Source: Elusimicrobia bacterium RIFCSPLOWO2_02_FULL_39_32 (GTDB lineage Bacteria > Elusimicrobiota > Elusimicrobia > 2-02-FULL-39-32). Taken from it: a DNA stretch of 64,000 nt. Shown here piece after piece: positions 1-64,000 of the stretch. Both the position numbers and the translations under genes were made by a program. Numbering within the stretch: position 1 is the stretch's first letter; the number at the start of each line of letters is the position of its first letter. Under the pieces are notes generated by a model. It did no database searches. It was not told the DNA's origin and worked only from the letters and a program-made list of their open reading frames with translations. The stretch is taken from assembly GCA_001800135.1 (NCBI GenBank), contig MGUU01000008.1, positions 1-64,000 on the forward strand. The letters run 5' to 3'.

Positions 1-62
1 TTAATTGCATAAATAGCGCCTTTAAAATGTCCCTTTAATTGTAAACGATTTCAGACTATATG

Positions 63-91
63 TCTTCAACTTTTTGTAACATTTTTGTAAC
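63..91 (-). promoter_or_regulatory. Pho-box-like direct repeats, left edge
   Basis: On the minus strand there are three 7-mers on an 11-bp pitch, GTTACAA, GTTACAA and TTGAAGA, separated by A-rich 4-nt spacers. This is the same layout as the boxes before the porin-pst operon and the giant gene. A TACAAT hexamer lies downstream on the minus strand (38-43). The orientation points to a divergent, phosphate-regulated gene beyond the left edge. PhoB binding is inferred from the pattern. Confidence 0.5.
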
Positions 92-110
92 AAATTTCAT
101 TGAAAAAAGT

Positions 111-116
111 TATAAT
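111..116 (+). promoter_or_regulatory. proS -10 element
   Basis: A perfect TATAAT ends 15 bp before the proS ATG. No good -35 sits at 17 bp; TGTAAC is at a 19-bp spacing. No Shine-Dalgarno sequence is visible between it and the ATG. The transcript would therefore have a leader of only about 8 nt. Confidence 0.45.
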
Positions 117-131
117 TGAAAACCTAATCCA

Positions 132-1883
132 ATGAAAATTTCTAAAATTCTTATTCCAACTTTAAGAGAAGCGCCTAAAGATGCGGAAAATATCTCAGCT
201 AAACTCATGATCCGAGCCGGCATGATTAGAAAACTCGCCTCAGGGATCTATGATTGGCTGCCTCTTGGCTTAAAAGTTTTAAAAAATGTGGAAAAAATCG
301 TGAGGGAAGAGATGGATGCTATTGGAGGGCAGGAAGTTTGGCTGCCCGTGATCCAACCCAAAGAATTATGGTCAGAAACCGGCAGGTGGCAAATTTATGG
401 CAAAGAATTATTAAGAATTAAAGACCGCAAAGGATCTGAATTTTGTTTTGCTCCCACTGCTGAGGAAGTGATTACTGATCTTGCCAGAAAAGATGTGAGA
501 TCCTATCGGCAGCTGCCTATCATGTTCTATCAGTTTGGCGCAAAATTTAGGGATGAAATCCGTCCGCGTTTTGGAGTGATGCGGGCTCGTGAATTTTACA
601 TGAAAGACGCCTACTCTTTTCACGCGGATGAAGCAGATGTGGAGAATTATTATTCCAAAATTCTTGACGCCTATTCCAGAATATTTAAACGCTGCGGCCT
701 TCAATTTAGAGCGGTAGAAGCAGAAACAGGAGCTATTGGAGGAACCTTTTCTCATGAATTCATGGTCTTAGCAGATACTGGAGAGGAAGAGATTGTTTCC
801 TGTTCTCCTAACTGTAATTACGCAGCTAACGTAGAACGAGCAGAATGTATAAAAGAAAATTCTAAAAAAGATAAAGAAACTTTGCTTCCTTTAGAAGAAA
901 TTTCTACACCTAATGCCTGGACCGTAGAAGATGTGGCAAAATGTTTAAATGCTAATAAAGAAAAATTTATTAAAACCATGTTTTATAAAGTGGATGATCT
1001 GCCTGTTATCGCTCTTATTCGGGGGGATCAGGAACTGAATGAATTTAAGCTGCTGCATGCTCTGAATGGACAAAAAATTGAGCTGATGTCTGAAAAAGAA
1101 TATTCCTTACTGGCTGATTGCGAGGTTGGTTTTGCAGGCCCATATGGCTTAAAAGAAAGAGCTAAAAAATCAGGAGTTGCGCCTCAAATTGTAGCGGATT
1201 ACGCTGTCTCTAATCTAGTTAATGGGATTTCTGGCGCAAATAAAAAAGATTTTCATTTAAAAAATATTAATATTAACAGGGATTATCAGCCGGAAAAAAT
1301 AGCGGATTTAAGAAAAATTAAAAATGGAGATTCTTGTATTCGCTGCGCTCAAAAAGGAATTGAATCTCAACTTCGCTTTTCCAGAGGCATTGAAGTGGGA
1401 CATGCTTTTAAATTAGGCGCTAAATACTCTAAAGCCATGAACGCGGTTTATTTAGATGAAAAAGGAACTTCTCATCCTTTTATAATGGGATGCTATGGCA
1501 TTGGCATTTCCAGAGTTGTAGCCAGCGCTATTGAGCAAAATTATGATGAACAAGGGATAATTTGGACTAAAAATTTAGCCCCATTTAAGGTGTCCATTGT
1601 GCCGGTAAATTTTGAACACCCGGAAACTAGAAAATTAAGTGAAGAGATTGAATCCCAACTAGAAAGCAAAGGCATTGAGACCCTGTTAGATGACCGTCTG
1701 GAACGAGCTGGGGTTAAATTTAAGGATTCTGACCTGATTGGAATCCCTGTGCGAATTACAGTGAGCGAAAGGGGAATAGAAAAGGGAACTGTAGAAATTA
1801 AATTACGTTCCCAACCAGAACTAAAACATTGTCCTAAAGAAACCCTCCTGGATGAAATCCAAAGAATTTTAGCAGGGGATTGA
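132..1883 (+). CDS. proS: Prolyl-tRNA synthetase, bacterial type
   Basis: Class II aminoacyl-tRNA synthetase that attaches proline to tRNA-Pro in the cytoplasm. At 583 aa it has the usual length of the long bacterial form. Motif 2 and its surroundings are visible (REFYMKDAYSFH, about residues 155-167), as is motif 3 (GCYGIGISRVVASAIEQ, about 456-472). The insertion between about residues 225 and 390 corresponds to the YbaK-like editing domain that hydrolyses Ala-tRNA-Pro. The C-terminal anticodon-binding domain starts near APFKVSIVPV. The ATG follows a close -10 and lacks an obvious ribosome-binding site. The gene stands alone; the cobalamin promoter overlaps its stop codon. Confidence 0.97.
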   Translation: MKISKILIPTLREAPKDAENISAKLMIRAGMIRKLASGIYDWLPLGLKVLKNVEKIVREEMDAIGGQEVWLPVIQPKELWSETGRWQIYGKELLRIKDRKGSEFCFAPTAEEVITDLARKDVRSYRQLPIMFYQFGAKFRDEIRPRFGVMRAREFYMKDAYSFHADEADVENYYSKILDAYSRIFKRCGLQFRAVEAETGAIGGTFSHEFMVLADTGEEEIVSCSPNCNYAANVERAECIKENSKKDKETLLPLEEISTPNAWTVEDVAKCLNANKEKFIKTMFYKVDDLPVIALIRGDQELNEFKLLHALNGQKIELMSEKEYSLLADCEVGFAGPYGLKERAKKSGVAPQIVADYAVSNLVNGISGANKKDFHLKNININRDYQPEKIADLRKIKNGDSCIRCAQKGIESQLRFSRGIEVGHAFKLGAKYSKAMNAVYLDEKGTSHPFIMGCYGIGISRVVASAIEQNYDEQGIIWTKNLAPFKVSIVPVNFEHPETRKLSEEIESQLESKGIETLLDDRLERAGVKFKDSDLIGIPVRITVSERGIEKGTVEIKLRSQPELKHCPKETLLDEIQRILAGD

Positions 1884-1908
1884 CAGCTAAGATTTAACAA
1901 TGTAAGAT
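1880..1908 (+). promoter_or_regulatory. Sigma70-type promoter of the first cobalamin operon
   Basis: TTGACA (1880-1885), a 17-bp spacer and TAAGAT (1903-1908). The -35 overlaps the proS stop codon. Transcription would start near 1915, about 30 nt before the riboswitch, giving a leader of roughly 345 nt before cobC. Confidence 0.6.
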
Positions 1909-1942
1909 AGGTTCAGTTCTTTATAAAGAGAGTAAATTTTTT

Positions 1943-2130
1943 TCTATTGGTGTTTGAAAAAACTTAATAAAGGAATTCCGTGCAAATCGGAAGCGGTCCC
2001 GCCGCTGTAATCCTGTCCTATCCTTATAAATAAGAATAGGCAAGCTTTTTAGCAATAAGCCACGAGTTTAGAATTTTAAACTGGGAAGGCGCTAAAAAAG
2101 TGCAGGAGAGCCAGAAGACTGACCAGTAGA
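1943..2130 (+). ncRNA. Cobalamin riboswitch (aptamer 1)
   Basis: Adenosylcobalamin-class aptamer. The P1 stem pairs TCTATTGGT (1943-1951) with ACCAGTAGA (2122-2130). The core has the conserved block with GCGGTCCCGCCGCTGTAA near 1992-2009, then AAGCCACGAG, the CTGGGAAGG element and the B12-box-like AGCCAGAAGACTGACC. It lies between a good promoter and an intrinsic terminator abutting cobC. High cobalamin is therefore expected to stop transcription of the late cobalamin operon. Confidence 0.9.
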
Positions 2131-2217
2131 TGTTTTTTGAAGCTTCTTCGTTTAGAAAAGGAGTCTTCAAGAGGTTTTATTTTTTATGTAAAACCTAAGG
2201 ACCAAGGAGTTGGGTGC

Positions 2218-2257
2218 AATCCTTAACAATTTTTTTATCTGTTAAGGATTTTTTATT
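2218..2257 (+). terminator. Riboswitch-controlled attenuator before cobC
   Basis: Perfect inverted repeat AATCCTTAACA (2218-2228) / TGTTAAGGATT (2240-2250), followed by a T-rich run up to the ATG at 2260. The 3' arm contains AAGGA, the only plausible ribosome-binding site for cobC, so the same hairpin could both end transcription and hide the Shine-Dalgarno sequence. It is the likely expression platform of the upstream cobalamin aptamer. Confidence 0.8.
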
Positions 2258-2259
2258 TT

Positions 2260-2865
2260 ATGGACCCAAATTTCTTTCAAACCATTTATCTTATTCGACA
2301 CGCAGAATCTGCCATGGCTGGCTGCTATTGTGGTTCCATTGATGCTCCATTGAGCAAAAAAGGAGAGCGTCAAGCTAAAAAAGTTGGTGAATTTTTTAAG
2401 ACCATCCCTTTAGAAGTTTGTTATTTCAGCGATTTAAAGAGAACCAGCCAAACCTGCCAGGAAATAAAAGAGCATAAAAATGGCTCAACCCTTTTTATTA
2501 AAACCCCAGCTTTAAGAGAAATTAGTTTTGGCGCATGGGAAGGTCATACATTCCAAGAGATTTCCAAAGAATGGCCAAAACTCTATAAAAACTGGATCCA
2601 ATCTCCCCAGACAACCCAAATTCCAAAAGGAGAGCCGTTTCCAAAATTTGAAAAAAGGATAAAAATTTTTTCAAAGATTCTGCAAAAAAATAGCTCTAAA
2701 GAAATCGCGATTGTAGCGCATGGGGGAACCTTAGCTCTTTTAACCATCCTTCTCCTAAAAAAATCAATGAAAGAATTTTGGAAATGGGCGCCTGAATGCG
2801 CCTCAATTACTATATTAGAGAAAAATCTAAAGGACAAAAATAATAAATTTAAATGGGCCAAATAA
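2260..2865 (+). CDS. cobC: Alpha-ribazole phosphatase (histidine phosphatase family)
   Basis: Histidine phosphatase-fold protein of 201 aa. The catalytic RHA motif is at LIRHAESA (about residues 12-18), the second arginine is in the DLKRTSQT segment, and the second histidine is in IVAHGGT near the C-terminus. In the nucleotide-loop pathway CobC removes the phosphate from alpha-ribazole-5'-phosphate. The family is broad, so the specific role rests on position: it is the first gene behind the riboswitch and is followed by cobU, cobT and cobS. Confidence 0.85.
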   Translation: MDPNFFQTIYLIRHAESAMAGCYCGSIDAPLSKKGERQAKKVGEFFKTIPLEVCYFSDLKRTSQTCQEIKEHKNGSTLFIKTPALREISFGAWEGHTFQEISKEWPKLYKNWIQSPQTTQIPKGEPFPKFEKRIKIFSKILQKNSSKEIAIVAHGGTLALLTILLLKKSMKEFWKWAPECASITILEKNLKDKNNKFKWAK

Positions 2866-2938
2866 TTTTCGTTTTAAGGTTAAATAGTTCATGCTGATAA
2901 AGCGCTTTAACAACAACGTCTTAGATTAGGAACTTAAA

Positions 2939-3463
2939 ATGAGTGAAATCATTTTTATCTTAGGCGGGGCGGAAAGCGGGAAAAGTTCTTTTGGAGTCAG
3001 ATTTTTTAAAAATTTCAAAGGAAAGGTGGGTTTTGTCGCAACCTGTGTCGCAAGCGATCCTGAAATGAAAATAAAAATTAAAAAACATAAAAACGAAAGA
3101 CCTTTAAACTGGATCACTTTTGAATCAGCGCAAACTCCCTTTAAAGTCAATTTTGATCACCAACAAATTGATTCTTTGCTGATTGATAGTTTAACTCTTT
3201 GGGTTTCCAGCTTAATGCTTCAAAATTTTAAAAAAGAGGATGTGCAAAATAAATGTAAAGAATTTCTAAATGAAGTAAAGAAAAAATTTAAACAGATCGT
3301 TATTGTCTCGGATGAAGTTGGGCAAGGCATTGTGCCAAAAAATCAAAATGCTCGGCTATTTAGGCAAATCTTAGGCGCTGTTAATCAGGAGGTAGCTCAA
3401 ACCGCTAATAAAGTATTTATGATTACAGCAGGAATCCCACTGCTTTTAAAAAATGATAGGTAG
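2939..3463 (+). CDS. cobU: Adenosylcobinamide kinase / adenosylcobinamide-phosphate guanylyltransferase
   Basis: Bifunctional CobU/CobP enzyme of 174 aa that phosphorylates adenosylcobinamide and then makes adenosylcobinamide-GDP. The P-loop is GGAESGKS (about residues 9-16). The histidine that carries the GMP intermediate in this family is in KHKNERP (about residue 44). LLIDSLTLWVSSLM is the family's second block. The C-terminus has the expected VSDEVGQGIVP segment. It sits 73 nt after cobC and 24 nt before cobT. Confidence 0.95.
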   Translation: MSEIIFILGGAESGKSSFGVRFFKNFKGKVGFVATCVASDPEMKIKIKKHKNERPLNWITFESAQTPFKVNFDHQQIDSLLIDSLTLWVSSLMLQNFKKEDVQNKCKEFLNEVKKKFKQIVIVSDEVGQGIVPKNQNARLFRQILGAVNQEVAQTANKVFMITAGIPLLLKNDR

Positions 3464-3487
3464 TTGAACAACTATAGGAGAATCAAA

Positions 3488-4567
3488 ATGAACAATAAAG
3501 AGCTTATTTTAGAAACCATTCAAAAAATCACTCCCTTAAAACAGGAGTGGTTTGAAACTGCAAAAAAACGTTTAGACAATTTAACTAAACCTTTGGGAAG
3601 TTTAGGAAGACTGGAGGATTTGGCTCAAAAAATCTGCGCCATTCAAGAAAATGATCATCCCACTTCTAAAAACAAGGTTATTTTTACTCTAGCCAGTGAT
3701 CATGGAATTACAGAGGAAGGAATCAGCGCTTATCCTCAAGAAGTCACTCCCCAAATGGTTTTTAATTTTATTAACCAGGGAGCGGCCATTAATGTGCTCT
3801 CTAAAACAGTGAACGCTAAAGTAGTTGTTGTGGATATTGGCGTTGCCCAAGAAATGCCAGAACTCCCCGGATTAATTAATAAAAAAATAAGAAAGGGAAC
3901 TTCTAACTTTGCCAAAGAGCCGGCAATGTCTAGGGAAGAAGCATACCAATCTATTGCTACAGGAATAGCTTTAGTAGAAGAGGAAATAAAAAATGGGGTG
4001 GATCTTATTGGAACAGGTGAAATGGGCATAGGAAACACCACTCCTTCCAGCGCCATTACCGCAACCATCACTGACAAAAAAGTAGAACAGGTGACAGGAC
4101 AAGGAACAGGCATTCCTCAGGAATCCCTTAATCATAAAATTGGAGTGATTGAAATCGCGCTTGCCCTGCATAAACCTAATGCGCAGGATCCTATAGATGT
4201 TCTTTCTAAAGTAGGGGGATTTGAAATTGGAGGCATGGCGGGCATTATGCTTGGCGCAGCTAAAAATCGAATTCCAGTTGTGATTGATGGATTTATTTCC
4301 GGCGCAGCAGCTTTAATTGCCCATGGTTTATGTCCTACAGTGTCAGAATATCTCATTCCAGCCCATCGCTCCAGTGAACCCGGACACGACGCAGTTTTAA
4401 AACATTTGGGCTTAATTCCTCTTTTAGATTTAAGAATGAGATTGGGAGAAGGAACAGGAGCAGCTTTAGGCATGTTTCTTGTTGAGGCTTCCTTAAAAAT
4501 AATAAATGAAATGGCTACTTTTGAGCAGGCCCATGTCTCGGAAAAGGTTGAGATTTTAATAAAATAA
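3488..4567 (+). CDS. cobT: Nicotinate-nucleotide:dimethylbenzimidazole phosphoribosyltransferase
   Basis: CobT makes alpha-ribazole phosphate from nicotinate mononucleotide and the lower-ligand base. Conserved blocks include LASDHGITEEGISAYP, GEMGIGNTTPSSAI and, near the C-terminus, RLGEGTGAALG, which carries the family's catalytic glutamate. The ATG at 3488 is preferred over an in-frame upstream start at 3464 because AGGAG (3476-3480) lies 7 nt before it. The mature product is about 359 aa, normal for the family. Together with bluB in this locus it points to a benzimidazole-type lower ligand. Confidence 0.95.
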   Translation: MNNKELILETIQKITPLKQEWFETAKKRLDNLTKPLGSLGRLEDLAQKICAIQENDHPTSKNKVIFTLASDHGITEEGISAYPQEVTPQMVFNFINQGAAINVLSKTVNAKVVVVDIGVAQEMPELPGLINKKIRKGTSNFAKEPAMSREEAYQSIATGIALVEEEIKNGVDLIGTGEMGIGNTTPSSAITATITDKKVEQVTGQGTGIPQESLNHKIGVIEIALALHKPNAQDPIDVLSKVGGFEIGGMAGIMLGAAKNRIPVVIDGFISGAAALIAHGLCPTVSEYLIPAHRSSEPGHDAVLKHLGLIPLLDLRMRLGEGTGAALGMFLVEASLKIINEMATFEQAHVSEKVEILIK

Positions 4568-4568
4568 A

Positions 4569-5345
4569 ATGTGCTTGAGACTTTTTTTAATTGCCCTACA
4601 ATTTTTAACGATTCTTCCTCTTAAAAAAAACTATCTGGAAGAGGAAAAAGATTTGGCAGGATCTATGATCTTTTATCCTTTGGTGGGGCTACTGATAGGA
4701 CTTTTAACCTTATGGATCTATCGCTTTAGTGAAAGATTCTTTATTCCCTCAATCAGCCTTATCTTTGCTTTTATAGCCGGAATAATATTTACAGGCGCCT
4801 TGCATCTGGATGGTTTTGCGGATTGCTGCGATGGTTTTTACGCTGGAAAAAACAAAGAAGAAATTTTAAAGATTATGAAAGATTCCCGCATAGGAACCAT
4901 GGCAGTGGTAGGACTTTTTTGTCTTTTGCTATTAAAATTTTCTCTTTATTTTTCTTTGCTTTTTAAAGATCAGCTTAAAGACGCTTTTCTAATTGTTCCA
5001 GTAATTAGCCGCTGGCTTATGACAGTAAGCGCCAGCCTTTATCCTTATGCTAGAGAAGAAGGAACTGCTGCTCTTTTTCTTAAATATATTGGAAAAAAAG
5101 AACTCTTTTTTTCTTCTCTCTTGTTAAGTGTCATAATCGCTCCAGTTTTAGGTTTTAATGGGATCACTGTTGCCGCGTTCAGTTTTAGTGCGGTATGGTT
5201 CTTCTTGCAATGGGTTAAAAGGAAAATTGGGGGACTTACTGGAGACATATTAGGAGCTGTGAATGAACTTGCTGAAATTACAGCGCTATTTGTTTTTCAA
5301 TTCATCGCTTCAAATGGAATGAGTCAATCATTCACTTTAATTTAA
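4569..5345 (+). CDS. cobS: Adenosylcobinamide-GDP ribazoletransferase (cobalamin synthase)
   Basis: Polytopic inner-membrane enzyme of 258 aa that joins adenosylcobinamide-GDP and alpha-ribazole (phosphate). The metal-binding signature LHLDGFADCCDGFYAG (about residues 77-92) and the following DSRIGTMAVVG block are diagnostic. Several hydrophobic segments surround them. The ATG starts one base after the cobT stop codon, so translation is probably coupled. Confidence 0.95.
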   Translation: MCLRLFLIALQFLTILPLKKNYLEEEKDLAGSMIFYPLVGLLIGLLTLWIYRFSERFFIPSISLIFAFIAGIIFTGALHLDGFADCCDGFYAGKNKEEILKIMKDSRIGTMAVVGLFCLLLLKFSLYFSLLFKDQLKDAFLIVPVISRWLMTVSASLYPYAREEGTAALFLKYIGKKELFFSSLLLSVIIAPVLGFNGITVAAFSFSAVWFFLQWVKRKIGGLTGDILGAVNELAEITALFVFQFIASNGMSQSFTLI

Positions 5346-5350
5346 CCCAA

Positions 5351-5431
5351 ATGAAAATAGAAATTCAATACAGCGATGATCAAAAGATAGCGCTATTTTC
5401 TGTGGAATTCATAAATTCAAATAAATGGTAG
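5351..5431 (+). CDS. Possible 26-residue leader ORF before cobD
   Basis: A short frame begins MKIEIQYSDDQKIALF and ends in TGG-TAG, four bases before the cobD ATG. It occupies nearly the whole cobS-cobD gap. No clear ribosome-binding site precedes it. It may couple translation of cobD or be chance; no family is recognised. Confidence 0.2.
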   Translation: MKIEIQYSDDQKIALFSVEFINSNKW

Positions 5432-5435
5432 GACA

Positions 5436-6527
5436 ATGAATTATACGCATGGAGGCAATGTGCAAGTTTTAGCGCCTGAGGTTGGCGTTTCCATAGATCA
5501 GCTGCTGGATTTTAGCGCTAATATCAATCCTTTTGGTCCTCCAGAAGATGTAAAAACTATTATAAAAGAATCACTCAATGAAATTGCGTTTTATCCAGAT
5601 CCAAACTACTGGAAATTGCGCTCTGCGCTCGCAAATTTTCATAATCTAGAAAAAGAAAATATAGCGATTGCCAATGGAGCTAGCGAACTTATTTTTTGGG
5701 CTAGCCATTTTTTTTCTAAACCAAAAGCCTTAATTTTTTCTCCAAGTTTTACAGAATACTCAGCAGCTGTAAAATCCTGCTTTGGAGAAGTTCAATATGA
5801 GCGCTCTAGAGAAGAATCAGATTTTAAACATTCATTTGAGAATGAATTGCCTGATCTTAAAACAAACCTTATTTTTCTGGGAAATCCCAACAATCCAACT
5901 GGCCAGCTCTATTCAGCTAAAACATTGATGAATTGGATTGAGCGCCATGTTCCAAATAATGGAAAACATCTGGTGGTTTGTGATGAATCTTTTATGCCAT
6001 TCATTCAAAATGATTTAGAACATTCTCTACTTCCTTATGCTTTAAAAGATTCAAGGATCTTAATCTTACGCTCTTTAACTAAAATTCTTTCCATACCGGG
6101 ATTAAGGTTAGGCTATTGCGTTGGTTCAAAAGAAATAATTGAGAAATTTAATTCTCTTATGCCAACATGGAGGGTCAATATTTTTGCTCAAAAAATAGGG
6201 GAAGAAATTAAAAATTTTAAACAATTTATGATTGATTCCTCTAGGATGTTAACTGTATTAAAAGACAATCTAACTGCTCGCTTGCAAGCAATCCCTTTCC
6301 TTAAAACATTTAAAAGTTCTTCAAACTTTCTTTTACTTAAAATTTTAAACCCTAAATTTAGATCTTCTGGATTAACTAAAACTCTATTAAAAAAAGGAAT
6401 CCTGATCCGATCCTGCAATGATTTCTTTGGATTGGAACAGGATCAGTACCTGCGTATTGCGGTTAGAAAAGAAAATGAAAATAGTTATCTTCTAGATAGT
6501 TTAAAGGAAATTTTTTATGGCAGCTAA
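5436..6527 (+). CDS. cobD: L-threonine-O-3-phosphate decarboxylase
   Basis: PLP-dependent fold-type I enzyme (363 aa) that decarboxylates threonine phosphate to (R)-1-amino-2-propanol phosphate, the linker of the nucleotide loop. The N-terminal MNYTHGGNV and LDFSANINPFGPP blocks are typical. The PLP lysine lies in LRSLTKILSIPGLRLGY, and NPNNPTGQL is the usual cofactor-contacting segment. GGTAGGA provides a ribosome-binding site. The 3' end overlaps cobQ by 11 nt. Its substrate needs a threonine kinase; no pduX is in the window (see the ParB/SerK-like gene at 24521). Confidence 0.92.
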   Translation: MNYTHGGNVQVLAPEVGVSIDQLLDFSANINPFGPPEDVKTIIKESLNEIAFYPDPNYWKLRSALANFHNLEKENIAIANGASELIFWASHFFSKPKALIFSPSFTEYSAAVKSCFGEVQYERSREESDFKHSFENELPDLKTNLIFLGNPNNPTGQLYSAKTLMNWIERHVPNNGKHLVVCDESFMPFIQNDLEHSLLPYALKDSRILILRSLTKILSIPGLRLGYCVGSKEIIEKFNSLMPTWRVNIFAQKIGEEIKNFKQFMIDSSRMLTVLKDNLTARLQAIPFLKTFKSSSNFLLLKILNPKFRSSGLTKTLLKKGILIRSCNDFFGLEQDQYLRIAVRKENENSYLLDSLKEIFYGS

Positions 6528-8052
6528 AGTCTTAATGGTGCAGGGCACAGCCTCCAATGTTGGTAAAAGCGTTTTGGTGGCAGGGCTATGCCGTTTATTC
6601 AAAAACCATGGAATTAAAGTCGCGCCTTTTAAATCTCAAAACATGGCGAATAATTCTTATGTGACAGAAAAGGGTGAAGAAATCGGCAGGGCACAAGCAA
6701 CCCAGGCTTTTGCTTCAGGAATCCAACCAACAGTAGAAATGAACCCAATTCTGCTTAAACCAACAACAGATAAAAAATGTCAGCTTGTGGTGATGGGCAA
6801 GGTGATAGAATCCTTAACAGCTCTTGAATATCACTCCTATAAAAAGAAACTAAGTCCCCAAATTTTTAATGCCTTAGAACATTTAAGGGATTGTTACGAT
6901 CTGATTGTGATTGAAGGAGCTGGCAGCCCTGCAGAAATCAATCTTAAAAAAAATGAGATCGTAAACATGTTCGTTGCTAAAAAAATCTCTGCTCCTGTGA
7001 TTTTAGCGGGAGATATTGATAAAGGGGGAGTTTTTGCCCAGCTCATTGGCACCTGCCAACTGCTGGATTCTGATGAAAAAAAGTGTATCCGCGCTTTTTT
7101 AATTAATAAATTTAGGGGGGATAAAAAACTTCTGCTCCCGGGTCTTAAATGGATTGAAAAAAGAACAAAAAAGAAAATTTTAGGAGTGATTCCTTACATC
7201 CATAATCTTTCTATTGATGAGGAGGATTCTGTTGTTTTAGAGGATGGATTTGGAACTTTTTCAAAGAATGGAAAATCCACTAAAAATAAACTCCTAGTTC
7301 ATGTAATTAAACTTCCCAGGATTTCTAATTTTACAGACTTTGACCCTTTAAAAAAAGAAAAAAGCGTTTCTTTAAATTACATTGAACATCCTCCCAGAAA
7401 TATTTTGCCAGACCTCTTAATTATCCCGGGAACAAAAAGCACAATCTCTGATCTAAAATTTTTAAAATCTCAAGGGTTTATGGATTATATTCTCCGCTGT
7501 CAAAAATCTAAAGTGCCAATCTTAGGAATATGCGGCGGGTATCAAATGTTAGGGGAAAAGATATTCGACCCTTATAGCGTAGAATCTAAACAAAAAGAAT
7601 CAGATGGTTTAAAAATAATCCCTTCCATCACGGTTTTTGAAAGAAAAAAAACAACAGCTCAAGTGAAAGCGGTGCACCTAGAAAGTAACTTAAAAGTTGA
7701 AGGATACGAAATTCATATGGGTTGTACTCAAGGTAGAAATGGCCAAAAACCTTTTTTCAAGATCACTGAGCGATATGGCATGCCCATAGAAGATTATGAT
7801 GGAACTATTTTATGTTCAAATGAAAAGGAAAATAACTCTTTAATCATGGGCACCTATATCCATGGCTTATTTGATGCTCCAGAATTCCGTTCTTATTTTT
7901 TAAACCAAATAAGAAAAGAGGTTGGATTAAAAAGCATCAAAGATGAAAATAGTGAGGGAGAGGAGACAACAGGTTTTGATCAGCTTGCAAAAATAATTGA
8001 AGAAAACATTGATAAAAAATTACTTATGAGTTTAATTGAAAAACAAAAATAG
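6517..8052 (+). CDS. cobQ: Cobyric acid synthase
   Basis: CbiP/CobQ amidates four side chains (b, d, e and g) of adenosylcobyrinic acid a,c-diamide, using glutamine and ATP. The N-terminal dethiobiotin synthetase-like domain has the P-loop GTASNVGKS (about residues 10-18). The C-terminal class I glutaminase has its nucleophile in ILGICGGYQMLGEKI (about residue 341) and the histidine in YIHGLFD. At 511 aa it has the normal length. It overlaps the end of cobD in another frame. Confidence 0.95.
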   Translation: MAAKVLMVQGTASNVGKSVLVAGLCRLFKNHGIKVAPFKSQNMANNSYVTEKGEEIGRAQATQAFASGIQPTVEMNPILLKPTTDKKCQLVVMGKVIESLTALEYHSYKKKLSPQIFNALEHLRDCYDLIVIEGAGSPAEINLKKNEIVNMFVAKKISAPVILAGDIDKGGVFAQLIGTCQLLDSDEKKCIRAFLINKFRGDKKLLLPGLKWIEKRTKKKILGVIPYIHNLSIDEEDSVVLEDGFGTFSKNGKSTKNKLLVHVIKLPRISNFTDFDPLKKEKSVSLNYIEHPPRNILPDLLIIPGTKSTISDLKFLKSQGFMDYILRCQKSKVPILGICGGYQMLGEKIFDPYSVESKQKESDGLKIIPSITVFERKKTTAQVKAVHLESNLKVEGYEIHMGCTQGRNGQKPFFKITERYGMPIEDYDGTILCSNEKENNSLIMGTYIHGLFDAPEFRSYFLNQIRKEVGLKSIKDENSEGEETTGFDQLAKIIEENIDKKLLMSLIEKQK

Positions 8053-8145
8053 AATTTAAAGATGAAAAATCTAGCCATCTTCTTTATCTTGGTTCTCATT
8101 TTCTAATACATTATTTGGGTAAAAAGCAACTTTAAAATTATACAG

Positions 8146-9117
8146 ATGAATTTTATAGGAATATTAATCATTGCTTATCTCTTAGATTTGCTGCTTGGGG
8201 ATCCGGATTGGATGCCGCATCCAATCCGCTTTATTGGATTTTTAATTGAGAAAGGGGAAAACGCCATTAGAAAAGGCATCTCATCTGAAAAATTAGAATT
8301 GCTGGGGGGAACCTTCTTAACCATTGGCATGATCTCTTTAAGTTTTTTGGTTCCGTGGATGGTTCTAAAAATTTTATTCCAACATTCTCCCGCATGTGCT
8401 GTGCCAGTTGAAATTTTTTTACTTTACGCTTGTTTCTCGACTAAAGAATTGGCGATTGAAAGTTTTTGGGTAAGAGATGCGTTAAAATCAAATGACATTC
8501 CCTTGGCAAGAAAAAAACTCTCATGGATTGTGGGCAGAGATACAAAAAACCTAGATGAAAAAGAGATTATCCGTGGAACTGTGGAAACAGTTGCAGAGAG
8601 TACAGTGGATGGAATTATAGCTCCGGTTTTTTATGCGTGTTTGGGAGGAGCTCCTTTAGCTCTAACTTATAAGACAATTAATACTTTAGATTCCATGATT
8701 GGACATAAAAATAAAAAATATTTTTATTTTGGAAAAACTGCCGCTAAAATTGATACTTTAGCCAACTGGCTTCCAGCCAGGATCAGCGGGTTTCTCTTTC
8801 CAATCGCTGCTGGAATTCTGGGATACTCATCAAAAAGCTCATATCAGATCGCTTGGGGTCAAGGTCTAAATACGCCAGTACCCAATGCTGCTATTCCAGA
8901 AGCTGCCATGGCTGGAGCGCTTCAAATTCAATTAGGGGGTCTAAATACCTATGAGAATGTCCCATTACAAACACCCTATTTAGGTTCCGCAGAAAAAGAG
9001 CTTTCTGTTGAACATATTGATAAATCCATTAAGTTGATGTTTGTGGGTTCGCTCCTATTCTTTTTGATTTGCTTAACTATTCGAACTCTTTGGGGAATAA
9101 CATTTATAAGAGGATGA
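8146..9117 (+). CDS. cbiB: Adenosylcobinamide-phosphate synthase
   Basis: Membrane protein of 323 aa (CbiB/CobD family) that attaches aminopropanol phosphate to adenosylcobyric acid. Diagnostic blocks are LLGDPDWMPHPIRFIGFLIE at the N-terminus, the GRDTKNLDEKEIIRGTVETV segment, the DGIIAPVFYACLGG loop and NAAIPEAAMAGAL. The 93-nt gap before it holds only a 14-codon frame at 8062, which I do not call as a gene. A TTATAC hexamer just before the ATG may be a weak internal -10. Confidence 0.95.
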   Translation: MNFIGILIIAYLLDLLLGDPDWMPHPIRFIGFLIEKGENAIRKGISSEKLELLGGTFLTIGMISLSFLVPWMVLKILFQHSPACAVPVEIFLLYACFSTKELAIESFWVRDALKSNDIPLARKKLSWIVGRDTKNLDEKEIIRGTVETVAESTVDGIIAPVFYACLGGAPLALTYKTINTLDSMIGHKNKKYFYFGKTAAKIDTLANWLPARISGFLFPIAAGILGYSSKSSYQIAWGQGLNTPVPNAAIPEAAMAGALQIQLGGLNTYENVPLQTPYLGSAEKELSVEHIDKSIKLMFVGSLLFFLICLTIRTLWGITFIRG

Positions 9118-9157
9118 TTTTAAAAAATAAATTTTTCCATTTTCGTTTTTTTACACT

Positions 9158-10591
9158 ATGAACATCCCTAGAATTATTGTTTCTGGAACACAAAGCGGTG
9201 TTGGAAAAACTTCTGTAACATTGGCTTTAATGGCTGCCTTTAAAAAAGTTGGGATTAAAGTGCAGCCTTTTAAAGTTGGTCCTGACTATATTGATCCTAG
9301 TTATCACCAGCTTGTTACAGAAAAACCATCTCATAATCTAGATACATGGCTGCTTACAAAAGAAAAAGTCCAGTGGTTATTTCAGAAGGAATCTCATAAT
9401 TGTGAACTAGCCATTATTGAAGGGGTCATGGGACTCTATGATGGTTTTGGCAGTTGTGAAGAAACCGCAAGCACTCAGGAAATTGCAAAACTTTTAAACT
9501 GTCCTATTGTTTTGGTCATTGATGCAAAAAAAATGGCTCGTTCGGCTGCGGCTTTAATCTTAGGTTTTAAATCTTTTGATCCTGCTCTAAAAATTGGCGG
9601 AGTGATTCTTAACAAAGTGGGAAGTTTAAGGCATTACCAAATATTAAAAGAAGCTGTAGAGACCTATACTCAAATTCCTGTTTTAGGCGGGATCCCTTCC
9701 AATTTAAAAATTCATGTGCCTGAAAGACATCTTGGTCTTTTAACTGCTTCTGAAAATAAAGAGTTTAAAGAACTTCTAAATGCTCTAACTGATTTGATTC
9801 GTCCGGATCCTGAAAAAAATAACCCTGGAATTAATTTAGATGCAATTCTAAAAATCGCTAAAGAAACAGAACCTCTACCTAAAGTAAAATCTCCATCTAT
9901 AGAATTTAATAACAATAATTTAAAGTCTGTAAAAATTGGAATTGCTAAGGACAAAGCATTTAGTTTTTACTATCAGGCAAATTTAGATCTTTTAGAGCGC
10001 TGTGGAGCGAAATTAATTACTTTCAGTCCTTTAGAAACAAAGGAACTTCCAGAGGGTTTAAGCGCTCTATATTTTGGAGGAGGATTCCCAGAAATCTATG
10101 CGCAAGAGCTCCAAAATAATCTTTATTTAAAGAAACAAATTAAAAATTTAATTGCAGATGGTTTACCTGTATATGCAGAATGCGGAGGGTATATGTATCT
10201 TACAGAAGCGATTCAAGATTTAGAGGGTAAAACTTATGAGATGGTGGGCGCAATCCCAGGGAAAATAACAATGACCAAAAAACTCCAAAACTTTGGTTAC
10301 AAACAAGGGAAAAGTATCCATCCTAACATACTCCATGACAAAGAAACCATGGTTCGCGGTCATGAATTTCACTATTCTAAAATGGAGGTTTTGGACTCAC
10401 ATTTTTCTTATGAGCTCACAGATAGAAAAACAGGAAAAAAACAGTTTGAAGGGATTCAAAAAAATAATTTACTTGCATCCTATCTCCATCTTCATTTTTT
10501 AACAAACCCTGAATGGGCGCAAAATTTCGTTAAAGCAGCAAAAAAATACAGTGAAAACTTAAGTTTGAAAAAGGAGACGGCAAAAGTTTAA
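9158..10591 (+). CDS. cbiA: Cobyrinate a,c-diamide synthase
   Basis: CbiA/CobB amidates the a and c acetate side chains of cob(II)yrinate with glutamine and ATP. At 477 aa it has the two expected parts. The N-terminal P-loop domain has GTQSGVGKTS (about residues 8-17) and KVGPDYIDPSYH. The C-terminal glutaminase domain has its nucleophilic cysteine in YAECGGYMYL and a histidine pair in YLHLHF. It closes the first operon; riboswitch 2 follows within 30 nt, and no clear terminator lies between. Confidence 0.95.
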   Translation: MNIPRIIVSGTQSGVGKTSVTLALMAAFKKVGIKVQPFKVGPDYIDPSYHQLVTEKPSHNLDTWLLTKEKVQWLFQKESHNCELAIIEGVMGLYDGFGSCEETASTQEIAKLLNCPIVLVIDAKKMARSAAALILGFKSFDPALKIGGVILNKVGSLRHYQILKEAVETYTQIPVLGGIPSNLKIHVPERHLGLLTASENKEFKELLNALTDLIRPDPEKNNPGINLDAILKIAKETEPLPKVKSPSIEFNNNNLKSVKIGIAKDKAFSFYYQANLDLLERCGAKLITFSPLETKELPEGLSALYFGGGFPEIYAQELQNNLYLKKQIKNLIADGLPVYAECGGYMYLTEAIQDLEGKTYEMVGAIPGKITMTKKLQNFGYKQGKSIHPNILHDKETMVRGHEFHYSKMEVLDSHFSYELTDRKTGKKQFEGIQKNNLLASYLHLHFLTNPEWAQNFVKAAKKYSENLSLKKETAKV

Positions 10592-10619
10592 AAGCCACAA
10601 TTACATCAAAAAATTAAAC

Positions 10620-10782
10620 ATGGGATAGATGTCAGGGAAGTCTCGTGAAAATCGAGCTCTGCCCCGCAACTGTAAACCGCGACGAAAGCTTAAAATAAGT
10701 CACTGGTCTAGTCACAAATTAGACTGGGAAGACCTTTAGCAAGTAGGAAGACCGGTAAAGACAGGAAACCTGGCTATCCAAT
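10620..10782 (+). ncRNA. Cobalamin riboswitch (aptamer 2)
   Basis: A closer match to the cobalamin consensus than aptamer 1. It has CAGGGAAGTCTCGTGAAAAT, the block CTGCCCCGCAACTGTAAACC, AAGTCACTGG, GACTGGGAAGACC and a B12-box-like AAGTAGGAAGACCGGT. The closing stem pairs GGATAG (10623-10628) with CTATCC (10774-10779). No intrinsic terminator follows. A hairpin with arms TGCGT/ACGCA lies between the aptamer and the GAGGGAG ribosome-binding site of the porin, so translational control is likely. Confidence 0.92.
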
Positions 10783-10835
10783 AAAGTTGCGTACGAAAAT
10801 AAATCGGAACGCATTCTTCGAGAGGGAGAACAATG

Positions 10836-12200
10836 ATGAAAAAAATTAAAGTTGTTGCAGCTGTATGTCTAGTAGTTTCTAGTTTCTTTTATGGAATTCA
10901 GAATCTTGGCGCTGTTTCAGAAGAGGAATTCCAATCCTTAAAAAACAAAGTGCAGGAATTGGAAAAATATACTTTCCCGCCTGAAAAAGCAGAGGAAATA
11001 AAAAAGGTAACTGAATATGTTTGTCCTCAAGGACATACCTATGCCTTCCCGCCAGAACATTTTATCTGTCCAGAAGATCGCCTAATTGTAAAAAAAAGGT
11101 TCGCTTTAATAAAAATGAAACTAGACAGAAGAGAGGCAGTTGGAGATAAAATTAGCAGCATGTTAGATGAAGAGTTTCAAAAAAGGGTGAATGTGGCGAT
11201 CTCTGGAACTGGAATAGTCCAACACATTGCTGAGAGTCTTGAAAGCGCCACTAAAAAACAAACTTTTGCTCAAGGTTCAATAGATGTTTATCTGCTCAGC
11301 AGGCCATTCATTAACACCTTGTTTTTTATTGACATAGAATCTCAAGGCGGACAGGGACCAGATTCTTCTATCCCAAACCAATCTGTGCTTAACAATGATA
11401 CAACCTCTTTACCTGGAGTAGTCCAGACAGATCAAGTGCGTTTAAGGGAGGCATGGTTACAAAAAACAGCCATGAGTCAAAAAATCCAGTTTATAATTGG
11501 TAAAATAGACCTGACTAATTATTTTGATCGTAACAGAGTTGCCAATGATGAGACCAGCCAATTTATAACTGGCGGATTGGTCAATAATTTGGTTATAGGC
11601 AATGCTCCAAACGGACCAGGAATGGCTCTTCTTTATGATTCTCACAAAGGGTTTGCTCTAGGTATAGGCGCGCAGAGCGCTGACGGGAATGGAGTGAATG
11701 TAACAGAAGAACCTTTTTCTATTTCTGAAATTGCTCTAAGATTTAGACTTTTGCATGGGGCTTTAGGAAATATTCGGTTTTGGGCTGCAAGAAATGGTAG
11801 AACTGTGGGAGAACATAGGGACGATTACTCCCTGGGAACTAGCCTGGATCAAGAGATCGGATCAAAAATGATTCTTTTTGGAAGAGTGGGTAGAGCTATA
11901 AAAAAGGAGCCGGTGCGAGATCCTCACTTCTGGAGCGCGGGGTTGATGTTACAGAATTTTATTCCTGCAAGAAGGCGAGATAAATTTGGGATTGGCTACA
12001 GTCACTTCTTAACTCCCATTGAAACTGGTCTTACAGCAGAAACTGAAAATATTGGAGAGTGTTATTACTCAATTTTTTTAAGTGACCATCTTAATCTTTC
12101 TCCCAACATTCAAACTATTTTTCATTCTGCGGGATCGTCCCAAGGAGCAGCGCAAAGCAATGTTTTAATATTAGGATTAAGAACACAGATCACATTTTAA
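10836..12200 (+). CDS. OprB-like outer-membrane porin with N-terminal metal-binding-type motif
   Basis: Exported outer-membrane protein of about 454 aa with a signal peptide in the first 27 residues. Tandem ATGs lie at 10833 and 10836; GGGAG at 10824-10828 favours 10836. Counting from 10833, a short coiled coil (about 29-60) precedes a Cys/His motif with C64, H68, H76 and C79, resembling the YxCPMHP...CP heavy-metal-binding domain with parts of the ligand set lost. The rest is beta-barrel-like, with the porin block RLREAWLQ...IIGKIDLTNYFD and a terminal phenylalanine. As the first gene behind riboswitch 2, it probably admits cobalt or a corrinoid; substrate unproven. Confidence 0.7.
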   Translation: MKKIKVVAAVCLVVSSFFYGIQNLGAVSEEEFQSLKNKVQELEKYTFPPEKAEEIKKVTEYVCPQGHTYAFPPEHFICPEDRLIVKKRFALIKMKLDRREAVGDKISSMLDEEFQKRVNVAISGTGIVQHIAESLESATKKQTFAQGSIDVYLLSRPFINTLFFIDIESQGGQGPDSSIPNQSVLNNDTTSLPGVVQTDQVRLREAWLQKTAMSQKIQFIIGKIDLTNYFDRNRVANDETSQFITGGLVNNLVIGNAPNGPGMALLYDSHKGFALGIGAQSADGNGVNVTEEPFSISEIALRFRLLHGALGNIRFWAARNGRTVGEHRDDYSLGTSLDQEIGSKMILFGRVGRAIKKEPVRDPHFWSAGLMLQNFIPARRRDKFGIGYSHFLTPIETGLTAETENIGECYYSIFLSDHLNLSPNIQTIFHSAGSSQGAAQSNVLILGLRTQITF

Positions 12201-12252
12201 AAATGGTGTAAATTTTTAAAGTACTTAAAATAAAAAATAAAAGGAGGAGTCA

Positions 12253-13455
12253 ATGAACAAAATAAAACTAATCATGAGCGGGCTGATTCTTTGTTTAGCC
12301 GTTAGCTCCAATGCGCAGATGGAATCTCTATCAGAGGAGAATAATCGTTTGTTTGTGGCAAACCAAGATTCAGATTATGTGTCAGTTATTGATTTAAAAA
12401 CCTTGCAGCTCTCCAAAAAAATTAATTTGGATATTTTAAGCGCTTCACACATGACCATGGCATGGACTGGAAAAACTGGCCAAAAACTTCTTGTAACCAT
12501 GACAGGCAGGAATGAGGTGGCGATTGTGGATGTAGAAAAAGGGATTGTAGAAGCGAAGCTTCCAGTTGGAAGGTCCCCTGAACATTTTGCCATTGAAAAA
12601 AATAAAGATTATCCTGAATATTTTGCCTATGTCGCTAACTTTGACGATGGCTCAATCTCAGTGATTGACCTTGCGCTCAATAAAGAGATAAAAAGAATTA
12701 ATGGTTTTTATGAACCGCATGGGGTTACATTTAATGCAGACGCTTCCAAAGCCTATATTGCAAACTTTGGAGCCCATCGCATAGATGTCATTGATACCGC
12801 AAAACATGAAATTGCCAAACAATTGAGCATAGGAGATGTTTATCAAGTCGCTTTAAAAAACCCTTCGCGCTACTTATCGGAAATTAAAGGAATTGCCAAT
12901 GTGACTTTAACTTCAAATGGCCGGTATGGTTATGCCGCGGATGGAGATTCAAATCTCGTGGCAGTGATAGATACTGAAAAAGATAGCATTGTAAAAACCA
13001 TTCCAGTAGGAGAAGATCCGTGGAGAACTTATCACTCCCCAGATGGAAAATGGATGCTTGTGCCAAACAATGGGGATGAAACTGTATCTGTGATTGACGC
13101 TGAAAAACATAAACTAAGATCTACATTCCCAGCAGGCGGAACTATTACTGGAATTAATTTTGTATTGGGTGGGAAAAAAGCCTATGCCTTAGCTACCACT
13201 GAAAGCGAAGCGCTTCTCCATGTATATGATCTTCAAAAAATGAAAGAGAAAGGAACAATCTTAATTGGTAAAGGTCTCCGTTTAGAAACTGCTTCCACAT
13301 CTGTGGATGGTAAGACAATCTATGTAGCATCGTCAGTAGATAATTCCATCTATTCCATAGATGCTGAGACTGATAAAGTAACAAAAATTGCAAACGTAGG
13401 GATTACTCCTTGGGGAACAACCATTCAAGGAGACATGGCTTCTTATTGCCACTAA
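12253..13455 (+). CDS. Secreted YVTN-type beta-propeller protein
   Basis: A signal peptide (residues 1-21, ending SSNA) is followed by about seven repeats of the YVTN/YncE type: RLFVANQDSDYVSVIDLKT, YVANFDDGSISVIDL, YIANFGAHRIDVIDT and others. The protein should be a periplasmic or secreted seven-bladed propeller of about 380 residues. AAGGAGGAG gives a strong ribosome-binding site. It sits 52 nt after the porin under the same cobalamin riboswitch. Propellers of this kind bind ligands or partners, but the ligand cannot be read from sequence. A periplasmic partner of the porin is one possibility. Confidence 0.75.
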   Translation: MNKIKLIMSGLILCLAVSSNAQMESLSEENNRLFVANQDSDYVSVIDLKTLQLSKKINLDILSASHMTMAWTGKTGQKLLVTMTGRNEVAIVDVEKGIVEAKLPVGRSPEHFAIEKNKDYPEYFAYVANFDDGSISVIDLALNKEIKRINGFYEPHGVTFNADASKAYIANFGAHRIDVIDTAKHEIAKQLSIGDVYQVALKNPSRYLSEIKGIANVTLTSNGRYGYAADGDSNLVAVIDTEKDSIVKTIPVGEDPWRTYHSPDGKWMLVPNNGDETVSVIDAEKHKLRSTFPAGGTITGINFVLGGKKAYALATTESEALLHVYDLQKMKEKGTILIGKGLRLETASTSVDGKTIYVASSVDNSIYSIDAETDKVTKIANVGITPWGTTIQGDMASYCH

Positions 13456-14366
13456 ATAAAAATCCAAAGCCAACATTGGATTGTGAAATTTTTCTAGATT
13501 CTCACAAACAACGCTGGTCTTGGGATAGAAGATTAAAGCTTTTTGTTACAATTCTTCTAGTTTGTACTCTATTTGTTAGTCGAAACTATCTGCTAGGGGA
13601 CGAAAGATCAAAGATCAATGAAATCCCTGGTTTAAAAAAAGCAATAGTTCAAGCTATTCAAAAGTATTATTTTAAACCGGTTAACATAAATGAATTTGAG
13701 AAGAGTTCTTTGTCTGAAATATTACAAGTTTTGGACAAAGACTCTTCTTTAATTCAAAGCGAACCAAAAAAGTCAGATTTTGTCAGGGGTTTTAAGAATA
13801 AAAAAAGTATTAAAAATTATAAAATTATTGCTGAAAAAATTGGGGTTTTCCATATCTCTTATTTCTCTAAATCCACTGCTAAAGAATTTGAAAAGATCCA
13901 TAAAAAATTGACTAAGGATGGAGCTTCTAAACTGATCTTAGATTTAAGAGGAAATGAGGGTGGGGATTTTGATTCTTGCTTAAAAATAACAGAACGTTTT
14001 GTGTCGTATGGGGAAACATTAGCAATCATTCAGGAAAAAGAGAAAAAAATTATAAAAAAATCAGAAAATAAGGTCCCCATAAAAATTCCCATGGTCATTC
14101 TTGTGGACAGCAATACCGCATCTTCTGCTGAATTTCTTGCTTCATCGCTAAGAAAACACAATCAGGCAACAATTATTGGACTTCCCACACAAGGAAAAAG
14201 AACAGTTCAAAAAATGATTCCTGTAGAAACACTGTGGTTATCATTGACAGTTGGGACTTGGGAAATAACTGGAAATAGCGATGAGTCAGAAAAGATTGAG
14301 CCAGATTTTTTTATCGCTAATAAGGATCAGCAACTAGAAAAAGCTATCTCACTATGCAAACATTAA
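13446..14366 (+). CDS. Membrane-anchored S41-family (C-terminal processing type) peptidase
   Basis: The recognisable parts are a transmembrane segment (LKLFVTILLVCTLFVSRNYL) and the S41 core. LILDLRGNEGGDF is the oxyanion/substrate block, the catalytic serine is in SNTASSAEFLASSL, and the catalytic lysine is in PTQGKRTVQ. No PDZ domain is evident, so it is short for the family. The start is uncertain: TTG codons at 13410, 13446 and 13482 are in frame, and AAGGAG at 13427-13432 favours 13446, overlapping the end of the propeller gene. It overlaps cbiX by 13 nt. A protease is unusual in a cobalamin operon. Confidence 0.65.
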   Translation: MPLNKNPKPTLDCEIFLDSHKQRWSWDRRLKLFVTILLVCTLFVSRNYLLGDERSKINEIPGLKKAIVQAIQKYYFKPVNINEFEKSSLSEILQVLDKDSSLIQSEPKKSDFVRGFKNKKSIKNYKIIAEKIGVFHISYFSKSTAKEFEKIHKKLTKDGASKLILDLRGNEGGDFDSCLKITERFVSYGETLAIIQEKEKKIIKKSENKVPIKIPMVILVDSNTASSAEFLASSLRKHNQATIIGLPTQGKRTVQKMIPVETLWLSLTVGTWEITGNSDESEKIEPDFFIANKDQQLEKAISLCKH

Positions 14367-15166
14367 AAAAAGCGATCCTTTTGATTGGACATGGCTCTAG
14401 AGATCCTATTGCGGTAAAAGAATTTCTAGATTTTGCCAATGAGTTTCAAAGCAAAAATATCAAAACTTTTGGGAATGAAATGATAGTTACCAGCGCATTT
14501 TTAGAACTGAGCTCACCTACCATTCCTCAAGCGCTGCACACGCTTGCAAATGATGGGATAAACCAGATTACGGTAATCCCCTATTTACTCTTTAGCGCTG
14601 GCCATGTAAAAACTGAAATCCCTGAGATTTTAGAGGAATTTAAAAACAGGGTTCCTCAAATTAATATTCTTTATGGAAACTCTCTTTGGCCGCATAAAAA
14701 TATAATCCAATGCGCTAAAGAAAAAATTATGCAAAGTTTAAATAAATTCCCGCAAAACCATTCTAGGGATGTGGATATTTTAGTTGTGGGAAGAGGAGCC
14801 AGTGACAGCCAAGCGATTGAACAATTTACAGAAGCGGTCAATCATCTCCGTGTTGAAATACCTTGCCATACCTTAAACCATTGTTTTATAGCCCTTGCGG
14901 AACCAAAATATACAGAGACCTTGCCTGAAATATTGAACAATTCATGCAAAAAGTTACTTATCTTTCCTTTTTATCTATTCACTGGAATTTTGGTTAATAG
15001 AATTCAACACCAGGCAGAAGAGGCTAAAAAAATATATAAAGAGGCTAGAATAGAAATTGCGCCTTACTTTGGTTCAGATCCCCTCATGTTTCAAATGTTA
15101 AAAGAAAAAGTGGTCGAAACTTCTAATAACTTAAATAATTTATTAGGCGCTCTTAAGAATTATTAA
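14354..15166 (+). CDS. cbiX: Sirohydrochlorin cobaltochelatase, long CbiX type
   Basis: Class II chelatase that inserts cobalt into sirohydrochlorin, the committed step of the cobalt-early corrin route. At 270 aa it is the duplicated long form. The N-terminal half has the metal-binding histidines in LIGHGSRDP and LFSAGHVKTEIP. The C-terminal half has VVGRGASD and FYLFTGILVNR, where the histidines are missing, as in other long CbiX proteins with a single active half. Its first codons overlap the S41 peptidase gene. Confidence 0.9.
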   Translation: MQTLKKAILLIGHGSRDPIAVKEFLDFANEFQSKNIKTFGNEMIVTSAFLELSSPTIPQALHTLANDGINQITVIPYLLFSAGHVKTEIPEILEEFKNRVPQINILYGNSLWPHKNIIQCAKEKIMQSLNKFPQNHSRDVDILVVGRGASDSQAIEQFTEAVNHLRVEIPCHTLNHCFIALAEPKYTETLPEILNNSCKKLLIFPFYLFTGILVNRIQHQAEEAKKIYKEARIEIAPYFGSDPLMFQMLKEKVVETSNNLNNLLGALKNY

Positions 15167-15186
15167 AGATCTCTTGGTAAACTAAA

Positions 15187-15939
15187 TTGGCCCAACAAAA
15201 AAAAGCAATAATTCTTGAATCTAAACCTTTAAATGAGGAAACCAAACTACTTCACTTAAAACTGGAGGAGGGGCAAACATTAAATTTTACAGGAGGCCAA
15301 TATGTTATTGTCAATACGAATATTTCTCTGCCTCAAGGCAAGCTCGCCAAACGGGCTTATTCCATACTTTCCAGAGATAATGATCAAGACAAATTTCAGA
15401 TAGCGGTTAAAAAAATATTGGACGGACCAGCCTCAAATTATTTTCATGACTCTGCTCCCGGAACAACCATTCCTTTTAGCGGCCCTTGGGGGCAATTTTT
15501 CTGTGATCCATCCACTAAAATTCAAAAAGCAATGGTCATTGCCACAGATACTGGCATTACAGCTGCTTTAGGGCTTATCCAAAGTCAAAACTTTAAAAAC
15601 TGCGTGAAAAAATTTTATTTGCTCTGGCTGGTTGAATCTTTAAACTATTTTTTACCTCCATCCTTTTTAGAAGAAAAACTGGGCGCGGATTGCGCAGGCT
15701 TTTTTATTAGAATCATCCCGGGAGTTTGGAATCCAGAAAGAGGCGCCAGATCCTTAGAACTATTTAAACTTTTTCTTGAGGATCGTATGGGTGAGCTCAG
15801 TTTTCTTTCCGGAGATGGGAATCTGCTTTACCCATTTAAAGACGAACTTTTAGCCCAGGGGTTTAATGACTCACAAATTAAAATTGAATGTTTCTTTAAT
15901 AACCCATTTAAAAAAATTACAACCCAAAGGTTGGTTTAG
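15187..15939 (+). CDS. Ferredoxin-NADP reductase-like flavoprotein
   Basis: 250 aa with the FNR-type layout. A flavin-binding barrel has the RAYSILS motif (about residues 58-64) and SGPWGQFF. It is followed by a nucleotide-binding half with VIATDTGITAALGL in place of the usual GTGIAP, and a terminal block resembling the NAD(P)H-binding CGP...E segment (GDGNLLYPF). The start is a TTG with a weak ribosome-binding site. It lies between cbiX and cbiC, two genes before bluB. It could supply reduced flavin to BluB, reduce Co(II) for adenosylation, or replace the missing CbiJ reductase. These are inferences from context. Confidence 0.7.
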   Translation: MAQQKKAIILESKPLNEETKLLHLKLEEGQTLNFTGGQYVIVNTNISLPQGKLAKRAYSILSRDNDQDKFQIAVKKILDGPASNYFHDSAPGTTIPFSGPWGQFFCDPSTKIQKAMVIATDTGITAALGLIQSQNFKNCVKKFYLLWLVESLNYFLPPSFLEEKLGADCAGFFIRIIPGVWNPERGARSLELFKLFLEDRMGELSFLSGDGNLLYPFKDELLAQGFNDSQIKIECFFNNPFKKITTQRLV

Positions 15940-15986
15940 CATTCAAACAAACCAAAGTTTTAGTTCAACATAAAAGGTGGTAAAAC

Positions 15987-16631
15987 ATGAATGACATGAG
16001 ACAAATGACTGGTTTAGGCAGAAACATTGAAGAAAACAGTTTTGCCATTATTGATCAAGAGGCTGGGCAACACCCATTTTCTCCTGAGGAGTGGCAAGTT
16101 GTACGCAGGGTCATACACTCTACCGCTGATTTTGAATATAAATCTTTAGTTGAGTTTCACCCTCATGCTATTCAATCTGGAATTGCCGCATTAAAGAATG
16201 GCTGTTCTATCATTGTGGATGTTAAAATGATTCAAGCAGGCTTAAATGAAGATCGCCTAGGCGCTTATGGATGCAAAATAAGCTCTTTTATTTCTGATGA
16301 AGATGTAATTAAAAAAGCAAAAGAAAAAAATTCTACTAGAGCGATTGAGGCAATGAAAAAGGCTCATGAGTTAAAAATACTAGATGGTTCAATTGTGGCT
16401 ATAGGCAATGCGCCCACAGCTCTGCTTGAAATAGCAAGACTTATTAAGGAAGAAAACGCAAAACCAGGGTTAATCATTGGTGTGCCTGTTGGCTTTGTAT
16501 CTGCCAAAGAGTCTAAGGAAGCGATCCTTAACTTAGATTCTCCCTATATTGTATCTAAAGGAAGAAAAGGGGGAAGCGCCATCGCAGTAGCTGTTATTCA
16601 CGCGCTCCTATTTCTTTCAGCGCAGAATTAA
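15987..16631 (+). CDS. cbiC: Cobalt-precorrin-8 methylmutase
   Basis: CbiC/CobH moves the methyl group from C-11 to C-12 to give cobyrinate. The catalytic histidine is in RVIHSTADFEY (about residue 44). IVDVKMIQAGL, AIGNAPTALLE and GVPVGFVSAKESK are family blocks. At 214 aa its length is normal. AAAGGTGG gives a clear ribosome-binding site 7 nt before the ATG. Confidence 0.95.
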   Translation: MNDMRQMTGLGRNIEENSFAIIDQEAGQHPFSPEEWQVVRRVIHSTADFEYKSLVEFHPHAIQSGIAALKNGCSIIVDVKMIQAGLNEDRLGAYGCKISSFISDEDVIKKAKEKNSTRAIEAMKKAHELKILDGSIVAIGNAPTALLEIARLIKEENAKPGLIIGVPVGFVSAKESKEAILNLDSPYIVSKGRKGGSAIAVAVIHALLFLSAQN

Positions 16632-16680
16632 CGATTTTATTCTAATGGTTAGCTGATTTTTTAGGTATTATAAAAAAATT

Positions 16681-17319
16681 ATGGAACTCTACGAAGCTAT
16701 ATTTAAACGCCGGGACATAAGACAATTTAAATCTGATCCTATTCCTCAGGATGTTATAAAAAGGATTCTAAATGCAGCTCACTTTGCAGGCTCTGTGGGT
16801 TTCATGCAACCATGGAATTTTATTTTAATTGAAGATTTAACCATGCGAAAAAAAGTAAAGGAGAACTTTGATCATCAAAATGATCTGGCTGCTCTCAACT
16901 ATTCAGGAGATCGCAAAAATCTTTATAGTTCCCTTAAACTGGAGGGGATTTTAGATTCTGCCTTTAATATTTGTGTTACCTGTGATAGAACCCGCAAAGG
17001 GCCGCATGTTATTGGCAGGAATTCAATTCTGGATGTGGATATTTACAGCACTTGCTGCGCCATCCAAAACTTATGGCTTGCAGCTCGATCTGAAGGTGTG
17101 GGGGTAGGCTGGGTCAGTATTTTAGATAATAATAACCTAAAAACTTTACTTGAAATTCCAGAACATATTCTGCCAGTAGCTTATCTTTGTGTGGGTTATC
17201 CATTAGAGTTCAGGGACAAGCCTTTGCTGGAAGAAATTGGTTGGGAGAAAAGAGAAAATCTGGATAGCCTTATTTTTTCAAATCTGTGGGGAAAAAGCTG
17301 GAATGGAACCAAAGAGTGA
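16681..17319 (+). CDS. bluB: 5,6-Dimethylbenzimidazole synthase
   Basis: Nitroreductase-fold enzyme that fragments FMNH2 with O2 to make the lower-ligand base. The N-terminal RRDIRQF and QPWNFILIED blocks hold flavin contacts. The stretch from VIGRNSILDVDIYST through NLWLAARSEGVGVGWVSIL is characteristic of BluB rather than generic nitroreductases. At 212 aa its length is normal. It overlaps cbiD by 17 nt. Its oxygen requirement contrasts with the cobalt-early corrin genes around it. Confidence 0.9.
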   Translation: MELYEAIFKRRDIRQFKSDPIPQDVIKRILNAAHFAGSVGFMQPWNFILIEDLTMRKKVKENFDHQNDLAALNYSGDRKNLYSSLKLEGILDSAFNICVTCDRTRKGPHVIGRNSILDVDIYSTCCAIQNLWLAARSEGVGVGWVSILDNNNLKTLLEIPEHILPVAYLCVGYPLEFRDKPLLEEIGWEKRENLDSLIFSNLWGKSWNGTKE

Positions 17320-18406
17320 AGAGAAAAAAAATTTAAGAACTGGCTGGACCACTGGCGCTTGTTCTGCTGCTGCGGCAAAAGCAGCTGCGTTTTGTTTAAT
17401 TCATCAAAAAAATATAAAAGATATTGAAATTAGAATTCCAATGGGTAAGCAGGTAAAATTTAATCTTAAACGCTGTGAATTTAATAAAAATGAAGCGACC
17501 TGCTCTGTGATTAAAGATGCAGGAGATGACCCAGACTGCACCAATGGCGCTGAACTAACCGCAACTGTTCTTTGGATTAACCAAAAAGGAGCGATAGTTT
17601 TAGACCGGGGACAAGGAGTAGCAGTTATTACTAAAAAAGGTCTTGGCTTAGAAGTTGGGGGACCAGCCATTAACCCTGTTCCCAGAAAAAATATTACTGA
17701 GATGGTTCAAGAAACAGCTGGCCCATTTTTAAATGAACAGGGTTTAAAAGTTTTGATTTCTGTTCCACGTGGTGAAGAGATGGCAAAAGAAACTCAAAAT
17801 GAACGTTTAGGAATTTTAGGAGGAATTTCAATTCTGGGAACCACTGGCACTGTAGTTCCTTTTTCCACAGCAGCTTATAAAGCATCTATTGCTCAAGGAA
17901 TTGATATTGTTCTTGCCGCGGGACATGACACTGTAGTTTTAACTACAGGGGGAAGAAGCGAAACCTATGCCATGAAAATTTTAGGGTTTCCTAATGAATG
18001 TTATGTTCAGATGGGAGACTTTGTAGGATTTTCTACCAAACAGGCTGCTCTTAAAGGCATAAAAAAAGTAATTCTTTGCGGCATGCCGGGGAAAATGTCT
18101 AAAATTGCTACTGGTAAGATGCAAACACATGTTGCTGGCAGCCAAGTTGACATGACATTTCTTGCTGAAATGGCAAAAGAAGTTGGAGCCTCACAATCTG
18201 TAATTGAAGAAATCATAAAAGCCAATACAGCTCGCCATGTTCATGAAATTCTAACTCAACATGGCATTACAGAATTGTGGAATGAGGTGGCGCGTAAGGT
18301 GTGTGAGGTTTGCCATAAAAATTCTGAAGGCAAAATCATCATAGAATGTATCTTAACTGATTTCGATGGTCAAATTTTGGGGCGCTATGAAAAAAGAACA
18401 AACTGA
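17303..18406 (+). CDS. cbiD: Cobalt-precorrin-5B C1-methyltransferase
   Basis: CbiD methylates C-1 during ring contraction, a hallmark of the cobalt-early route. The N-terminal LRTGWTTGACSAAAAKAA is diagnostic. Further blocks are IKDAGDDPDCTNGAE and GTTGTVVPFSTAAYKASI. The ATG at 17303 starts inside the end of bluB; the longer in-frame extension upstream is not supported by family length. The product is about 367 aa. It overlaps the next gene by about 20 nt. Confidence 0.95.
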   Translation: MEPKSEEKKNLRTGWTTGACSAAAAKAAAFCLIHQKNIKDIEIRIPMGKQVKFNLKRCEFNKNEATCSVIKDAGDDPDCTNGAELTATVLWINQKGAIVLDRGQGVAVITKKGLGLEVGGPAINPVPRKNITEMVQETAGPFLNEQGLKVLISVPRGEEMAKETQNERLGILGGISILGTTGTVVPFSTAAYKASIAQGIDIVLAAGHDTVVLTTGGRSETYAMKILGFPNECYVQMGDFVGFSTKQAALKGIKKVILCGMPGKMSKIATGKMQTHVAGSQVDMTFLAEMAKEVGASQSVIEEIIKANTARHVHEILTQHGITELWNEVARKVCEVCHKNSEGKIIIECILTDFDGQILGRYEKRTN

Positions 18407-19655
18407 TAAGATTTATATTGTTGGCATTGGAGACAATGGCGCAGATAATCTTGGGAAAGAAACTCTTTCAATTATTCAAGATGCTGAAATACTATTTGGT
18501 GGGGAGAGGCATTTAGAATTTTTTCAATCTCACACAGCGGAAAAAGTGATTGTAAAATCGAATTTAAAAGAAGTTGCAGCCCAAATAAACCTTGAGCTTG
18601 GTAAAAAAAGAATGGTGGTATTAGCTTCTGGAGACCCTCTTTTTTACGGCATTGGCAAATATATCCTTTCAAAAGTAGAACATGACAAGGTAGAGATTTT
18701 ACCCTTTACCAGCTCCATGCAATTAGCTTTTGCTAAAATAAAAGAGAGCTGGGAAGATGCGCATTTAGTTAGCCTGCATGCAAAACCCTTGGAGAACCTG
18801 CTCAATCTTATTAAAGCAAGTGAGCCTAAAAAAATTGGCATTTTCACTGATGATAAGAATAGTCCAGACCATATTGCTAGAACTCTGATTGAAAAAGAGC
18901 TAAATGGTTATCAATCTTATGTCTGTGAAAATTTAGGGTCAGGGGATGAAAAAATAATTTCTGGAAATTTAGAAGATATTGCACAGGGAAAATTTTCTAG
19001 TTTAAATGTCATGATTCTTATAAAACGAGAAAAGCAATATGCGCCTAAAGATGAAAAATCTGAAAATAACAGAAAATGGAGTTTTGGAATTCCTGATGAT
19101 GAGTTTTACCAAAGAACTCCGGAAAAAGGTTTAATTACAAAATCTGAAATTCGAGTTATCTCTTTGGCAAAAATGAAACTTCAGCCAGATTCTATTGTTT
19201 GGGATATTGGGGCTGGCTCTGGTTCTGTTTCCATTGAATCAGCGCTGCTTGCGCCTAGCGGTAAAGTCTATGCAGTTGAAAAAAATGAGGAAGACTATAA
19301 ATTAATTCTTAAAAATATAGAAAAATTTAAAACATCGCATATTGAAGCCATTCATGGATTAGCGCCAAATGCTCTTGCTTCAATTCCTTTAGACCCGGAT
19401 GCTGTTTTTATTGGCGGCTCCTCAGGCAATATGCATGAAATTTTAAAAGTTTGTTCCGAACGGCTTAAACCAAATGGCAGAATTATCGTAAATGTAATAA
19501 CATTAGAAAATTTATCTGAAGCCTGGGAATCATTAAAAAAAATAGGGTTAAATTCAGAAGTGACATTGCTCCAAATCTCGCGAAGTCAACCTATTTTAGA
19601 GATCACTCGCTTTGCAGCTTTAAACCCAATTTTTATTATCACAGCTAAAAAATAA
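18387..19655 (+). CDS. cbiET: CbiE-CbiT fusion: cobalt-precorrin C5/C15-methyltransferase, decarboxylating
   Basis: Two pathway enzymes in one chain of about 422 aa, as in CobL. The N-terminal half (about residues 8-200) is a tetrapyrrole methylase with YIVGIGDNGADNL and LASGDPLFYGIG. The C-terminal half (about 225-415) is a Rossmann methyltransferase with VWDIGAGSGSVSIESAL, which performs C15 methylation with decarboxylation. The ATG at 18387 is chosen over 18366 because it follows GGGG and matches the family start. It overlaps cbiD. Confidence 0.93.
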   Translation: MKKEQTDKIYIVGIGDNGADNLGKETLSIIQDAEILFGGERHLEFFQSHTAEKVIVKSNLKEVAAQINLELGKKRMVVLASGDPLFYGIGKYILSKVEHDKVEILPFTSSMQLAFAKIKESWEDAHLVSLHAKPLENLLNLIKASEPKKIGIFTDDKNSPDHIARTLIEKELNGYQSYVCENLGSGDEKIISGNLEDIAQGKFSSLNVMILIKREKQYAPKDEKSENNRKWSFGIPDDEFYQRTPEKGLITKSEIRVISLAKMKLQPDSIVWDIGAGSGSVSIESALLAPSGKVYAVEKNEEDYKLILKNIEKFKTSHIEAIHGLAPNALASIPLDPDAVFIGGSSGNMHEILKVCSERLKPNGRIIVNVITLENLSEAWESLKKIGLNSEVTLLQISRSQPILEITRFAALNPIFIITAKK

Positions 19656-19750
19656 GAGGGGATTACTTAGATTGATTAAAAATTGTTTGTCTTAGAAGAG
19701 TTCTCACCCAACCAAATAATTTGTAAACCAATTTAATAATATAAATTTAT

Positions 19751-20857
19751 ATGATTGAAAAAGAAAAAATTGCGGTAATAGCGATTACAAAACATGGAGC
19801 CCTGCTTGCGGAAAAACTTCATCTAAAATTAGAAAAAAGTGAACTGTTTATCTCTGCAAAGTTCAAAAAAGAAAATATTCCGGGAAAAGTTCAATTTTTT
19901 GAAACCCCTATCAAAGAGCTTACAGGAAAAATATTCAATAGTTTTGATGCATTGATTTACATTGTCTCTTTAGGCGCAGTAGTTAGAACCATAGCAACTT
20001 ATCTTAAAGATAAACATACAGATCCAGCAATCATTGTAATAGATGACAAAGCTAACTTTGCCATTAGCGTACTTTCTGGGCACGTTGGCGGAGCTAACGA
20101 ACTCACAGAGGAACTTAGCATAATCTTAGGAGCTACACCTGTTATTACCACAGCCTCAGATGTGGGAAAAACTATCCCAGTGGATATTTTAGGCAGAGAA
20201 TTTGGCTGGACCACAGAATTGGATGAGAACATTACTAAGGTAAGCGCTTGTGTGGTGAATGAAGAAGCTGTGGGAATTTATCAAGATGCGGGTGAGAAAA
20301 ACTGGTGGAAAAGGGAGAATCCCATCCCAAAAAATTTTAAATTTTATTCTTCCTTAGATGAATGCGCAGCCTCTGATTCTAAAGCTGCCTTGCTTATCAC
20401 AGATAGAATCATCCCTGAAAAATATCAAGATTTACTTAAAAAATCTGTAATTTACAGACCTAAAAGCCTTGCGGTTGGGATGGGTTGCGATCGAGGAACT
20501 CTTCAGGAAGAGCTAGATGAGCTCCTGAACAAAACCTTTGAATTTCATGGTTTAAGCGTAAAATCAGTTAAGAATATTTCAACTGTGGATTTAAAAAATA
20601 GAGAGGCCGGGCTTCTTGCCTTCTGTGAAAGACATAACTGGGAATTGCTCTGTTACACAAGAGAAGAACTCGCAGAGTTAAAAAACATTCTTCCAAACCC
20701 TTCAGAAATGGTTATGAAATATTTAAAAATCCCCGGGGTTTCTGAACCCGCTGCCATGCTTACAGCCAAAACAGACACCCTAGTTGTAGAAAAAACCAAA
20801 GGTAAGATGTCCACCCTCGCTGTTGCCCGCATTCATGCAGGTAACGGTAAAATCTAA
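19751..20857 (+). CDS. cbiG: Cobalt-precorrin-5A hydrolase
   Basis: CbiG opens the delta-lactone of cobalt-precorrin-5A and releases acetaldehyde, a cobalt-early pathway step. At 368 aa all three parts of the family are present. The N-terminal part has YIVSLGAVVRTIA and ISVLSGHVGGANEL. A short central part follows, and the C-terminal part has LAVGMGCDRGT, FCERHNWEL and VSEPAAMLTA. The 95-nt gap before it is AT-rich, ends in TATAAATTTAT at the ATG and has no clear ribosome-binding site. Confidence 0.94.
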   Translation: MIEKEKIAVIAITKHGALLAEKLHLKLEKSELFISAKFKKENIPGKVQFFETPIKELTGKIFNSFDALIYIVSLGAVVRTIATYLKDKHTDPAIIVIDDKANFAISVLSGHVGGANELTEELSIILGATPVITTASDVGKTIPVDILGREFGWTTELDENITKVSACVVNEEAVGIYQDAGEKNWWKRENPIPKNFKFYSSLDECAASDSKAALLITDRIIPEKYQDLLKKSVIYRPKSLAVGMGCDRGTLQEELDELLNKTFEFHGLSVKSVKNISTVDLKNREAGLLAFCERHNWELLCYTREELAELKNILPNPSEMVMKYLKIPGVSEPAAMLTAKTDTLVVEKTKGKMSTLAVARIHAGNGKI

Positions 20858-20875
20858 TAAAATCAATAAATTTTT

Positions 20876-21277
20876 ATGACTATAGAAAAAATCTGGCAGG
20901 AACTTCAAAACTATGATGAGACAAAAAGCTCAAAAAGTTTTCAGCTAAAAGATTTAAGAATTCAATTTTATAAAGGGGCCATGGAAATCCCTTTAATTGC
21001 GTTTTTCCCAAGCCAGCACTTTGATTTGAATTCTTCAAAAATGAATGAATTTTCTAAACTTCTTGAAAAACAAGGATTGGTTTTAGATTGCGTAACAGAA
21101 ACGGCTAACTATAAAATTAATACGAATGATGAGCAACAATATATTGGAAGAATCACAAAAGATGCCTTAAAATTACATGCCATTAGAATAAAAGAATTGG
21201 GCAAAGAGTGTTTTGAATCGCTTATCTCCTTTTTTATTAACCCTAATAATCTGTTTGTTTCAAGGAATTTGGAATAG
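20876..21277 (+). CDS. Conserved-looking protein of unknown function in the corrin operon
   Basis: 133 aa, soluble, no signal peptide or membrane segment. I do not recognise a family. The centre has a strand-like LRIQFYKGAMEIPLIAFFP, followed by a helical C-terminal half. It is 18 nt after cbiG and 88 nt before the cbiH-cbiL fusion, in the same direction and with similar base composition, so it is probably a real member of the operon. It is too short to be a canonical CbiJ. Confidence 0.55.
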   Translation: MTIEKIWQELQNYDETKSSKSFQLKDLRIQFYKGAMEIPLIAFFPSQHFDLNSSKMNEFSKLLEKQGLVLDCVTETANYKINTNDEQQYIGRITKDALKLHAIRIKELGKECFESLISFFINPNNLFVSRNLE

Positions 21278-21365
21278 CGCAAATATTGAAAAATGAACTG
21301 TTGCCGCAATAAAATCAGGCAACAAAATTTAATAATGATTTAAATAAGAGTAGAGAGAGGAATTT

Positions 21366-23114
21366 ATGGAACAAAATGAGCAGATGAAACCTAAAGGAAA
21401 ATTATTATTAGTTGGCTTTGGACCAGGGGATCATGACCACTTAACTTTTCGCGCTAAAGAAGCGATTGGGGAAGCAGAAATTATTATTGGATACAGAACC
21501 TATATTAACCTTGTTAAAGAACTCATTGTTGGAAAACAGGTGATTTATACTGGAATGACTGAAGAACTTGCCAGAGCCAGACGCTCCATAGAAATAGCTT
21601 ATGAAGGAAAAAAAGTGGCTTTAATTTCTAGCGGAGATATTGGCATTTATGGGATGGCTGGCCCAGTTCTTGAGCTCTTAAAAGAAAGGGGTTGGAAGCC
21701 AGGAGAAGGGATAGAAGTAGAAATTATCCCAGGTGTGACTGCTCTTACCTCTTGCGCTTCTGTTTTAGGAGCGCCTCTCATGCATGATTTCTGTTCAATT
21801 TCATTATCTGATCTTCTCACCCCCTGGGATATCATAGAAGCGCGGATTGAAGCTGCGGCAAAAGCGGATTTTGTGGTTGCGCTTTACAACCCAAAAAGCG
21901 GCCGTAGAACTAGACAAATTCAAGAGACTCAAAAAATCTTACTTAAATATCGTTCCTCAGATACCCCTGTGGGTCTAGTTAAATCCTGTAAAAGAGATAT
22001 GGAGCAGATTGTTATTACAGATCTAAAAAACATGTTAAATCACGAAATTGGCATGCTCACCACAGTGATTATTGGGAATACGAATAGCTTTCGTTATCTG
22101 GATTTTATTGTCACACCCAGAGGTTATAAAAATAAATATGATCTGGAATCCAGCAAAGTAAAAGAGGGACAAAGAGCTGGTATTTCTTTAAATACAGAAC
22201 TTTTACAAAGCCCGTATAAAAAAGTTAATGTAATTTCTGATCCAGAATCTGATTCAACCTCTTTAACTTCTATTTCACAAACTCCATTATCTCCTTTCTT
22301 AAAAGATGAAGATAGAAAAGAGAATCAGGCTGGAAATAACAGAAACTGGGGAACTCTTTATGGCATAGGCGTTGGACCTGGGGACCCCGAGCTCTTAACA
22401 GTTAAAGCGACTAAAGCTTTAACTAAAGTCTCTCATATTTTTTACCCATCCTCCAACGGAACAGATGAAAGTATGGCTTTAAATATTATTGAACCTTACT
22501 TACAAGAAAACACTAAATTTCATACACTTTTTTTTCCAATGACCAAAGATAAACAAGAACTAGAAACTCATTGGGACTTAGCTGCTGATACTGTGGCAAA
22601 AATACTTTCACAAGGCGAGGATGCTGTTTTTGTAACTTTAGGAGATCCAATGATTTATAGCACTTACTTTTATCTTTTAAAAACTCTAAAAGCAAGATAC
22701 CCTCAAATCACATGGGAAACCATTCCTGGAATTAGCTCCTATCAATCTGCGGCAAGTTTAATAGATTCTGCCATCAGTGAGGGAAAAGATCGCGTTGCTC
22801 TTATCCCTGTCAATAGAGACGCAAGTAACATTGAAGATGCCTTAGATCAATATGAAACCATTGTTCTTTTTAAAGTAGGATCTAAACTTCCTAAAGTTCT
22901 AGAAATTTTGGAGAATAAAAATCTTTTAGATCAAGGAACACTTTTTAGTTATCTTGGAACCCCAGAACAGTTTATTGAAAGTGATTTAAGAAAAGTTAAG
23001 AGAGAAAAAATAGGATACATGTCCCTTTTAATAGTTAAGAAAAAGAAAGAGATTGTTTCCAGTGAGGAACCAGATGAGGTTGAAGTCCCTGCTAAAGAAT
23101 CAGCATTAGCTTAA
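21366..23114 (+). CDS. cbiHL: CbiH-CbiL fusion: cobalt-precorrin C17- and C20-methyltransferases
   Basis: Two SAM-dependent tetrapyrrole methylases in one 582-aa chain. Residues about 12-250 are CbiH/CobJ (LLVGFGPGDHDHLTFRA, IIIGYRTYINLV, SSGDIGIYGMAGPVLELL), the C17 methylation and ring-contraction enzyme. A variable linker of about 70 residues rich in Ser/Asp/Glu follows (about 255-325). Residues about 326-560 are CbiL/CobI (YGIGVGPGDPELLTVKA, VTLGDPMIYSTY), the C20 methyltransferase. The order in the chain is the reverse of the pathway order. AGAGAGG precedes the ATG. Confidence 0.92.
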   Translation: MEQNEQMKPKGKLLLVGFGPGDHDHLTFRAKEAIGEAEIIIGYRTYINLVKELIVGKQVIYTGMTEELARARRSIEIAYEGKKVALISSGDIGIYGMAGPVLELLKERGWKPGEGIEVEIIPGVTALTSCASVLGAPLMHDFCSISLSDLLTPWDIIEARIEAAAKADFVVALYNPKSGRRTRQIQETQKILLKYRSSDTPVGLVKSCKRDMEQIVITDLKNMLNHEIGMLTTVIIGNTNSFRYLDFIVTPRGYKNKYDLESSKVKEGQRAGISLNTELLQSPYKKVNVISDPESDSTSLTSISQTPLSPFLKDEDRKENQAGNNRNWGTLYGIGVGPGDPELLTVKATKALTKVSHIFYPSSNGTDESMALNIIEPYLQENTKFHTLFFPMTKDKQELETHWDLAADTVAKILSQGEDAVFVTLGDPMIYSTYFYLLKTLKARYPQITWETIPGISSYQSAASLIDSAISEGKDRVALIPVNRDASNIEDALDQYETIVLFKVGSKLPKVLEILENKNLLDQGTLFSYLGTPEQFIESDLRKVKREKIGYMSLLIVKKKKEIVSSEEPDEVEVPAKESALA

Positions 23115-23122
23115 ACTCAAAT

Positions 23123-23665
23123 ATGGAAAGAGAAATTAAACCAGGTCCAAGAAAAGGGTTAGTGATTGTCCATACCGGCAATGGCAAAGGAAAAACTACA
23201 GCTGCCATAGGACTTATGTTCAGAGCTTTAGGCAGAGATTTTAAAACAATCATGCTTCAGTTCATTAAAAGCAAAAAACATATTTATGGGGAACATATAC
23301 TGGCAGAGAAATTAGGGATTGAAATCCGGCCTTTAGGGGATGGGTTTAGCTGGGAATCTAAAAACATAGAACAGGATAAAAATTTGGCGAAACTCTGCTG
23401 GGATCAATGTAAAGAAGCGATTGAATCAAAAAAATACGATATGATAATTTTAGATGAGTTTACCTATCCTTTGAAATATGGCTGGCTGGATATTAATGAA
23501 GTCATTCCAGTTATAAAGAATAGGGATCCAAATCTGCATCTGGTTATCACTGGCAGGAACGCGCCTGAAGAAATTGTGGAGATTGCGGATCTGGTTTCTG
23601 ACATTCAAGTTATTAAGCATCCTTTTAAAAACGGAGTGCGCGCTCAACTGGGAGTAGAAATGTAA
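23123..23665 (+). CDS. cobA: ATP:corrinoid adenosyltransferase
   Basis: CobA/CobO/BtuR family protein of 180 aa that adds the 5'-deoxyadenosyl group to cob(I)yrinate a,c-diamide. The P-loop is HTGNGKGKTTAA (about residues 17-28). The family blocks LGRDFKTIMLQFIKS, MIILDEFTY and VITGRNAPEEIVEIADLV are present. It follows the cbiH-cbiL fusion by 8 nt. Confidence 0.95.
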   Translation: MEREIKPGPRKGLVIVHTGNGKGKTTAAIGLMFRALGRDFKTIMLQFIKSKKHIYGEHILAEKLGIEIRPLGDGFSWESKNIEQDKNLAKLCWDQCKEAIESKKYDMIILDEFTYPLKYGWLDINEVIPVIKNRDPNLHLVITGRNAPEEIVEIADLVSDIQVIKHPFKNGVRAQLGVEM

Positions 23666-23750
23666 GTGAGCCGCCGCATCCCTTACAAAGGAAACGGAGA
23701 ATGAAATTTTGCGCTAGAAGGGATGGGGACTTAATGAGAAGAATCATTTA

Positions 23751-24524
23751 ATGAAAGAAAATAAAAAAATATATTTTGTGGGAGCTGGACCCGGGGACCC
23801 AAAACTAATTACTCTTAAAGGAAAAGAGTTAATAGCAGCTGCGGATACAATTGTTTATGCTGGTTCCCTGATTAATCCTGAACTATTAACTTACGCCAAA
23901 AAAGAAGTTGATCTTTATGATAGCGCTAAAATGACTTTAGAGGAGATTACTCAGGTATTAATTTCATCCTATAAAGCTAAGAAATGCACAGTGCGTTTAG
24001 CCTCTGGGGACCCTACTATCTTTGGCGCTATTGACGAAATGGATGAGATTCTTCAAAATCATGAGATTGAAATTGAAGTGGTGCCTGGGGTTAGTTCATT
24101 TGTGGCAGCAGCCAGCTCTTTAAAACTTTCCCTTACAGTGCCGGACGTGGCTCAAACTGTGATCTTAACTAGGGGGGAAGGACGAACCAAAATGCCTTTA
24201 AAAGAAAAATTAAAGGATCTGGCCCAACACCAATCTACCCTGATTCTTTTTTTAAGCGCTGCTTTAGCCAAATCCGTGCAAGAAGATCTGCTTACAGCCT
24301 ATCCTCCCCAAACCCCAATCGCTATTTGTTATAAAACCAGTTGGCCAGATCAAAAAATATTTAGAGGAACTTTAGAAGAACTAGAACAAATCATGCGCAG
24401 GGAAAAAATAACAATGACCGCCCTAATTTTAGTAGGTCAATTTTTAACAGCCGCTGGCCATAAATCCAAACTCTATGATAAAACATTTACTCATGCTTAT
24501 AGAAAAGCCCTTAGCCCCTCATGA
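23751..24524 (+). CDS. cbiF: Cobalt-precorrin-4 C11-methyltransferase
   Basis: Tetrapyrrole methylase of 257 aa. The CbiF/CobM signatures are FVGAGPGDPKLITLKG, IVYAGSLINPELL, RLASGDPTIFGAIDEMDE and the C-terminal TALILVGQFL. It methylates C-11 of cobalt-precorrin-4. Its last four bases overlap the next gene (ATGA), indicating coupled translation with the ParB/SerK-like gene. The 85-nt gap before it holds an 8-bp inverted repeat (CATCCCTT / AAGGGATG) without a T-run. Confidence 0.95.
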   Translation: MKENKKIYFVGAGPGDPKLITLKGKELIAAADTIVYAGSLINPELLTYAKKEVDLYDSAKMTLEEITQVLISSYKAKKCTVRLASGDPTIFGAIDEMDEILQNHEIEIEVVPGVSSFVAAASSLKLSLTVPDVAQTVILTRGEGRTKMPLKEKLKDLAQHQSTLILFLSAALAKSVQEDLLTAYPPQTPIAICYKTSWPDQKIFRGTLEELEQIMRREKITMTALILVGQFLTAAGHKSKLYDKTFTHAYRKALSPS

Positions 24525-24961
24525 ATTTTGAAGTCCATCTCCTACCCATTGAAATTTTTAAGCCTCATGAAGAGGTTCAATCTGAAAGAGTGCTTAAGAT
24601 TAAAAAAGAAATTTTAGATAGTGAAAAAATTCTTCAGCCCCTATGGATAGAAAAAGGGAATTTTGTAGTGTTAAATGGACACCATCGCTTAAGCGCCTTA
24701 AAAGAACTAAACTGTTTTCAGGTCCCATGCTTTTTATTTAACTATTTTAGCGATGAGATTCAAGTTCAAGTTTGCTCAGGTTCTTCTCTAACAGAAATAG
24801 ATAAACATTCTATTATTCAGGCTGCCCTCACCGGCAATCTTTACCCGCCGCGATCTTCTTTTCATATCCTAAACATTAAACTCCGCCCAAATCCCACTCC
24901 TCTAACTGATCTTCAACCCGAAGTTTCTATTTTTGACCCAAACCATTCACTTAGCCTTTAA
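24521..24961 (+). CDS. ParB/SerK-like protein, candidate amino-acid kinase
   Basis: 146 aa. Residues about 1-85 fit the ParB/Srx-like fold used by free-serine kinases such as archaeal SerK: a glutamate-containing KPHEEV near residue 17, ILQPLWIEKGNFVVLNG, and the motif NGHHRLSAL (about residues 49-57) where SerK-like kinases have DGHHR. It lacks the helix-turn-helix of true ParB. The ATG overlaps the cbiF stop codon, tying it to corrin synthesis. CobD needs threonine phosphate and no PduX is seen, so this may be the threonine kinase. The fold assignment is fair; the substrate is inference. Confidence 0.6.
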   Translation: MNFEVHLLPIEIFKPHEEVQSERVLKIKKEILDSEKILQPLWIEKGNFVVLNGHHRLSALKELNCFQVPCFLFNYFSDEIQVQVCSGSSLTEIDKHSIIQAALTGNLYPPRSSFHILNIKLRPNPTPLTDLQPEVSIFDPNHSLSL

Positions 24962-25021
24962 CCCAAATTTTGCATTAAAAATGAAATATTCAGCTTTAAA
25001 ACATTTGACAAAAATCACATG

Positions 25022-25046
25022 TGTCCAATTTGGACAGCAATGGACA
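25022..25046 (+). promoter_or_regulatory. Palindromic operator-like site before the DUF1802 gene
   Basis: Perfect 15-bp palindrome TGTCCAATTTGGACA (25022-25036) plus another half-site TGGACA at 25041-25046. It lies 23-47 bp before the ATG at 25069 and overlaps a possible -35 (TTGGAC, 25030-25035) with TAATGA 16 bp further on. This suggests a repressor site; the protein that binds it is unknown. Confidence 0.4.
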
Positions 25047-25068
25047 AAAATAATGATTCAAAAAAAAT

Positions 25069-25626
25069 ATGAAAGTTGCTCTTAAAGAGTGGGCTGTTAT
25101 TGTTCAAGCCATTAAACTAGGCTGCCATCATCTTCTATTAAGAAAAGGTGGTTTAGCGGATAAAAAACAGGAATTTAATCTGGAGCAGGACAAATTCTTC
25201 CTTTTCCCAACTTATGAACACCAGGAAATCCAATTCATACAAAGTAAAGTTCATGCTCTTTATAACCAAGCGTTGAAAAATTATATTTCAGAAGATGAAC
25301 TGCTTATCGAATGTTGGGCTGAGGTTAAGGGAGTGTTTAAAGTAAGTGACTTAAAAATTTTAAAACAACTTGAACCCTATCATATTTGGTCAGAAGAATA
25401 TCTTAAAATGCGTCTAAATTATAAACCAGAAAAAAATCTATTTCTTCTCTTACTAAGAACTTACCAACTAAAAAATCCACAAAGAATAAAAAATTTAACG
25501 CGTTATAGTGGCTGCCGTTCTTGGATCCAACTTGAAGATGAAATATCTCTTGACCCCTCAACCCCAATATTATCAGAAAATGATTTTAAAATTTTAAACA
25601 AAAATATAACTTCCCATTTTCTATAG
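25069..25626 (+). CDS. DUF1802 family protein
   Basis: 185 aa. The N-terminal signature KEWAVIVQAIKLGCHHLLLRKGG followed by a hydrophilic stretch and FFLFPTYEHQ is that of DUF1802 proteins, whose function is unknown. No signal peptide or membrane segment. It is separated from the cobalamin genes by 107 nt with its own promoter/operator-like region, so it is probably not part of that operon. Confidence 0.75.
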   Translation: MKVALKEWAVIVQAIKLGCHHLLLRKGGLADKKQEFNLEQDKFFLFPTYEHQEIQFIQSKVHALYNQALKNYISEDELLIECWAEVKGVFKVSDLKILKQLEPYHIWSEEYLKMRLNYKPEKNLFLLLLRTYQLKNPQRIKNLTRYSGCRSWIQLEDEISLDPSTPILSENDFKILNKNITSHFL

Positions 25627-25678
25627 TCACTATTTTTTGATATTGCAGCATTAAATTTTCAATGATAGGATACAATCA

Positions 25679-25792
25679 ATGTTTTTTGAAAAAATTTTTA
25701 GGCAGCTGGAAAAAAGAAAAATAGATATGTTTGACATCGAAACCTTGAACAAAATAAGGGAAATGGAAGATGCAAAAGAAAAATTGGTTTAA
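25679..25792 (+). pseudogene. Possible remnant of a nucleotidyltransferase antitoxin-type gene
   Basis: A 37-codon frame (MFFEKIFRQLEKRKIDMFD then IETLNKIREME). The first half resembles the N-terminus of small MNT/AbiEii-type nucleotidyltransferases, and the second half resembles their C-terminus. The catalytic middle (GSxxxxxDxD) is absent. This looks like an in-frame internal deletion leaving both ends. It overlaps the next small frame by 23 nt, as the two genes of such modules often do. Similarity is judged by eye. Confidence 0.35.
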
Positions 25793-25943
25793 AGCTCTGG
25801 AAAAAGAGCGATTGAAGAGAAACCTCTCTCTTTCACTAAAAGAAAAATTGAAATTATTGGAAGAGATGAGAGAATTTACCAAAAAACTAATGCCTGAAAA
25901 AAATAAAAAAATTTGGCGTAAGCTTAAGGAAGAAGGCTGGTAA
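25770..25943 (+). CDS. Small charged helical protein, partner-like ORF
   Basis: 57 aa, very rich in Lys/Glu/Leu, predicted all-helical: MQKKNWFKALEKERLKRNLS at the start and KIWRKLKEEGW at the end. No membrane segment. Placed as the second frame of an overlapping pair with the nucleotidyltransferase-like remnant, it may be the surviving small partner of a decayed two-gene module. It ends 46 nt before the 3' end of the convergent giant gene. No family assigned. Confidence 0.4.
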   Translation: MQKKNWFKALEKERLKRNLSLSLKEKLKLLEEMREFTKKLMPEKNKKIWRKLKEEGW

Positions 25944-25989
25944 ACAGACTTTAAAAATCCAATCTTAACCTTGCATCCCAAAACCGATA

Positions 25990-28900
25990 TTATTGCTGCT
26001 GCGCGAAAACGCCTATTTCTTGAATATCTTCTTGCATATTAGTATCTAGGAGCGGTGTAGCATTCAATGAGTTTCCAATCAAGCTTAAGAAACTAATCAC
26101 AGCATTCTTTAAATTCTCATACTGTTCAATATTGTCCAATAACTCTTTTAGATTGCCAACCAAATTTCGTGGGATAAAAAGCCTTAGGGGAACTGAACTT
26201 TTCTGCCTCACTGTTCCCACTATTTCATCCAAAACAGCTGGATCTAAAGAATAATTCCCTTCTCTAAACCTGATTAGTCCTGGATCAGCTTTAACTTCAA
26301 GGCTAATCCCTCTCTTAACAGAAAGACGATTGATGGCCCAAATCTCTGCCTCAGATAAATTGCCGCTTAATATGGTAAGTCTGGAATTAGAAACCCCTTT
26401 CGCGCTCAGATGATAAGCGGAAATAATTTGCTCTGCATATCTGACTTTATTTTTAACTAAAGGATCCAAGAGAGCCACAGTGCTGGAATAATCTTCCATC
26501 TTGGACTTTACAAGAACATTCTGGAACTTGTCATTCTTAAATCCAGCCAAAACAACTTGGCTTAAAGAACGGTTTATTTCTTTAGAAGACATTGTGCTGC
26601 CAGTCTCCTCCTGCAATTTTTGTCCAAGATATTCATAGAACTCTTGCGGATCATCTACGGCGCGAAGAAGATCTAAAGCAGGATTAGATATCCCTTTATC
26701 CCCAAGAACAGTTTGAACGTCTAAAGATTGAGCAGTGTTTTGTAAAATCATAGGGACTATTTTTTGCATGTTTGAAAAACTATACAGTCGCTCCTCTTTT
26801 TCAAGTTTAGATATTGCGCGCGCAAAACCATCTGAAATTGAATAGGTTCGGCTATTTTTAGAACTTGAACTTTTTTTAACTTGGATTCCTTTAGCCTCTT
26901 TAAAAGTTTTTCCAATTTTAGCAGAGCCTAAATAGTTGGCGAACTGATGCGTTGGAAATGAAAGGAGTAGGACAGTTAAATTCTCCAGCCACGGAATATT
27001 CACTCCAAGCGCATGGAAAAAAGTTGTGGCAAGAATAGGCAAAACAAAGATGTTCACTGCGCTCACCAAACCTGCAACCACCACATTTCCAAAAGGAGCT
27101 TTTTCCGGCTGACCTTTAATTCTAAAATAAATAAATTCCGCCAAATGAGCAAGCCAGAAGGATCCCCAAACTAAACCATTGAATGTCTCAAATGAAGGAA
27201 GAGAAACATTCCCTGTGAAAAGCAAGTGCAGCAGATTTTCAATGGCAAGCGCAAACGCAACTGTACCTATAAAAAGAAGATTCTCTCTTAAAGAAGCTTT
27301 TCTCACATATTCTTCTGCTGTATATTGAATACTAAACCAGCGGGGGAGCAGCCCATCTCTTACAAAATTAAGCGTGGCAGTAGCAGTTGTTTTTCCTTCG
27401 AAACTTCTGATGATGGTAAGAATTTTTGCAAGTCCAATCATACGGCTGGAAAAACCGCGTTCATTATCGTACCACGCGTCAAAGGATAGAAATTCTCCCT
27501 CAACTCGAACGCTGTTTAAATCTAAAACACTTGAATGAAGATATCCTTTAACTTCATCAGAATCAATAGGATAAGGTTTGTCATGCAGATGAAAAATTCC
27601 GCTCATTTCCGGTCTTTCATAAGCCTGACGAAATATCTCTTTAACATCTTCGGTTGGAATCCCAACATACTCAGGCTTTAATTTTATTCTTACATTTACA
27701 ACTGAAGCTCCGCCATACCCTTCTCTTAAAGCCACAGCTGTGGTTCTTCCGATGAGTTCAGGCATTGCTTTGCCAATAGTCTGTCCAGCTCCAGAGCTGC
27801 TTAAGAGCATGGTTCTGGCTGCGGCAAACATTCTTTCCATTACATCATGCAAAGGTCCATGATTTAATCTTTGATCATTAGTAAGTTCATGCAAAGTAAT
27901 AGCGCTTACAAAATCAGCCATGTGCTTAACAAAGTAAAGAGCAACAGCCAAAGCGCCAGTTGTACAACTTCCAAGGGTGAATATCTCTTCTGCCCGGATC
28001 AGCTCTTGCAAAGCCTTATCTTGTAAATTCATGGCCCCTGGAATCACAAGCAGGGATTCTCCCTTTCCCGGATTGCCATAAATCATAATGTCACCTTGAA
28101 TTTCAAACCAATCTTTTTCTTTAAAACGATGGTACCCGCTTCCTGCTGCATGCAGATAGATTGGATGAAACCCCTTTGCCCTTAATTCAGCAATTTGTCT
28201 TTCCAAACCGCTAAGACTTGAGCCGTCAAAAACATCAATCCTAAGCCATCCTTTTTCATTGTTTCCGGCCAAAATCACAAAAGTGTTTGTTTTATCATCC
28301 CAGCCAGCATACTCAAATTTTATTCCGGGTCTTCCATAAACAGTATCGTTATTCAAAGCTTTCGCAGTAGCAATGACTTTTTCTTCTGTTGGTTTATAAA
28401 GAGTAACTCCCAAAATATTCACATTAGGATCCCCAATCGCTGCCAGAAGCATATTTTTGCCAGTGCGTCCTCCAACAGCGCTAATGATTAGATCAGCTTT
28501 TCCGCCATTCATCTCTTTAATTCTGGGTTTGGGTTCCAAGGGAACTACAGAAGGCAGGATAGAATAGGTTGCAGTTTGTCTCTTATTTTTGCTATTTCCT
28601 GGATTATCTTCCGCATCTTGCGCTAAATTCTCAATCATCGCTTGAGCAAGTCCTGATTCTCCCATCCAAATAGGAAGCGCCCAAAGCCGTCCTTTCCCTG
28701 TAATTTGAGGTTTACTAATCATGGCTAAAACTGGATTGTCAACCATATCTAAAGATGCTAAAGCTTCTTCTGTAACTTCAATTCTTCCGCCAGAAGCCCT
28801 AACCATTTCTCCAACCAAAGCAATGACCGCATCTCTTTCCAACTCTTCATCAAATTCAATTACAAAATTATGCAGATCACCTTCCAGACGAGTGGGGGTC

Positions 28901-31900
28901 TCAACTCTATAACCATCTGTTCTATAACTTACAGCAAATTCTGAATTGCGCAAAGGCACTGTGCTAAATATCCGAATGCTGGTATCATCTAAACCGCGCA
29001 ACGCTAAAGATTCTTTTAAATAATTTTTAAGAATTAATAAACCATCCATAGATGGCCGCACATGCCGTACCCCATTGAGATGATATGGCTCTCTTAAAGC
29101 CTCATAAGCGCTCATATCCTCTAAATCGTCGCTAACGACCAATATAGAATCAATATTATCTTCATTTAATATCTTGGAATCTTTAAGAATGGATTCACTG
29201 GAAATTTTAATTTTAGCTCCTTGAATATAGAGGTAGGTAAACCCCTGTTTTTCAAAATCGTTCTTATATTTTTCAAATTTTTTTACGTCAAAACCATCCA
29301 GATAGATGCGAATATGTTTAGGCAAACGTTTTTTAATCGCATGATAGAGAAATAAGACATCGCTCACATTCTTAACTCCATAAAAATTAAGAGAGAGTCT
29401 CTCATCTCCCATGAGATCAATGACTAGACTGGATGCAAAATGATCCAAAGGATTTCGCTGATTTGAATCAAATGGAATGTCGGATATTTCAACAGCTACC
29501 CTATTATAAACTCCCTTGGATTCTCTTTTTAATTTGGCTACTGGCGCTGGGATATATCTTTGACCTTCCGGCACCATTTTTCTATCGCTTTTAAATGGTT
29601 TCTTATCACTATCAGAAGAAGAAACAGATTTTTCTTTATCCCTTTCTAAAGACTCCTCTCTTTTATACTTATCCGGATCTTGAACCGCATCTAAAACAGC
29701 AGCTGCCCAAACATTTGCAAAGTCATAACCAAATAGGACTGTTACGGTTCTATGATCCACTATCACACTCCTAGGATCAAAATAGATAGAGCTCTCCCCT
29801 TGCACAAGACTAGGTCTTAAAGAATCGTATGGCTCTAAAACTTTAAGCCGCGAACCAGAAGCCTCTGCCACTTTTTTTAACCTTGAAACAACCTCCTCTT
29901 TAGTTAACTTTCGATCTAAAGTAAATGTGACTGCGGTTAAATGCGCATCGTACTGGCTGGATTGTACCTGAAGATAGCCTTTCCTCATTACTTTGGGCAA
30001 AAGATTTGCCATAGGAGCTGGAAGAATTTTACTGCCAACCACAATATCATGGCTCCTGTCGCGAGTAGGGTCAATAGCAGAATTGGTATGGACCACATGA
30101 CCTAACATATCCAAATCAGCAAATGCTGTTCGAGTTAAATTTACAGCCATCTCTACTGGAGTCATTTCATCAGTTGCCATGACAATATTTTTTGCTCCCA
30201 TTTGCCGATGGTGTTCAGGATCAATTTGACCGCCTGCTGCTTTATGAGCATAAATTACTGTATCTATTCCAAGTTTTTGCCAATTAGGAAGGACTTTGTT
30301 TGGATCTATTTTTTCTCCCTTCTTTATAGTTCCAAGAGCTTTGCTAAAAATGACTTTAATTGGAGAGGAGTGATTGATAATGATTGAATCTCCATCAGGA
30401 GCGATTTCAATATCGCTTTGCGGCATGATTTGGCGCAAATAGGCTACAAAGACATTTGTATCTAAAGGATTTTCCGTTGTTTCTTCCACATAGATATATT
30501 TAAGTATAACATCCTCTTTGCCGCGAAGCTGTTTGATTAATTGTCCTGAAACAACTTCATCTCCTCCATAAATCCCAATAATTTTTGGTTCGCTCTTTTT
30601 CCCTGTTTTTTCAGGATGCTGCGGAATTGATTGCGCGCTAAGGTTAACTTGATCTTGTCTTTGTTGAAGGGTTTTCAAATAAAAGTCATTTTCAAATTCA
30701 TCTTTTTCCCGTCTTTCAGCAGAACTCTGAATCTCTTTCAAAATATTGTCTGCTGCTACCCAGTCTGGAATCCATGCGCGAAGTGTCACTAAACGGCCAT
30801 TCCCCTGCACAGAAATGCTTTTATCTAAAATAAGAGGCTTATCATGTTCTTGCACGCTGATAGAATTAGGGATCCAGCCTCCTTCAGCAAAATAGATGGG
30901 CCAGCCTTGCAAATTAGCAGACCGTAAAATTTCCATCATTCCTTCAACATCCATTTTAATTCCTTCATCTAATATTAGATTTAACTGCGCATATCCTGCG
31001 CCTTCATGCGTATGAGACTCCCATTTTTCACCAAGACCTTTTTTAACTCCATGGAGCCGAAGATTTCTTGCGGCCTGATCTGATTTTTTCTGCAAGATAT
31101 GGCTTTCACCTGGAACCACTGAGATCAGTTCCCATTGTTTTAATTTATGGTTAAGAGCTCCATCTAAATACTCAATAAGGGGGGAAAGAGCAGTTGTGAG
31201 TCCTGTATTGTGATAGCGAACACGAGGTTTTGGGTTTGTATCTACAGGAGGATCCAATTCAGGATTTAGAACATGCGCCATTCTTCCTTCGTGCCAAGGT
31301 CGTTGACGTGGATCATCATCAAAATCATCTGGATCCTGGTCTGTTAAAAAAATAACATCTTTTGGTGATTCGCTTGAATATGAAACATATTTACCAGGTT
31401 TAATTACAATGGTTTTAGTCTGGCCTTGAGAATAGATGGAGATGCTCCATTCACTATTGCTCTGGAATTTGTCAACCTTTAGATCAAACTGAAACCTGCC
31501 TTGATAGGGGTTAGCTTTTAAATGGTCATAAAAGGCCTGGAACTCATTATCATTGTTAATTCCATAAATAGTTGAAATTTCAAAATTAGGATTAAACCCC
31601 TGTCCTCTTTTATCTCCCAATGCTCTGCGTACAATTTGTACAGCTGTATTTTTTATTGACAAGTTATCTCTCTTGCCAAATGCTCCATCCACATCTAACA
31701 CGATCTCTACTGGGACCATGAGAGTAACTTCGGTTGGTTCATCTTTTTCATCTTCTAAGATCGGAGCAAGATGATGCAGCGCTAATTCTTTAGCGTTGGA
31801 TTGCGTAGGCTGCGCCTCAGGAGCATTTTTCTCATCCCGGGCTAGTTTTAGTTTCCGAATCAGGTAAGGCCTAATCCCACCCCAAATAAGAGTAAAATAA

Positions 31901-34900
31901 ATCTCTTCCAAAAGAATTTCTCTGATCGCTCGTTTATCTCTTACTGAACTGGATGGTTCATTCTCAACATGGAGAATATCAGTTAATTCCATTAAAATTT
32001 TTTCCATTTGTCTTTCCCATGGATATGACGATTCTATTAATCCCTGTTTAAAAGAGAATGCTGAATTAATCTCATCATCTGAAGTGTCTGAACTCAAATC
32101 CCTCTTAATGTCCTGATATAGATCTTTTAAACGCCTAATCTCTTCAACTAAGGATGGGTTATCATAGGCCAAATCCTCCATCATGCTTAAGATCATGTTT
32201 TCAGAGGAGTCAGTTTTTATTTTTTCCTGAATTCCAGCCATCTCCTGCAAAACATCATTTCTATTTTTTCCAAGAATTCCTGGTTGTGAAGGAGCGGACT
32301 CTAAGGCAAGGATCGCTTTTGAGTAAATTTCTGGATCTATTGAGTCTAAATTTCTATTGAGCGCAATATCCCTTAATGTCCATATTGCTCTTATTTTTCC
32401 AGATAAAAAAACATTCTCATCCTTAATTGCCCGAGCTGCATCCTCTAAGAGTCTCTTCCAATAGCGCTGAACTTCTTCAAGTTCTTGAGGACTATATTGA
32501 GCACGCGCTGTTTCTGTTGGCCAAATAACATGGCGCAATAGGACAGATTCATATTCAGTTAATTTGAAATGTCTGGTAAGTTTTGAATAAAGAGAGCTCA
32601 ATTGATTTTTGTCAAGATCATGAAAAGTTCCTTTATCACCCACCACACCCTGTATCAGCCCTTTAACCTTTTCATCTTTGATTTGATCCATTGCAACTCT
32701 TAAAGGAGCATAGCGCAAACCAATTAGAATTTGAGAGGCTGGAATGAGACGCTTACTGTTTGCAAAAAGGTTGGAAAGAAGAGACTGGCTAAAAATTTTA
32801 TACCAGGAAACTCCATGACGTTTAAGTTGCTCATCTGCAGAATAGAGTTCATGCAATTTATTCAGAGCTTGCGTTAAAGATTCAATAGAAGAAGATTGAT
32901 TCTCATCTTCCCATGAGTTCCAAAATTCATTGATTGCGCGATTGATCGCTTTTTGTCTGCCAGTCCATTCCAAAGGTTTTATTGAGGTTGGAGCATATTT
33001 CCCACGAAATCTCCATGCCAATTCTCCTCCCATGGAAGCTGGCACAGCAAAGAAAAATTCCCCTTTCCATTGATTTTTCTTAATATTTTTGGAAAATGCT
33101 TCTGCCCGGCGCACAGCATCCTCTAAAGTATGAATATTCATTTTCCAGTTGCCTCCGGAAACTCCTCGAACCGCTTTTCCTTTGGCTAATGCATTTTCAG
33201 CAAAACGATCTGAAATTCGATCCGGATCTCCTGGTATAATGCTTCTGGTTCCAATTAAGCCTCCAATTACTTCCGGCAGTCTTCTTAATAAAGAAAGCCA
33301 TGTGCGTCTTTCCCATCCACCGCTTTGACCATAAACTGAAGAGGGTTTTACACTTCCTCCATAGAGTATCCCAACAGGGATTGGATCAGATTCAGAAAGA
33401 GAAGCTCCTCCTTGTTCCTTAATATGTTCTCTAATCGCTCCAGCAATAATTTGATTCGCCTCATGCATCTGATCTGCGGACATGCTAGTTCCAGAACCAA
33501 TAAAATCAATTGGCTCATAAGCAATTTTAATTTTTGGCAGATCCCTTAAACTGATCCCGTTCAATACCGCTTTGGTTTGCTTATGTAAACCCTGTTTCCA
33601 ATCTCCTTCTGCGCGATTTCTCTCTCCTATAGCAATCACAGGAATTAAACCATTGCGTATCACAGCCAAAGCTTGTTCATTGACTATAGGATCTCCTACT
33701 CCAAAAAATCGTCGGACCTCTGAGTGACCAATCAGAACATAGGTATATCCATCCCTTTTTACTTGTGTTAGATATGGATCAGAAAAATCCTCCAGATCCT
33801 GAAGAGCAAAATGGAGATTTGTGGGTTCAGCCTGCTGTCCGGGATTAAATAGTCTATTTTCCGATATGACATTTCCAACTCTGGTTAAATCCAGGTTTGC
33901 AGGAATTAAAACAGTTGTCATTTCTCTTAAATTTGAATTTTCTGCTAGGGCGGATTGAATAATTGCAGCGGTTTGTATGGAACTATTGCCATGAATTTTT
34001 GTGAAGTCAACTACTGCCATGGGCGGCCCGCGGAGAGCTCCCACAGGAGTTGGGGCACGCGCATGGTAAAATTTAGAAATTATCTCTAACATTTTTTGGA
34101 TTCCGTTCGGATCTTTAGCTACTGTTTCTGAGCCGATGAATATTCCATCTACCTCATGCGCTAATTTTTTAAGATAATCCGAAAGTTGAGAGCGTTCTGG
34201 AGTTTTCCCTCCTAAAAGAATCTTAACCCGATCAGCTTCCTCTTGAAAAAGTTGGCGCAAGTGTGGTTTTGAAGCCTGAGCAATCTCTCCTTTACTTCTT
34301 AACATAGGATATAGCGCATTACCTGCAGCTCTATAGAACCCATGCGCATCCTCTTTAGAAAGAAGAATTGGATTCCCTTCCTTATCAATTACTTGTGGAA
34401 CAACTACTGCGCTCCTTAGAGCCTTAGGCTGATTGACAAAACCCATGAGCTTTTCCCGAAACTCTCTTTTAAAACGATTTTCCAGACTATCTCTTTTCAA
34501 ATTTCCGGTATCATCTCTCTTCAAATCTTCTTCAGATAGGTTCACCACAATGATTGCAGCTAAAGTTTCTCCTTTGCCTTTAACTGCTCTTTGGATTTTT
34601 CTAGCAACTGTGACATTTGATTCGCCTGAAAGGCTAGCTGTTCCTTTTCTAGGATCAGGTATCAAAGCATAAGAAGCTCCTACATTCAAAGCTAAAGCTT
34701 TTGAAGTCTGACCAGTGAAAGCGCCGGAAGATTCAGGAGAAATATCCCGAACTCCCATGAAAAGTCCTGTTTCAGAAAAACGATCCCTAAAAATGGGCTG
34801 AACTTCTTTAGTTGGTTTTCTTTTGGAAAGCTCTTTATTCCAGAGACCCTGAAACTCATCATCTCTTACCTGTCTAAAATCATAGTGATCACTTAATTCT

Positions 34901-37900
34901 GAAGAAATCGCGCTAAAAAAATTCCTGTTATACTTAAGCATATCCATGCTGTCATCATGAATCTTTAGATAAAATTCATGCATAAGAGTAGAAAGATGGC
35001 TAAAATCAGTTAGCGTCACATTGCCATTACTATCCAATCCGTAAGATTGGTCTATCTTATGATCTGGATTGTGGATGCCTCTTGAATACATCTCTTTTTC
35101 CAATTGATAGACAGAATCAATTAGAGCTCTTTTGGCTTTTAAAGAAACTCTTTTACTTTTAAAAGGCCTATTTAAAAGAGTCACTTTTTCCTGTATGATG
35201 ACGAACTCATAAAACACGCTTCTACCATCAATGACCAAATGCACGTTGCGCAGTAAGCTCATTGGGGCAGAAATTCCTCCCAAATATTTTTTTGCTAATG
35301 CAAACCCATGCAGCACTTTATTCAAATCTTTTTTTGGAACTTTAATGACATAGGGAATTTTTGGATCAGAAGGTATAAAAACATCCATAAATTCACCTGA
35401 ACGATCTATGCTAAGAGGGCCTAAATCCATTTCTCGTGCATTAGCATCTGTTATCATGCCCTCAACAATCTTGGTAACTTCATCGCCTGATGATTCATCT
35501 GAAACAAGCGCAAAGTGAAAAGCAAATAGATGAAACGGCAAGAAAACAAGATTTACAAACAAGTGAGAGATAAAATGAGCATCTCTTCTAGCAGCGTTCT
35601 GGTCATATTGCTTTCTTAGTAATAAGGAAATTCCTTGAGCCATGAAACCAAATAGCGCCATGTTCATTCGTATGAACCCTAGTCCCATCCAACGAACCGT
35701 AAACTCTAAAGCGCCTCTCCAACCCTGACTATAGGTATGTTGGTTAAAAAGAAAAGTTCTGTAATCCTGCTCAATTGATTCAAATTCCTGAACAGGGGCA
35801 ACTAAAAGAGCTGCATAGGAGAGAACTATTGTTTTGGATAGGATTATAGAGAAACTATTTTTAGATGAGGACAATCGTTGAAACCATTCATAAGCAATTA
35901 AATCTTTAGAAGCTAATCCCAAACTACTTGCTGTTGTAAGAGCTATTCCACCTCTTTTTACAAAGCTAGAAGCGCTCTTTGTTGTAGAGATGAGCGCGCT
36001 ATCTCCTTGAGGGTCAATGCTCTTTCTTGCTGATCTACTTGTTTGTTCTACTCCTCGGAAAATACCTTTTCTTGCAGAAGTAGTCACTTTCTCAACTGTG
36101 TGACTAATATTTCTAGCAGAGACCTTTACTTTATCCATTGAGTGAATAAACCTCTTTGCATTGGATCGCAAATGAGGCACAAATCCAACAGGAGAAGAAT
36201 CCAGTCGTGCTACAGTGAGGATTTTTTTCCTATCTTTAGATAAATTAAGATCATAAGCAACTTTTGCTTCCTCTTTTTTTAAAATAACGCGCCTTAAATA
36301 ATCGCTTAATAACTGAACTTCTATTTTAAATTTGATGCCCAGTGATCCAGTTAAAGAATAAAAAACAGTTTGCGCATTGACTGGGTCAAATGCAGCAATG
36401 AGACTTGCCGCAAATAGCCGAACTCGATCTGGCCACATTAATTGAGAAACAAAAAGTTTTTCTCCATCAAAAAGTTTTTCTAAAGGCGTTTTTTCTTGGG
36501 TAAAAACAGATAAATATTCTGTGCCCTTTTCAGATTCAATTCTAGTTATCTTTGGAGCAAGGGTGATAACTGCTGCATTTGATTTTTTAAGAAGCTCTTC
36601 CATCCCTTGGGAATGGAATCCGCCGGTAATGAAAACCGACACTTTCGCATTTTCTTTGGAAATGGCTTGAAGTAAGTTTCTAGACATCGCTTCATCTCTA
36701 AGATGAGCGTATTCATAAAAGGAGGCGATCTTCTCAAGTTGCGGGAAAAATCGAGTTGACTCTTGAGGATCAAATTCTAAATGGCTATTTGATAATTCCT
36801 GAATCTTTTCCTTTGTTGGATATCTCAGACCCTGGGAAGGAGCATGATTTTGAAGGGAAAAATTTTTGTATTCTTTCCATTCTTCAGGCCCCAACTCGTA
36901 ATCAAGTAATTTTTTCGTAAGATAGAGCTGATAAGATTGAGCAACTAAATTTTTTTCTTGCTCACTCTGGCAAAGGGATTCATAAGCTAATCTTTCCATT
37001 TTCTTTAATTCAGCAATTAACTTATCAGCGGAAATAGTCTCTGCTGCCAGAATATAACGGATATAAGACTCCATTGCAGGATATGCCTTGCAATCAAGTC
37101 CTGAATTCTTACAGAGCTGGATGAGATAATTGTAAAAAGCAGCATGCTGTATATGACCTAAGCGATAAGCCACGCTGCTTTTAAGGAGACGATTCATTTG
37201 GGGAGATGTGAGTTTCTGAACTAAAATCTGAATCATGGCTTTGCGCTCTTTTTCTACTTGAGCAAAATCCAGTTTTTCTTCCATCATAAGAGCTTTTCTA
37301 AATGCGCTGATTTCTTGAGAAACTTTCTCTTGCTCTTCTGTAAGCGCTTTCAGATATTCTCCAAGCCGAATCTCATGCTTGCGGTAAGATTCAACCTTTT
37401 GATCTAAGGCTAAAAGTTTTGCGTTATAAATCTTTTCTTTTATTTGAGAAATTTGTGATATTTGTTGTTCAATATCCCTCTTCAAATTTTCAGCTTGTGA
37501 AACAGATTCTTTATAAGCCTGAACGTGGCTATGGTAAAGTTTTGAATCATCAATTCCAATAAATTTTGGGATAGCGGTTGAACTTGTGAGCGCGGCGTGA
37601 ATAGCTCCGGAAATTTTATTTTCTTTAAGCAAATAATCAGCAACTTTGCGCACTGATTCTTGATTTTTATAATTACGGAAATTGGAAAGCTGAATGGGTT
37701 CAAAAGCGCCTTCTAAACCTACAAAACTAATTTTTTCTTGGATGATCAGAGCTTGCAGAGAATTGGCTATATTTTTTTGAGCTTCCTCATTCTGATGCGC
37801 ATCCTGAATATGTAATATAAGCGGGTCGCTCGCTTTCCATTTAGGCGGGAAATAGGCGCGCTTAAAATTAGAGAATTGAAGGGGCAGAACCACTGGCAAT

Positions 37901-38244
37901 TCCGGCAGTTTTAGAGAAGAAAGCGGTTGAGATTTCAAACTGTTAAAGGTTTCACTATTGAATGAACCTTTTTCAAATGGCAGGGATAAAGAAGGAGCAT
38001 GCGGCAGTTTGGCTAATTGCAGGGGAAGAGACCCACGCTCTTGATCTCTATCCTGATCCTCCTCAACTAATTTTTGCTCTTGGCTCTTTTCTTTAAGTTG
38101 AAGAGCCGCTTCTCTTCTTTCTTGCCAAATCATTGCCTCTGCAAACGGGGGAACAATACTTGAATAAATAAAAGATAACGAAAATAAAGAAGCAAATATC
38201 TTTTTGACGCAACTAAATCTTTTTTTCTTTAACTGGAATTCCAT
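25990..38244 (-). CDS. Giant exported multidomain protein with tandem triosephosphate isomerase and GAPDH-like domains
   Basis: One open frame of 4,084 residues. Order: signal peptide (about 1-37, ending AEA); TIKI/ChaN-like domain (about 130-580, HIQDAHQN near 148 and GGFHSQG near H544); SAR-repeat helices (about 690-740); membrane segments near 795-910; pseudokinase-like domain (K968, H1058, D1061, D1080). Then TIM-1 (about 1155-1400, strands 3-8 only, catalytic His and Glu lost), TIM-2 (about 1409-1690, K1416, H1507 in GHSEVRR, E1577 in YEP, YGGS at 1628) and TIM-3 (from GNWKMN, K1701, strands 1-2 only). A helical region (about 1760-2170) precedes GAPDH-1 to -4 (about 2176-2500, 2552-2855, 2912-3210, 3245-3610). 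Only GAPDH-4 keeps SCTT (C3427) and the partner H3452. About four membrane segments (3653-3770) and an unrecognised tail end it. Function unknown; a Pho-type promoter precedes it. Confidence 0.85.
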   Translation of the reverse strand: MEFQLKKKRFSCVKKIFASLFSLSFIYSSIVPPFAEAMIWQERREAALQLKEKSQEQKLVEEDQDRDQERGSLPLQLAKLPHAPSLSLPFEKGSFNSETFNSLKSQPLSSLKLPELPVVLPLQFSNFKRAYFPPKWKASDPLILHIQDAHQNEEAQKNIANSLQALIIQEKISFVGLEGAFEPIQLSNFRNYKNQESVRKVADYLLKENKISGAIHAALTSSTAIPKFIGIDDSKLYHSHVQAYKESVSQAENLKRDIEQQISQISQIKEKIYNAKLLALDQKVESYRKHEIRLGEYLKALTEEQEKVSQEISAFRKALMMEEKLDFAQVEKERKAMIQILVQKLTSPQMNRLLKSSVAYRLGHIQHAAFYNYLIQLCKNSGLDCKAYPAMESYIRYILAAETISADKLIAELKKMERLAYESLCQSEQEKNLVAQSYQLYLTKKLLDYELGPEEWKEYKNFSLQNHAPSQGLRYPTKEKIQELSNSHLEFDPQESTRFFPQLEKIASFYEYAHLRDEAMSRNLLQAISKENAKVSVFITGGFHSQGMEELLKKSNAAVITLAPKITRIESEKGTEYLSVFTQEKTPLEKLFDGEKLFVSQLMWPDRVRLFAASLIAAFDPVNAQTVFYSLTGSLGIKFKIEVQLLSDYLRRVILKKEEAKVAYDLNLSKDRKKILTVARLDSSPVGFVPHLRSNAKRFIHSMDKVKVSARNISHTVEKVTTSARKGIFRGVEQTSRSARKSIDPQGDSALISTTKSASSFVKRGGIALTTASSLGLASKDLIAYEWFQRLSSSKNSFSIILSKTIVLSYAALLVAPVQEFESIEQDYRTFLFNQHTYSQGWRGALEFTVRWMGLGFIRMNMALFGFMAQGISLLLRKQYDQNAARRDAHFISHLFVNLVFLPFHLFAFHFALVSDESSGDEVTKIVEGMITDANAREMDLGPLSIDRSGEFMDVFIPSDPKIPYVIKVPKKDLNKVLHGFALAKKYLGGISAPMSLLRNVHLVIDGRSVFYEFVIIQEKVTLLNRPFKSKRVSLKAKRALIDSVYQLEKEMYSRGIHNPDHKIDQSYGLDSNGNVTLTDFSHLSTLMHEFYLKIHDDSMDMLKYNRNFFSAISSELSDHYDFRQVRDDEFQGLWNKELSKRKPTKEVQPIFRDRFSETGLFMGVRDISPESSGAFTGQTSKALALNVGASYALIPDPRKGTASLSGESNVTVARKIQRAVKGKGETLAAIIVVNLSEEDLKRDDTGNLKRDSLENRFKREFREKLMGFVNQPKALRSAVVVPQVIDKEGNPILLSKEDAHGFYRAAGNALYPMLRSKGEIAQASKPHLRQLFQEEADRVKILLGGKTPERSQLSDYLKKLAHEVDGIFIGSETVAKDPNGIQKMLEIISKFYHARAPTPVGALRGPPMAVVDFTKIHGNSSIQTAAIIQSALAENSNLREMTTVLIPANLDLTRVGNVISENRLFNPGQQAEPTNLHFALQDLEDFSDPYLTQVKRDGYTYVLIGHSEVRRFFGVGDPIVNEQALAVIRNGLIPVIAIGERNRAEGDWKQGLHKQTKAVLNGISLRDLPKIKIAYEPIDFIGSGTSMSADQMHEANQIIAGAIREHIKEQGGASLSESDPIPVGILYGGSVKPSSVYGQSGGWERRTWLSLLRRLPEVIGGLIGTRSIIPGDPDRISDRFAENALAKGKAVRGVSGGNWKMNIHTLEDAVRRAEAFSKNIKKNQWKGEFFFAVPASMGGELAWRFRGKYAPTSIKPLEWTGRQKAINRAINEFWNSWEDENQSSSIESLTQALNKLHELYSADEQLKRHGVSWYKIFSQSLLSNLFANSKRLIPASQILIGLRYAPLRVAMDQIKDEKVKGLIQGVVGDKGTFHDLDKNQLSSLYSKLTRHFKLTEYESVLLRHVIWPTETARAQYSPQELEEVQRYWKRLLEDAARAIKDENVFLSGKIRAIWTLRDIALNRNLDSIDPEIYSKAILALESAPSQPGILGKNRNDVLQEMAGIQEKIKTDSSENMILSMMEDLAYDNPSLVEEIRRLKDLYQDIKRDLSSDTSDDEINSAFSFKQGLIESSYPWERQMEKILMELTDILHVENEPSSSVRDKRAIREILLEEIYFTLIWGGIRPYLIRKLKLARDEKNAPEAQPTQSNAKELALHHLAPILEDEKDEPTEVTLMVPVEIVLDVDGAFGKRDNLSIKNTAVQIVRRALGDKRGQGFNPNFEISTIYGINNDNEFQAFYDHLKANPYQGRFQFDLKVDKFQSNSEWSISIYSQGQTKTIVIKPGKYVSYSSESPKDVIFLTDQDPDDFDDDPRQRPWHEGRMAHVLNPELDPPVDTNPKPRVRYHNTGLTTALSPLIEYLDGALNHKLKQWELISVVPGESHILQKKSDQAARNLRLHGVKKGLGEKWESHTHEGAGYAQLNLILDEGIKMDVEGMMEILRSANLQGWPIYFAEGGWIPNSISVQEHDKPLILDKSISVQGNGRLVTLRAWIPDWVAADNILKEIQSSAERREKDEFENDFYLKTLQQRQDQVNLSAQSIPQHPEKTGKKSEPKIIGIYGGDEVVSGQLIKQLRGKEDVILKYIYVEETTENPLDTNVFVAYLRQIMPQSDIEIAPDGDSIIINHSSPIKVIFSKALGTIKKGEKIDPNKVLPNWQKLGIDTVIYAHKAAGGQIDPEHHRQMGAKNIVMATDEMTPVEMAVNLTRTAFADLDMLGHVVHTNSAIDPTRDRSHDIVVGSKILPAPMANLLPKVMRKGYLQVQSSQYDAHLTAVTFTLDRKLTKEEVVSRLKKVAEASGSRLKVLEPYDSLRPSLVQGESSIYFDPRSVIVDHRTVTVLFGYDFANVWAAAVLDAVQDPDKYKREESLERDKEKSVSSSDSDKKPFKSDRKMVPEGQRYIPAPVAKLKRESKGVYNRVAVEISDIPFDSNQRNPLDHFASSLVIDLMGDERLSLNFYGVKNVSDVLFLYHAIKKRLPKHIRIYLDGFDVKKFEKYKNDFEKQGFTYLYIQGAKIKISSESILKDSKILNEDNIDSILVVSDDLEDMSAYEALREPYHLNGVRHVRPSMDGLLILKNYLKESLALRGLDDTSIRIFSTVPLRNSEFAVSYRTDGYRVETPTRLEGDLHNFVIEFDEELERDAVIALVGEMVRASGGRIEVTEEALASLDMVDNPVLAMISKPQITGKGRLWALPIWMGESGLAQAMIENLAQDAEDNPGNSKNKRQTATYSILPSVVPLEPKPRIKEMNGGKADLIISAVGGRTGKNMLLAAIGDPNVNILGVTLYKPTEEKVIATAKALNNDTVYGRPGIKFEYAGWDDKTNTFVILAGNNEKGWLRIDVFDGSSLSGLERQIAELRAKGFHPIYLHAAGSGYHRFKEKDWFEIQGDIMIYGNPGKGESLLVIPGAMNLQDKALQELIRAEEIFTLGSCTTGALAVALYFVKHMADFVSAITLHELTNDQRLNHGPLHDVMERMFAAARTMLLSSSGAGQTIGKAMPELIGRTTAVALREGYGGASVVNVRIKLKPEYVGIPTEDVKEIFRQAYERPEMSGIFHLHDKPYPIDSDEVKGYLHSSVLDLNSVRVEGEFLSFDAWYDNERGFSSRMIGLAKILTIIRSFEGKTTATATLNFVRDGLLPRWFSIQYTAEEYVRKASLRENLLFIGTVAFALAIENLLHLLFTGNVSLPSFETFNGLVWGSFWLAHLAEFIYFRIKGQPEKAPFGNVVVAGLVSAVNIFVLPILATTFFHALGVNIPWLENLTVLLLSFPTHQFANYLGSAKIGKTFKEAKGIQVKKSSSSKNSRTYSISDGFARAISKLEKEERLYSFSNMQKIVPMILQNTAQSLDVQTVLGDKGISNPALDLLRAVDDPQEFYEYLGQKLQEETGSTMSSKEINRSLSQVVLAGFKNDKFQNVLVKSKMEDYSSTVALLDPLVKNKVRYAEQIISAYHLSAKGVSNSRLTILSGNLSEAEIWAINRLSVKRGISLEVKADPGLIRFREGNYSLDPAVLDEIVGTVRQKSSVPLRLFIPRNLVGNLKELLDNIEQYENLKNAVISFLSLIGNSLNATPLLDTNMQEDIQEIGVFAQQQ

Positions 38245-38355
38245 AAAATTTCTCCTCTTTTTATCCTTTAAGTTTCAAATGCTAATATGAATTGAATAAT
38301 AAGTATAAACTTGACCCATTTCATTTAAACTCGTTTTACTTAAACCTTAAGAAAA

Positions 38356-38421
38356 ATTTTATTAAAAACAGCCATAACTTTTCTTAAACTTTTTGTAAAT
38401 TTTTTGTGACAAAAATGAAAC
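38356..38421 (-). promoter_or_regulatory. Pho-type promoter of the giant gene
   Basis: On the minus strand: GTTTCAT, GTCACAA, TTTACAA on an 11-bp pitch (38393-38421), with TTTAAGA continuing the series (38382-38388). TTTAATAAAAT (38356-38366) follows exactly 26 bp after the third repeat. The porin-pst promoter has the same order and the same 26-bp distance. A second candidate -10 (TATACT) lies nearer the gene. Regulation by PhoB is inferred. Confidence 0.65.
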
Positions 38422-38575
38422 GTTTCATGAGAAAAAAAGATATTTTCAGACTAAAAAGTCTAAATATATCACATGAAAGTCAGGGAGGGGCGATCTAAAG
38501 AATAAATTCTTGCAATATGATTTCTAGGTAGTTAAAGAAATAGAGGATATTGTGTTATCTAGCTATTTTTTTATT

Positions 38576-39235
38576 TCAAACAGCATGGTGTCGGATATCT
38601 TTTCCCAACACCATGTAGATGACATCCTCGGCAATATTCGTAGCGTGATCCCCAATCTTTTCTAAATTCCTGGAAATTAAAATAAGATCAATAAATTGTT
38701 TTGCCTTTAAGGGGGAATTCTTAACCAAATCCAAAACATCCTCAAAAACTTTAGATTTTAAAGTATCCAGCTCCTCATCCTTTTCTAATACGCTCTTGGC
38801 AAGTTCCACATCCCTTTTAGCAAAAGCATCTAAACTTTGCTTAACCATTTCCTGCGCAATGGAGGACATCTTTGGAATCTCATAAATAGGCGCGATGGGT
38901 ATCTCTTTTAAAAAATGGAACGAGGAGGTCTGGGCAATATTAACCGCTTGATCTGCAACCCGTTCTAGCTCTGAATTGATTTTAGTGGCTGCCATAATGG
39001 TTCTTAAGTCAGTTGCTTCTGGCTGATAGAGAGCTAATATCTTCACTCCCGTCTCATCAATCTCCATTTGCAGCTTGTTAATTTTTTCTTCCCTTTCCAG
39101 CACTTGGCTACAGAGTTCCTGATTTCTTTCATTTAATATCTTTGCGGATAAAGAAATCATCTCTTCAGCTAAACTTCCCATATAAAGAACTTTTTCTTTA
39201 ATGCTGTTTATTTCCTCTTCAATATGACTTTTCAT
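38576..39235 (-). CDS. phoU: Phosphate transport system regulator PhoU
   Basis: 219 aa, all-helical, with the two PhoU repeats. The metal-binding-type block is AATKINSELERVADQAVNIAQ in the first half and ISRNLEKIGDHATNIAEDVIY in the second. PhoU links PstSCAB activity to PhoR and represses the regulon when phosphate is plentiful. It is the last gene of the porin-pst operon, 79 nt after pstB. The giant gene's promoter lies just beyond it. Confidence 0.95.
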   Translation of the reverse strand: MKSHIEEEINSIKEKVLYMGSLAEEMISLSAKILNERNQELCSQVLEREEKINKLQMEIDETGVKILALYQPEATDLRTIMAATKINSELERVADQAVNIAQTSSFHFLKEIPIAPIYEIPKMSSIAQEMVKQSLDAFAKRDVELAKSVLEKDEELDTLKSKVFEDVLDLVKNSPLKAKQFIDLILISRNLEKIGDHATNIAEDVIYMVLGKDIRHHAV

Positions 39236-39314
39236 TAATCACACCTCTCATATAACCTATTTAATCCTAAAATAATATCTCTTTAGCGATTTAAAAATGA
39301 TCCTTAAAACAAAT

Positions 39315-40070
39315 TTATCCATACCTGCCGGAAATATAATCTTCCGTATCCTTTTTTGTCGGATTAGTAAATATTTTACTTGTCGGCCCATCTTCAATTA
39401 ATTCGCCTAAAAGAAGAAAAGCGGTCTGATCAGAAATTCTTGCTGCTTGCTGCATATTATGGGTAACTATAATGATAGTGTAATGATCTTTAAGTTCACG
39501 CATCAGTTCTTCAATTCTAGCTGTGGACTGGGGATCTAATGCAGAACAAGGCTCATCCATAAGCAATAGATCAGGTTTTACAGCCAAAAGCCTGGCGATA
39601 CAAAGCCTTTGTTTTTGTTCCAATGACAGATGAAGCGCTGACGTATGTAGCTTGTCTTTTAAATCATCCCAAAGGAGCACTAATTTTAAACACCTTTCCA
39701 CAATCTCATCTAAAGAATTTTTACTAATATGGTTATGTATTCTCTGGCCAAAAGCAACATTTTCATAAATAGAAAGAGGAAAAGGATTTGGGCGCTGAAA
39801 CACCATTCCCACTCTTTTTCGCAAAGTCACCAAATCGGTCTTTGAATCTAAGATATTCATCCCGTCAATAAAAACCTCTCCTTGCATCTTCACCCCTTCT
39901 ACTAAATCATTCATTCTATTAAAGACGCGAAGCAAGGTGGATTTGCCGCAACCAGAAGGACCAATAATTGCAGTGATCTGTTTTTCTTCAATGGCAATTT
40001 GAATATTTTTAAGAGCATGAAAATCGCTGTACCAAAGATTCAATTGATTTACATTTACTTTAAAGCTCAT
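39315..40070 (-). CDS. pstB: Phosphate ABC transporter ATPase PstB, copy with degenerate signature motif
   Basis: 251 aa. Walker A is GPSGCGKST (about residues 37-45), the Q-loop is VFQRPNPFP, Walker B is LLLMDEP and the switch histidine is in [11 protein letters not shown], all canonical. The ABC signature LSGGQ is replaced by LSLEQKQR (about residue 148). Such a subunit cannot complete the partner's ATP site but can use a signature donated in trans. It starts with a 4-nt ATGA overlap at the end of the other pstB. Confidence 0.93.
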
Positions 40071-40813
40071 CCGAATTTACCTCTAATATAGTCATCTGTG
40101 CGCTTATCTAAAGGAGCAGTAAACATCTTAGCTGTTTTGTCAATTTCAATCAGTTCTCCATTTAAAAAAAATGCGGTTCTATCTCCTACCCTTGCAGCCT
40201 GTTTAACGTTATTGGTTACTAATACGATTGTATAACTCTCTTTTAATTCCAACATCGCCTGTTCAACTTTTGCTGTAGAGATAGGATCCAACCCGGAACA
40301 AGGCTCATCAAATAAAATCAGTTCAGGTTCAACAGCCAGTGTTCTTGCTATACAAAGCCGCTGTTGTTGTCCACCTGACAATTTAAACGCAGATGTGTTT
40401 AAACGATCTTTAACCTCTTCCCAAAGATAAGCTTTTTTTAAAGCCTGCTCTACGATCTTTTCTAAATTTTTTTTCTTTTTTTCACCATGAATTCTGGCAC
40501 CATAAGCAACATTTTCAAAAATCGTCAATGGTAGAGGAAGAGGCAGGGCAAAGACCATCCCAACTTTTTTTCGCAAAAATTGGGCATCCAACATTTTAAT
40601 ATTTTTTTGATCTAGCTCTACTCTTCCATTCACTTTAAAGCCATTCTCCAACTCATTCATACGATTCAACATTCTTAAAAAAGTGGTTTTGCCGCTATTA
40701 GATGGCCCAATAATGCTTAATATCTCATTTTCATAAATTTCTAAATTTATATCCTTTAAAACCTGAAAAGAGTCAAACCAAATATTAAGATGCTCTATCT
40801 TAATCTTTACCAT
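40067..40813 (-). CDS. pstB: Phosphate ABC transporter ATPase PstB paralogue lacking Q-loop glutamine and switch histidine
   Basis: 248 aa. The ABC signature LSGGQQQR is intact and Walker A is GPSNSGKTT. The Q-loop reads VFALPLPLP (Gln to Ala) and the switch histidine position reads [10 protein letters not shown] (His to Asn). These losses are complementary to those of the adjacent pstB, so the pair should form a heterodimer with one good and one degenerate ATP site. It overlaps pstA by 7 nt and the next pstB by 4 nt, which favours matched synthesis. Confidence 0.93.
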
Positions 40814-41652
40814 TTCTTTTTTTTCCTAAACTGGTAACGGATAACAATAGCGACCAAGTTCATAAAAAAAACCAAAATCAATAAAACCAAAGCTGTCCCA
40901 TACCTAATTTTTTCATCTACATTTGGAACTTGAGTGGAAATAACATAAAGATGATAGGGTAAAGCCATTGCCTGATCAAAGATACTCTTAGGAAATTGCG
41001 GCAAATAGAACGCAGCAACTGTAAAAAGAATAGGAGCAGTTTCACCCGCAGCGCGTCCTACCCCTAAAATAGTGCCTGTGAGAATTCCGGGAATTGCGTT
41101 GCCAAGAACAATATGCCTGATCGTTTGCCATTTGCTAGCCCCTAAAGAATAACTGACTTCGCGGAAAGAGGTGGGTACGCTCTCTAAAGCTTCGCGCGAG
41201 GCAGTAATAATGATTGGCAAGATCATGATCCCCAAGGTAAGCGATCCTGACAAAATGGAAGCTCCAAATTTAAAAAAAATCACAAAAAATGCAAGACCAA
41301 AAAGACCGTAAACCACAGAAGGCACGCCTGCTAAATTAACAATAGATAATTTAATCAAACGGTTTAAAAAATGTTCTTTAGTATATTCGCTTAAATAAAT
41401 CGCAGCGCCCAGTCCAATAGGCAAAGCAAAAAGAATCGCTCCGAAAACAATATAGATGGTTCCAATAATAGCTGGGAAGATGCCGCCAGCCCGCATTCCC
41501 TGACGAGGAATATCAGTTAAAAACTGCCAGGTCATTGCAGGAAAACCCTTTTGGATGATAATGCAAACAATCAGACCCACAGGCAAAATAATAAGCAGTG
41601 TTGCCAAAAATAAAATAAAAAAAGCGATTTTTTCTGTTTTTTTCGAATCCAT
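40807..41652 (-). CDS. pstA: Phosphate ABC transporter permease PstA
   Basis: 281 aa with six predicted membrane helices. The family sequence MTWQFLTDIPRQGMRAGGI and the coupling-loop segment EVSYSLGASKWQTIRHIVLG, which contacts the ATPases, are present. It partners PstC in the inner membrane. Its start codon shares one base with the pstC stop codon (TAATG). Confidence 0.95.
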   Translation of the reverse strand: MDSKKTEKIAFFILFLATLLIILPVGLIVCIIIQKGFPAMTWQFLTDIPRQGMRAGGIFPAIIGTIYIVFGAILFALPIGLGAAIYLSEYTKEHFLNRLIKLSIVNLAGVPSVVYGLFGLAFFVIFFKFGASILSGSLTLGIMILPIIITASREALESVPTSFREVSYSLGASKWQTIRHIVLGNAIPGILTGTILGVGRAAGETAPILFTVAAFYLPQFPKSIFDQAMALPYHLYVISTQVPNVDEKIRYGTALVLLILVFFMNLVAIVIRYQFRKKKKW

Positions 41653-42518
41653 TATATTTTTTTTCTATGTAAAAATAGATCTGCAGTCACATTGATCATA
41701 AAACTTACAACAAAAAGCACAATTCCAATAGCGAATAAAGCAAAGTAATGTTCACTGCCAACAACAGCTTCACCCATCTCAGCGGCAATGGTTGCTGTCA
41801 GTGTCCTAACAGGTTGTAAAATGCTCGTAGGAATGACTGCAGCATTACCAGTAATCATCATTACTGCCATGGTTTCACCAATCACTCTGCCTAAGCCTAA
41901 CATGACAGCTGCAAAAATTCCAGAAGAAGCTGCGGGCAGGAGAACACGATAAATAGCCTGCCACTTTGTAGCTCCTAAAGCTAAAGCTCCCTCTTTATAA
42001 GATTTAGGCACAGAATAGAGCGCATCTTCTGCAATAGAAACTATGGTGGGCATGGCCATAAAAGCCAACATGATAGAGCCTGAAAGCGCGGTTAAACCTG
42101 TTGGGATATGAAAAATATTTTTTACCCAAGGAACTAAAGTCACCATGCCAATAAATCCCAATACTACGCTAGGGATAGCTGCTAGGAGTTCTATTCCAGC
42201 TTTTAAAATCTCTTTTATGCTAGGGGGAGAAACTTCAGCAATAAAAATAGCGCAACCCACTCCAATAGGAATAGAGATAACCGCAGCGCCAAAGGTTACT
42301 AAAAGAGATCCTAAAATTAAGGGTAAAATCTCTAATTGAGCTGGCTCTGAAATCGGATACCAATTTTTTCCAAAAAGAAACTGGCCTGGAGTTATAAACT
42401 CAAGTAAGGCAAGCCCTTCTTTCAACAAAAATAAAAAGATAAGTATTACAAAAAAAATTGAAGCTAATCCTGAAATCAGGATAAGTTTTTCTATAATAAA
42501 CTCTTTAAATTTTTGCAC
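41652..42518 (-). CDS. pstC: Phosphate ABC transporter permease PstC
   Basis: 288 aa with six membrane helices. The coupling loop reads YKEGALALGATKWQAIYRVLL. The preceding AGIELLAAIPSVVLGFIG block is typical of PstC. It starts 3 nt after pstS ends and is translationally coupled to pstA. Confidence 0.95.
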   Translation of the reverse strand: MQKFKEFIIEKLILISGLASIFFVILIFLFLLKEGLALLEFITPGQFLFGKNWYPISEPAQLEILPLILGSLLVTFGAAVISIPIGVGCAIFIAEVSPPSIKEILKAGIELLAAIPSVVLGFIGMVTLVPWVKNIFHIPTGLTALSGSIMLAFMAMPTIVSIAEDALYSVPKSYKEGALALGATKWQAIYRVLLPAASSGIFAAVMLGLGRVIGETMAVMMITGNAAVIPTSILQPVRTLTATIAAEMGEAVVGSEHYFALFAIGIVLFVVSFMINVTADLFLHRKKI

Positions 42519-42520
42519 AA

Positions 42521-43381
42521 CTATTTTTTGATAGGGACAAAATCAGTTTTTTGAACAATCTCCTGCCCCTCTTTAGAGAGCATGAAATCAACAAATTTTT
42601 TTACAAGAGCTTGAGGTTGGCCATTGGTATAGATAAGCAATGGTCTAGATATAGGATAAGCGCCAGTAATGACATTTTCTATGGTTGGCTCAATAGTTTT
42701 AGACTTTCCATCTTTGGCAACAAAAATGGTCTTTTGTTTTGGAGAAATATATCCCATCCCATAATAACCAATAGCTCCGGGATTAGTTGCAATTTCATCT
42801 GCAATCGCTTGAGACGAAGGCATCATTAAGGCGCTGGCAGCGAACTCTTCTTTACCAGAAAGATTTCCTTTTCTTAATACATGTTCCTTAAAATAAACAT
42901 GCGTGCCAGAATTTACTTCTCTAGAAAGGATGACGATCTTTAAATCTTTTCCTCCCAACTCCTTCCAATTAGAAATCTTGCCTGTAAAAATATCAGCCAG
43001 TTGCCCTATTGTCAACTGTTTAATAGGATTTTGAGGATTTACCACAACAGCTAACCCATCCAGACCCACCTTAATTTCATAAGGCACGATCCCTTTTTTC
43101 TTTGCAATGGCGATCTCCTTTTCTTTAATGTTTCTGGAAGAATTGGCAATGTCGCAAGTACCGCTAATCAAACTAGAAATCCCGGTTCCTGATCCTCCGC
43201 CTGTCACAGCCACAAAATCACCTGGATTTTTTTCCATGTAATTTTCTGCCCAAGCTTGAGATAAATTAACCATGGTGTCCGATCCTTTGATTTGAATCGA
43301 ATTTCTACTGCTTGCAGCATATAGAAAACCTGCTGTTAAAGATAAAATCAAACTCATGACTATTTTTTTAGTTGGTTTCAT
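42521..43381 (-). CDS. pstS: Periplasmic phosphate-binding protein PstS
   Basis: 286 aa with a signal peptide (about residues 1-22, ending LYAAS). The binding-protein blocks QIKGSDTMVNLSQAW, AVTGGGSGTGISSLISGTCD and SREVNSGTHVYFKEHVL carry the phosphate-contacting Ser/Thr/Asp/Arg residues expected for the family. It belongs to the shorter PstS type common outside enterobacteria. It follows the porin by 19 nt, in the same operon. Confidence 0.95.
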   Translation of the reverse strand: MKPTKKIVMSLILSLTAGFLYAASSRNSIQIKGSDTMVNLSQAWAENYMEKNPGDFVAVTGGGSGTGISSLISGTCDIANSSRNIKEKEIAIAKKKGIVPYEIKVGLDGLAVVVNPQNPIKQLTIGQLADIFTGKISNWKELGGKDLKIVILSREVNSGTHVYFKEHVLRKGNLSGKEEFAASALMMPSSQAIADEIATNPGAIGYYGMGYISPKQKTIFVAKDGKSKTIEPTIENVITGAYPISRPLLIYTNGQPQALVKKFVDFMLSKEGQEIVQKTDFVPIKK

Positions 43382-43400
43382 AAAATCACCTCTTTCTCAC

Positions 43401-44438
43401 TCAAAATTTCGCTTCTGTATGAATAAAAAATATGCTTTCATCCTGCCGGGTTAGAGACCTTCTTTCTTGCTGAGTATAAAGATGATCCAAAGCAACTCTC
43501 ACCCCTTTAGTTACTTGATATCCTAAACCTGAGAAAAAGCGCATCCTACTATCTCCACCAAAGTGAATGTCAGGATCATACTTGTCAAACCTGGCAAATA
43601 ACCAAAACTTTTCTATTGGCGTGACAACAGTATAAAACGAAAAGCCTTCTCCCCTAGAGGGCGCAGCTTGCGCGCTATTGTCCGCATTAAAATAATTCCC
43701 TGCCAGATTCAGATATTTTGACTCGTATGAGAGTCCGCCATAGAGCCTGTCTCTCAAGGTTGTTTCGTTCTTTTCACCTTTATGGACCAACGCGTTTAGT
43801 TTCAATCCTTTGAATAGCTCATGCGTTCTTTCAAAAGGAATAATCGCAACTTTTCCTGTATAATCTTTAAACCTTCCACCTCCGCTATAGGATGTGGTTT
43901 CATTGCCTCCAGTTCCATCGCTGCCTGTGCCTTCTCCATTGCCAATCATGGCATCATAAGCAAAAAAAGGAATTTGCCCGCTTAGCCGAACCCCTCTGTC
44001 AGAGGCAGGAAGAAGTCCCTCTATATCTTCCAATATTTTACTCACAAAACGATGTTTCCAGATTCCCTCTTCAAATCCACGCCAAGGGTTTGCAACAAGT
44101 CCAAAGAATAGTTTTGCAGCCTTATGCAAGTTCAATCGAAGCTCTGCATTCTTTAAAAAGATTCGATTATTCTTATTGTCGCGTGAGGTAAGATTCGCTT
44201 CTAGGTTAATAAATGCGCTGACTTTATCATCAACCTTTGCATCCATATTAAGATAAATTCTTGAGACCTCAAAAGCGCTATAATTTTGGGCAGTGGTTCC
44301 ATTCTGTAAATGTTGGGATGCGACAAATTCATAGTGCGCAAAAATAAGACCACCCGGTTTCACTTCTAAAGCGCTGGCAGCTTGCGAATAAATTATTCCT
44401 AAGGTAAGAACTGTCATGACCACAGATATTGATTTCAT
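43401..44438 (-). CDS. Outer-membrane porin of the phosphate operon (OprP/OprO-like)
   Basis: About 345 aa. The ATG at 44438 begins a normal signal peptide (MKSISVVMTVLTLGIIYSQA, cleaved near ASA); the in-frame GTG at 44471 would add a charged extension before it. The mature protein looks like a beta-barrel with YEFVASQHLQNGTTAQNYS and a closing LTRQDESIFFIHTEAKF, ending in phenylalanine. It is the first gene behind the Pho-type promoter and lies upstream of pstS, so it probably passes phosphate or other anions. Family membership is judged from pattern and position. Confidence 0.75.
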   Translation of the reverse strand: MKSISVVMTVLTLGIIYSQAASALEVKPGGLIFAHYEFVASQHLQNGTTAQNYSAFEVSRIYLNMDAKVDDKVSAFINLEANLTSRDNKNNRIFLKNAELRLNLHKAAKLFFGLVANPWRGFEEGIWKHRFVSKILEDIEGLLPASDRGVRLSGQIPFFAYDAMIGNGEGTGSDGTGGNETTSYSGGGRFKDYTGKVAIIPFERTHELFKGLKLNALVHKGEKNETTLRDRLYGGLSYESKYLNLAGNYFNADNSAQAAPSRGEGFSFYTVVTPIEKFWLFARFDKYDPDIHFGGDSRMRFFSGLGYQVTKGVRVALDHLYTQQERRSLTRQDESIFFIHTEAKF

Positions 44439-44492
44439 TGATTTTATCCATCTCCTTTGATCGCTTACCAAAATTTTACTGTACTTGTTTTC

Positions 44493-44558
44493 ATCTTATT
44501 AAATGGATCAAAAAAGAGCGATTGCGGGCAGGTAAAATCTATGTAACAATTATATGAC
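44493..44558 (-). promoter_or_regulatory. Pho-type promoter of the porin-pst-phoU operon
   Basis: On the minus strand: GTCATAT (44552-44558), GTTACAT (44541-44547), TTTACCT (44530-44536), each 11 bp apart. Exactly 26 bp then separate the last repeat from TTTAATAAGAT (44493-44503). The 7+4 repeat pitch is that of Pho boxes. It sits just past the 3' end of phoR and about 55 bp before the porin ATG. Confidence 0.7.
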
Positions 44559-44570
44559 TAAAAAAATAGC

Positions 44571-46046
44571 TTAACTAAATGGCAAAATCACAGAAAAAGT
44601 GGATCCTTCATTTAATTTGCTTTCAACTTTAATTTCTCCATGATGAGCCTCCACAATATGTTTCACGATTGAAAGTCCAAGTCCTGTACCTCCAAATTCT
44701 CTAGATCTAGCCCTATCCACTCTATAAAATCTTTCAAATATTCTAGGTACTTCATTCTCTGGAATTCCTATGCCTGTATCTTTTATGGAAATAGTCAAAT
44801 TTTTATCATCTAGCAGTTTGGTATCTACAATTACTCTGCCTCCTTCCTTATTAAATTTAATCGCATTCTCCAAGAGATTAAGGAAAAGCTGTTTCAGCTC
44901 TTCTCTTGAGCCTAGAATAGGTGGGAGGTTTGGATCGCAATGAAACTGAAATTCTATTCTATTCCCTTGAGTTAAAGGAATAAGTGTTGATTTAAGTTCC
45001 TCTAATAATTCATCCACTGAAACTGGATGTAACTGCATTTGTCTTTTTCCAGACTCAATAGAAGTTAAGTCAAGCAAATTGTTGACCAGATGGGTAAGAC
45101 GTTTGACCTGAGAATGAATTATTTCTACAAATTCTTGGTTATGCTCCTTATCAAAAAGCGCTCCTTGCAGCAAGGTTTCAGCAAAACCTTGAATACTGGT
45201 AAGAGGGGTTCTAAGTTCATGAGAAACATTGGCTACAAAATCTCTTCTAACCTGCTCTAATTTATAAATTTTAGTTATATCATGCATGACCAGCAAAACA
45301 CCCGTGCAAGCTCCATTAGTTTTTAGAGGTAAAGTGTGAACTTCAAAAATATTTTCATCAGGAAGAAAAAGGTGAATCGTCTCAAAATGAATTTGATTCG
45401 TAATGATCGCATTTTGGATAAGTTCTGTAAGCCTTGCATGCCGGATAATTTCTTGATAAGGTTTGTGAAGAACCTCCTCAATCTTTACAGAAAAAAGTTT
45501 GCAAGCAGCAGGATTGATTAAAAATAGTTTACCTTTTAAATCCACAGCAATAACCTGTTCTGCCATTGTGTTTAAAACAGAAAAAATTTCTTGTTTTTCA
45601 ACTTTAATTTGATTGATACTGCTTTCTAATTGATCTACCATCAAATTAAAGGATCTGCCTAGGTCCGCGAGCTCATCTTCAGTTTGAAACCTCACTCTTT
45701 TTTTTAAAAAACCTTCTAAAATTAGATTAGCAACAGAGGTTATCTGCCTGACAGGCTGAATAAACCACTCGGATAAAAAATAAACTATTATGAATCCTAA
45801 AAAAATATTGGACGCGCTAAATAGGATAAGTAAATAACTTAAATCTTTAGCCTTATTCTGAGCTTGAATTGTGGAAATAAACTGATTAGGATGTTCTGTT
45901 GAGCGAAGAGATGAATTAGAATTGATATTAAAATCTTTGTTATAGTTTTTTATAACTAAAACATAAGTAAAAACTAGTGGGACAACAAAAAGTAAAGAAA
46001 AAGCAAAGGCTAATTTTCTTGAAAATTTCTTGGCTATCCATTTCAT
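44571..46046 (-). CDS. phoR: Phosphate-regulon sensor histidine kinase PhoR
   Basis: 491 aa. Two membrane segments near residues 12-30 and 70-92 flank a short periplasmic stretch. A HAMP linker follows (about 90-145), then a PAS domain (about 150-255), the phosphoacceptor block VANVSHELRTPLTSIQGF (histidine near residue 273) and an ATPase domain with NAIKFNKEGG, DTGIGIP and FGGTGLGLSIV. It overlaps phoB by 4 nt. The neighbouring pst operon supports the phosphate role. Confidence 0.92.
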   Translation of the reverse strand: MKWIAKKFSRKLAFAFSLLFVVPLVFTYVLVIKNYNKDFNINSNSSLRSTEHPNQFISTIQAQNKAKDLSYLLILFSASNIFLGFIIVYFLSEWFIQPVRQITSVANLILEGFLKKRVRFQTEDELADLGRSFNLMVDQLESSINQIKVEKQEIFSVLNTMAEQVIAVDLKGKLFLINPAACKLFSVKIEEVLHKPYQEIIRHARLTELIQNAIITNQIHFETIHLFLPDENIFEVHTLPLKTNGACTGVLLVMHDITKIYKLEQVRRDFVANVSHELRTPLTSIQGFAETLLQGALFDKEHNQEFVEIIHSQVKRLTHLVNNLLDLTSIESGKRQMQLHPVSVDELLEELKSTLIPLTQGNRIEFQFHCDPNLPPILGSREELKQLFLNLLENAIKFNKEGGRVIVDTKLLDDKNLTISIKDTGIGIPENEVPRIFERFYRVDRARSREFGGTGLGLSIVKHIVEAHHGEIKVESKLNEGSTFSVILPFS

Positions 46047-46717
46047 TGAGAAATTTTATACCCTACATTCTTTACAGTAACCAAATGATTGCTCTCAGAC
46101 CCAAGTTTAGCTCTTAAACGAGCCACATGCTGATCCACGGTTCTAGTATCAATTTCTGGAGCCTGCTCAAAACCCCACACCTGTTCCAGTAACTGCTCCC
46201 GGGTTAAAACTCTTCCCTTTGCTCCCAGTAAAACCTTTAAAAGCGAAAATTCTTTTGAACTTAAATTAACTGGTTTATTTCTTAATGTAACCTCATAGCG
46301 CTCCAAATCTATCTCTAATTCACCCATCTGAAGCGATTCTATTTCTGATCCTTGGTCATGGGATCGTCTTAATACGGATTTAATTCTAGCAGCCAGCTCC
46401 TTCACGCTAAAGGGTTTGGTTAAATAATCATCAGCGCCTAGTTCAAGCCCTAAGACCCGATCTGTTTCATCCTTTTTAGCTGTAAGCATAATGATAGGAA
46501 CCTTACTCTCTTTTCTTACCTGTTTGCACAGTTCAATCCCATTCATTTTAGGAAGCATTAAATCCAGGATAATCAGATTGGGTTTTATTTTTTTAAATAA
46601 AACATATCCCTCCTCACCATTATAAGCGGCAAAAAAAGCATAACCTTCCTTTTCTAGATTGTACTTAAGAAGCTTTACAATCTCCTTCTCATCTTCAATC
46701 ACAAGAATTTTGGTCAT
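46043..46717 (-). CDS. phoB: Phosphate-regulon response regulator PhoB
   Basis: 224 aa. The receiver domain (about 1-120) has the acidic pair DE near residues 9-10, the phospho-aspartate in LIILDLMLPKMNG and the conserved lysine in LTKPFS. The C-terminal winged-helix domain (about 130-224) is of the OmpR/PhoB type with VDQHVARLRAKLG. It is the likely reader of the 11-bp-pitch repeats before the porin-pst operon and the giant gene. No such repeats are clear before phoB itself. Confidence 0.93.
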   Translation of the reverse strand: MTKILVIEDEKEIVKLLKYNLEKEGYAFFAAYNGEEGYVLFKKIKPNLIILDLMLPKMNGIELCKQVRKESKVPIIMLTAKKDETDRVLGLELGADDYLTKPFSVKELAARIKSVLRRSHDQGSEIESLQMGELEIDLERYEVTLRNKPVNLSSKEFSLLKVLLGAKGRVLTREQLLEQVWGFEQAPEIDTRTVDQHVARLRAKLGSESNHLVTVKNVGYKISQ

Positions 46718-46809
46718 GTTTACTATTCTATGTTCAAATTTTTACAATTTACGAAAGGTGGTTTTTAAGCGAATGAGTAAGAAGTGGAGCAAATTTGCGT
46801 TTGAAAATC

Positions 46810-46842
46810 ATACTTTCAAAAAGTATATATTATTGAAAGTAT
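46810..46842. repeat. Inverted repeat in the phoB-asmA divergent gap
   Basis: ATACTTTCA (46810-46818) and TGAAAGTAT (46834-46842) form a perfect 9-bp inverted repeat around an AT-rich centre. It lies in the 245-bp gap between two divergent genes. It could be an operator. The rest of the gap holds no gene that I can support. Confidence 0.4.
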
Positions 46843-46925
46843 AGATTGCAAACAGACGTCTTGCGCAATCAAGTATGGGTTGCGGGATTGTAATTCCTAA
46901 AATTTTACACCTTAAGGTTTTACGG

Positions 46926-46954
46926 TTGAAGTTCATCTGATTTTCTGTTATATT
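46926..46954 (+). promoter_or_regulatory. Promoter of the AsmA-like gene, leaderless arrangement
   Basis: TTGAAG (46926-46931), a 17-bp spacer and TATATT (46949-46954). The ATG starts only 8 bp after the -10, so the transcript should begin at or next to the start codon. No ribosome-binding site is present. Confidence 0.6.
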
Positions 46955-46962
46955 TTTATTTC

Positions 46963-49900
46963 ATGAAGTTTCTTAAAAAGTTATTCCTAATTTTTATAAT
47001 TGTTATTTCCTTGCTCTTAGGCGCTTCTGCCATTGCGCTTAAAATTAAATATCCACCTGAAAAAATTAAAAAAATCGCTCTGCAAGAACTTTCCAAAAAA
47101 TTGGGAAGAGAGGTCTCTTTTGGAGAGGTCTCTATCAATCTTTTTACAGGCATTTCCATTTCAGAATTTAAATGCTCTGAAAAACCCAATTTTCAAAAAG
47201 GAAGTTTTGTGGAATGCGAAAAATTTTCCATGGGAGTAAATTTACTTTCTCTATTACAAAAAGAGATAATTATAACCTCCATTAAACTCACCCAGCCTAA
47301 AGTCAAAATAAGTAGAGAACTTGATGGAAAAACATACAATTTTTCAGATCTTTTGACTGCTGAAAAAGAAGAAGCGAAAGAAAAAATTGAGAAAGGGGAA
47401 AAAGGTCTTAAGATTTCTGTGACAAAAATAAAGATAATAAAAGGTCTTTTCCAATTTCTAGATCTATCCCCAGCAAAAATTGAAGCTACCTTATCTCCAA
47501 TCAATTTAACAGTTCAGGGCACATCCTTTGCCCAACCATTAAAAATTAATTTAGACACTGAGATTTCAGGAAAAATACCGGGGAAATTTCCAAATCTCAA
47601 TGGAAATATCGAATTTTCTGGAGTCATTCATGCTTTAAGCCAAAAAATAAAAGCAGATCGTTTTATAATCAAAATCCCAGGATTGTACGAATTAAACTTA
47701 ACTGGTAATATTGAAAACTTTGCTCAGCCTAGCATGGATACAACCTTAAAAATTTCAAACCTTTCTTATGCTGAGCTTATAAGGATCATCCCTTTAGAAA
47801 AATTTCCAAAATTTCTGCAAGCTTTAGAAATTAAAGGGAATCCAAATATCAAACTGCAAACAAAAGGAACTTTTGATCTGGAACAATTTCAAAAAAATAA
47901 TAAAAGACAAGGGAGCATCAATTTTTCAATCCTTGCAGATTTTAAAGAAACAGAAATTCAATTGCCTCCTTCAATTAGAAAAAATAAAGGGGTTCCTTTA
48001 GAATTGGATCTGGTTGGCCAATGGAATTCAAAAGAGATTGAGACCATTGAATATTCTAAGGCTAATCTAAAGTATAAGGAGTCCTCAATAGAAACTTCAG
48101 GAAAAATTGTAAATCCCACATCCAATGATCCATCCTTCTCTTTAAATTTGAAGGGATCCAATCTTTTGCTAGATGAGTTCACAAATGCTTTACAATATAA
48201 ACTGCCAAAAGGATTGGAAATAAAAGACAGCCTAAATTTTGATGCCTCTATCAATGGCAATCCAAATCAGCTGGAGTTTACTTTTAAGGCGGACGCCACA
48301 AAAGCTAAAGTACTTTTACCCAACCTATTAAATAAGGAAAGCGGTACGGTTTTAGAACTCCATTTTAATGGTCAAATTAAAGATAAAGAAAATGTGGAAT
48401 TTTCTAATCTTGAACTGCGTGCCTTTCAGTCAGAAGTTAAAGTAAAAGGAAAGATATTAAAATTTAATTCTGATGCGTCTTCTCTAGATTTAAACATTAA
48501 AACATCATTTGTCCAACTAGAAGAACTTCTAAAACAACTTGATTCTTCTAAAATTGGTTCATTTAAAGGAAATGCTTTTAGCAACTTTAGTTTAAAAGGC
48601 TCTAAATCAAAATTAGAAATTGATGGGGAACTAAATCTTAATGAAACCGCTATTCTTTTAGGAGCTGAACCAGCTAGAATTTTTACAAAAAATAAAGGCA
48701 CGCCATTTAACTTAAAAATGAAATCATTCATTTCTTTTGCTTCTCCTCAAGTTTCTTTGGATTCTCAGTTTTTTGATATCCAAAGCCTACAAATTCAAAT
48801 GGGAAAAAGCTCCATTTCTGCAAAAATAGCTTTAAAAGAATCTAATCGCAAAGAAAAAATCTTTAACGCCGAACTCCATTCACCTGACATTGCAATGCAG
48901 GAACTTTCTCTTTTTCTTCCCAGTTTAACTAATCTTAATTTAACTGGTAGAATTCAACCACATTTTTCAGTTTCCGGGGAACTGCCCCTTAAATCTTTTC
49001 CTAAAATCACTGGCAATATAAATCTGGATGAGCTGGGTGGAAATTTTAAAAACATTTCTTTTGAAAAAATAAATGGGAATTTAATTTTTTCTGGGAATAG
49101 CTATGACTTTCCCAATCTATCTGGCAGAATCGCCAATCACCCCTTTAAATTAAAAACAAGCTTGAAAAACATCGCCTCACCTGAAATAAATTTAGAAATG
49201 GAAATAGAAAAATTAGACCTTTCTAGCTTAATAACTAAAAGCAGCTCTCAAGGCGAAACTCAATCTACTCAAACCAATGAATTAAAGACTAGAGGTTCAG
49301 AAAAAACCTCTGTTTCAAATCAATTTCCGGAAAGCAAATTTAAGGGCAGAATTAAAATAAAAGAGGCGCTTCACAGAAATTTTGAATCTGGGAATATCTC
49401 TTTCGATTGGAACTTGTCAGGAATTACTCCTAACTTAAATAAAATTTCAGGTACTGCAAAACTAAGAACTTTTGGCGGTGAAGTTAAAAATATCGGCGCA
49501 GTGGAGAAAATTTTAAAAATTATTGACCCGAACTTAAATCTTCTTCAATTTAATGATATTGGAGGAGATTTTAATTTTAAGGATGGAGTAGTGCATATTC
49601 AAGACCTTTGGGTTGAATCTGATAAACTGAACATTGGAACTGAAGGGACTGTTTCATTGCCTGAAAAAAAATGCGACATACAGATACTGGCTCATTATTC
49701 AGGCGCAGCTCTCGCAGCCTCTATCCCTATTGCAATCACTGGATCACTCTCTAATCCAAAAGTGGAAAAAAAGAGTCTTTCCATCTTGAGCACAACCCTG
49801 CAAGAAAAAATTTTAAGAATTAGACCTAAAACTAAGGAAGAAATGCTTGAACTAAAAGAATTTAAAGAACAAAAAATGCTTGAAAAAATAGAGGAAAAAA

Positions 49901-50238
49901 AAGCAAAGGAGGAGGAAAAGAAAGAAAAAGGTGAAGAGAAAAAAATACAGAGCCAAGAACGTGTCACTGAAAAACAGGAGTTAAAAAAACAAAGAGAGCA
50001 GGAAGCTATAGAAAAAATTGAGCTAAAAAAGAGCGAACAACTGGAAAAAGCTCAAGAAAAGCAAGAATTACAAAAACAAAAAGAGTTGGATAGACAGGAA
50101 AAATTAGAAGAAAAAGAGGAATTAAAGAAGCAAAAAGAGGAGGAACGATTGGAACGTTTAAAAGAAAAAGAAGAAGAAAGACTAGAAAAACTTAAAGAAA
50201 AAGAAGAAAAGAAACAGGCTCAAGAAGATGAGGATTAG
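46963..50238 (+). CDS. AsmA-family envelope protein with charged coiled-coil tail
   Basis: 1,091 aa. An N-terminal membrane anchor (about residues 5-26) is followed by a long beta-rich body typical of AsmA/TamB-like proteins (N-terminal block KYPPEKIKKIALQELSKKLG; later GNINLDELGGNFKNISFEKI and GGDFNFKDGVVHIQDLWV). Such proteins form bridge-like structures in the envelope and are linked to lipid transport. The last about 130 residues are an unusual Lys/Glu/Gln-rich repeat (EKEELKKQKEEERLERLKEK-type) forming a long helix. It ends tail-to-tail with the next gene, the two stop codons overlapping. Confidence 0.8.
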   Translation: MKFLKKLFLIFIIVISLLLGASAIALKIKYPPEKIKKIALQELSKKLGREVSFGEVSINLFTGISISEFKCSEKPNFQKGSFVECEKFSMGVNLLSLLQKEIIITSIKLTQPKVKISRELDGKTYNFSDLLTAEKEEAKEKIEKGEKGLKISVTKIKIIKGLFQFLDLSPAKIEATLSPINLTVQGTSFAQPLKINLDTEISGKIPGKFPNLNGNIEFSGVIHALSQKIKADRFIIKIPGLYELNLTGNIENFAQPSMDTTLKISNLSYAELIRIIPLEKFPKFLQALEIKGNPNIKLQTKGTFDLEQFQKNNKRQGSINFSILADFKETEIQLPPSIRKNKGVPLELDLVGQWNSKEIETIEYSKANLKYKESSIETSGKIVNPTSNDPSFSLNLKGSNLLLDEFTNALQYKLPKGLEIKDSLNFDASINGNPNQLEFTFKADATKAKVLLPNLLNKESGTVLELHFNGQIKDKENVEFSNLELRAFQSEVKVKGKILKFNSDASSLDLNIKTSFVQLEELLKQLDSSKIGSFKGNAFSNFSLKGSKSKLEIDGELNLNETAILLGAEPARIFTKNKGTPFNLKMKSFISFASPQVSLDSQFFDIQSLQIQMGKSSISAKIALKESNRKEKIFNAELHSPDIAMQELSLFLPSLTNLNLTGRIQPHFSVSGELPLKSFPKITGNINLDELGGNFKNISFEKINGNLIFSGNSYDFPNLSGRIANHPFKLKTSLKNIASPEINLEMEIEKLDLSSLITKSSSQGETQSTQTNELKTRGSEKTSVSNQFPESKFKGRIKIKEALHRNFESGNISFDWNLSGITPNLNKISGTAKLRTFGGEVKNIGAVEKILKIIDPNLNLLQFNDIGGDFNFKDGVVHIQDLWVESDKLNIGTEGTVSLPEKKCDIQILAHYSGAALAASIPIAITGSLSNPKVEKKSLSILSTTLQEKILRIRPKTKEEMLELKEFKEQKMLEKIEEKKAKEEEKKEKGEEKKIQSQERVTEKQELKKQREQEAIEKIELKKSEQLEKAQEKQELQKQKELDRQEKLEEKEELKKQKEEERLERLKEKEEERLEKLKEKEEKKQAQEDED

Positions 50239-51425
50239 CAAATCTCAGGCATAGTTTTTAAAGTGACGCCGGACTCTTTCCATACCAAAACTGGTTCAGT
50301 GCTTAAAACAATTTTTTTCTCATCCCCAAAATATTCTTTTAATAGCTCCAATAAATTTTGATATAACTCGACTCGTATTCCTCTAAAATAGCGAACTTTT
50401 TGATCCTCAGCTAAAATCCATTCTTCAACCATCACGCTTGGATGAGAATCTCCTAAAATTTTTGCTAATCCCTTGGTTAACCTTAAGCAACCTAAAGAGA
50501 TGGAATGAACTTGAGATGGGGAAATCTGGGAAAATAAATCAGCAAAGAGTTTTTTATACTTCTCCTTATAATTCTTTGTATAAAGAATAGGCTCAAACCT
50601 TAAGCCTAAGGCAAAACCATTCTCTGCAAGTTGTTTCATGGCTAAAATTCTTTCCAGTATTGTCGCAGTGTTTGATTCAAAAATAGCTCGATCTTCTTCT
50701 GGATTCAAACTAAATGCCATGATCATTCGTTTTTGATGATCCTTTATTTTAAACAAATTTTCAATTTTATTGGTTTTACTCCTAAACTCAACAAAAACAT
50801 TAGGAAAATCCTGAATGGTATTCCACAACTTTTCTATCAATCCAAATTCAAGATCAAAAATAAGACTATCTGCATTCTCTCCCGCATTCAAATAAACAAC
50901 CCCATTTTCTTGATCTCTAATTAATCTTAGCTCTGCTTTAATCTTTTCTATATCTGGCAATACCTTAAAGCGCGGATCATCATATACTTCCCTTAAAAAA
51001 CAGTAAGCGCAATCTAAAGGACAAGAACGAATTAAAGAAATCACATATTCTTTTAAATCAAAAATCCCTTTGCCATAAAAATAACGATTAATTAATTTCT
51101 TTCTGGAATCAAGCTGAAGTACATTTTGAGAAGTTAAATGATCCTCTTTATTCTTAAGATCAAAAGGGGGGAAAGTCTCCATGGTTCCATTTGAAAGCGG
51201 GTACCTCATCTTTAAAACCCATTTAAATATCTTTTTCCCTTTTTGCACCGAATCAAGTTCAGATTCCAAAATTTGAGCCAAAGATAATTCTTTTAAAAAT
51301 TCCTTTAAAGAAATAGAATTTTTAAGGCAGATTTGTGGAATTGTCTGAAGTAGGATATTTTTTTGCGAATAAGTAAAATGCGCTCTTTGATCTTCCAATA
51401 ACTGAACTATTAACTCCTGTTCCAT
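50235..51425 (-). CDS. Spore photoproduct lyase-like radical SAM protein
   Basis: 396 aa. The radical SAM cluster motif is CPLDCAYC (Cx3Cx2C, about residues 135-142) followed by FLREVYDDPRF, the arrangement of the spore photoproduct lyase family. YLNAGENADSLIFD and AFSLNPEEDRAIFE match later blocks of that family. Most non-sporulating members have unknown substrates, possibly nucleic-acid repair. No spore genes are seen here, so the lyase name should not be taken as function. Confidence 0.75.
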   Translation of the reverse strand: MEQELIVQLLEDQRAHFTYSQKNILLQTIPQICLKNSISLKEFLKELSLAQILESELDSVQKGKKIFKWVLKMRYPLSNGTMETFPPFDLKNKEDHLTSQNVLQLDSRKKLINRYFYGKGIFDLKEYVISLIRSCPLDCAYCFLREVYDDPRFKVLPDIEKIKAELRLIRDQENGVVYLNAGENADSLIFDLEFGLIEKLWNTIQDFPNVFVEFRSKTNKIENLFKIKDHQKRMIMAFSLNPEEDRAIFESNTATILERILAMKQLAENGFALGLRFEPILYTKNYKEKYKKLFADLFSQISPSQVHSISLGCLRLTKGLAKILGDSHPSVMVEEWILAEDQKVRYFRGIRVELYQNLLELLKEYFGDEKKIVLSTEPVLVWKESGVTLKTMPEIC

Positions 51426-51469
51426 ATTTTAATTATATCAGTTTCCTTCAATCCAACTGATTATTCGGG

Positions 51470-52810
51470 TCAATATTCCCAGCTTAAACCAAGATAATAA
51501 TGTTGGGTATTGTAGGTGTATCGGTAGGTTTTTTCAAACTCCATGTTGGAAGTAGCTTTTCTATATACCCCTTGCGCATTTGCGCTTAAACCATATAGAA
51601 GAGGATATTTAAAAGAATAGTTGAAGGTATGGTAATTTGTGTATAAAAGATTTGTTTTATAAGTGCCGTCAGAAGACTGTATGACTCTGTTTACATAGCT
51701 TCTTCTAGTATATCCATAAGATAGAACCACATCTAATTTTTCAAAAAGCCTGCTCGCTATTTTTGGCGTAATCCCATATTCCCCATAGTCATAATAGTTT
51801 TCATTAAACTTAGTGCGGGCAGCATCATAATTGTGTTGGTCAGAATCTTGTAAAGTATAACTTAAATCAAGGCCAGCCACGGTTTGCAGTTCAAAATCAT
51901 TATATTCAAAATTTGGCAACGAGTAAGAAGCTCCAACCGAACTTAAACTATAAATATCTTTTCTTAAACTATCTGTATAAAGCCCAGCAGAAGTGACTGT
52001 TTTTTGATCTGAATAAATTCTGTAAGAAAAAAGCGTAGAACCAGTAAGCGTAAGCTTAGCCATTATAGGCACCTCCGCAGCAAGGGTTGTATCATACGCG
52101 TTGAAGTCCAAGGTATTTTCCCCGCTTTTAATTTCACTGCCAAACTGACTGCCAGAGGATAAAGTCTTATACCTTATAAATTGAAGTTGATAGGGATCAA
52201 AACTTAGCCGAACTGATTTAAAAAGTGTTCCATTTCTTTCCAGTTCAAAGCCAAATCCTATTTTTTGATTGTCATATAGTCCTTTGCCTAATTCTTCATC
52301 AGCGCTTTCCACTAAAAATTGATTTTTAAAAGTGCCTTTAAGTTTTGATTTCCATTGGTCATTGAACTTGTATATGCCTTTTAAAGAGAGTGTATTTTCA
52401 AAAGTTTGCCGGGTAAGAAAACCTCCGCCAATTAGTTCTTGAACTTCCCGCATTCTTCTATATTTACCGCTTATAGTTGGAATCAAAGTTATTTTTTCTG
52501 AAAATTTCATTCCAGGAGCGAGCAGCCAGTCCCCATTTCCAGTAAAAGAGGTGTTTTGTCCTTCAAAAAAAATCTGACCTCCCAGCAAGCTAACTTTTGC
52601 CACTGGCGTCCATTTAAAATCCGCATAGGTAAAAGTTAAAAAAAGAAAATAAAAAAGAAAGAGCGCTCCATTTACTCTAAATAATTCAGTTTTAAAAAAC
52701 GCTTTTCTAGTGCAGTAAAAATGATCTTCTAAGCAAGAACCAAATGCGTTTTTTAATCTTAAAGTTTGCTTATTCAATTGTAAAAAAAGTTTTTCTTTTA
52801 AACTATTCAT
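51470..52810 (-). CDS. Outer-membrane beta-barrel protein, partner of the FecR-like protein
   Basis: 446 aa. An N-terminal hydrophobic segment (GALFLFYFLFLTFTYA, about residues 48-63) may act as a late signal anchor. The rest alternates aromatic and polar residues in beta-barrel style, and the chain ends in LGLSWEY, an aromatic C-terminus typical of outer-membrane barrels. No named family recognised. It follows the FecR-like gene by 11 nt, so the two are probably co-transcribed. Confidence 0.6.
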   Translation of the reverse strand: MNSLKEKLFLQLNKQTLRLKNAFGSCLEDHFYCTRKAFFKTELFRVNGALFLFYFLFLTFTYADFKWTPVAKVSLLGGQIFFEGQNTSFTGNGDWLLAPGMKFSEKITLIPTISGKYRRMREVQELIGGGFLTRQTFENTLSLKGIYKFNDQWKSKLKGTFKNQFLVESADEELGKGLYDNQKIGFGFELERNGTLFKSVRLSFDPYQLQFIRYKTLSSGSQFGSEIKSGENTLDFNAYDTTLAAEVPIMAKLTLTGSTLFSYRIYSDQKTVTSAGLYTDSLRKDIYSLSSVGASYSLPNFEYNDFELQTVAGLDLSYTLQDSDQHNYDAARTKFNENYYDYGEYGITPKIASRLFEKLDVVLSYGYTRRSYVNRVIQSSDGTYKTNLLYTNYHTFNYSFKYPLLYGLSANAQGVYRKATSNMEFEKTYRYTYNTQHYYLGLSWEY

Positions 52811-52821
52811 GGAATATAAAG

Positions 52822-55107
52822 TTATCTGCGTTGATCAATGGGTTCATTCCCCTCTAACTTAAGTTCAACCATTTTAGCTTTAATGAATGTTCTGGGAGTC
52901 ATAATCACATCTATGTCTCGTCCGCCAAATTCAGAACTGGTAAAGACTCGTTCCATGTTTAACTTTTCAAAAAGGTCAGCTATACTGCCTTGATCCCCTT
53001 TATTATCGCTTAAAGAACCAAATCCTATTTGCGTAAAATCAACGATTTTCCCTTGATCATCAATCATCAACATCTCTTCTTTTAAACTAGCCCATGGGGT
53101 TAAAGATACTCTAAAAGCGTCCGAACCTGAATTGCTATCATTATTGATGTTATCCCGATTCGTGTCAGAAAAGAATGTGCTGTCTCCTGTGCCGCTAAAA
53201 GTTCTGGAGGTATCTTTTGTGCCGCTAAAACCTAATTGCACAATATCTTCAAAAGGTTCATCTGAATCTCTCTGTCCATTCCTGTTAAAATCTTCATAAC
53301 TTTCACCGGCATCCAGCCTTCCATTTCCATTCGTATCTACAAAGTTAATGTAAGAATCGGTTTGCACAAAATGCGCAAGATTTGAGCTTGAACCAGGTTT
53401 AAATTGTGTAACCACCATTTTACCAACAGCGCTATTCCCAGAACCATTAGTGGTCACAAAGGAGTATCTCCAATAGGAGCCTGTTACTTTTTGACTCAAT
53501 GGCTCATATTTTTCAACTAAAACAGGCTGCATATGCCACATCATGCCAGTGACATCAAAACCACTAAGGGTTCCATTATTGCCTGGACGGAAAGAGCTGT
53601 CTGTCCAAATTTTATCTAAAGCTGTTCCATTGCCGTTGATGAATTCATAACGATGATTAAATATGGTCTGAAAACTTAGAGAAGTGTTAACAAATCCGCC
53701 ACTATCATTAAATCCAAAATCTGAAAAAGCCATTTCTTTAGAATCGCCGTCTAAGAAAAGCTGTGTGATAGAATCTCTGCCATTGGTTATGATCAATCTC
53801 TGTTTAAGCGCGTACCATTCTGGTTTAGTTGTGCCAAAATGGAACCAAAGGTTTCCAGCATCTTCCAATCTAGTAGGCAATGCTTTATTTGCTACGACTT
53901 CAAAAACTACAGAATCATCTCGTCCTTCTCTCCGGCTTAAAGCAATAAATTTAAAAGAATCTGCAGTAGGACGAGTTACATTTTCTTCCAGTCTCACTCT
54001 TCTACCGCTTCGGTCTATTAGCTCTCTGGAAGTTTGCACCAATTCTATTCTCAACTCATCCTTTACTGTCTCTTGATAATATTCCTGTTGAAGATCATAA
54101 TTCACCTCTGCTCTAATCTCTCTATGAAATTCATCCGATCCGCTTCTCCAAGTGTGATCAGAATGTCCCTGATAGGGATTAGGATCACCTTCGCGGTGAC
54201 CCAACATCATTCCTTCTTTTTCAAATCGTTCCATATTTTCTTTAAACTCTTTTTCAATTCTGGCTTTTTCTTCCGATGTGCCTTCAAATTTACTCATGGC
54301 TTCTTGAAACTGTTTTTCCATTCTAGCCATTTCCTGTTCCTTACTATAAACTCCACTGCCACCAACATATTTTCCTTCGCCAGAACCAAATTGTTTTCCT
54401 TCCCTTTCTCTTCCCATTCCTAATCCCATCCCAGCTCTAGCCATGCCACTTCCGCCAGGATGCGCTTGCCCTTTTGGAGAACGATCAGAAATTTCTGAAT
54501 CTTTAGTTCTTTCATTTTCTGGGATTATTTCAGGCATTCTTGGAGGAGTGCCCTGTTCTATCACGCTTCTCTGATTTTCTAAAATAGTCACTTCAGGTGA
54601 GGCTTGAAATGGATCTGTCAGCCCTACAGATCCATGATAAACATCACACATGGTTGCCTGATTTTCTAAAACAGTCACTTCAAATTCAGTTCCCCGGACA
54701 GAACAGATTGCGGTTGGGGTTTTTACTTTTAAAGATTGGCCTGAATTTAACTTCTCCACACTCAAACGCACTTTACCTTTTTCTTCATTAAACTCCCAAT
54801 CCACAGGTCCTAACTGGCTAATGATAAAAACTGTTTTTTGTTTAATCAAAATTTTATGTCCTTCATTAGAAAGGGTCAAAGCCTTGCTTTTAGCCCCTGT
54901 GCGGAGCTTATCTCCAACATTTAATATCTGACCAATTTCTGCTTTTATCCATTGGGATTCGCCTTGCTTTTGGATTTCAACTGAACCTTCGCTTGAAGTA
55001 ATAATCAATTCTTTAGCATGCGAACTAAAAGGGGATAGGAAAAAACTTAAGACTATTAAGGAAGGAAGGTTTTTAGAAAATCTTTTTAGTTTAAGGATTT
55101 TTATCAT
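52822..55107 (-). CDS. Secreted FecR-domain protein with calcium-loop motifs
   Basis: 761 aa from the ATG at 55107. A longer in-frame start at 55170 is rejected because a strong promoter lies inside it. A signal peptide (LPSLIVLSFFLSPFSSHA) precedes a FecR-type domain (about residues 35-175; VGDKLRTGAKSKALTLS, TPTAICSVRGTEFEV). A Gly/Met/Glu-rich helical linker follows. The C-terminal part has EF-hand-like loops (DTNGNGRLDAGE, DFNRNGQRDSDE) that could bind calcium. This is not the iron-sensing FecR itself: no sigma factor gene is nearby. It probably forms an envelope unit with the downstream barrel. Confidence 0.7.
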   Translation of the reverse strand: MIKILKLKRFSKNLPSLIVLSFFLSPFSSHAKELIITSSEGSVEIQKQGESQWIKAEIGQILNVGDKLRTGAKSKALTLSNEGHKILIKQKTVFIISQLGPVDWEFNEEKGKVRLSVEKLNSGQSLKVKTPTAICSVRGTEFEVTVLENQATMCDVYHGSVGLTDPFQASPEVTILENQRSVIEQGTPPRMPEIIPENERTKDSEISDRSPKGQAHPGGSGMARAGMGLGMGREREGKQFGSGEGKYVGGSGVYSKEQEMARMEKQFQEAMSKFEGTSEEKARIEKEFKENMERFEKEGMMLGHREGDPNPYQGHSDHTWRSGSDEFHREIRAEVNYDLQQEYYQETVKDELRIELVQTSRELIDRSGRRVRLEENVTRPTADSFKFIALSRREGRDDSVVFEVVANKALPTRLEDAGNLWFHFGTTKPEWYALKQRLIITNGRDSITQLFLDGDSKEMAFSDFGFNDSGGFVNTSLSFQTIFNHRYEFINGNGTALDKIWTDSSFRPGNNGTLSGFDVTGMMWHMQPVLVEKYEPLSQKVTGSYWRYSFVTTNGSGNSAVGKMVVTQFKPGSSSNLAHFVQTDSYINFVDTNGNGRLDAGESYEDFNRNGQRDSDEPFEDIVQLGFSGTKDTSRTFSGTGDSTFFSDTNRDNINNDSNSGSDAFRVSLTPWASLKEEMLMIDDQGKIVDFTQIGFGSLSDNKGDQGSIADLFEKLNMERVFTSSEFGGRDIDVIMTPRTFIKAKMVELKLEGNEPIDQRR

Positions 55108-55125
55108 ATTTTTTACCTTGAGGTA

Positions 55126-55154
55126 AGTATAACGGCAATTGGCAATTCTGTCAA
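55126..55154 (-). promoter_or_regulatory. Promoter of the FecR-like/barrel operon
   Basis: On the minus strand: TTGACA (55149-55154), a 17-bp spacer and TATACT (55126-55131), a near-perfect sigma70-type promoter. It fixes the start codon of the FecR-like gene at 55107, preceded by AAGGT. Confidence 0.75.
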
Positions 55155-55221
55155 TTGTGCGTTTTATCACATATAAAGTCTATTTTTTAGTAAAAACTAA
55201 GCAAACTGTGGAGGGTAAAAA

Positions 55222-55251
55222 TTGACAGGAAAGCTTTTTATTAGGTATAGT
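55222..55251 (+). promoter_or_regulatory. Promoter of the DUF1573-cytochrome gene, leaderless arrangement
   Basis: TTGACA (55222-55227), an 18-bp spacer and TATAGT (55246-55251). The ATG is at 55260, only 8 bp after the -10, so the mRNA should be leaderless or nearly so. No Shine-Dalgarno sequence is seen. Confidence 0.65.
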
Positions 55252-55259
55252 AAAAATAA

Positions 55260-56006
55260 ATGAAAATCTTTAAAAATGTTATTTTTTCTTTTCTAGTTTC
55301 TGTTACTTGTTCCATTCATGCTTTAGCTGAAATAAAAGCAGTTGAACTTTCTACTCCTATTTTAAACCCTCAAATTCAATTTAAAGAAACTTTACATGAT
55401 TTCAAAAGAATTAAAACAGGAGAAAAAGCTATTCATATCTTTGAATTTAAAAATATTGGCGGCTCTGATTTAATTATTTATAATATAAAACCTACCTGCG
55501 GCTGCACAGGAGCAATTGCCTCTACAGGCCCTTATCGTCCCGGAGAATCAGGCACGATTAAGGTAGAGTACGATTCAAGAGCAAAAACAGGCTTTGCCCA
55601 GAAAGATGTGACTGTGGAATCAAATGACCCTAAAAGTCCTCACTCCCTGCGCATAGAAGGCTTAGTATTAGGAGAACATCATCCTACAGTAAACTCAGCT
55701 GATGTTCTTTTTACAGGCTCTTGCGTGGAATGCCATTCCATGCCTGCCAAAGGAAAAAAGGGCAAGGAACTCTATGATGCTGTATGTTACCTATGCCATG
55801 ATTTACCTCAAGCCTCAGGCAAAAAACCAATTGCGCCAGATCAGGAAACGCTGGCTCAACTTTCTAAAAGAGAATTAAAAAAAGTCACTTCCAAAGGCAT
55901 GCCTAAAACCACCATGCCTGGGTTTAGCCACAAAGCTGGAGGGCCATTATCAGAGGAACAGATTGAGAGTCTTTTAGAATATTTAAAATCAATCAGAAAA
56001 AAATGA
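55260..56006 (+). CDS. Exported DUF1573 domain fused to a diheme cytochrome c-like domain
   Basis: 248 aa with a signal peptide (about residues 1-23, ending ALA). DUF1573 covers about residues 38-145 (HDFKRIKTGEKAIHIFEFKN, PTCGCTGAI, YRPGESGTIKVEYDS), an immunoglobulin-like fold. The C-terminal part has two heme-binding motifs close together, CVECH and CYLCH, and a methionine-bearing MPGFSHKAGGPLSEEQI stretch typical of cytochrome c. It should be a periplasmic electron carrier; partner unknown. A tRNA gene follows 28 nt later. Confidence 0.8.
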   Translation: MKIFKNVIFSFLVSVTCSIHALAEIKAVELSTPILNPQIQFKETLHDFKRIKTGEKAIHIFEFKNIGGSDLIIYNIKPTCGCTGAIASTGPYRPGESGTIKVEYDSRAKTGFAQKDVTVESNDPKSPHSLRIEGLVLGEHHPTVNSADVLFTGSCVECHSMPAKGKKGKELYDAVCYLCHDLPQASGKKPIAPDQETLAQLSKRELKKVTSKGMPKTTMPGFSHKAGGPLSEEQIESLLEYLKSIRKK

Positions 56007-56034
56007 GACATGTTAAACTTTAAAAACAAATTCT

Positions 56035-56109
56035 GGGTGCATAGCTCAGCGGCAGAGCGTCCGCCTCACACGCGGAAGGTCAGAGGTTCAAACCCTCTTG
56101 CGCCCACCA
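56035..56109 (+). tRNA. tRNA-Val (anticodon CAC)
   Basis: Complete cloverleaf of 75 nt with encoded CCA. The acceptor GGGTGCA pairs with TGCGCCC, the D arm is GCTC...GAGC, the anticodon stem TCCGC/GCGGA encloses loop CTCACAC, and the T arm contains GGTTCAAACC. Confidence 0.96.
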
Positions 56110-56140
56110 TTTTACGATTGCGCATGGGATGATAAAATAA

Positions 56141-56884
56141 ATGAAAGAAGATATAAAAAAACTAATTGACCTGCAGGATTTGGATTCTAAGATAGACATG
56201 GTGCAGGATGAAATTAACAATATTCCTCTTGCCATAGAAAAAAAACGCCTTTTAATAGAGGAACTGAAACTAAATATAGAGGAAGAAAAAAAGAAACTTG
56301 TTTCCATTCAGCTTAAAAAAAAGGATAAAGAAATAGAGCTTGCTTCTCAGGAAGAAAAAATAAAAAAGAGCGAAAAAGAGCTAAATACGATTAAATCGAA
56401 TGACACTTATCGCATCATGTTAAATGAAATTGAAAGCATAAAAAAATTGATGAGCCAAATTGAAGATGAAATTTTAAATCTCATGGAAGAAACAGATCTT
56501 TGTTCAAAAGAACTAAAAAATCAGGAAATAAAATCCAAAGAAAATACTCAAGAATTAGAACGGGAAATTTTAAAATTAGAAAATGATTGTCAAGAATTAA
56601 ATAAAGAATTAAGCCTTGAAATAAATAAAAAGGAAGAATTTTCTAAACAACTTTCAGGAGAGCTTCTATCTCACTATAACTACATCAGGAATAAAAAAAC
56701 CTCTAAGGTCCTTGCAGCTATACTAGGGGATGCCTGCGGGGGATGCAACACTCTCTTAACTCAAAGAACTATGAACGATGTTTTAAAAGGAAAAGATCTA
56801 ATCTCATGCGACTCCTGCGCTAGAATCCTTTATTTCCCAGAAAAAGAGACAATCCTTCCAGTTGAAAGCAGCTCTCCAGACTAA
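56141..56884 (+). CDS. Coiled-coil protein with C-terminal zinc ribbon (DUF164/CT398-like)
   Basis: 247 aa. Residues about 1-185 form a long antiparallel coiled-coil hairpin rich in Glu/Lys. The C-terminus has two CxxC pairs (GDACGGCNTLL and LISCDSCARIL), the C4 zinc ribbon of this widespread family. Its role is not settled; related proteins are linked to nucleic-acid or export functions. It lies 20 nt before the RNase HI gene, a pairing seen in many bacteria. Confidence 0.85.
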   Translation: MKEDIKKLIDLQDLDSKIDMVQDEINNIPLAIEKKRLLIEELKLNIEEEKKKLVSIQLKKKDKEIELASQEEKIKKSEKELNTIKSNDTYRIMLNEIESIKKLMSQIEDEILNLMEETDLCSKELKNQEIKSKENTQELEREILKLENDCQELNKELSLEINKKEEFSKQLSGELLSHYNYIRNKKTSKVLAAILGDACGGCNTLLTQRTMNDVLKGKDLISCDSCARILYFPEKETILPVESSSPD

Positions 56885-56904
56885 CCCTAAAACCAACTTG
56901 GATT

Positions 56905-57369
56905 ATGGAAGACAATGAAAAAGTTAAGAATTCTCCTTTGTCAGTTCTAAGGAATAAAAAATTAAAAATTTACGCGGACGGAGCCTCTCGAGGCAACCCC
57001 GGTCCGGCAAGTTATGGAATATGCGTGCTTGATTCCAATGATAAAATTCTACTTGAGATTGGAGAAACCATAGGAAACAATACAAATTCTGTTGCTGAAT
57101 ACAGCGCTCTAATCCGCTCTTTAGAAGAAGCGGTTAAATTAGGAGCGGAAGAGCTTGAAATTTTTACAGATTCTCAATTAGTTGCCAGACAATTTGAAGG
57201 AGTTTATCGCGTAAAAGATGAAAATTTAAAAATTTTAATGCAAAAAGTTAGAGAGTTAGAAAAAAAATTTAAGTCTGTGAATGTCCAGCATATCTTACGA
57301 TCTTCTCATCCGGGCAATGTACGAGCGGACCGTCTTGCCAATATTGCCCTAAATCGTTCTTTGAAATAA
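56905..57369 (+). CDS. rnhA: Ribonuclease HI
   Basis: 154 aa. The catalytic acidic residues are visible: Asp in YADGASRGNPGPA (about residue 25), Glu in SVAEYSALI, Asp in IFTDSQLVARQ and Asp in NVRADRLANIAL. It cuts the RNA strand of RNA-DNA hybrids. It resembles the archaeal/Bacillus-type RNase HI more than the E. coli form in its GNPGPASYG and long helix without a basic protrusion. Confidence 0.93.
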   Translation: MEDNEKVKNSPLSVLRNKKLKIYADGASRGNPGPASYGICVLDSNDKILLEIGETIGNNTNSVAEYSALIRSLEEAVKLGAEELEIFTDSQLVARQFEGVYRVKDENLKILMQKVRELEKKFKSVNVQHILRSSHPGNVRADRLANIALNRSLK

Positions 57370-57387
57370 AAAAATTTTTAACCTAAA

Positions 57388-57415
57388 TTTGGCTCTTGAA
57401 TTTAAGTGAGCCAAA
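57388..57415 (+). terminator. Possible hairpin ending the rnhA operon
   Basis: TTTGGCTC (57388-57395) and GAGCCAAA (57408-57415) form an 8-bp stem with a 12-nt loop, 19 nt after rnhA and just before the RNase P RNA gene. The tract after it is only moderately T-rich, so termination may be partial. Confidence 0.4.
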
Positions 57416-57430
57416 CTTTGGGTTTAATCC

Positions 57431-57744
57431 TTTGGCGCCAGAGGATCGCTGGCCTTAAAAAAAGGCTTGGAGGAAAGTCCGAACTGCATAGAGCAGAGTG
57501 GGAAAGTGTCACAGAAACTATACCGTCCCGATTTATTTCGGGATAAGGGTGAAATTGTGAGGTAAGAGCTCACATTCATTGCTCTTTAAAAGCAATGAAG
57601 GATAAACCCCGCTTGCAGCAAGGTTAAGTAGAAAGAGGCCTGCTTTAAATTTAAGCAGATAGGCTTGCTCGGCCAAACCTCTAAAAGGGTGAACCGCGTA
57701 GATGAATGATCCTCCTTGACAGAATTCGGCTTACAGGCGCCAAA
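57431..57744 (+). ncRNA. rnpB: RNase P RNA, bacterial type A-like
   Basis: About 314 nt. The universal segments are present: GAGGAAAGTCCGAACT near 57470, GGTAAGAGCTCAC, the GATAAACCCCG-type block, AGGGTGAACCGCGTAGATGA and the closing AGAATTCGGCTTACAGGCGCC. The P1 stem pairs TTTGGCGCC (57431-57439) with GGCGCCAAA (57736-57744). Confidence 0.96.
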
Positions 57745-57791
57745 AGAATCCCGTTCCTTTAAAAAATCGAAAAAGGAGCGGGATTCTTTTT
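57745..57791 (+). terminator. Strong intrinsic terminator of rnpB
   Basis: A 16-bp stem with one G-T pair (AGAATCCCGTTCCTTT at 57745-57760 against AAAGGAGCGGGATTCT at 57772-57787), an A-rich 11-nt loop and a trailing T-run. It insulates rnpB from the dcw cluster. Confidence 0.92.
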
Positions 57792-57922
57792 AAAAAAACA
57801 GGGTTCGTTGCGGCTGTGACTTGTCCTAAACTGGCTGTGAAATTACGGCGGGGGGGTTGGCGGATAAGAAAAAATTCATACCCCTCGGCTAAACGGTTAC
57901 GCGGCAGAGCAAGGCTTTGACC

Positions 57923-57951
57923 TTGACAAGAAAAGTTTCTTCTGTTACACT
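57923..57951 (+). promoter_or_regulatory. Promoter of the dcw cluster
   Basis: TTGACA (57923-57928), a 17-bp spacer and TACACT (57946-57951), ending 29 bp before the mraZ start. The 130 bp between the rnpB terminator and this promoter hold no feature that I can support. Confidence 0.8.
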
Positions 57952-57961
57952 TTTCGCATGG

Positions 57962-57976
57962 TGGGGAAAAGTGGGG
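57962..57976 (+). promoter_or_regulatory. MraZ box (autoregulatory operator)
   Basis: Two TGGGG repeats separated by 5 bp (57962-57966 and 57972-57976), the pattern bound by MraZ, here just after the -10 and next to the mraZ start. MraZ would repress its own cluster. The downstream repeat also sits where a ribosome-binding site would be. Confidence 0.75.
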
Positions 57977-57980
57977 AATT

Positions 57981-58427
57981 GTGAATAAAAATCCCAATTT
58001 TATTGGCTCTTACTTTTATTCGCTGGACACGAAAAATCGTCTTGCGATTCCAGCTAAATTCCGCCTTTTAATCCCAAATGGTCAAACTCTTATTTTATCT
58101 CAAGGGTTGGAAGGCTGCTTGGAACTCTATCCCTCAAACTCATGGAGGCTCTTAAGCGAAAAACTTGAAAACATCTCCATTAAAAACAAAAAAGATAAAA
58201 GAGCCTTTAAACGCATATTGTTTTCCAATGCCAGCGAGGTGCAATTTGATGAAGAAGGGCGTGTTCTCATTCCACAGCTATTAATAGACTACGCAGCTTT
58301 AAAAAAAGATGCGGCAGTCATTGGGTTGGGGGAGAAGATAGAAATCTGGGCTAAACATCTTTGGGTTCCCTATTACAAAAAACAGAAAAATTTATTTATT
58401 CAACAAGCGTCAAAAATTGAACTCTAA
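57981..58427 (+). CDS. mraZ: Transcriptional regulator MraZ
   Basis: 148 aa with a GTG start. Two SpoVT/AbrB-like repeats are present: YSLDTKNRLAIPAKFR (about residues 12-27) and FDEEGRVLIPQLLIDYA (about 92-108). It forms a ring that binds TGGGN repeats and controls the division/cell-wall cluster that it heads. The TGGGG pair lies immediately upstream. Confidence 0.95.
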   Translation: MNKNPNFIGSYFYSLDTKNRLAIPAKFRLLIPNGQTLILSQGLEGCLELYPSNSWRLLSEKLENISIKNKKDKRAFKRILFSNASEVQFDEEGRVLIPQLLIDYAALKKDAAVIGLGEKIEIWAKHLWVPYYKKQKNLFIQQASKIEL

Positions 58428-58436
58428 ATTTTTAAA

Positions 58437-59366
58437 GTGTTGCATCATATCCCTGTACTTTTAACGGAAGTTTTAACAATTTGGCATACCAAAAAAGGAG
58501 GTTTTTATATTGATGGCACAGTTGGATTAGGAGGGCATTCAGAAGCTCTGCTTAAAAAAGATCCAGAAGCTCAAGTTCTTGGAATTGACAGGGACCCTCA
58601 ATCATTAGAAATTGCCAAAGAAAGACTTAAAGAATTCGGTTCGCGCATTTTTTTTGTGCAGGATAATTTCAAAAATATTAAAAAAATAATGAAAGATTTA
58701 AAACTGCCAAAAGCAAATGGACTGCTATTTGACTTAGGGATTTCATCTTTTCAACTAGAAGATGGAGCTCGCGGTTTTTCTTTTCAAAGAGCAGGCCCCT
58801 TGGACATGCGCATGGATCCTGACATAAATCAAACTGCCGAGAATCTTATTAGAGATCTTTCAATTAAAGAACTGGCAGAAATCATTCAAAATTTTGGGGA
58901 AGAAAAAAGAGCTAAAAAAATTGCCTTTGAAATTAAGCGCCAATCTTTAAAAATGAAACTAAATACCCTAAAGCTCTCCCAAATCATTTCAAAAATTGTG
59001 CACCCCAATAAAAACCAAAACCTGTCCATTCATCCAGCTACCAGAACTTTCCAGGCTCTGCGCATCGCTACCAATAAAGAACTGGAAAATTTGAAATTAA
59101 TTTTAAAGGAAACTCCAGATTTACTTCAGGCTGGGGCTCATTCAGTCTGGATATCTTTTCACTCTTTAGAAGATAGAATCATTAAAAACGCAATTAGAGA
59201 TTGGACTCAAGGCTGCATTTGTCCAAAAGATTTTCCTCAATGCGTTTGCCAGAAACATAAGGAATTGTTCGATTTAACCCGGAAGGCGATTGTGGCTGGA
59301 GAAAAAGAGGCGCTTCAAAACCCAAGATCAAGGAGCGCAAAATTGCGCGCTGTTGAGAAAATATAA
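58437..59366 (+). CDS. rsmH: 16S rRNA (cytosine-1402-N4)-methyltransferase
   Basis: 309 aa from a GTG at 58437; a TTG one codon on is also possible. The SAM-binding block YIDGTVGLGGHSEALL and the acidic LGIDRDPQSL are near the N-terminus. FDLGISSFQLED, PLDMRMD and the C-terminal SLEDRIIKN with a Cys-rich CICPKDFPQCVC are family marks. It methylates N4 of C1402 in the ribosomal P site. It is 9 nt after mraZ. Confidence 0.96.
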   Translation: MLHHIPVLLTEVLTIWHTKKGGFYIDGTVGLGGHSEALLKKDPEAQVLGIDRDPQSLEIAKERLKEFGSRIFFVQDNFKNIKKIMKDLKLPKANGLLFDLGISSFQLEDGARGFSFQRAGPLDMRMDPDINQTAENLIRDLSIKELAEIIQNFGEEKRAKKIAFEIKRQSLKMKLNTLKLSQIISKIVHPNKNQNLSIHPATRTFQALRIATNKELENLKLILKETPDLLQAGAHSVWISFHSLEDRIIKNAIRDWTQGCICPKDFPQCVCQKHKELFDLTRKAIVAGEKEALQNPRSRSAKLRAVEKI

Positions 59367-59420
59367 AATGAATCTCCGCAGCCAAAATGAGTGCGGTAAA
59401 CAACAGGAAGGAAAATAGAA

Positions 59421-59690
59421 CTGAAACGATTATGGTTGGGTTTTTTTATTGGAACATGTCTGCTCCTCATGTGGGTGGGATTCTCAATCCAATCCACCCA
59501 GCTTTCCTATTCAATAAATAAAATTGAAGATGAAATTAAAAAAGAGGAAAGACGCCTAGTTGAACTAGAGATGATAAAAAATAAACTTGTTTCTTTAGAC
59601 AGCCTAGAAATGTTGGCAAAAGAAAAACTTGGATTTATTTTCACAAAAGAAGAAAATATTATTTATTTACCAGTCCAAAATAAAAAATGA
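59421..59690 (+). CDS. ftsL: Cell division protein FtsL
   Basis: About 85-90 aa, bitopic. One membrane helix (GFFIGTCLLLMWVGFSIQS) is followed by a heptad-rich coiled coil and a C-terminal LAKEKLGFIFTKEENIIYL, the pattern of FtsL/DivIC proteins. The start is unclear: a CTG at 59421 gives a positive KRLW anchor and follows AGGAAGG; a TTG at 59436 gives a shorter form. Place and size between rsmH and ftsI support the call. It overlaps ftsI by 4 nt. Confidence 0.8.
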   Translation: MKRLWLGFFIGTCLLLMWVGFSIQSTQLSYSINKIEDEIKKEERRLVELEMIKNKLVSLDSLEMLAKEKLGFIFTKEENIIYLPVQNKK

Positions 59691-61402
59691 CTCAACGCAT
59701 AAAAATTTGTTTCTATTTTGTTCTAGCTCTTATTCTACTTTTAAGCCTGCGCTTAATTTATGTGCAAATTTTACAAGGAGTCTATTATTCTGAAATCGCA
59801 GAAAAACAATATCGGCAAAAAGTAAAAACTGAAGGTTTGAGAGGGGAAATTTTAGATAGAAATGGCAAACTCCTAGCAAAAAGCGTTGAAAGTTTCTCTG
59901 TCTATTTTCGTCCGAAAGAATTTAAAAATTCTAAATCTTCCGTTCAAAAATTAGAAAATTTACTTAATTTTAAAGTTTCCCAAAACGCGCTAAAAAAAGA
60001 TTTCTTATGGATAGAGAGAAAACTCTTGCCCCAAGAAGTAGAAGAATTGTCTCAAAGTAAAATCAAAGGGATCGGATTAGTTTCAGAACAAAAACGCTAT
60101 TATCCAAATGGCGCTTTAGCGTGTTATTTGCTGGGTTCAGTGGGGATGGACCACCACGGCCTATCCGGCATTGAGCAGACTTTTGACACTTTTTTAAGCG
60201 GAAAATCCCAAACCTTGGATCAGTGGAAAGATGGAAAGGGAAGAAAATTTTTAGATTATACAACTGAGGACGCTGCCCAAATCTCACAGAAAAATTTATC
60301 AAACACGGTCATCTTAAGTGTGGACCGCGCTCTTCAATACATTGCTGAAAAAGAGATTGAAAAAGGAGTGGAAGAAAATGACGCGGTCTCTGGCATCATT
60401 TTAATACAAAATCCTCATACTGGAGAGCTCTTGGCCATGGCATCCCACCCCGGATTCGATCCTAATAACATGGAAAAAACTAAATATCTTGAGGAAGCCT
60501 ACCTGCAAAATGGAATGGTAAATCATATCTATGAACCTGGCTCGACTTTTAAAGTCGTAGCTTTTGCCGCTGCATTGGAAGAAAAAAAATTTACTTTAGA
60601 AGAATTAATTAATTGTGAAAATGGGAATTGGAAAATAGGAAAACTTAACATCCACGATCACGAACCCAGCGGGGTCATCAGTTTTCAAGAAGTGCTAGAA
60701 AAATCATCCAATATTGGTTCAGCAAAAATTGGATTAAGACTTGGGAAAGATCTATTTTTTAAATATGCGCTGGCATTTGGTTTTGGCGCAAAAACAGGCA
60801 TTCTATTGCCGGGAGAATCCCAAGGATTATTGCGTCATCCTCAAACATGGTCACAAAACTCCCTGCCCACTTTAGCTTTTGGCCAGGAAATAGGGGTTAC
60901 TCCTTTACAACTGATCGGCGCATTTTCTTCCATTGCCAATGGAGGGTTCTTAATGGAACCCCATATAGTCAAAGAACTGCGTAGAACAGAACTTGGGAAA
61001 ACCACTAAAACTTTATTTCCTCCACAAATCATTCGAAGAGTGGTCTCAGATAAAACTGCGCATCTCTTAAAAAACATGTTGGTTCAGGTCATTAAAAGCG
61101 GCACTGGTACGGAAGCCCAGATGGAACATTATTCAGCAGCCGGTAAAACTGGAACTGCTCAAAAAATAGACCCAACAACCAAACAATATTCTAAATCTAA
61201 ATATATAGCCTCTTTTTGCGGATTCGCTCCTGCTCACAATCCAGAGCTAGTTTGTTTAGTGATCCTGGATGAACCCAAAAAAACCTACTGGGGAGGAACT
61301 ACAGCTGCCCCTATTTTTTCTCGAGTCATGTCCAGGAGTTTAGCTCTTCTTGAAATCCCAAAAGAAAAGAAACAACCTCTCGCCCTTGCCTTAAAAAAAT
61401 GA
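59687..61402 (+). CDS. ftsI: Septal peptidoglycan transpeptidase FtsI (PBP3)
   Basis: 571 aa. An N-terminal membrane helix (about residues 8-27) is followed by the class B dimerisation domain (GLRGEILDRNGKLLAKS). The transpeptidase domain has all three motifs: the acylated serine in PGSTFKVVAFA (about residue 286), SSN in LEKSSNIGSA and KTG in AAGKTGTAQK. It crosslinks septal peptidoglycan with FtsW and FtsL. It overlaps ftsL and murE by 4 nt each. No C-terminal PASTA domains. Confidence 0.95.
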   Translation: MTQRIKICFYFVLALILLLSLRLIYVQILQGVYYSEIAEKQYRQKVKTEGLRGEILDRNGKLLAKSVESFSVYFRPKEFKNSKSSVQKLENLLNFKVSQNALKKDFLWIERKLLPQEVEELSQSKIKGIGLVSEQKRYYPNGALACYLLGSVGMDHHGLSGIEQTFDTFLSGKSQTLDQWKDGKGRKFLDYTTEDAAQISQKNLSNTVILSVDRALQYIAEKEIEKGVEENDAVSGIILIQNPHTGELLAMASHPGFDPNNMEKTKYLEEAYLQNGMVNHIYEPGSTFKVVAFAAALEEKKFTLEELINCENGNWKIGKLNIHDHEPSGVISFQEVLEKSSNIGSAKIGLRLGKDLFFKYALAFGFGAKTGILLPGESQGLLRHPQTWSQNSLPTLAFGQEIGVTPLQLIGAFSSIANGGFLMEPHIVKELRRTELGKTTKTLFPPQIIRRVVSDKTAHLLKNMLVQVIKSGTGTEAQMEHYSAAGKTGTAQKIDPTTKQYSKSKYIASFCGFAPAHNPELVCLVILDEPKKTYWGGTTAAPIFSRVMSRSLALLEIPKEKKQPLALALKK

Positions 61403-62898
61403 AAATTCAAGAGCTCTTCAAAAAATTAGTCCCTGATGCTTCCATTCCAAAAATTCCATTAGAAATTAAAGGTTTATCGGAAAATTCAAAAACAGTCAAT
61501 AAAAATTTCCTCTTTTTTGCTAGAAAAGGAACAAAAAATAAAGGAACGGATTTTATTCAGGAAGCCTTAAAGAACGGCGCAATCGCGATCTGCGCTGAAG
61601 AAAAAATTTTAGAATCTTCAGTCCCAGTCATTTCTGTTCCCTCAGTCCAAGAAATAGAAGCTCCCGTAGCCAACCGTTTCTACGATAATCCATCCAAAAA
61701 TTTGTGCATGGTTGGGGTAACAGGCACAAATGGGAAAACAACGTTTACTTACCTATTAGAAGCGATCGCTAATGAAATTGGATGGAAAACAGGTGTGATT
61801 GGCACCATCAATTATAGGCTGCCAAAGAGCGATTCAAATGAGATCGAAATTTTGCCTGCTCCCAACACAACCCCTAACGCTCTAGAATTACAATTTCTCC
61901 TGCACACTCTAAGAGAGCGTAAAGCGGATCTGGTGATCATGGAGGTCTCCTCCCATGCCTTATCTTTAAATAGAGTAGAAGGCATTGAATTTGACGGCGC
62001 TGTTTTCACCAATTTAACCCAAGACCACTTAGACTATCATGAAAATATGGAAAACTATTTTGAAGCAAAACTAAAATTATTTAAAAATTTAAACTCAAAT
62101 AAAAAAGAGAGCCCACAAGCTCAAAATAAATTTAGCATCCTAAATATGGATGATCCTTATAGCCAAAGGATTCAACTCAACTCTTTCTTGCCAGTAACAG
62201 GCTATGGAATAAAAAATAAAACTGATTTTTCCATTGAGGAACTGCATCTTGACCCCCATGGCTCAAGCTTTATTTTAGTTGCCAAAGATAAAAAATTCCC
62301 TATTCACACGCAACTTCTTGGAGAACATAACGTCTATAATATTTTAGCTGCAATTGCCGCAAGTTCTCAACTTAAAATTCCTATCCTTAAGGCTATTAAA
62401 GGGATAGAAAAAATTAAAATGATTCCAGGCCGGCTAGAAAAATTAATCTGCGGCCAAAATTTTAACGTAGTCATAGATTATGCCCATACGGAAGACGCAT
62501 TAAAAAATGTGCTTTTCTCTTTAAAACAATTTGCTCCTAAAAGGATTCTTACGGTTTTTGGCTGCGGGGGGGACAGGGACCGCTCCAAACGTCCTCTCAT
62601 GGGAGCTGTCGCAGCTGCTTTTAGCGACTGGGTGATCCTTACCTCAGACAACCCCAGGTCAGAAGATCCAGAAAAAATTATTTTAGACATCGAAGTGGGT
62701 GTGCGAAGAGTTGGAAAAAATAATTATGAAATTATTTTAGATAGGGAGACTGCGATAGAAAAAATTTTGAAAAGCGCGAGAAAAGATGATTTAGTTCTTA
62801 TTGCGGGCAAAGGCCATGAAACGGTTCAAATCTTTAAGAATCAAACCGTCCATTTTGATGACCGGGAAATAACAAGGAAATTTTTGTGCAAGCCTTAA
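61399..62898 (+). CDS. murE: UDP-MurNAc-tripeptide synthetase (meso-DAP adding)
   Basis: 499 aa. The ATP-binding P-loop is VTGTNGKTTFTY (about residues 110-121). The conserved block EVSSHALSLNRVEG and the amino-acid specificity motif DNPRSEDP follow; DNPR is the form found in meso-diaminopimelate-adding enzymes. It therefore predicts a Gram-negative-type peptidoglycan stem. It overlaps murF by 13 nt. Confidence 0.96.
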   Translation: MKIQELFKKLVPDASIPKIPLEIKGLSENSKTVNKNFLFFARKGTKNKGTDFIQEALKNGAIAICAEEKILESSVPVISVPSVQEIEAPVANRFYDNPSKNLCMVGVTGTNGKTTFTYLLEAIANEIGWKTGVIGTINYRLPKSDSNEIEILPAPNTTPNALELQFLLHTLRERKADLVIMEVSSHALSLNRVEGIEFDGAVFTNLTQDHLDYHENMENYFEAKLKLFKNLNSNKKESPQAQNKFSILNMDDPYSQRIQLNSFLPVTGYGIKNKTDFSIEELHLDPHGSSFILVAKDKKFPIHTQLLGEHNVYNILAAIAASSQLKIPILKAIKGIEKIKMIPGRLEKLICGQNFNVVIDYAHTEDALKNVLFSLKQFAPKRILTVFGCGGDRDRSKRPLMGAVAAAFSDWVILTSDNPRSEDPEKIILDIEVGVRRVGKNNYEIILDRETAIEKILKSARKDDLVLIAGKGHETVQIFKNQTVHFDDREITRKFLCKP

Positions 62899-64000
62899 CT
62901 CTTTCTGAAATCGTAAAAGCAACTGAAGGGACTCTTATTCTGGGGGACCCGGAAATCAAGATTGGAGAATCAGAAATCCAGAATAAAATGAATGACTTAG
63001 GAAGTTCAGGAATATCCATTGATACTAGACGCTTAAAACCAGGGGACATTTTTTTTGCTTTAAAAGGAACTAGGAGTGATGGCCATGCCTTTATTAAAGA
63101 TGCCGCAAAAAAAGGCGCAAAGCTCTGCATGATAGAAACCATCCCTCAAGATTTAAGTTTTTATCTCACAAATTTTCCAGCGATCATCCAAGTTCCTGAC
63201 ACTAAAAAATCCTTAGGCAAACTGGCTCAATATTACAGAAAAAAAGTTGGCGCTCAAACAAAAATCATCAGCATTAATGGTTCTTGCGGAAAGACCACGG
63301 TCAAAGAAATGACGGCGCAAATCCTGAAAAATGTTGCCCCCACAGTTTGGAGTCCCGGGAATTTCAATAATGAAATCGGTTGTCCATTATCCATTTTTTT
63401 ATTAAACCAAAACCACTTGTTTGGGGTCTTTGAAATTGGGAGTTCTGCGGTTGGCGAGGTAGGGCATTTAAGCAAAATAGTTTGTCCTAATCTCTCCATT
63501 CTTACCCAAATCAGCTTGGAACATACCGCAACCTTTGGGAATTTGGAAAATATCGCTGAGGGAGAATCAGAAGTTTTTTCCTATTTAACTCCTTCAGGAA
63601 TCGCAGTTTTGCCTAGAGACGACGCTTATTTTGAATTTTTAAAAACCAAGGTCCCAAAAGAATGCGAAATAAGAACTTTTGGATTCTCTAAAGATTCTTC
63701 TTGCTCTATTCAAAACTACACAACTTCTCAAGAAGGGGCTCAATTTAAGTTAAATTTTATGGAAGAAAAATTTAAAGATTTAAAAAACATGGTTTTTAAA
63801 ATTCCTTCGATGGGAAAAATAAATGTACTGAATGCGTGCGCTAGTATTACGGCCTGTTTAAGCTTAAATGTGCCGCCAGACTCTATTCAAAAAAGTCTTC
63901 AAAACTTTATTCCGCCTGATATGAGATTTCAAAAAATCCAGCTTAAATGTGGAACCCTATTAGTTAATGACAGTTATAATTCCAATCCTAGTTCTTTAAA
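62886..64000 (+). CDS. murF: UDP-MurNAc-tripeptide:D-Ala-D-Ala ligase, truncated by the window edge
   Basis: Partial: about 371 codons, open at the right edge. GTG start inside the end of murE. The N-terminal substrate domain has SIDTRRLKPGDIFFALKG, the P-loop is INGSCGKTTVKE (about residue 130), and FEIGSSAVGEVGHLS and DMRFQKIQ...LVNDSYNSNPSS are MurF blocks. It adds D-Ala-D-Ala to complete the pentapeptide precursor. About 80-90 residues are missing. Confidence 0.95.
   Translation, partial: MQALTLSEIVKATEGTLILGDPEIKIGESEIQNKMNDLGSSGISIDTRRLKPGDIFFALKGTRSDGHAFIKDAAKKGAKLCMIETIPQDLSFYLTNFPAIIQVPDTKKSLGKLAQYYRKKVGAQTKIISINGSCGKTTVKEMTAQILKNVAPTVWSPGNFNNEIGCPLSIFLLNQNHLFGVFEIGSSAVGEVGHLSKIVCPNLSILTQISLEHTATFGNLENIAEGESEVFSYLTPSGIAVLPRDDAYFEFLKTKVPKECEIRTFGFSKDSSCSIQNYTTSQEGAQFKLNFMEEKFKDLKNMVFKIPSMGKINVLNACASITACLSLNVPPDSIQKSLQNFIPPDMRFQKIQLKCGTLLVNDSYNSNPSSL

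Follow-up and report, generated by a model that had tools for sequence, protein, structure and literature searches.

A giant-protein family of Elusimicrobiota with a common Tiki/ChaN-like head and variable cargo, including TIM- and GAPDH-derived segments

The window analyzed here, positions 1 to 64,000 of contig MGUU01000008.1 (GCA_001800135.1) of the groundwater bacterium Elusimicrobia bacterium RIFCSPLOWO2_02_FULL_39_32, encodes one member, under purifying selection, of a family of giant proteins that share a head and carry unlike cargo. The open reading frame (ORF) spans 25990..38244 on the (-) strand, as do all features described below, and is a single uninterrupted frame of 4,084 aa with an ATG start and GAGGAG about 10 bases 5' of it. 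We give a probability of roughly 0.5 to the reading that these giants are exported, membrane-tied proteins whose cargo is swappable, and that the metabolic enzymes captured in them are mainly folded spacer or binding modules. Members start with a putative export signal and a conserved head resembling an active domain of the Tiki/ChaN superfamily; a metal site would be formed by Asp, His, Glu and His residues that are invariant in this head, and the head would do the conserved job of the family. Behind it come membrane segments in most members and then a long member-specific cargo, with C-terminal pieces shared among related members. The cargo of the window member includes captured triosephosphate isomerase (TIM) and GAPDH, each with one well-kept copy and at least one decayed copy, and at most one copy of each would be able to bind a ligand.

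Residues 1-37 (38134..38244) resemble a signal peptide by eye, with a hydrophobic stretch at 16-34 preceded by six Lys or Arg residues. The head occupies residues ~130-610 (36415..37857) and contains IQDxH (146-150), LEGA (177-180), R516 and TGGFH (540-544); IQDxH, LEGA and TGGFH may be equivalent to the Tiki His/Glu metal site. These three motifs are near-invariant in 48 aligned N-termini, a set that includes orthologues and in which one gene is present in two rows or more. The common N-terminus of the giants, comprising the signal peptide, a FWxERR-like motif and the head, begins at least 21 giant ORFs of this genome, and those 21 frames, measured stop to stop, range from 2,033 to 13,472 aa and total 124,991 codons, or 14.9% of 2.52 Mb. 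A single-sequence query detected the head in at least 60 of 294 Elusimicrobiota genomes; since this search scored five candidates per genome, copy numbers are lower bounds. Against PF04187 the window head scores 24.0 bits, under the curated cut-off of 27.7 bits, and 6 of 16 heads match this family at E ≤0.1, all below the cut-off, while a 16-sequence head profile found no credible relative in the PDB (best E 0.049). Plasmid and viral origins were considered and rejected: none of 72,556 plasmids contained a match to the head, and in IMG/VR a single contig matched it, at 28%. No prior description of the family was found in the non-preprint literature searched.

Behind the head, two hydrophobic segments at residues 800-818 and 896-914 (35485..35877) form a probable membrane hairpin; the number of segments is uncertain, as only one of the two passes hydropathy in the sister protein. 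The topology of the giant is predicted from hydropathy; were the chain to cross the membrane an odd number of times, the TIM and GAPDH units would lie in the cytoplasm. The charges flanking 896-914, judged by eye, favour cargo outside. The region at residues 936-1140 (34825..35439; dN/dS 0.123) is protein-kinase-like by eye only, and has 35% identity with a 4014-aa ORF of G028 at residues ~941-1093. Towards the C-terminus, a membrane module of hydrophobic segments (residues 3625-3804; 26833..27372) is common to other giants of the family, with BLASTP matches in giants L136 (1e-9 and 4e-7) and L081 (4e-4). The module that follows it (residues 3803-4084; 25993..26838) also lies at the very C-terminus of giants with other cargo; found in 6 of 36 giants having an intact C-terminus, it links the same head to TIM/GAPDH, SecA and other cargo.

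Residues 2176-3615 (27400..31719) had been proposed, from the DNA alone, to hold four tandem GAPDH-like domains, only the last with catalytic residues, and the ORF, coordinates and motifs of this original prediction were all present on checking the sequence. GAPDH-4 (residues 3250-3615; 27400..28497; dN/dS 0.075) is certainly a GAPDH homologue by sequence, matching Pfam Gp_dh_C (4.8e-16), TIGR01534 (1.7e-27) and a lineage HMM (1.7e-29). It carries VGGRTGKN at 3257, C3427 in GSCTTGALA, H3452 in LHELTNDQR and WYDNERGFSSRM at 3591; C3427, corresponding to Cys149 of the Cys-Thr-Thr block, aligns with Cys in 19 of 19 real GAPDHs, and His176 (by printed alignment), Arg231 and Asn313 (both by aligned column) are also kept, as are 39 of the 79 aligned invariant columns. 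VGGRTGKN is a candidate for the N-terminal NAD-binding GxGRxGR, and the HMM leaves this Rossmann half unaligned. GAPDH-2 (residues 2553-2865; 29650..30588; dN/dS 0.197) is, by profile, a real, full-length GAPDH homologue. The GAPDH HMM detects it at iE 0.0014 in the window ORF and 3.4e-5 in the sister species, and global profile-profile alignment with GAPDH covers its full length (1-319 to 13-365) at E 1.9e-6, rank 2 of 80 and above all 74 control windows; Pfam and NCBIfam did not detect it, and its best phmmer match in the PDB had an E of only 0.16. Alignment to real GAPDHs bears out the predicted absence of the SCTT block and shows loss of the active site, with Phe in the Asn313 column and WYDNE aligned to GYDFA. 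As a control, the giants were searched in reverse, and neither GAPDH nor TIM domains appeared below iE 1.

The two other segments are only plausible as GAPDH copies, so that two of the three upstream domains originally proposed fail to match GAPDH by profile. GAPDH-1 (residues 2176-2510; 30715..31719; dN/dS 0.181), which does have GLTT at 2348 in place of SCTT as predicted, ranked 54 of 81 in local and 75 of 80 in global profile comparison with GAPDH, and GAPDH-3 (residues 2911-3215; 28600..29514; dN/dS 0.108) ranked 17 of 81 and 11 of 80, neither above controls; their joint profile ranked 8 of 61. PDB profile searches named no GAPDH for either segment, sub-HMMs were likewise without success, and AlphaFold2 models built from two-sequence alignments were unusable (mean pLDDT 32.6 for GAPDH-1 and 35.1 for GAPDH-3). 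Against GAPDH-2, GAPDH-3 is the best of 77 and aligns in register, but the match is weak (E 0.009). The two candidates resemble each other end to end, ranking first (GAPDH-1) and second (GAPDH-3) in ~875 comparisons with z 6.1 against 200 shuffles, although control windows come near or above their similarity of 103 (100 for GAPDH-1 and 107 for GAPDH-3). In a search for such cargo outside the genus, the GAPDH-1 profile matched in 2 of 294 genomes, its own and the sister, and among 60 relatives every GAPDH match besides the two giants sits in a frame 171-510 aa long.

Upstream of the GAPDH segments in the same protein, the TIM units repeat the pattern of one well-kept and one decayed copy, as judged from their aligned residues. 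TIM-1 (34081..34812; iE 7.5e-5, sister 2.2e-6; PF00121 5.8e-5) is decayed, with Asp at the His95 position, and TIM-2 (33175..33972; PF00121 9.3e-34; dN/dS 0.116) keeps His95 (H1507), Glu97 and Glu165 (E1577) together with 29 of 43 aligned invariant columns. The N-terminal Asn-Trp-Lys region of TIM-2 is unaligned, K1416 being a candidate catalytic Lys by eye, and a putative TIM N-terminal scrap with GGNWKMN at 1697 lies at 33040..33183 (hhalign E 4.2e-4; HMM iE only 0.78). The predicted pattern of duplication with one active copy retained thus stands as to retention in GAPDH-4 and loss of catalytic residues in GAPDH-2, but not as to duplication. Over 90 shared columns, GAPDH-2 matches GAPDH-4 at 12, compared with averages of 23.4 and 26.9, respectively, to real GAPDHs, and 2 derived residues are common to both copies where 1.07 would be expected (p 0.29). 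These values speak against late duplication of a diverged copy and fit either separate captures or duplication of a still-canonical gene. The genome's own GAPDH gene is not the favoured source, as it scores lowest of 19 lineage GAPDHs (62.8 versus up to 77.1 bits); the query region involved scores 91.7 against PDB entry 3hja. Ordinary housekeeping copies of TIM (G000:C4), GAPDH (G000:C9) and SecA (G000:C10) are located elsewhere in the genome.

A sister-species genome (MAG L022) encodes an uninterrupted ORF of 4022 aa with 88.1% amino acid identity over 4020 aligned residues, and in both species the ORF lies between pst-phoU and DUF1802. Whole-ORF dN/dS is 0.192 over 4020 aligned codons, and the four GAPDH segments range from 0.075 to 0.197, lowest in GAPDH-4; the syntenic sister ORF and the low dN/dS indicate a working gene. 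Where dN/dS was computed for four further pairs of giants, windows below 50% identity were left out, with 3760/3960, 2763/3213, 4533/4633 and 3726/3726 codons kept. Ten flanking genes scanned comprise the pst-phoU operon, DUF1802, a methylase, a histidine kinase, a YhdP-like protein and one gene without a match, with no secretion or injection genes among them.

Cargo behind the common head varies between giants and includes a SecA motor, ABC1 kinase, M48 protease, phosphoglycerate mutase, AceK, PPDK, other kinases, phosphatases, cNMP-binding domains and sigma-70 region 4, among others; one cargo annotation covered eight loci (L131-L138; seven giants in 16 parts) of the 21 giants. The state of this cargo is mixed, with some units decayed and others bearing intact motifs: the SecA motor retains TGEGKS, DEVD and RGRAGRQG, and, using motif patterns that we assumed for the counts, HEXXH was seen 15 times versus 1.0 expected and the ABC1 motif DxHxGN 10 times versus 0.6. 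Because catalytic motifs are kept so far above chance, the idea that the cargo consists generally of pseudoenzymes was rejected, and such motifs would be odd in inert spacers. That GAPDH-4 has the lowest dN/dS and keeps its catalytic residues likewise counts against the module reading. More tentatively, the giants may act as a domain trap, in which the exported head and the C-terminal module shared by related members frame a middle where captured cytoplasmic genes multiply and decay. On the same tentative reading, the captured sequences (TIM, GAPDH, phosphoglycerate mutase, SecA, AceK, PPDK, kinases and sigma-factor region 4, among many kinds) might decay while their fold and length stay under selection, and lineage-specific repertoires of giant surface proteins would result.

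Other explanations were weighed against exported spacer or binding modules. It is rather unlikely that the giants are delivery proteins, with head and membrane parts taking cargo out of the producer and into a partner or prey cell, and with those units that are intact (SecA motor, ABC1 kinase, M48 protease, TIM-2 and GAPDH-4) acting there as enzymes. The signal-peptide-like starts, the hypervariable cargo after a fixed head and the catalytic motifs above chance would suit such a role, and giant ORFs of the neighbouring phylum Omnitrophota are read as predation or attachment tools in the available parts of two papers (PMC10066038, PMC12057145); however, TIM-1 and GAPDH-2 are decayed, the scanned flanking genes offer no secretion or injection machinery, and polypeptides of 4,000-13,000 aa must pass two envelopes. 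Slightly less likely still is a membrane-anchored scaffold whose sensor-like head faces the periplasm and whose regulatory domains, derived from enzymes, face the producer's own cytosol and bind metabolites such as triose phosphates and NAD. Most giants, though not all, do have membrane segments after the head, the cofactors are present in the cytoplasm, active-site residues are kept in GAPDH-4 and TIM-2, and kinases, phosphatases, cNMP-binding domains and sigma-70 region 4 are typical of regulation. Against it stand the by-eye charges around 896-914 and giants L113 (adenosine deaminase) and L096 (metallophosphatase), which carry enzyme domains with no hydrophobic segment except the N-terminal one.

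That TIM precedes GAPDH, as in the available description of stramenopile mitochondrial TPI-GAPDH fusions (PMC3527533), that catalytic residues are kept and that dN/dS is lowest in GAPDH-4 and low in TIM-2 would fit a working bifunctional enzyme with the other copies as by-products. We consider this improbable, as only 39/79 GAPDH and 29/43 TIM invariant columns are kept, the Rossmann half of GAPDH-4 is unaligned by HMM and full canonical genes exist elsewhere. An assembly artefact or decaying pseudogene, which the great length of this MAG-derived ORF and the uneven decay of its domains might suggest, is scarcely credible given the uninterrupted syntenic ORF of 88% identity in a second MAG and a dN/dS of 0.19. 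The reading as exported, membrane-tied giants with mainly spacer or binding modules is preferred.

The stramenopile fusions are, in the part of the source available, glycolytic enzymes with mitochondrial presequences (PMC3527533); like them, the window ORF has TIM and then GAPDH in one polypeptide, but in multiple, partly decayed copies within a giant whose start resembles a signal peptide. The homology of GAPDH-4 to type I GAPDH and of TIM-2 to triosephosphate isomerase is clear, with most catalytic residues present, although about half to two thirds of the aligned invariant columns are kept and the other copies are decayed or unrecognizable. Glycolytic enzymes also occur outside the cytoplasm as surface-exposed moonlighting GAPDH and TIM, which are canonical and lack signal peptides. 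The head resembles the Tiki/ChaN superfamily (PF04187) in its conserved His/Asp/Glu motifs, but its match is sub-threshold (best 4.5e-5, below the curated cut-off) and the 16-sequence profile found no credible PDB relative. Huge proteins have been described in Omnitrophota, Elusimicrobiota and other PVC-related phyla (PMC10066038, PMC11573180, PMC12057145), and the family shares with them great length, membrane segments, few annotated domains and the same or a neighbouring phylum. As far as the available parts of these surveys describe, published giants have domains of adhesin, carbohydrate or toxin-like type, or none that can be recognized, whereas a conserved head and partly decayed, cytoplasmic-type enzyme domains are found here, and the window ORF of 4,084 aa falls under their limits of 5,000 aa or 20 kb. 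Giants of uncultured phyla have so far been mostly lengths without content; this one family has a conserved head, nameable cargo and evidence of selection, so that the role of bacterial giants can be tested piece by piece, on defined units of 250-550 residues, and it offers a case for metabolic enzymes turning into non-metabolic modules.

A single open reading frame (ORF) of 4,084 codons, located at 25990-38244 on the minus strand with GAGGAG preceding its start codon, encloses the whole GAPDH-like region. The orthologous locus in a genome of the same genus (L022, genome G001) matches the query at 92%, and the sister ORF is open along 4,022 aa with 88.1% identity to the window ORF. Across 4,020 aligned codons dN/dS is 0.192, and both flanks are syntenic, with PhoU and PstB upstream and DUF1802 and a tetrapyrrole-methylase-family gene downstream. 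As judged from sequence, the ORF is a working gene. Directly upstream on the same strand (38576-46717), a PAS/HAMP histidine kinase accompanies the pst-phoU operon, and the sister species retains this order (checked for PhoU and both PstB genes); past the operon, 46963-50238 on the plus strand encodes a 1,091-aa DUF748/YhdP-like protein of AsmA type.

Of the four tandem GAPDH-like domains of the original prediction, two are borne out. GAPDH-4 (residues 3250-3615) is GAPDH beyond doubt; the predicted nucleophile C3427 and base H3452 are present, as are the Arg that binds phosphate and the Asn of WYDNE, and 39 of its 79 aligned family-invariant columns are retained (114 columns are invariant among 19 real GAPDH sequences). 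GAPDH-2 (2553-2865) has no Pfam match; it was detected by a lineage HMM and a full-length profile-profile alignment, in which it ranked second of 80 segments against GAPDH, behind GAPDH-4 only and above 74 control windows, and it lacks the catalytic block as claimed. However, GAPDH-1 (2176-2510) and GAPDH-3 (2911-3215) did not separate from controls against GAPDH in any test run. An end-to-end alignment of these two scores first (GAPDH-1) or second (GAPDH-3) in about 875 comparisons, so the pair is probably related; the GAPDH origin of both remains a reading by eye, from GLTTALSPL where SCTTN is expected and from in-register scraps. Structure prediction of this pair was unsuccessful owing to the lack of homologues, and a GAPDH-1 profile matched in 2 of 294 genomes. 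Between the window and sister ORFs, dN/dS is 0.181, 0.197, 0.108 and 0.075 for GAPDH-1 to GAPDH-4, respectively; selection thus constrains the doubtful copies to much the same degree as the two proven ones.

Triosephosphate isomerase (TIM) segments accompany the GAPDH copies. TIM-2, upstream of them, retains His95 and Glu165 (dN/dS 0.116), TIM-1 is decayed with Asp in the His95 position (dN/dS 0.252), and an N-terminal TIM scrap bears GGNWKMN. Two neighbouring glycolytic enzymes thus follow the same pattern of one well-kept copy and further decayed copies. The 2.52-Mb assembly of the organism (27 contigs, 97% complete) also carries canonical genes for TIM (G000:C4) and GAPDH (G000:C9). The proposed duplication with one copy retained stands as to the well-kept copy, but a late duplication of an already diverged GAPDH is unsupported: GAPDH-2 and GAPDH-4 have 12 of 90 columns in common, versus 23.4 and 26.9, respectively, with real GAPDHs, and the number of derived residues they share does not exceed expectation (2 versus 1.07, p 0.29). 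Two short stretches of TIM-1 and TIM-2 share 0 and 2 derived residues (p 1.0 and 0.067).

The ORF belongs to a family of giants with a common head. With residues 110-640 as query, matches were found in 60 of 294 genomes of the phylum, several copies each, these copy numbers being lower bounds as five candidates per genome were scored. A 16-sequence head profile gave 25 matches in at least 21 ORFs of the own genome, where the giants occupy stop-to-stop frames of 2,033-13,472 aa totalling 124,991 codons (14.9% of the genome), and 5 to 29 matches apiece in eight other genomes. In the window's class a hydrophobic leader is followed in most N-termini by a Trp-x-Glu/Asp-Arg motif, then by the head, whose motifs IQDxH, LEGA and TGGFH are near-invariant. 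PF04187 (Tiki/ChaN) matched 6 of 16 heads below the cut-off and comparison with solved structures gave no credible match; we infer a putative active metal-dependent domain. A sister-genome head copy (G001:C19:83872-85343) is broken by a TAG stop, so part of the family may be decaying. One contig of the viral set IMG/VR encodes a 2,106-aa ORF that matches the head at 28%; the contig is probably of bacterial origin, or else the copy is a carried one.

Behind the head, the giants carry cytoplasmic-type domains that differ from one giant to another. In the own genome, one combines ABC1 kinase, M48 and NAGPA, another radical SAM and B12-binding domains, and others two ARMT1-like domains with APH, or a SecA motor. 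Eight further loci there (seven giants, 16 parts) encode iPGM (1.4e-56), AceK (4e-50), PP2C, M23, 2-hydroxyacid dehydrogenase, malate synthase and cNMP-binding domains, with ABC1 and M48 each in 4 of the 16 parts. Cargo elsewhere in the phylum includes sigma-70 region 4, response regulator, GH77, protein kinase, PPDK, transketolase, SNF2, CheR, GNAT, GH94, adenosine deaminase and HD; in two sets of giants (n = 14 and n = 8), every listed family occurs in a single member of its set. Several giants (L073, L115, L132, L133 and L134), in two classes of the phylum, have ABC1-kinase and M48-protease motifs or domains, and L073 shares a block of about 2,000 aa (35-37% identity) with the 13,472-codon giant (L133/L134). 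Giants of other classes (among L108-L115) contain TPR-S, a death-effector-domain match (1.7e-8), RamC_N and TCAD9, families of conflict or signalling systems.

This cargo is, on its motifs, not uniformly dead. The SecA-like motor in a giant with the family leader and head (L077:2998-16284, G000:C25) has intact nucleotide-binding motifs and retains TGEGKS, DEVD and RGRAGRQG; its identity is 36% with the canonical SecA of the own genome and 34-37% with the SecA of relatives. HEXXH was seen 15 times in giants versus 1.0 expected and DxHxGN 10 times versus 0.6, while the phosphoglycerate-mutase and adenosine-deaminase patterns used were not found in them.

The membrane module (3625-3804) and C-terminal module (3803-4084) of the window ORF also occur in giants with other cargo. 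Of the 36 giants whose C-terminus is intact, 6 have the C-terminal module, invariably at the very end, and these all belong to the same taxonomic family as the window; the other 30 lack it. No BLASTP match at 1e-3 starts in the middle region (641-3626) among 57 giants or pieces; the lone exception is a 4,014-aa ORF of another genome (G028), not one of those 57, that is related to residues 936-1140 (34825-35439, minus strand), a stretch with the look by eye of a decayed protein kinase (GIHNPDHK...LTDFSH).

Taken together, the constant head, the dissimilar cargo, the uneven decay and the purifying selection are most simply read as giants that are exported and mostly tied to the membrane. Captured enzymes would persist in them as folded modules, at most one copy per enzyme being ligand-binding or active; this is the most likely reading. 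Export of the cargo is suggested by leaders and hydropathy. In some giants (L096, L111 and L113) the N-terminal hydrophobic segment is the only one seen, and in L113, which carries an adenosine deaminase domain, this argues that cargo leaves the cytoplasm at least there. Given the retained motor and protease motifs, delivery of active enzymes by the giants and cytoplasmic regulation by the cargo are kept as rival readings.

In the part of the journal literature that was searched, no description was found of a family built from this head and varying cargo, nor of giants containing TIM/GAPDH. Omnitrophota, Elusimicrobia and CG03 are described as groups in which giant genes are common (PMC12057145), and Elusimicrobiota as enriched in huge proteins, which received no COG assignment (PMC11573180). 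Omnitrophota giants, with few annotated domains, have been interpreted as adhesins or predatory tools (PMC10066038), and stramenopiles are known to have TPI-GAPDH fusions (PMC3527533).

Follow-up and report, generated by a model that had tools for sequence, protein, structure and literature searches.

The 4084-aa giant gene (25990..38244, minus strand) of the window, by which is meant the whole 64,000-nt stretch of DNA analysed here, with its first letter at base 1 of contig C8 in the host genome (G000; 27 contigs, 2.52 Mb in total), is preceded by a promoter element that occurs in about 40 copies in this genome and is common to many of its giant genes. Because the giant genes have this promoter in common they probably form one regulon, with a response regulator of the OmpR/PhoB type as the best candidate to read the element. 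On the sequence evidence we moderately favour the view that this one promoter serves a whole regulon of giant proteins that are secreted or lie at the surface, the regulator most likely being one of two PhoB-like proteins with genes together on contig C17, termed RR2 and RR3, and not PhoB itself. The gene itself was defined from the list of open reading frames and its translation together with an alignment of the N-terminal family (A2), and its product has a signal-like N-terminus with the motif PPFAEAMIWQERREA. The protein also contains triosephosphate-isomerase-like (Pfam TIM, 9e-34) and GAPDH C-terminal-like (Gp_dh_C, 5e-16) domains, at residues 1492-1636 and 3447-3592, which are odd in a protein with a secretion-like N-terminus. 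Elsewhere in the window there are two cobalamin riboswitches on the plus strand (1931-2141 and 10610-10791).

The promoter site occupies 66 bp on the minus strand (38421-38356) and reads GTTTCAT-TTTT-GTCACAA-AAAA-TTTACAA-26 nt-TTTAATAAAAT, every letter and distance given for these three 7-mers in the initial annotation being correct on re-reading. The core box, GTCACAAAAAA-TTTACAAAAAG-TTTAAGA (38382..38410, minus strand), consists of two 11-bp direct repeats and a degenerate third and was identified by an exact pattern match, by a 22-site alignment (A1) and by a profile search in which it scores 56.2 bits (E 5.6e-15). Upstream of the core lies a less conserved repeat, GAAACGTTTCATTTTT (38411..38426, minus strand; columns 1-16 of alignment A1), which contains GTTTCAT and has an identical phase in about half of the element copies. 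The box has its first G in GTCACAA, and the -10 hexamer TAAAAT (38356..38361, minus strand) is placed 49 nt from this G. The site at the left edge of the window (63..91, minus strand), to which attention had also been drawn, is a genuine second copy of the box, both by exact pattern match and by profile (E 1.9e-11); it faces the contig end and its gene is absent from contig C8.

Using the intergenic region as a blastn query against the host genome identified 25 places, with nearly all matches limited to the approximately 50 bp of the element. The aligned copies give the consensus GTYACAAAAA-W-KTTACAAAAAG-TTKAAGA-AAAGTT, usually with one further degenerate repeat upstream. The exact pattern has 31 matches in the genome and its reversed control none, while allowing up to two mismatches gives 45 matches against one for the reversed control; the profile (R1) returns about 42 copies at E<1e-3. 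As such the earlier argument that chance is unlikely holds overwhelmingly for the element of the giant gene, whereas for its likeness to the pst promoter the outcome is equivocal (see below). The geometry is fixed: of 82 distinct copies drawn from the host and related genomes, about 70 have their best -10 hexamer at an offset of 48 or 49 nt counted from the first G, and no -35 consensus is present in the element copies. The proposal that the 7+4 pitch is that of a Pho box is borne out for the promoter of the giant gene, which has the 11-bp direct repeats, the -10 at a fixed distance and no -35 consensus. Promoters of Pho-box architecture are of the kind bound by response regulators of the OmpR/PhoB family.

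A strong constitutive promoter that needs no regulator of its own, its 11-bp-phased A-tracts curving the DNA or serving as an UP element, would account for the A5 tracts that repeat on the 11-bp pitch, and the regulator proposed here is itself a candidate. Such a promoter is nevertheless unlikely, since G and C positions (G0, C4, C15, G21 and G27) show no variation in any of the 22 aligned sites, the A-tracts can be replaced by T-tracts (AAATTT, TTTTT) while GTTACA is kept, there is no -35, and the element is restricted largely to a single gene family and does not mark genes expressed in general.

That restriction is seen in the genes downstream. The downstream gene is readable for 30 of the exact copies; in 22 of these an ORF of 1000 aa or longer comes immediately after the box, the largest being 13,470 aa with several running past the end of the stretch examined, and in two more one or more short leader genes separate the box from ORFs of 11,471 and 10,729 aa. 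The remaining six precede genes of 152-722 aa, including those for a CheY-like protein and a LacI-type regulator, with 152-aa and 277-aa genes also among the small targets. In a sample independent of individual boxes, comprising all of contigs C16 and C10 together with the window, in total 823 kb with 478 ORFs that reach 100 aa (start codons called mechanically), a box was present within 450 bp of 10 of the 27 ORFs that reach 1000 aa compared with six of the 451 smaller ones (Fisher p=3.5e-10), and two of these six are leaders of giant genes. The box marks a gene family and not length as such, since large ORFs that lack the N-terminus of the giants, for example an SMC-like 1174-aa and a 1091-aa ORF, have no box. 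The N-terminus common to many giants comprises a signal-like segment and the motif W-x-E-R-R (alignment A2).

On contig C16 giants of 10,729, 6,135 and 8,020 aa follow one another behind a single box (C16:206901-283991), and no box was found upstream of several array giants (6135, 8020 and 3512 aa), which, like the few small target genes, counts against the regulon of giants unless the array genes are read through; the C16 array represents either one very long transcript or the presence of unseen promoters. A protein of about 280 aa with the motif LLTLxSFFHFSGLNNGFT is often encoded between the box and the giant gene (C16:284599-285438, C16:331263-332129; L111, L121, L218, L219 and L223), with no NCBIfam matches for the copy tested. 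In addition, the 17-mer TGTCCTGTTTTAATGCT is found close to six contig ends of the host genome, at a distance of about 80 bp or less (C3:57, C5:96823, C16:51, C21:49, C24:52 and C25:35), some of them adjoining giant-gene boxes, and is probably a repeat that breaks the assembly at contig ends.

The element is conserved in relatives. Each of the eight genomes from the same GTDB family has it, in 3-47 copies, while 51 other genomes of the class have 0-2 weak copies each, and the downstream genes in the relatives are mostly giants of the same kind, often preceded by the approximately 280-aa companion protein. Giants with the WxERR motif are also found in families f4, f6, f11 and f12 of the class, where they have a diverged box upstream (for example TTTACAAAAGTGTTACGACTTCTTAATGCAATCTTAAGA...TATACT) whose pitch is again 11 bp and whose offset to the -10 is nearly unchanged; in shuffling tests with 200 shuffles each, this diverged box reached p<=0.05 in 16 of 20 regions and then in four of six more. 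These observations bear on whether the element could be a dispersed repeat, or could have hitchhiked with a recent duplication of the 5′ ends of the giants, with no regulatory role of its own. The giants are indeed a multigene family and a few copies (L010 and L014) have longer common flanks. Against this, the similarity ends near the -10, the distance to the start codon ranges from about 20 to 380 bp, unrelated genes (LacI-type, CheY-like and RR2) carry the element too, and the pattern is conserved across families. Likewise, at the orthologous giant of the same-genus genome G001 the box and the -10 (TAAGAT, with the offset kept) are conserved despite the divergence of the leader after the -10. 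On orientation, spacing and flanks the dispersed repeat was rejected, and we give it very little probability.

Directly upstream of the 4084-aa giant gene, and on the same strand, is an operon in the order phoB-phoR-porin-pstS-(permeases)-two pstB-phoU. It begins with PhoB (46043..46717; Response_reg and Trans_reg_C), identified by its linkage to pst with a TIGR02154 score of 237 bits that is below the cut-off, and a PhoR-like histidine kinase (44571..46046; HAMP, PAS, HisKA and HATPase_c). The first gene of the pst operon (43401..44471) is called porin-like from its position and order, having no match in Pfam or NCBIfam, and is followed by a pstS family gene (42521..43381; TIGR02136, above the cut-off) and two permeases (PF00528) named by gene order for the pstC (41652..42518) and pstA (40807..41652) positions. 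Next are a PstB-type ATPase (40067..40813; TIGR00972, 347 bits, just above the cut-off), pstB (39315..40070; TIGR00972, 384 bits) and phoU (38576..39235; TIGR02135), which is immediately upstream of the promoter of the giant gene, all on the minus strand. The single pst operon thus has two adjacent PstB-type ATPases (39315-40813), and an ATPase-like ORF pair is likewise present in G004. A simple scan revealed no intrinsic terminator between phoU and the giant-gene box, so that the giant gene may be read through from pst.

The promoter of the porin-pst operon (44493..44558, minus strand) has Pho-box-like repeats of its own, and the letters and spacings reported for it, GTCATAT-AATT-GTTACAT-AGAT-TTTACCT-26 nt-TTTAATAAGAT, are correct. 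Its -10, TAAGAT, is offset from GTTACAT by 49 nt, as is TAAAAT from GTCACAA in the giant box, and the repeats are conserved in G001 and partly in G004. On the 32-position layout of the initial annotation, which was picked after both sites had been seen, the giant and pst sites agree at 24 positions; among 901,030 positions the only other sites to reach at least 24 of 32 are giant-gene boxes, making pst the best non-giant match in this sample, and a distant kinship of the two sites is therefore possible. Counting identities over all 66 positions proved uninformative in such AT-rich DNA, where the two sites agree at 34 and 494 positions reach at least 33. The stronger claim, that the giant gene shares its promoter architecture with the pst operon, is reduced to a weak likeness. 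With a matrix built from the genome-wide giant boxes the pst site at its exact register ranks about 1,900-3,000th of 900,706 positions, and the profile search (R1) did not return the pst promoter at E<=1. In G004, which has 33 giant boxes, the pst homologue ranks about 88,000-116,000th by the same matrix, and the pst promoter there carries a conserved box of its own, TGTCATAT/TTTTACT, in which GTTACAAAAA is missing.

If PhoB bound both the pst site and the giant boxes, the giants would belong to the phosphate regulon and the giant proteins would be made on phosphate starvation. In keeping with this, the giant boxes have Pho-box architecture and share the -10 offset of pst, the pst site is the best non-giant match on the 32-position layout, and PhoB (8 kb away), pst and phoU adjoin the 4084-aa giant gene. 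Moreover PhoB is present in nine of nine genomes of the family, and TGTYACAAAAW is near the E. coli Pho box, in which two 11-bp repeats consist of CTGTCAT and a further 4 bp (PMC2648988). However, a scan of the genome should on this reading yield other phosphate genes, and none was recognised among the box targets inspected in the host or its relatives; apart from a small number of short genes, the inspected targets encode giant secreted proteins. The low matrix rank of pst, and the pst promoter of G004 with no box in a genome that has 33 of them, likewise speak against PhoB as the reader of the giant boxes. Nor does the presence of PhoB follow the element across genomes, orthologs being found in many genomes that have neither the box nor giants, while none was found in G022, which is 100% complete and has giants and box-like sites. 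In the host genome and in G001 the pst operon with phoU at its end leads into the giant gene, but this adjacency is not kept in G004. We regard membership of the phosphate regulon as improbable, and the predicted induction of the giant protein on phosphate starvation is not supported by anything beyond the architecture.

Just three regulators of the OmpR family are present in each of G000, G001 and G004, namely PhoB, RR2 and RR3. RR2 (C17:37507-38205) is most similar to PhoB models, with RegX3 as the nearest PDB sequence, and in the host genome a divergent box, pointing away from RR2 towards a 4876-aa giant, is located some 20 bp from its start codon. This adjacency is kept in G000, G001, G003 and G006, is degenerate in G008 and is absent in G002, and the gene beyond the box varies among genomes, being a giant, a CheY-like gene or a 182-aa ORF. 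A regulator gene beside a site of its own family is common in autoregulated systems. RR3 (C17:17560-18255), with no box adjoining it, is 20 kb from RR2 in the same signalling island (C17, 9-39.4 kb), which also holds an NtrC-like 463-aa protein, several CheY-like proteins, a giant gene and a histidine kinase; the two regulators are 10-21 kb apart also in G001, G006 and G022.

In a regulator tree, which took in part of the regulators of the other families, RR2 forms a clade of 15 members (support 0.97) and RR3 one of 17 (support 0.994), both drawn only from families f1, f4, f6, f11 and f12, those with giants. These five families may form one clade, so that the co-occurrence of regulators and giants is not independent evidence. 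RR2 as the sole regulator was rejected, as its seemingly perfect co-occurrence with giants had mixed RR2 and RR3 orthologs, which the tree separated, and no RR2 was found in G028, a 96% complete genome with both giants and box-like sites. RR2 alone thus cannot be universal, and with RR3 present in nine of nine giant-bearing genomes of at least 94% completeness, "RR2 or RR3" is favoured over either alone.

The sequences show the element, its fixed spacing, its targets, its conservation and the linkage to RR2, and from these we infer protein binding, activation, the identity of the regulator and a signal. A phosphorylated winged-helix regulator of the OmpR/PhoB family, RR2 or RR3, would bind as a dimer or as tandem dimers to two or three of the 11-bp repeats, between about -60 and -30 and thus where a -35 hexamer would otherwise lie, and would recruit the housekeeping RNA polymerase to the -10 hexamer, which follows the first repeat at 48-49 nt. 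Dozens of giant genes could thereby be switched on at once in a coordinated manner, and the divergent box at the start codon of RR2 would permit its autoregulation. For giant proteins of a related phylum a role in attaching to other cells or preying on them has been proposed (PMC10066038), and a signal from cell contact or from nutrients would thus be plausible for the putative giant regulon. We see an even chance that this extends to five or more families of a candidate Elusimicrobia class, in which the dozens of giants per genome would form one regulon under RR2 or RR3, a single programme answering one cue from the environment or from a partner cell.

The site bound by PhoB is made up of two 11-bp repeats with 7 conserved and 4 looser bp apiece (PMC2648988), and the element resembles the Pho boxes of E. 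coli PhoB and mycobacterial RegX3 in this structure, in its activated-promoter position replacing the -35 and in the PhoB-like character of RR2. It differs in sequence (GTYACAAAAA/KTTACAAAAAG/TTKAAGA as opposed to CTGTCAT in E. coli) and in its targets, which are giant genes and not the phosphate genes of the PhoB regulon. The giants themselves are like the giant proteins described in Omnitrophota and Elusimicrobiota, very large, poorly annotated and probably exported (PMC10066038, PMC11573180, PMC12057145), and enriched in Elusimicrobiota (PMC11573180). Those studies describe the proteins whereas their promoter is described here, and text searches of the literature found no described promoter or regulon of giant genes.

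The shared giant-gene promoter corrects the phosphate-starvation reading and names RR2 and RR3 as two testable regulators, and the element provides a sequence handle for finding further members, including small companion genes. What is known of the giants of these uncultured bacteria comes mostly from gene models; a promoter common to them shows the giant proteins to be one functional set for the cell, and it speaks for the giant ORFs being genuine genes that are expressed.
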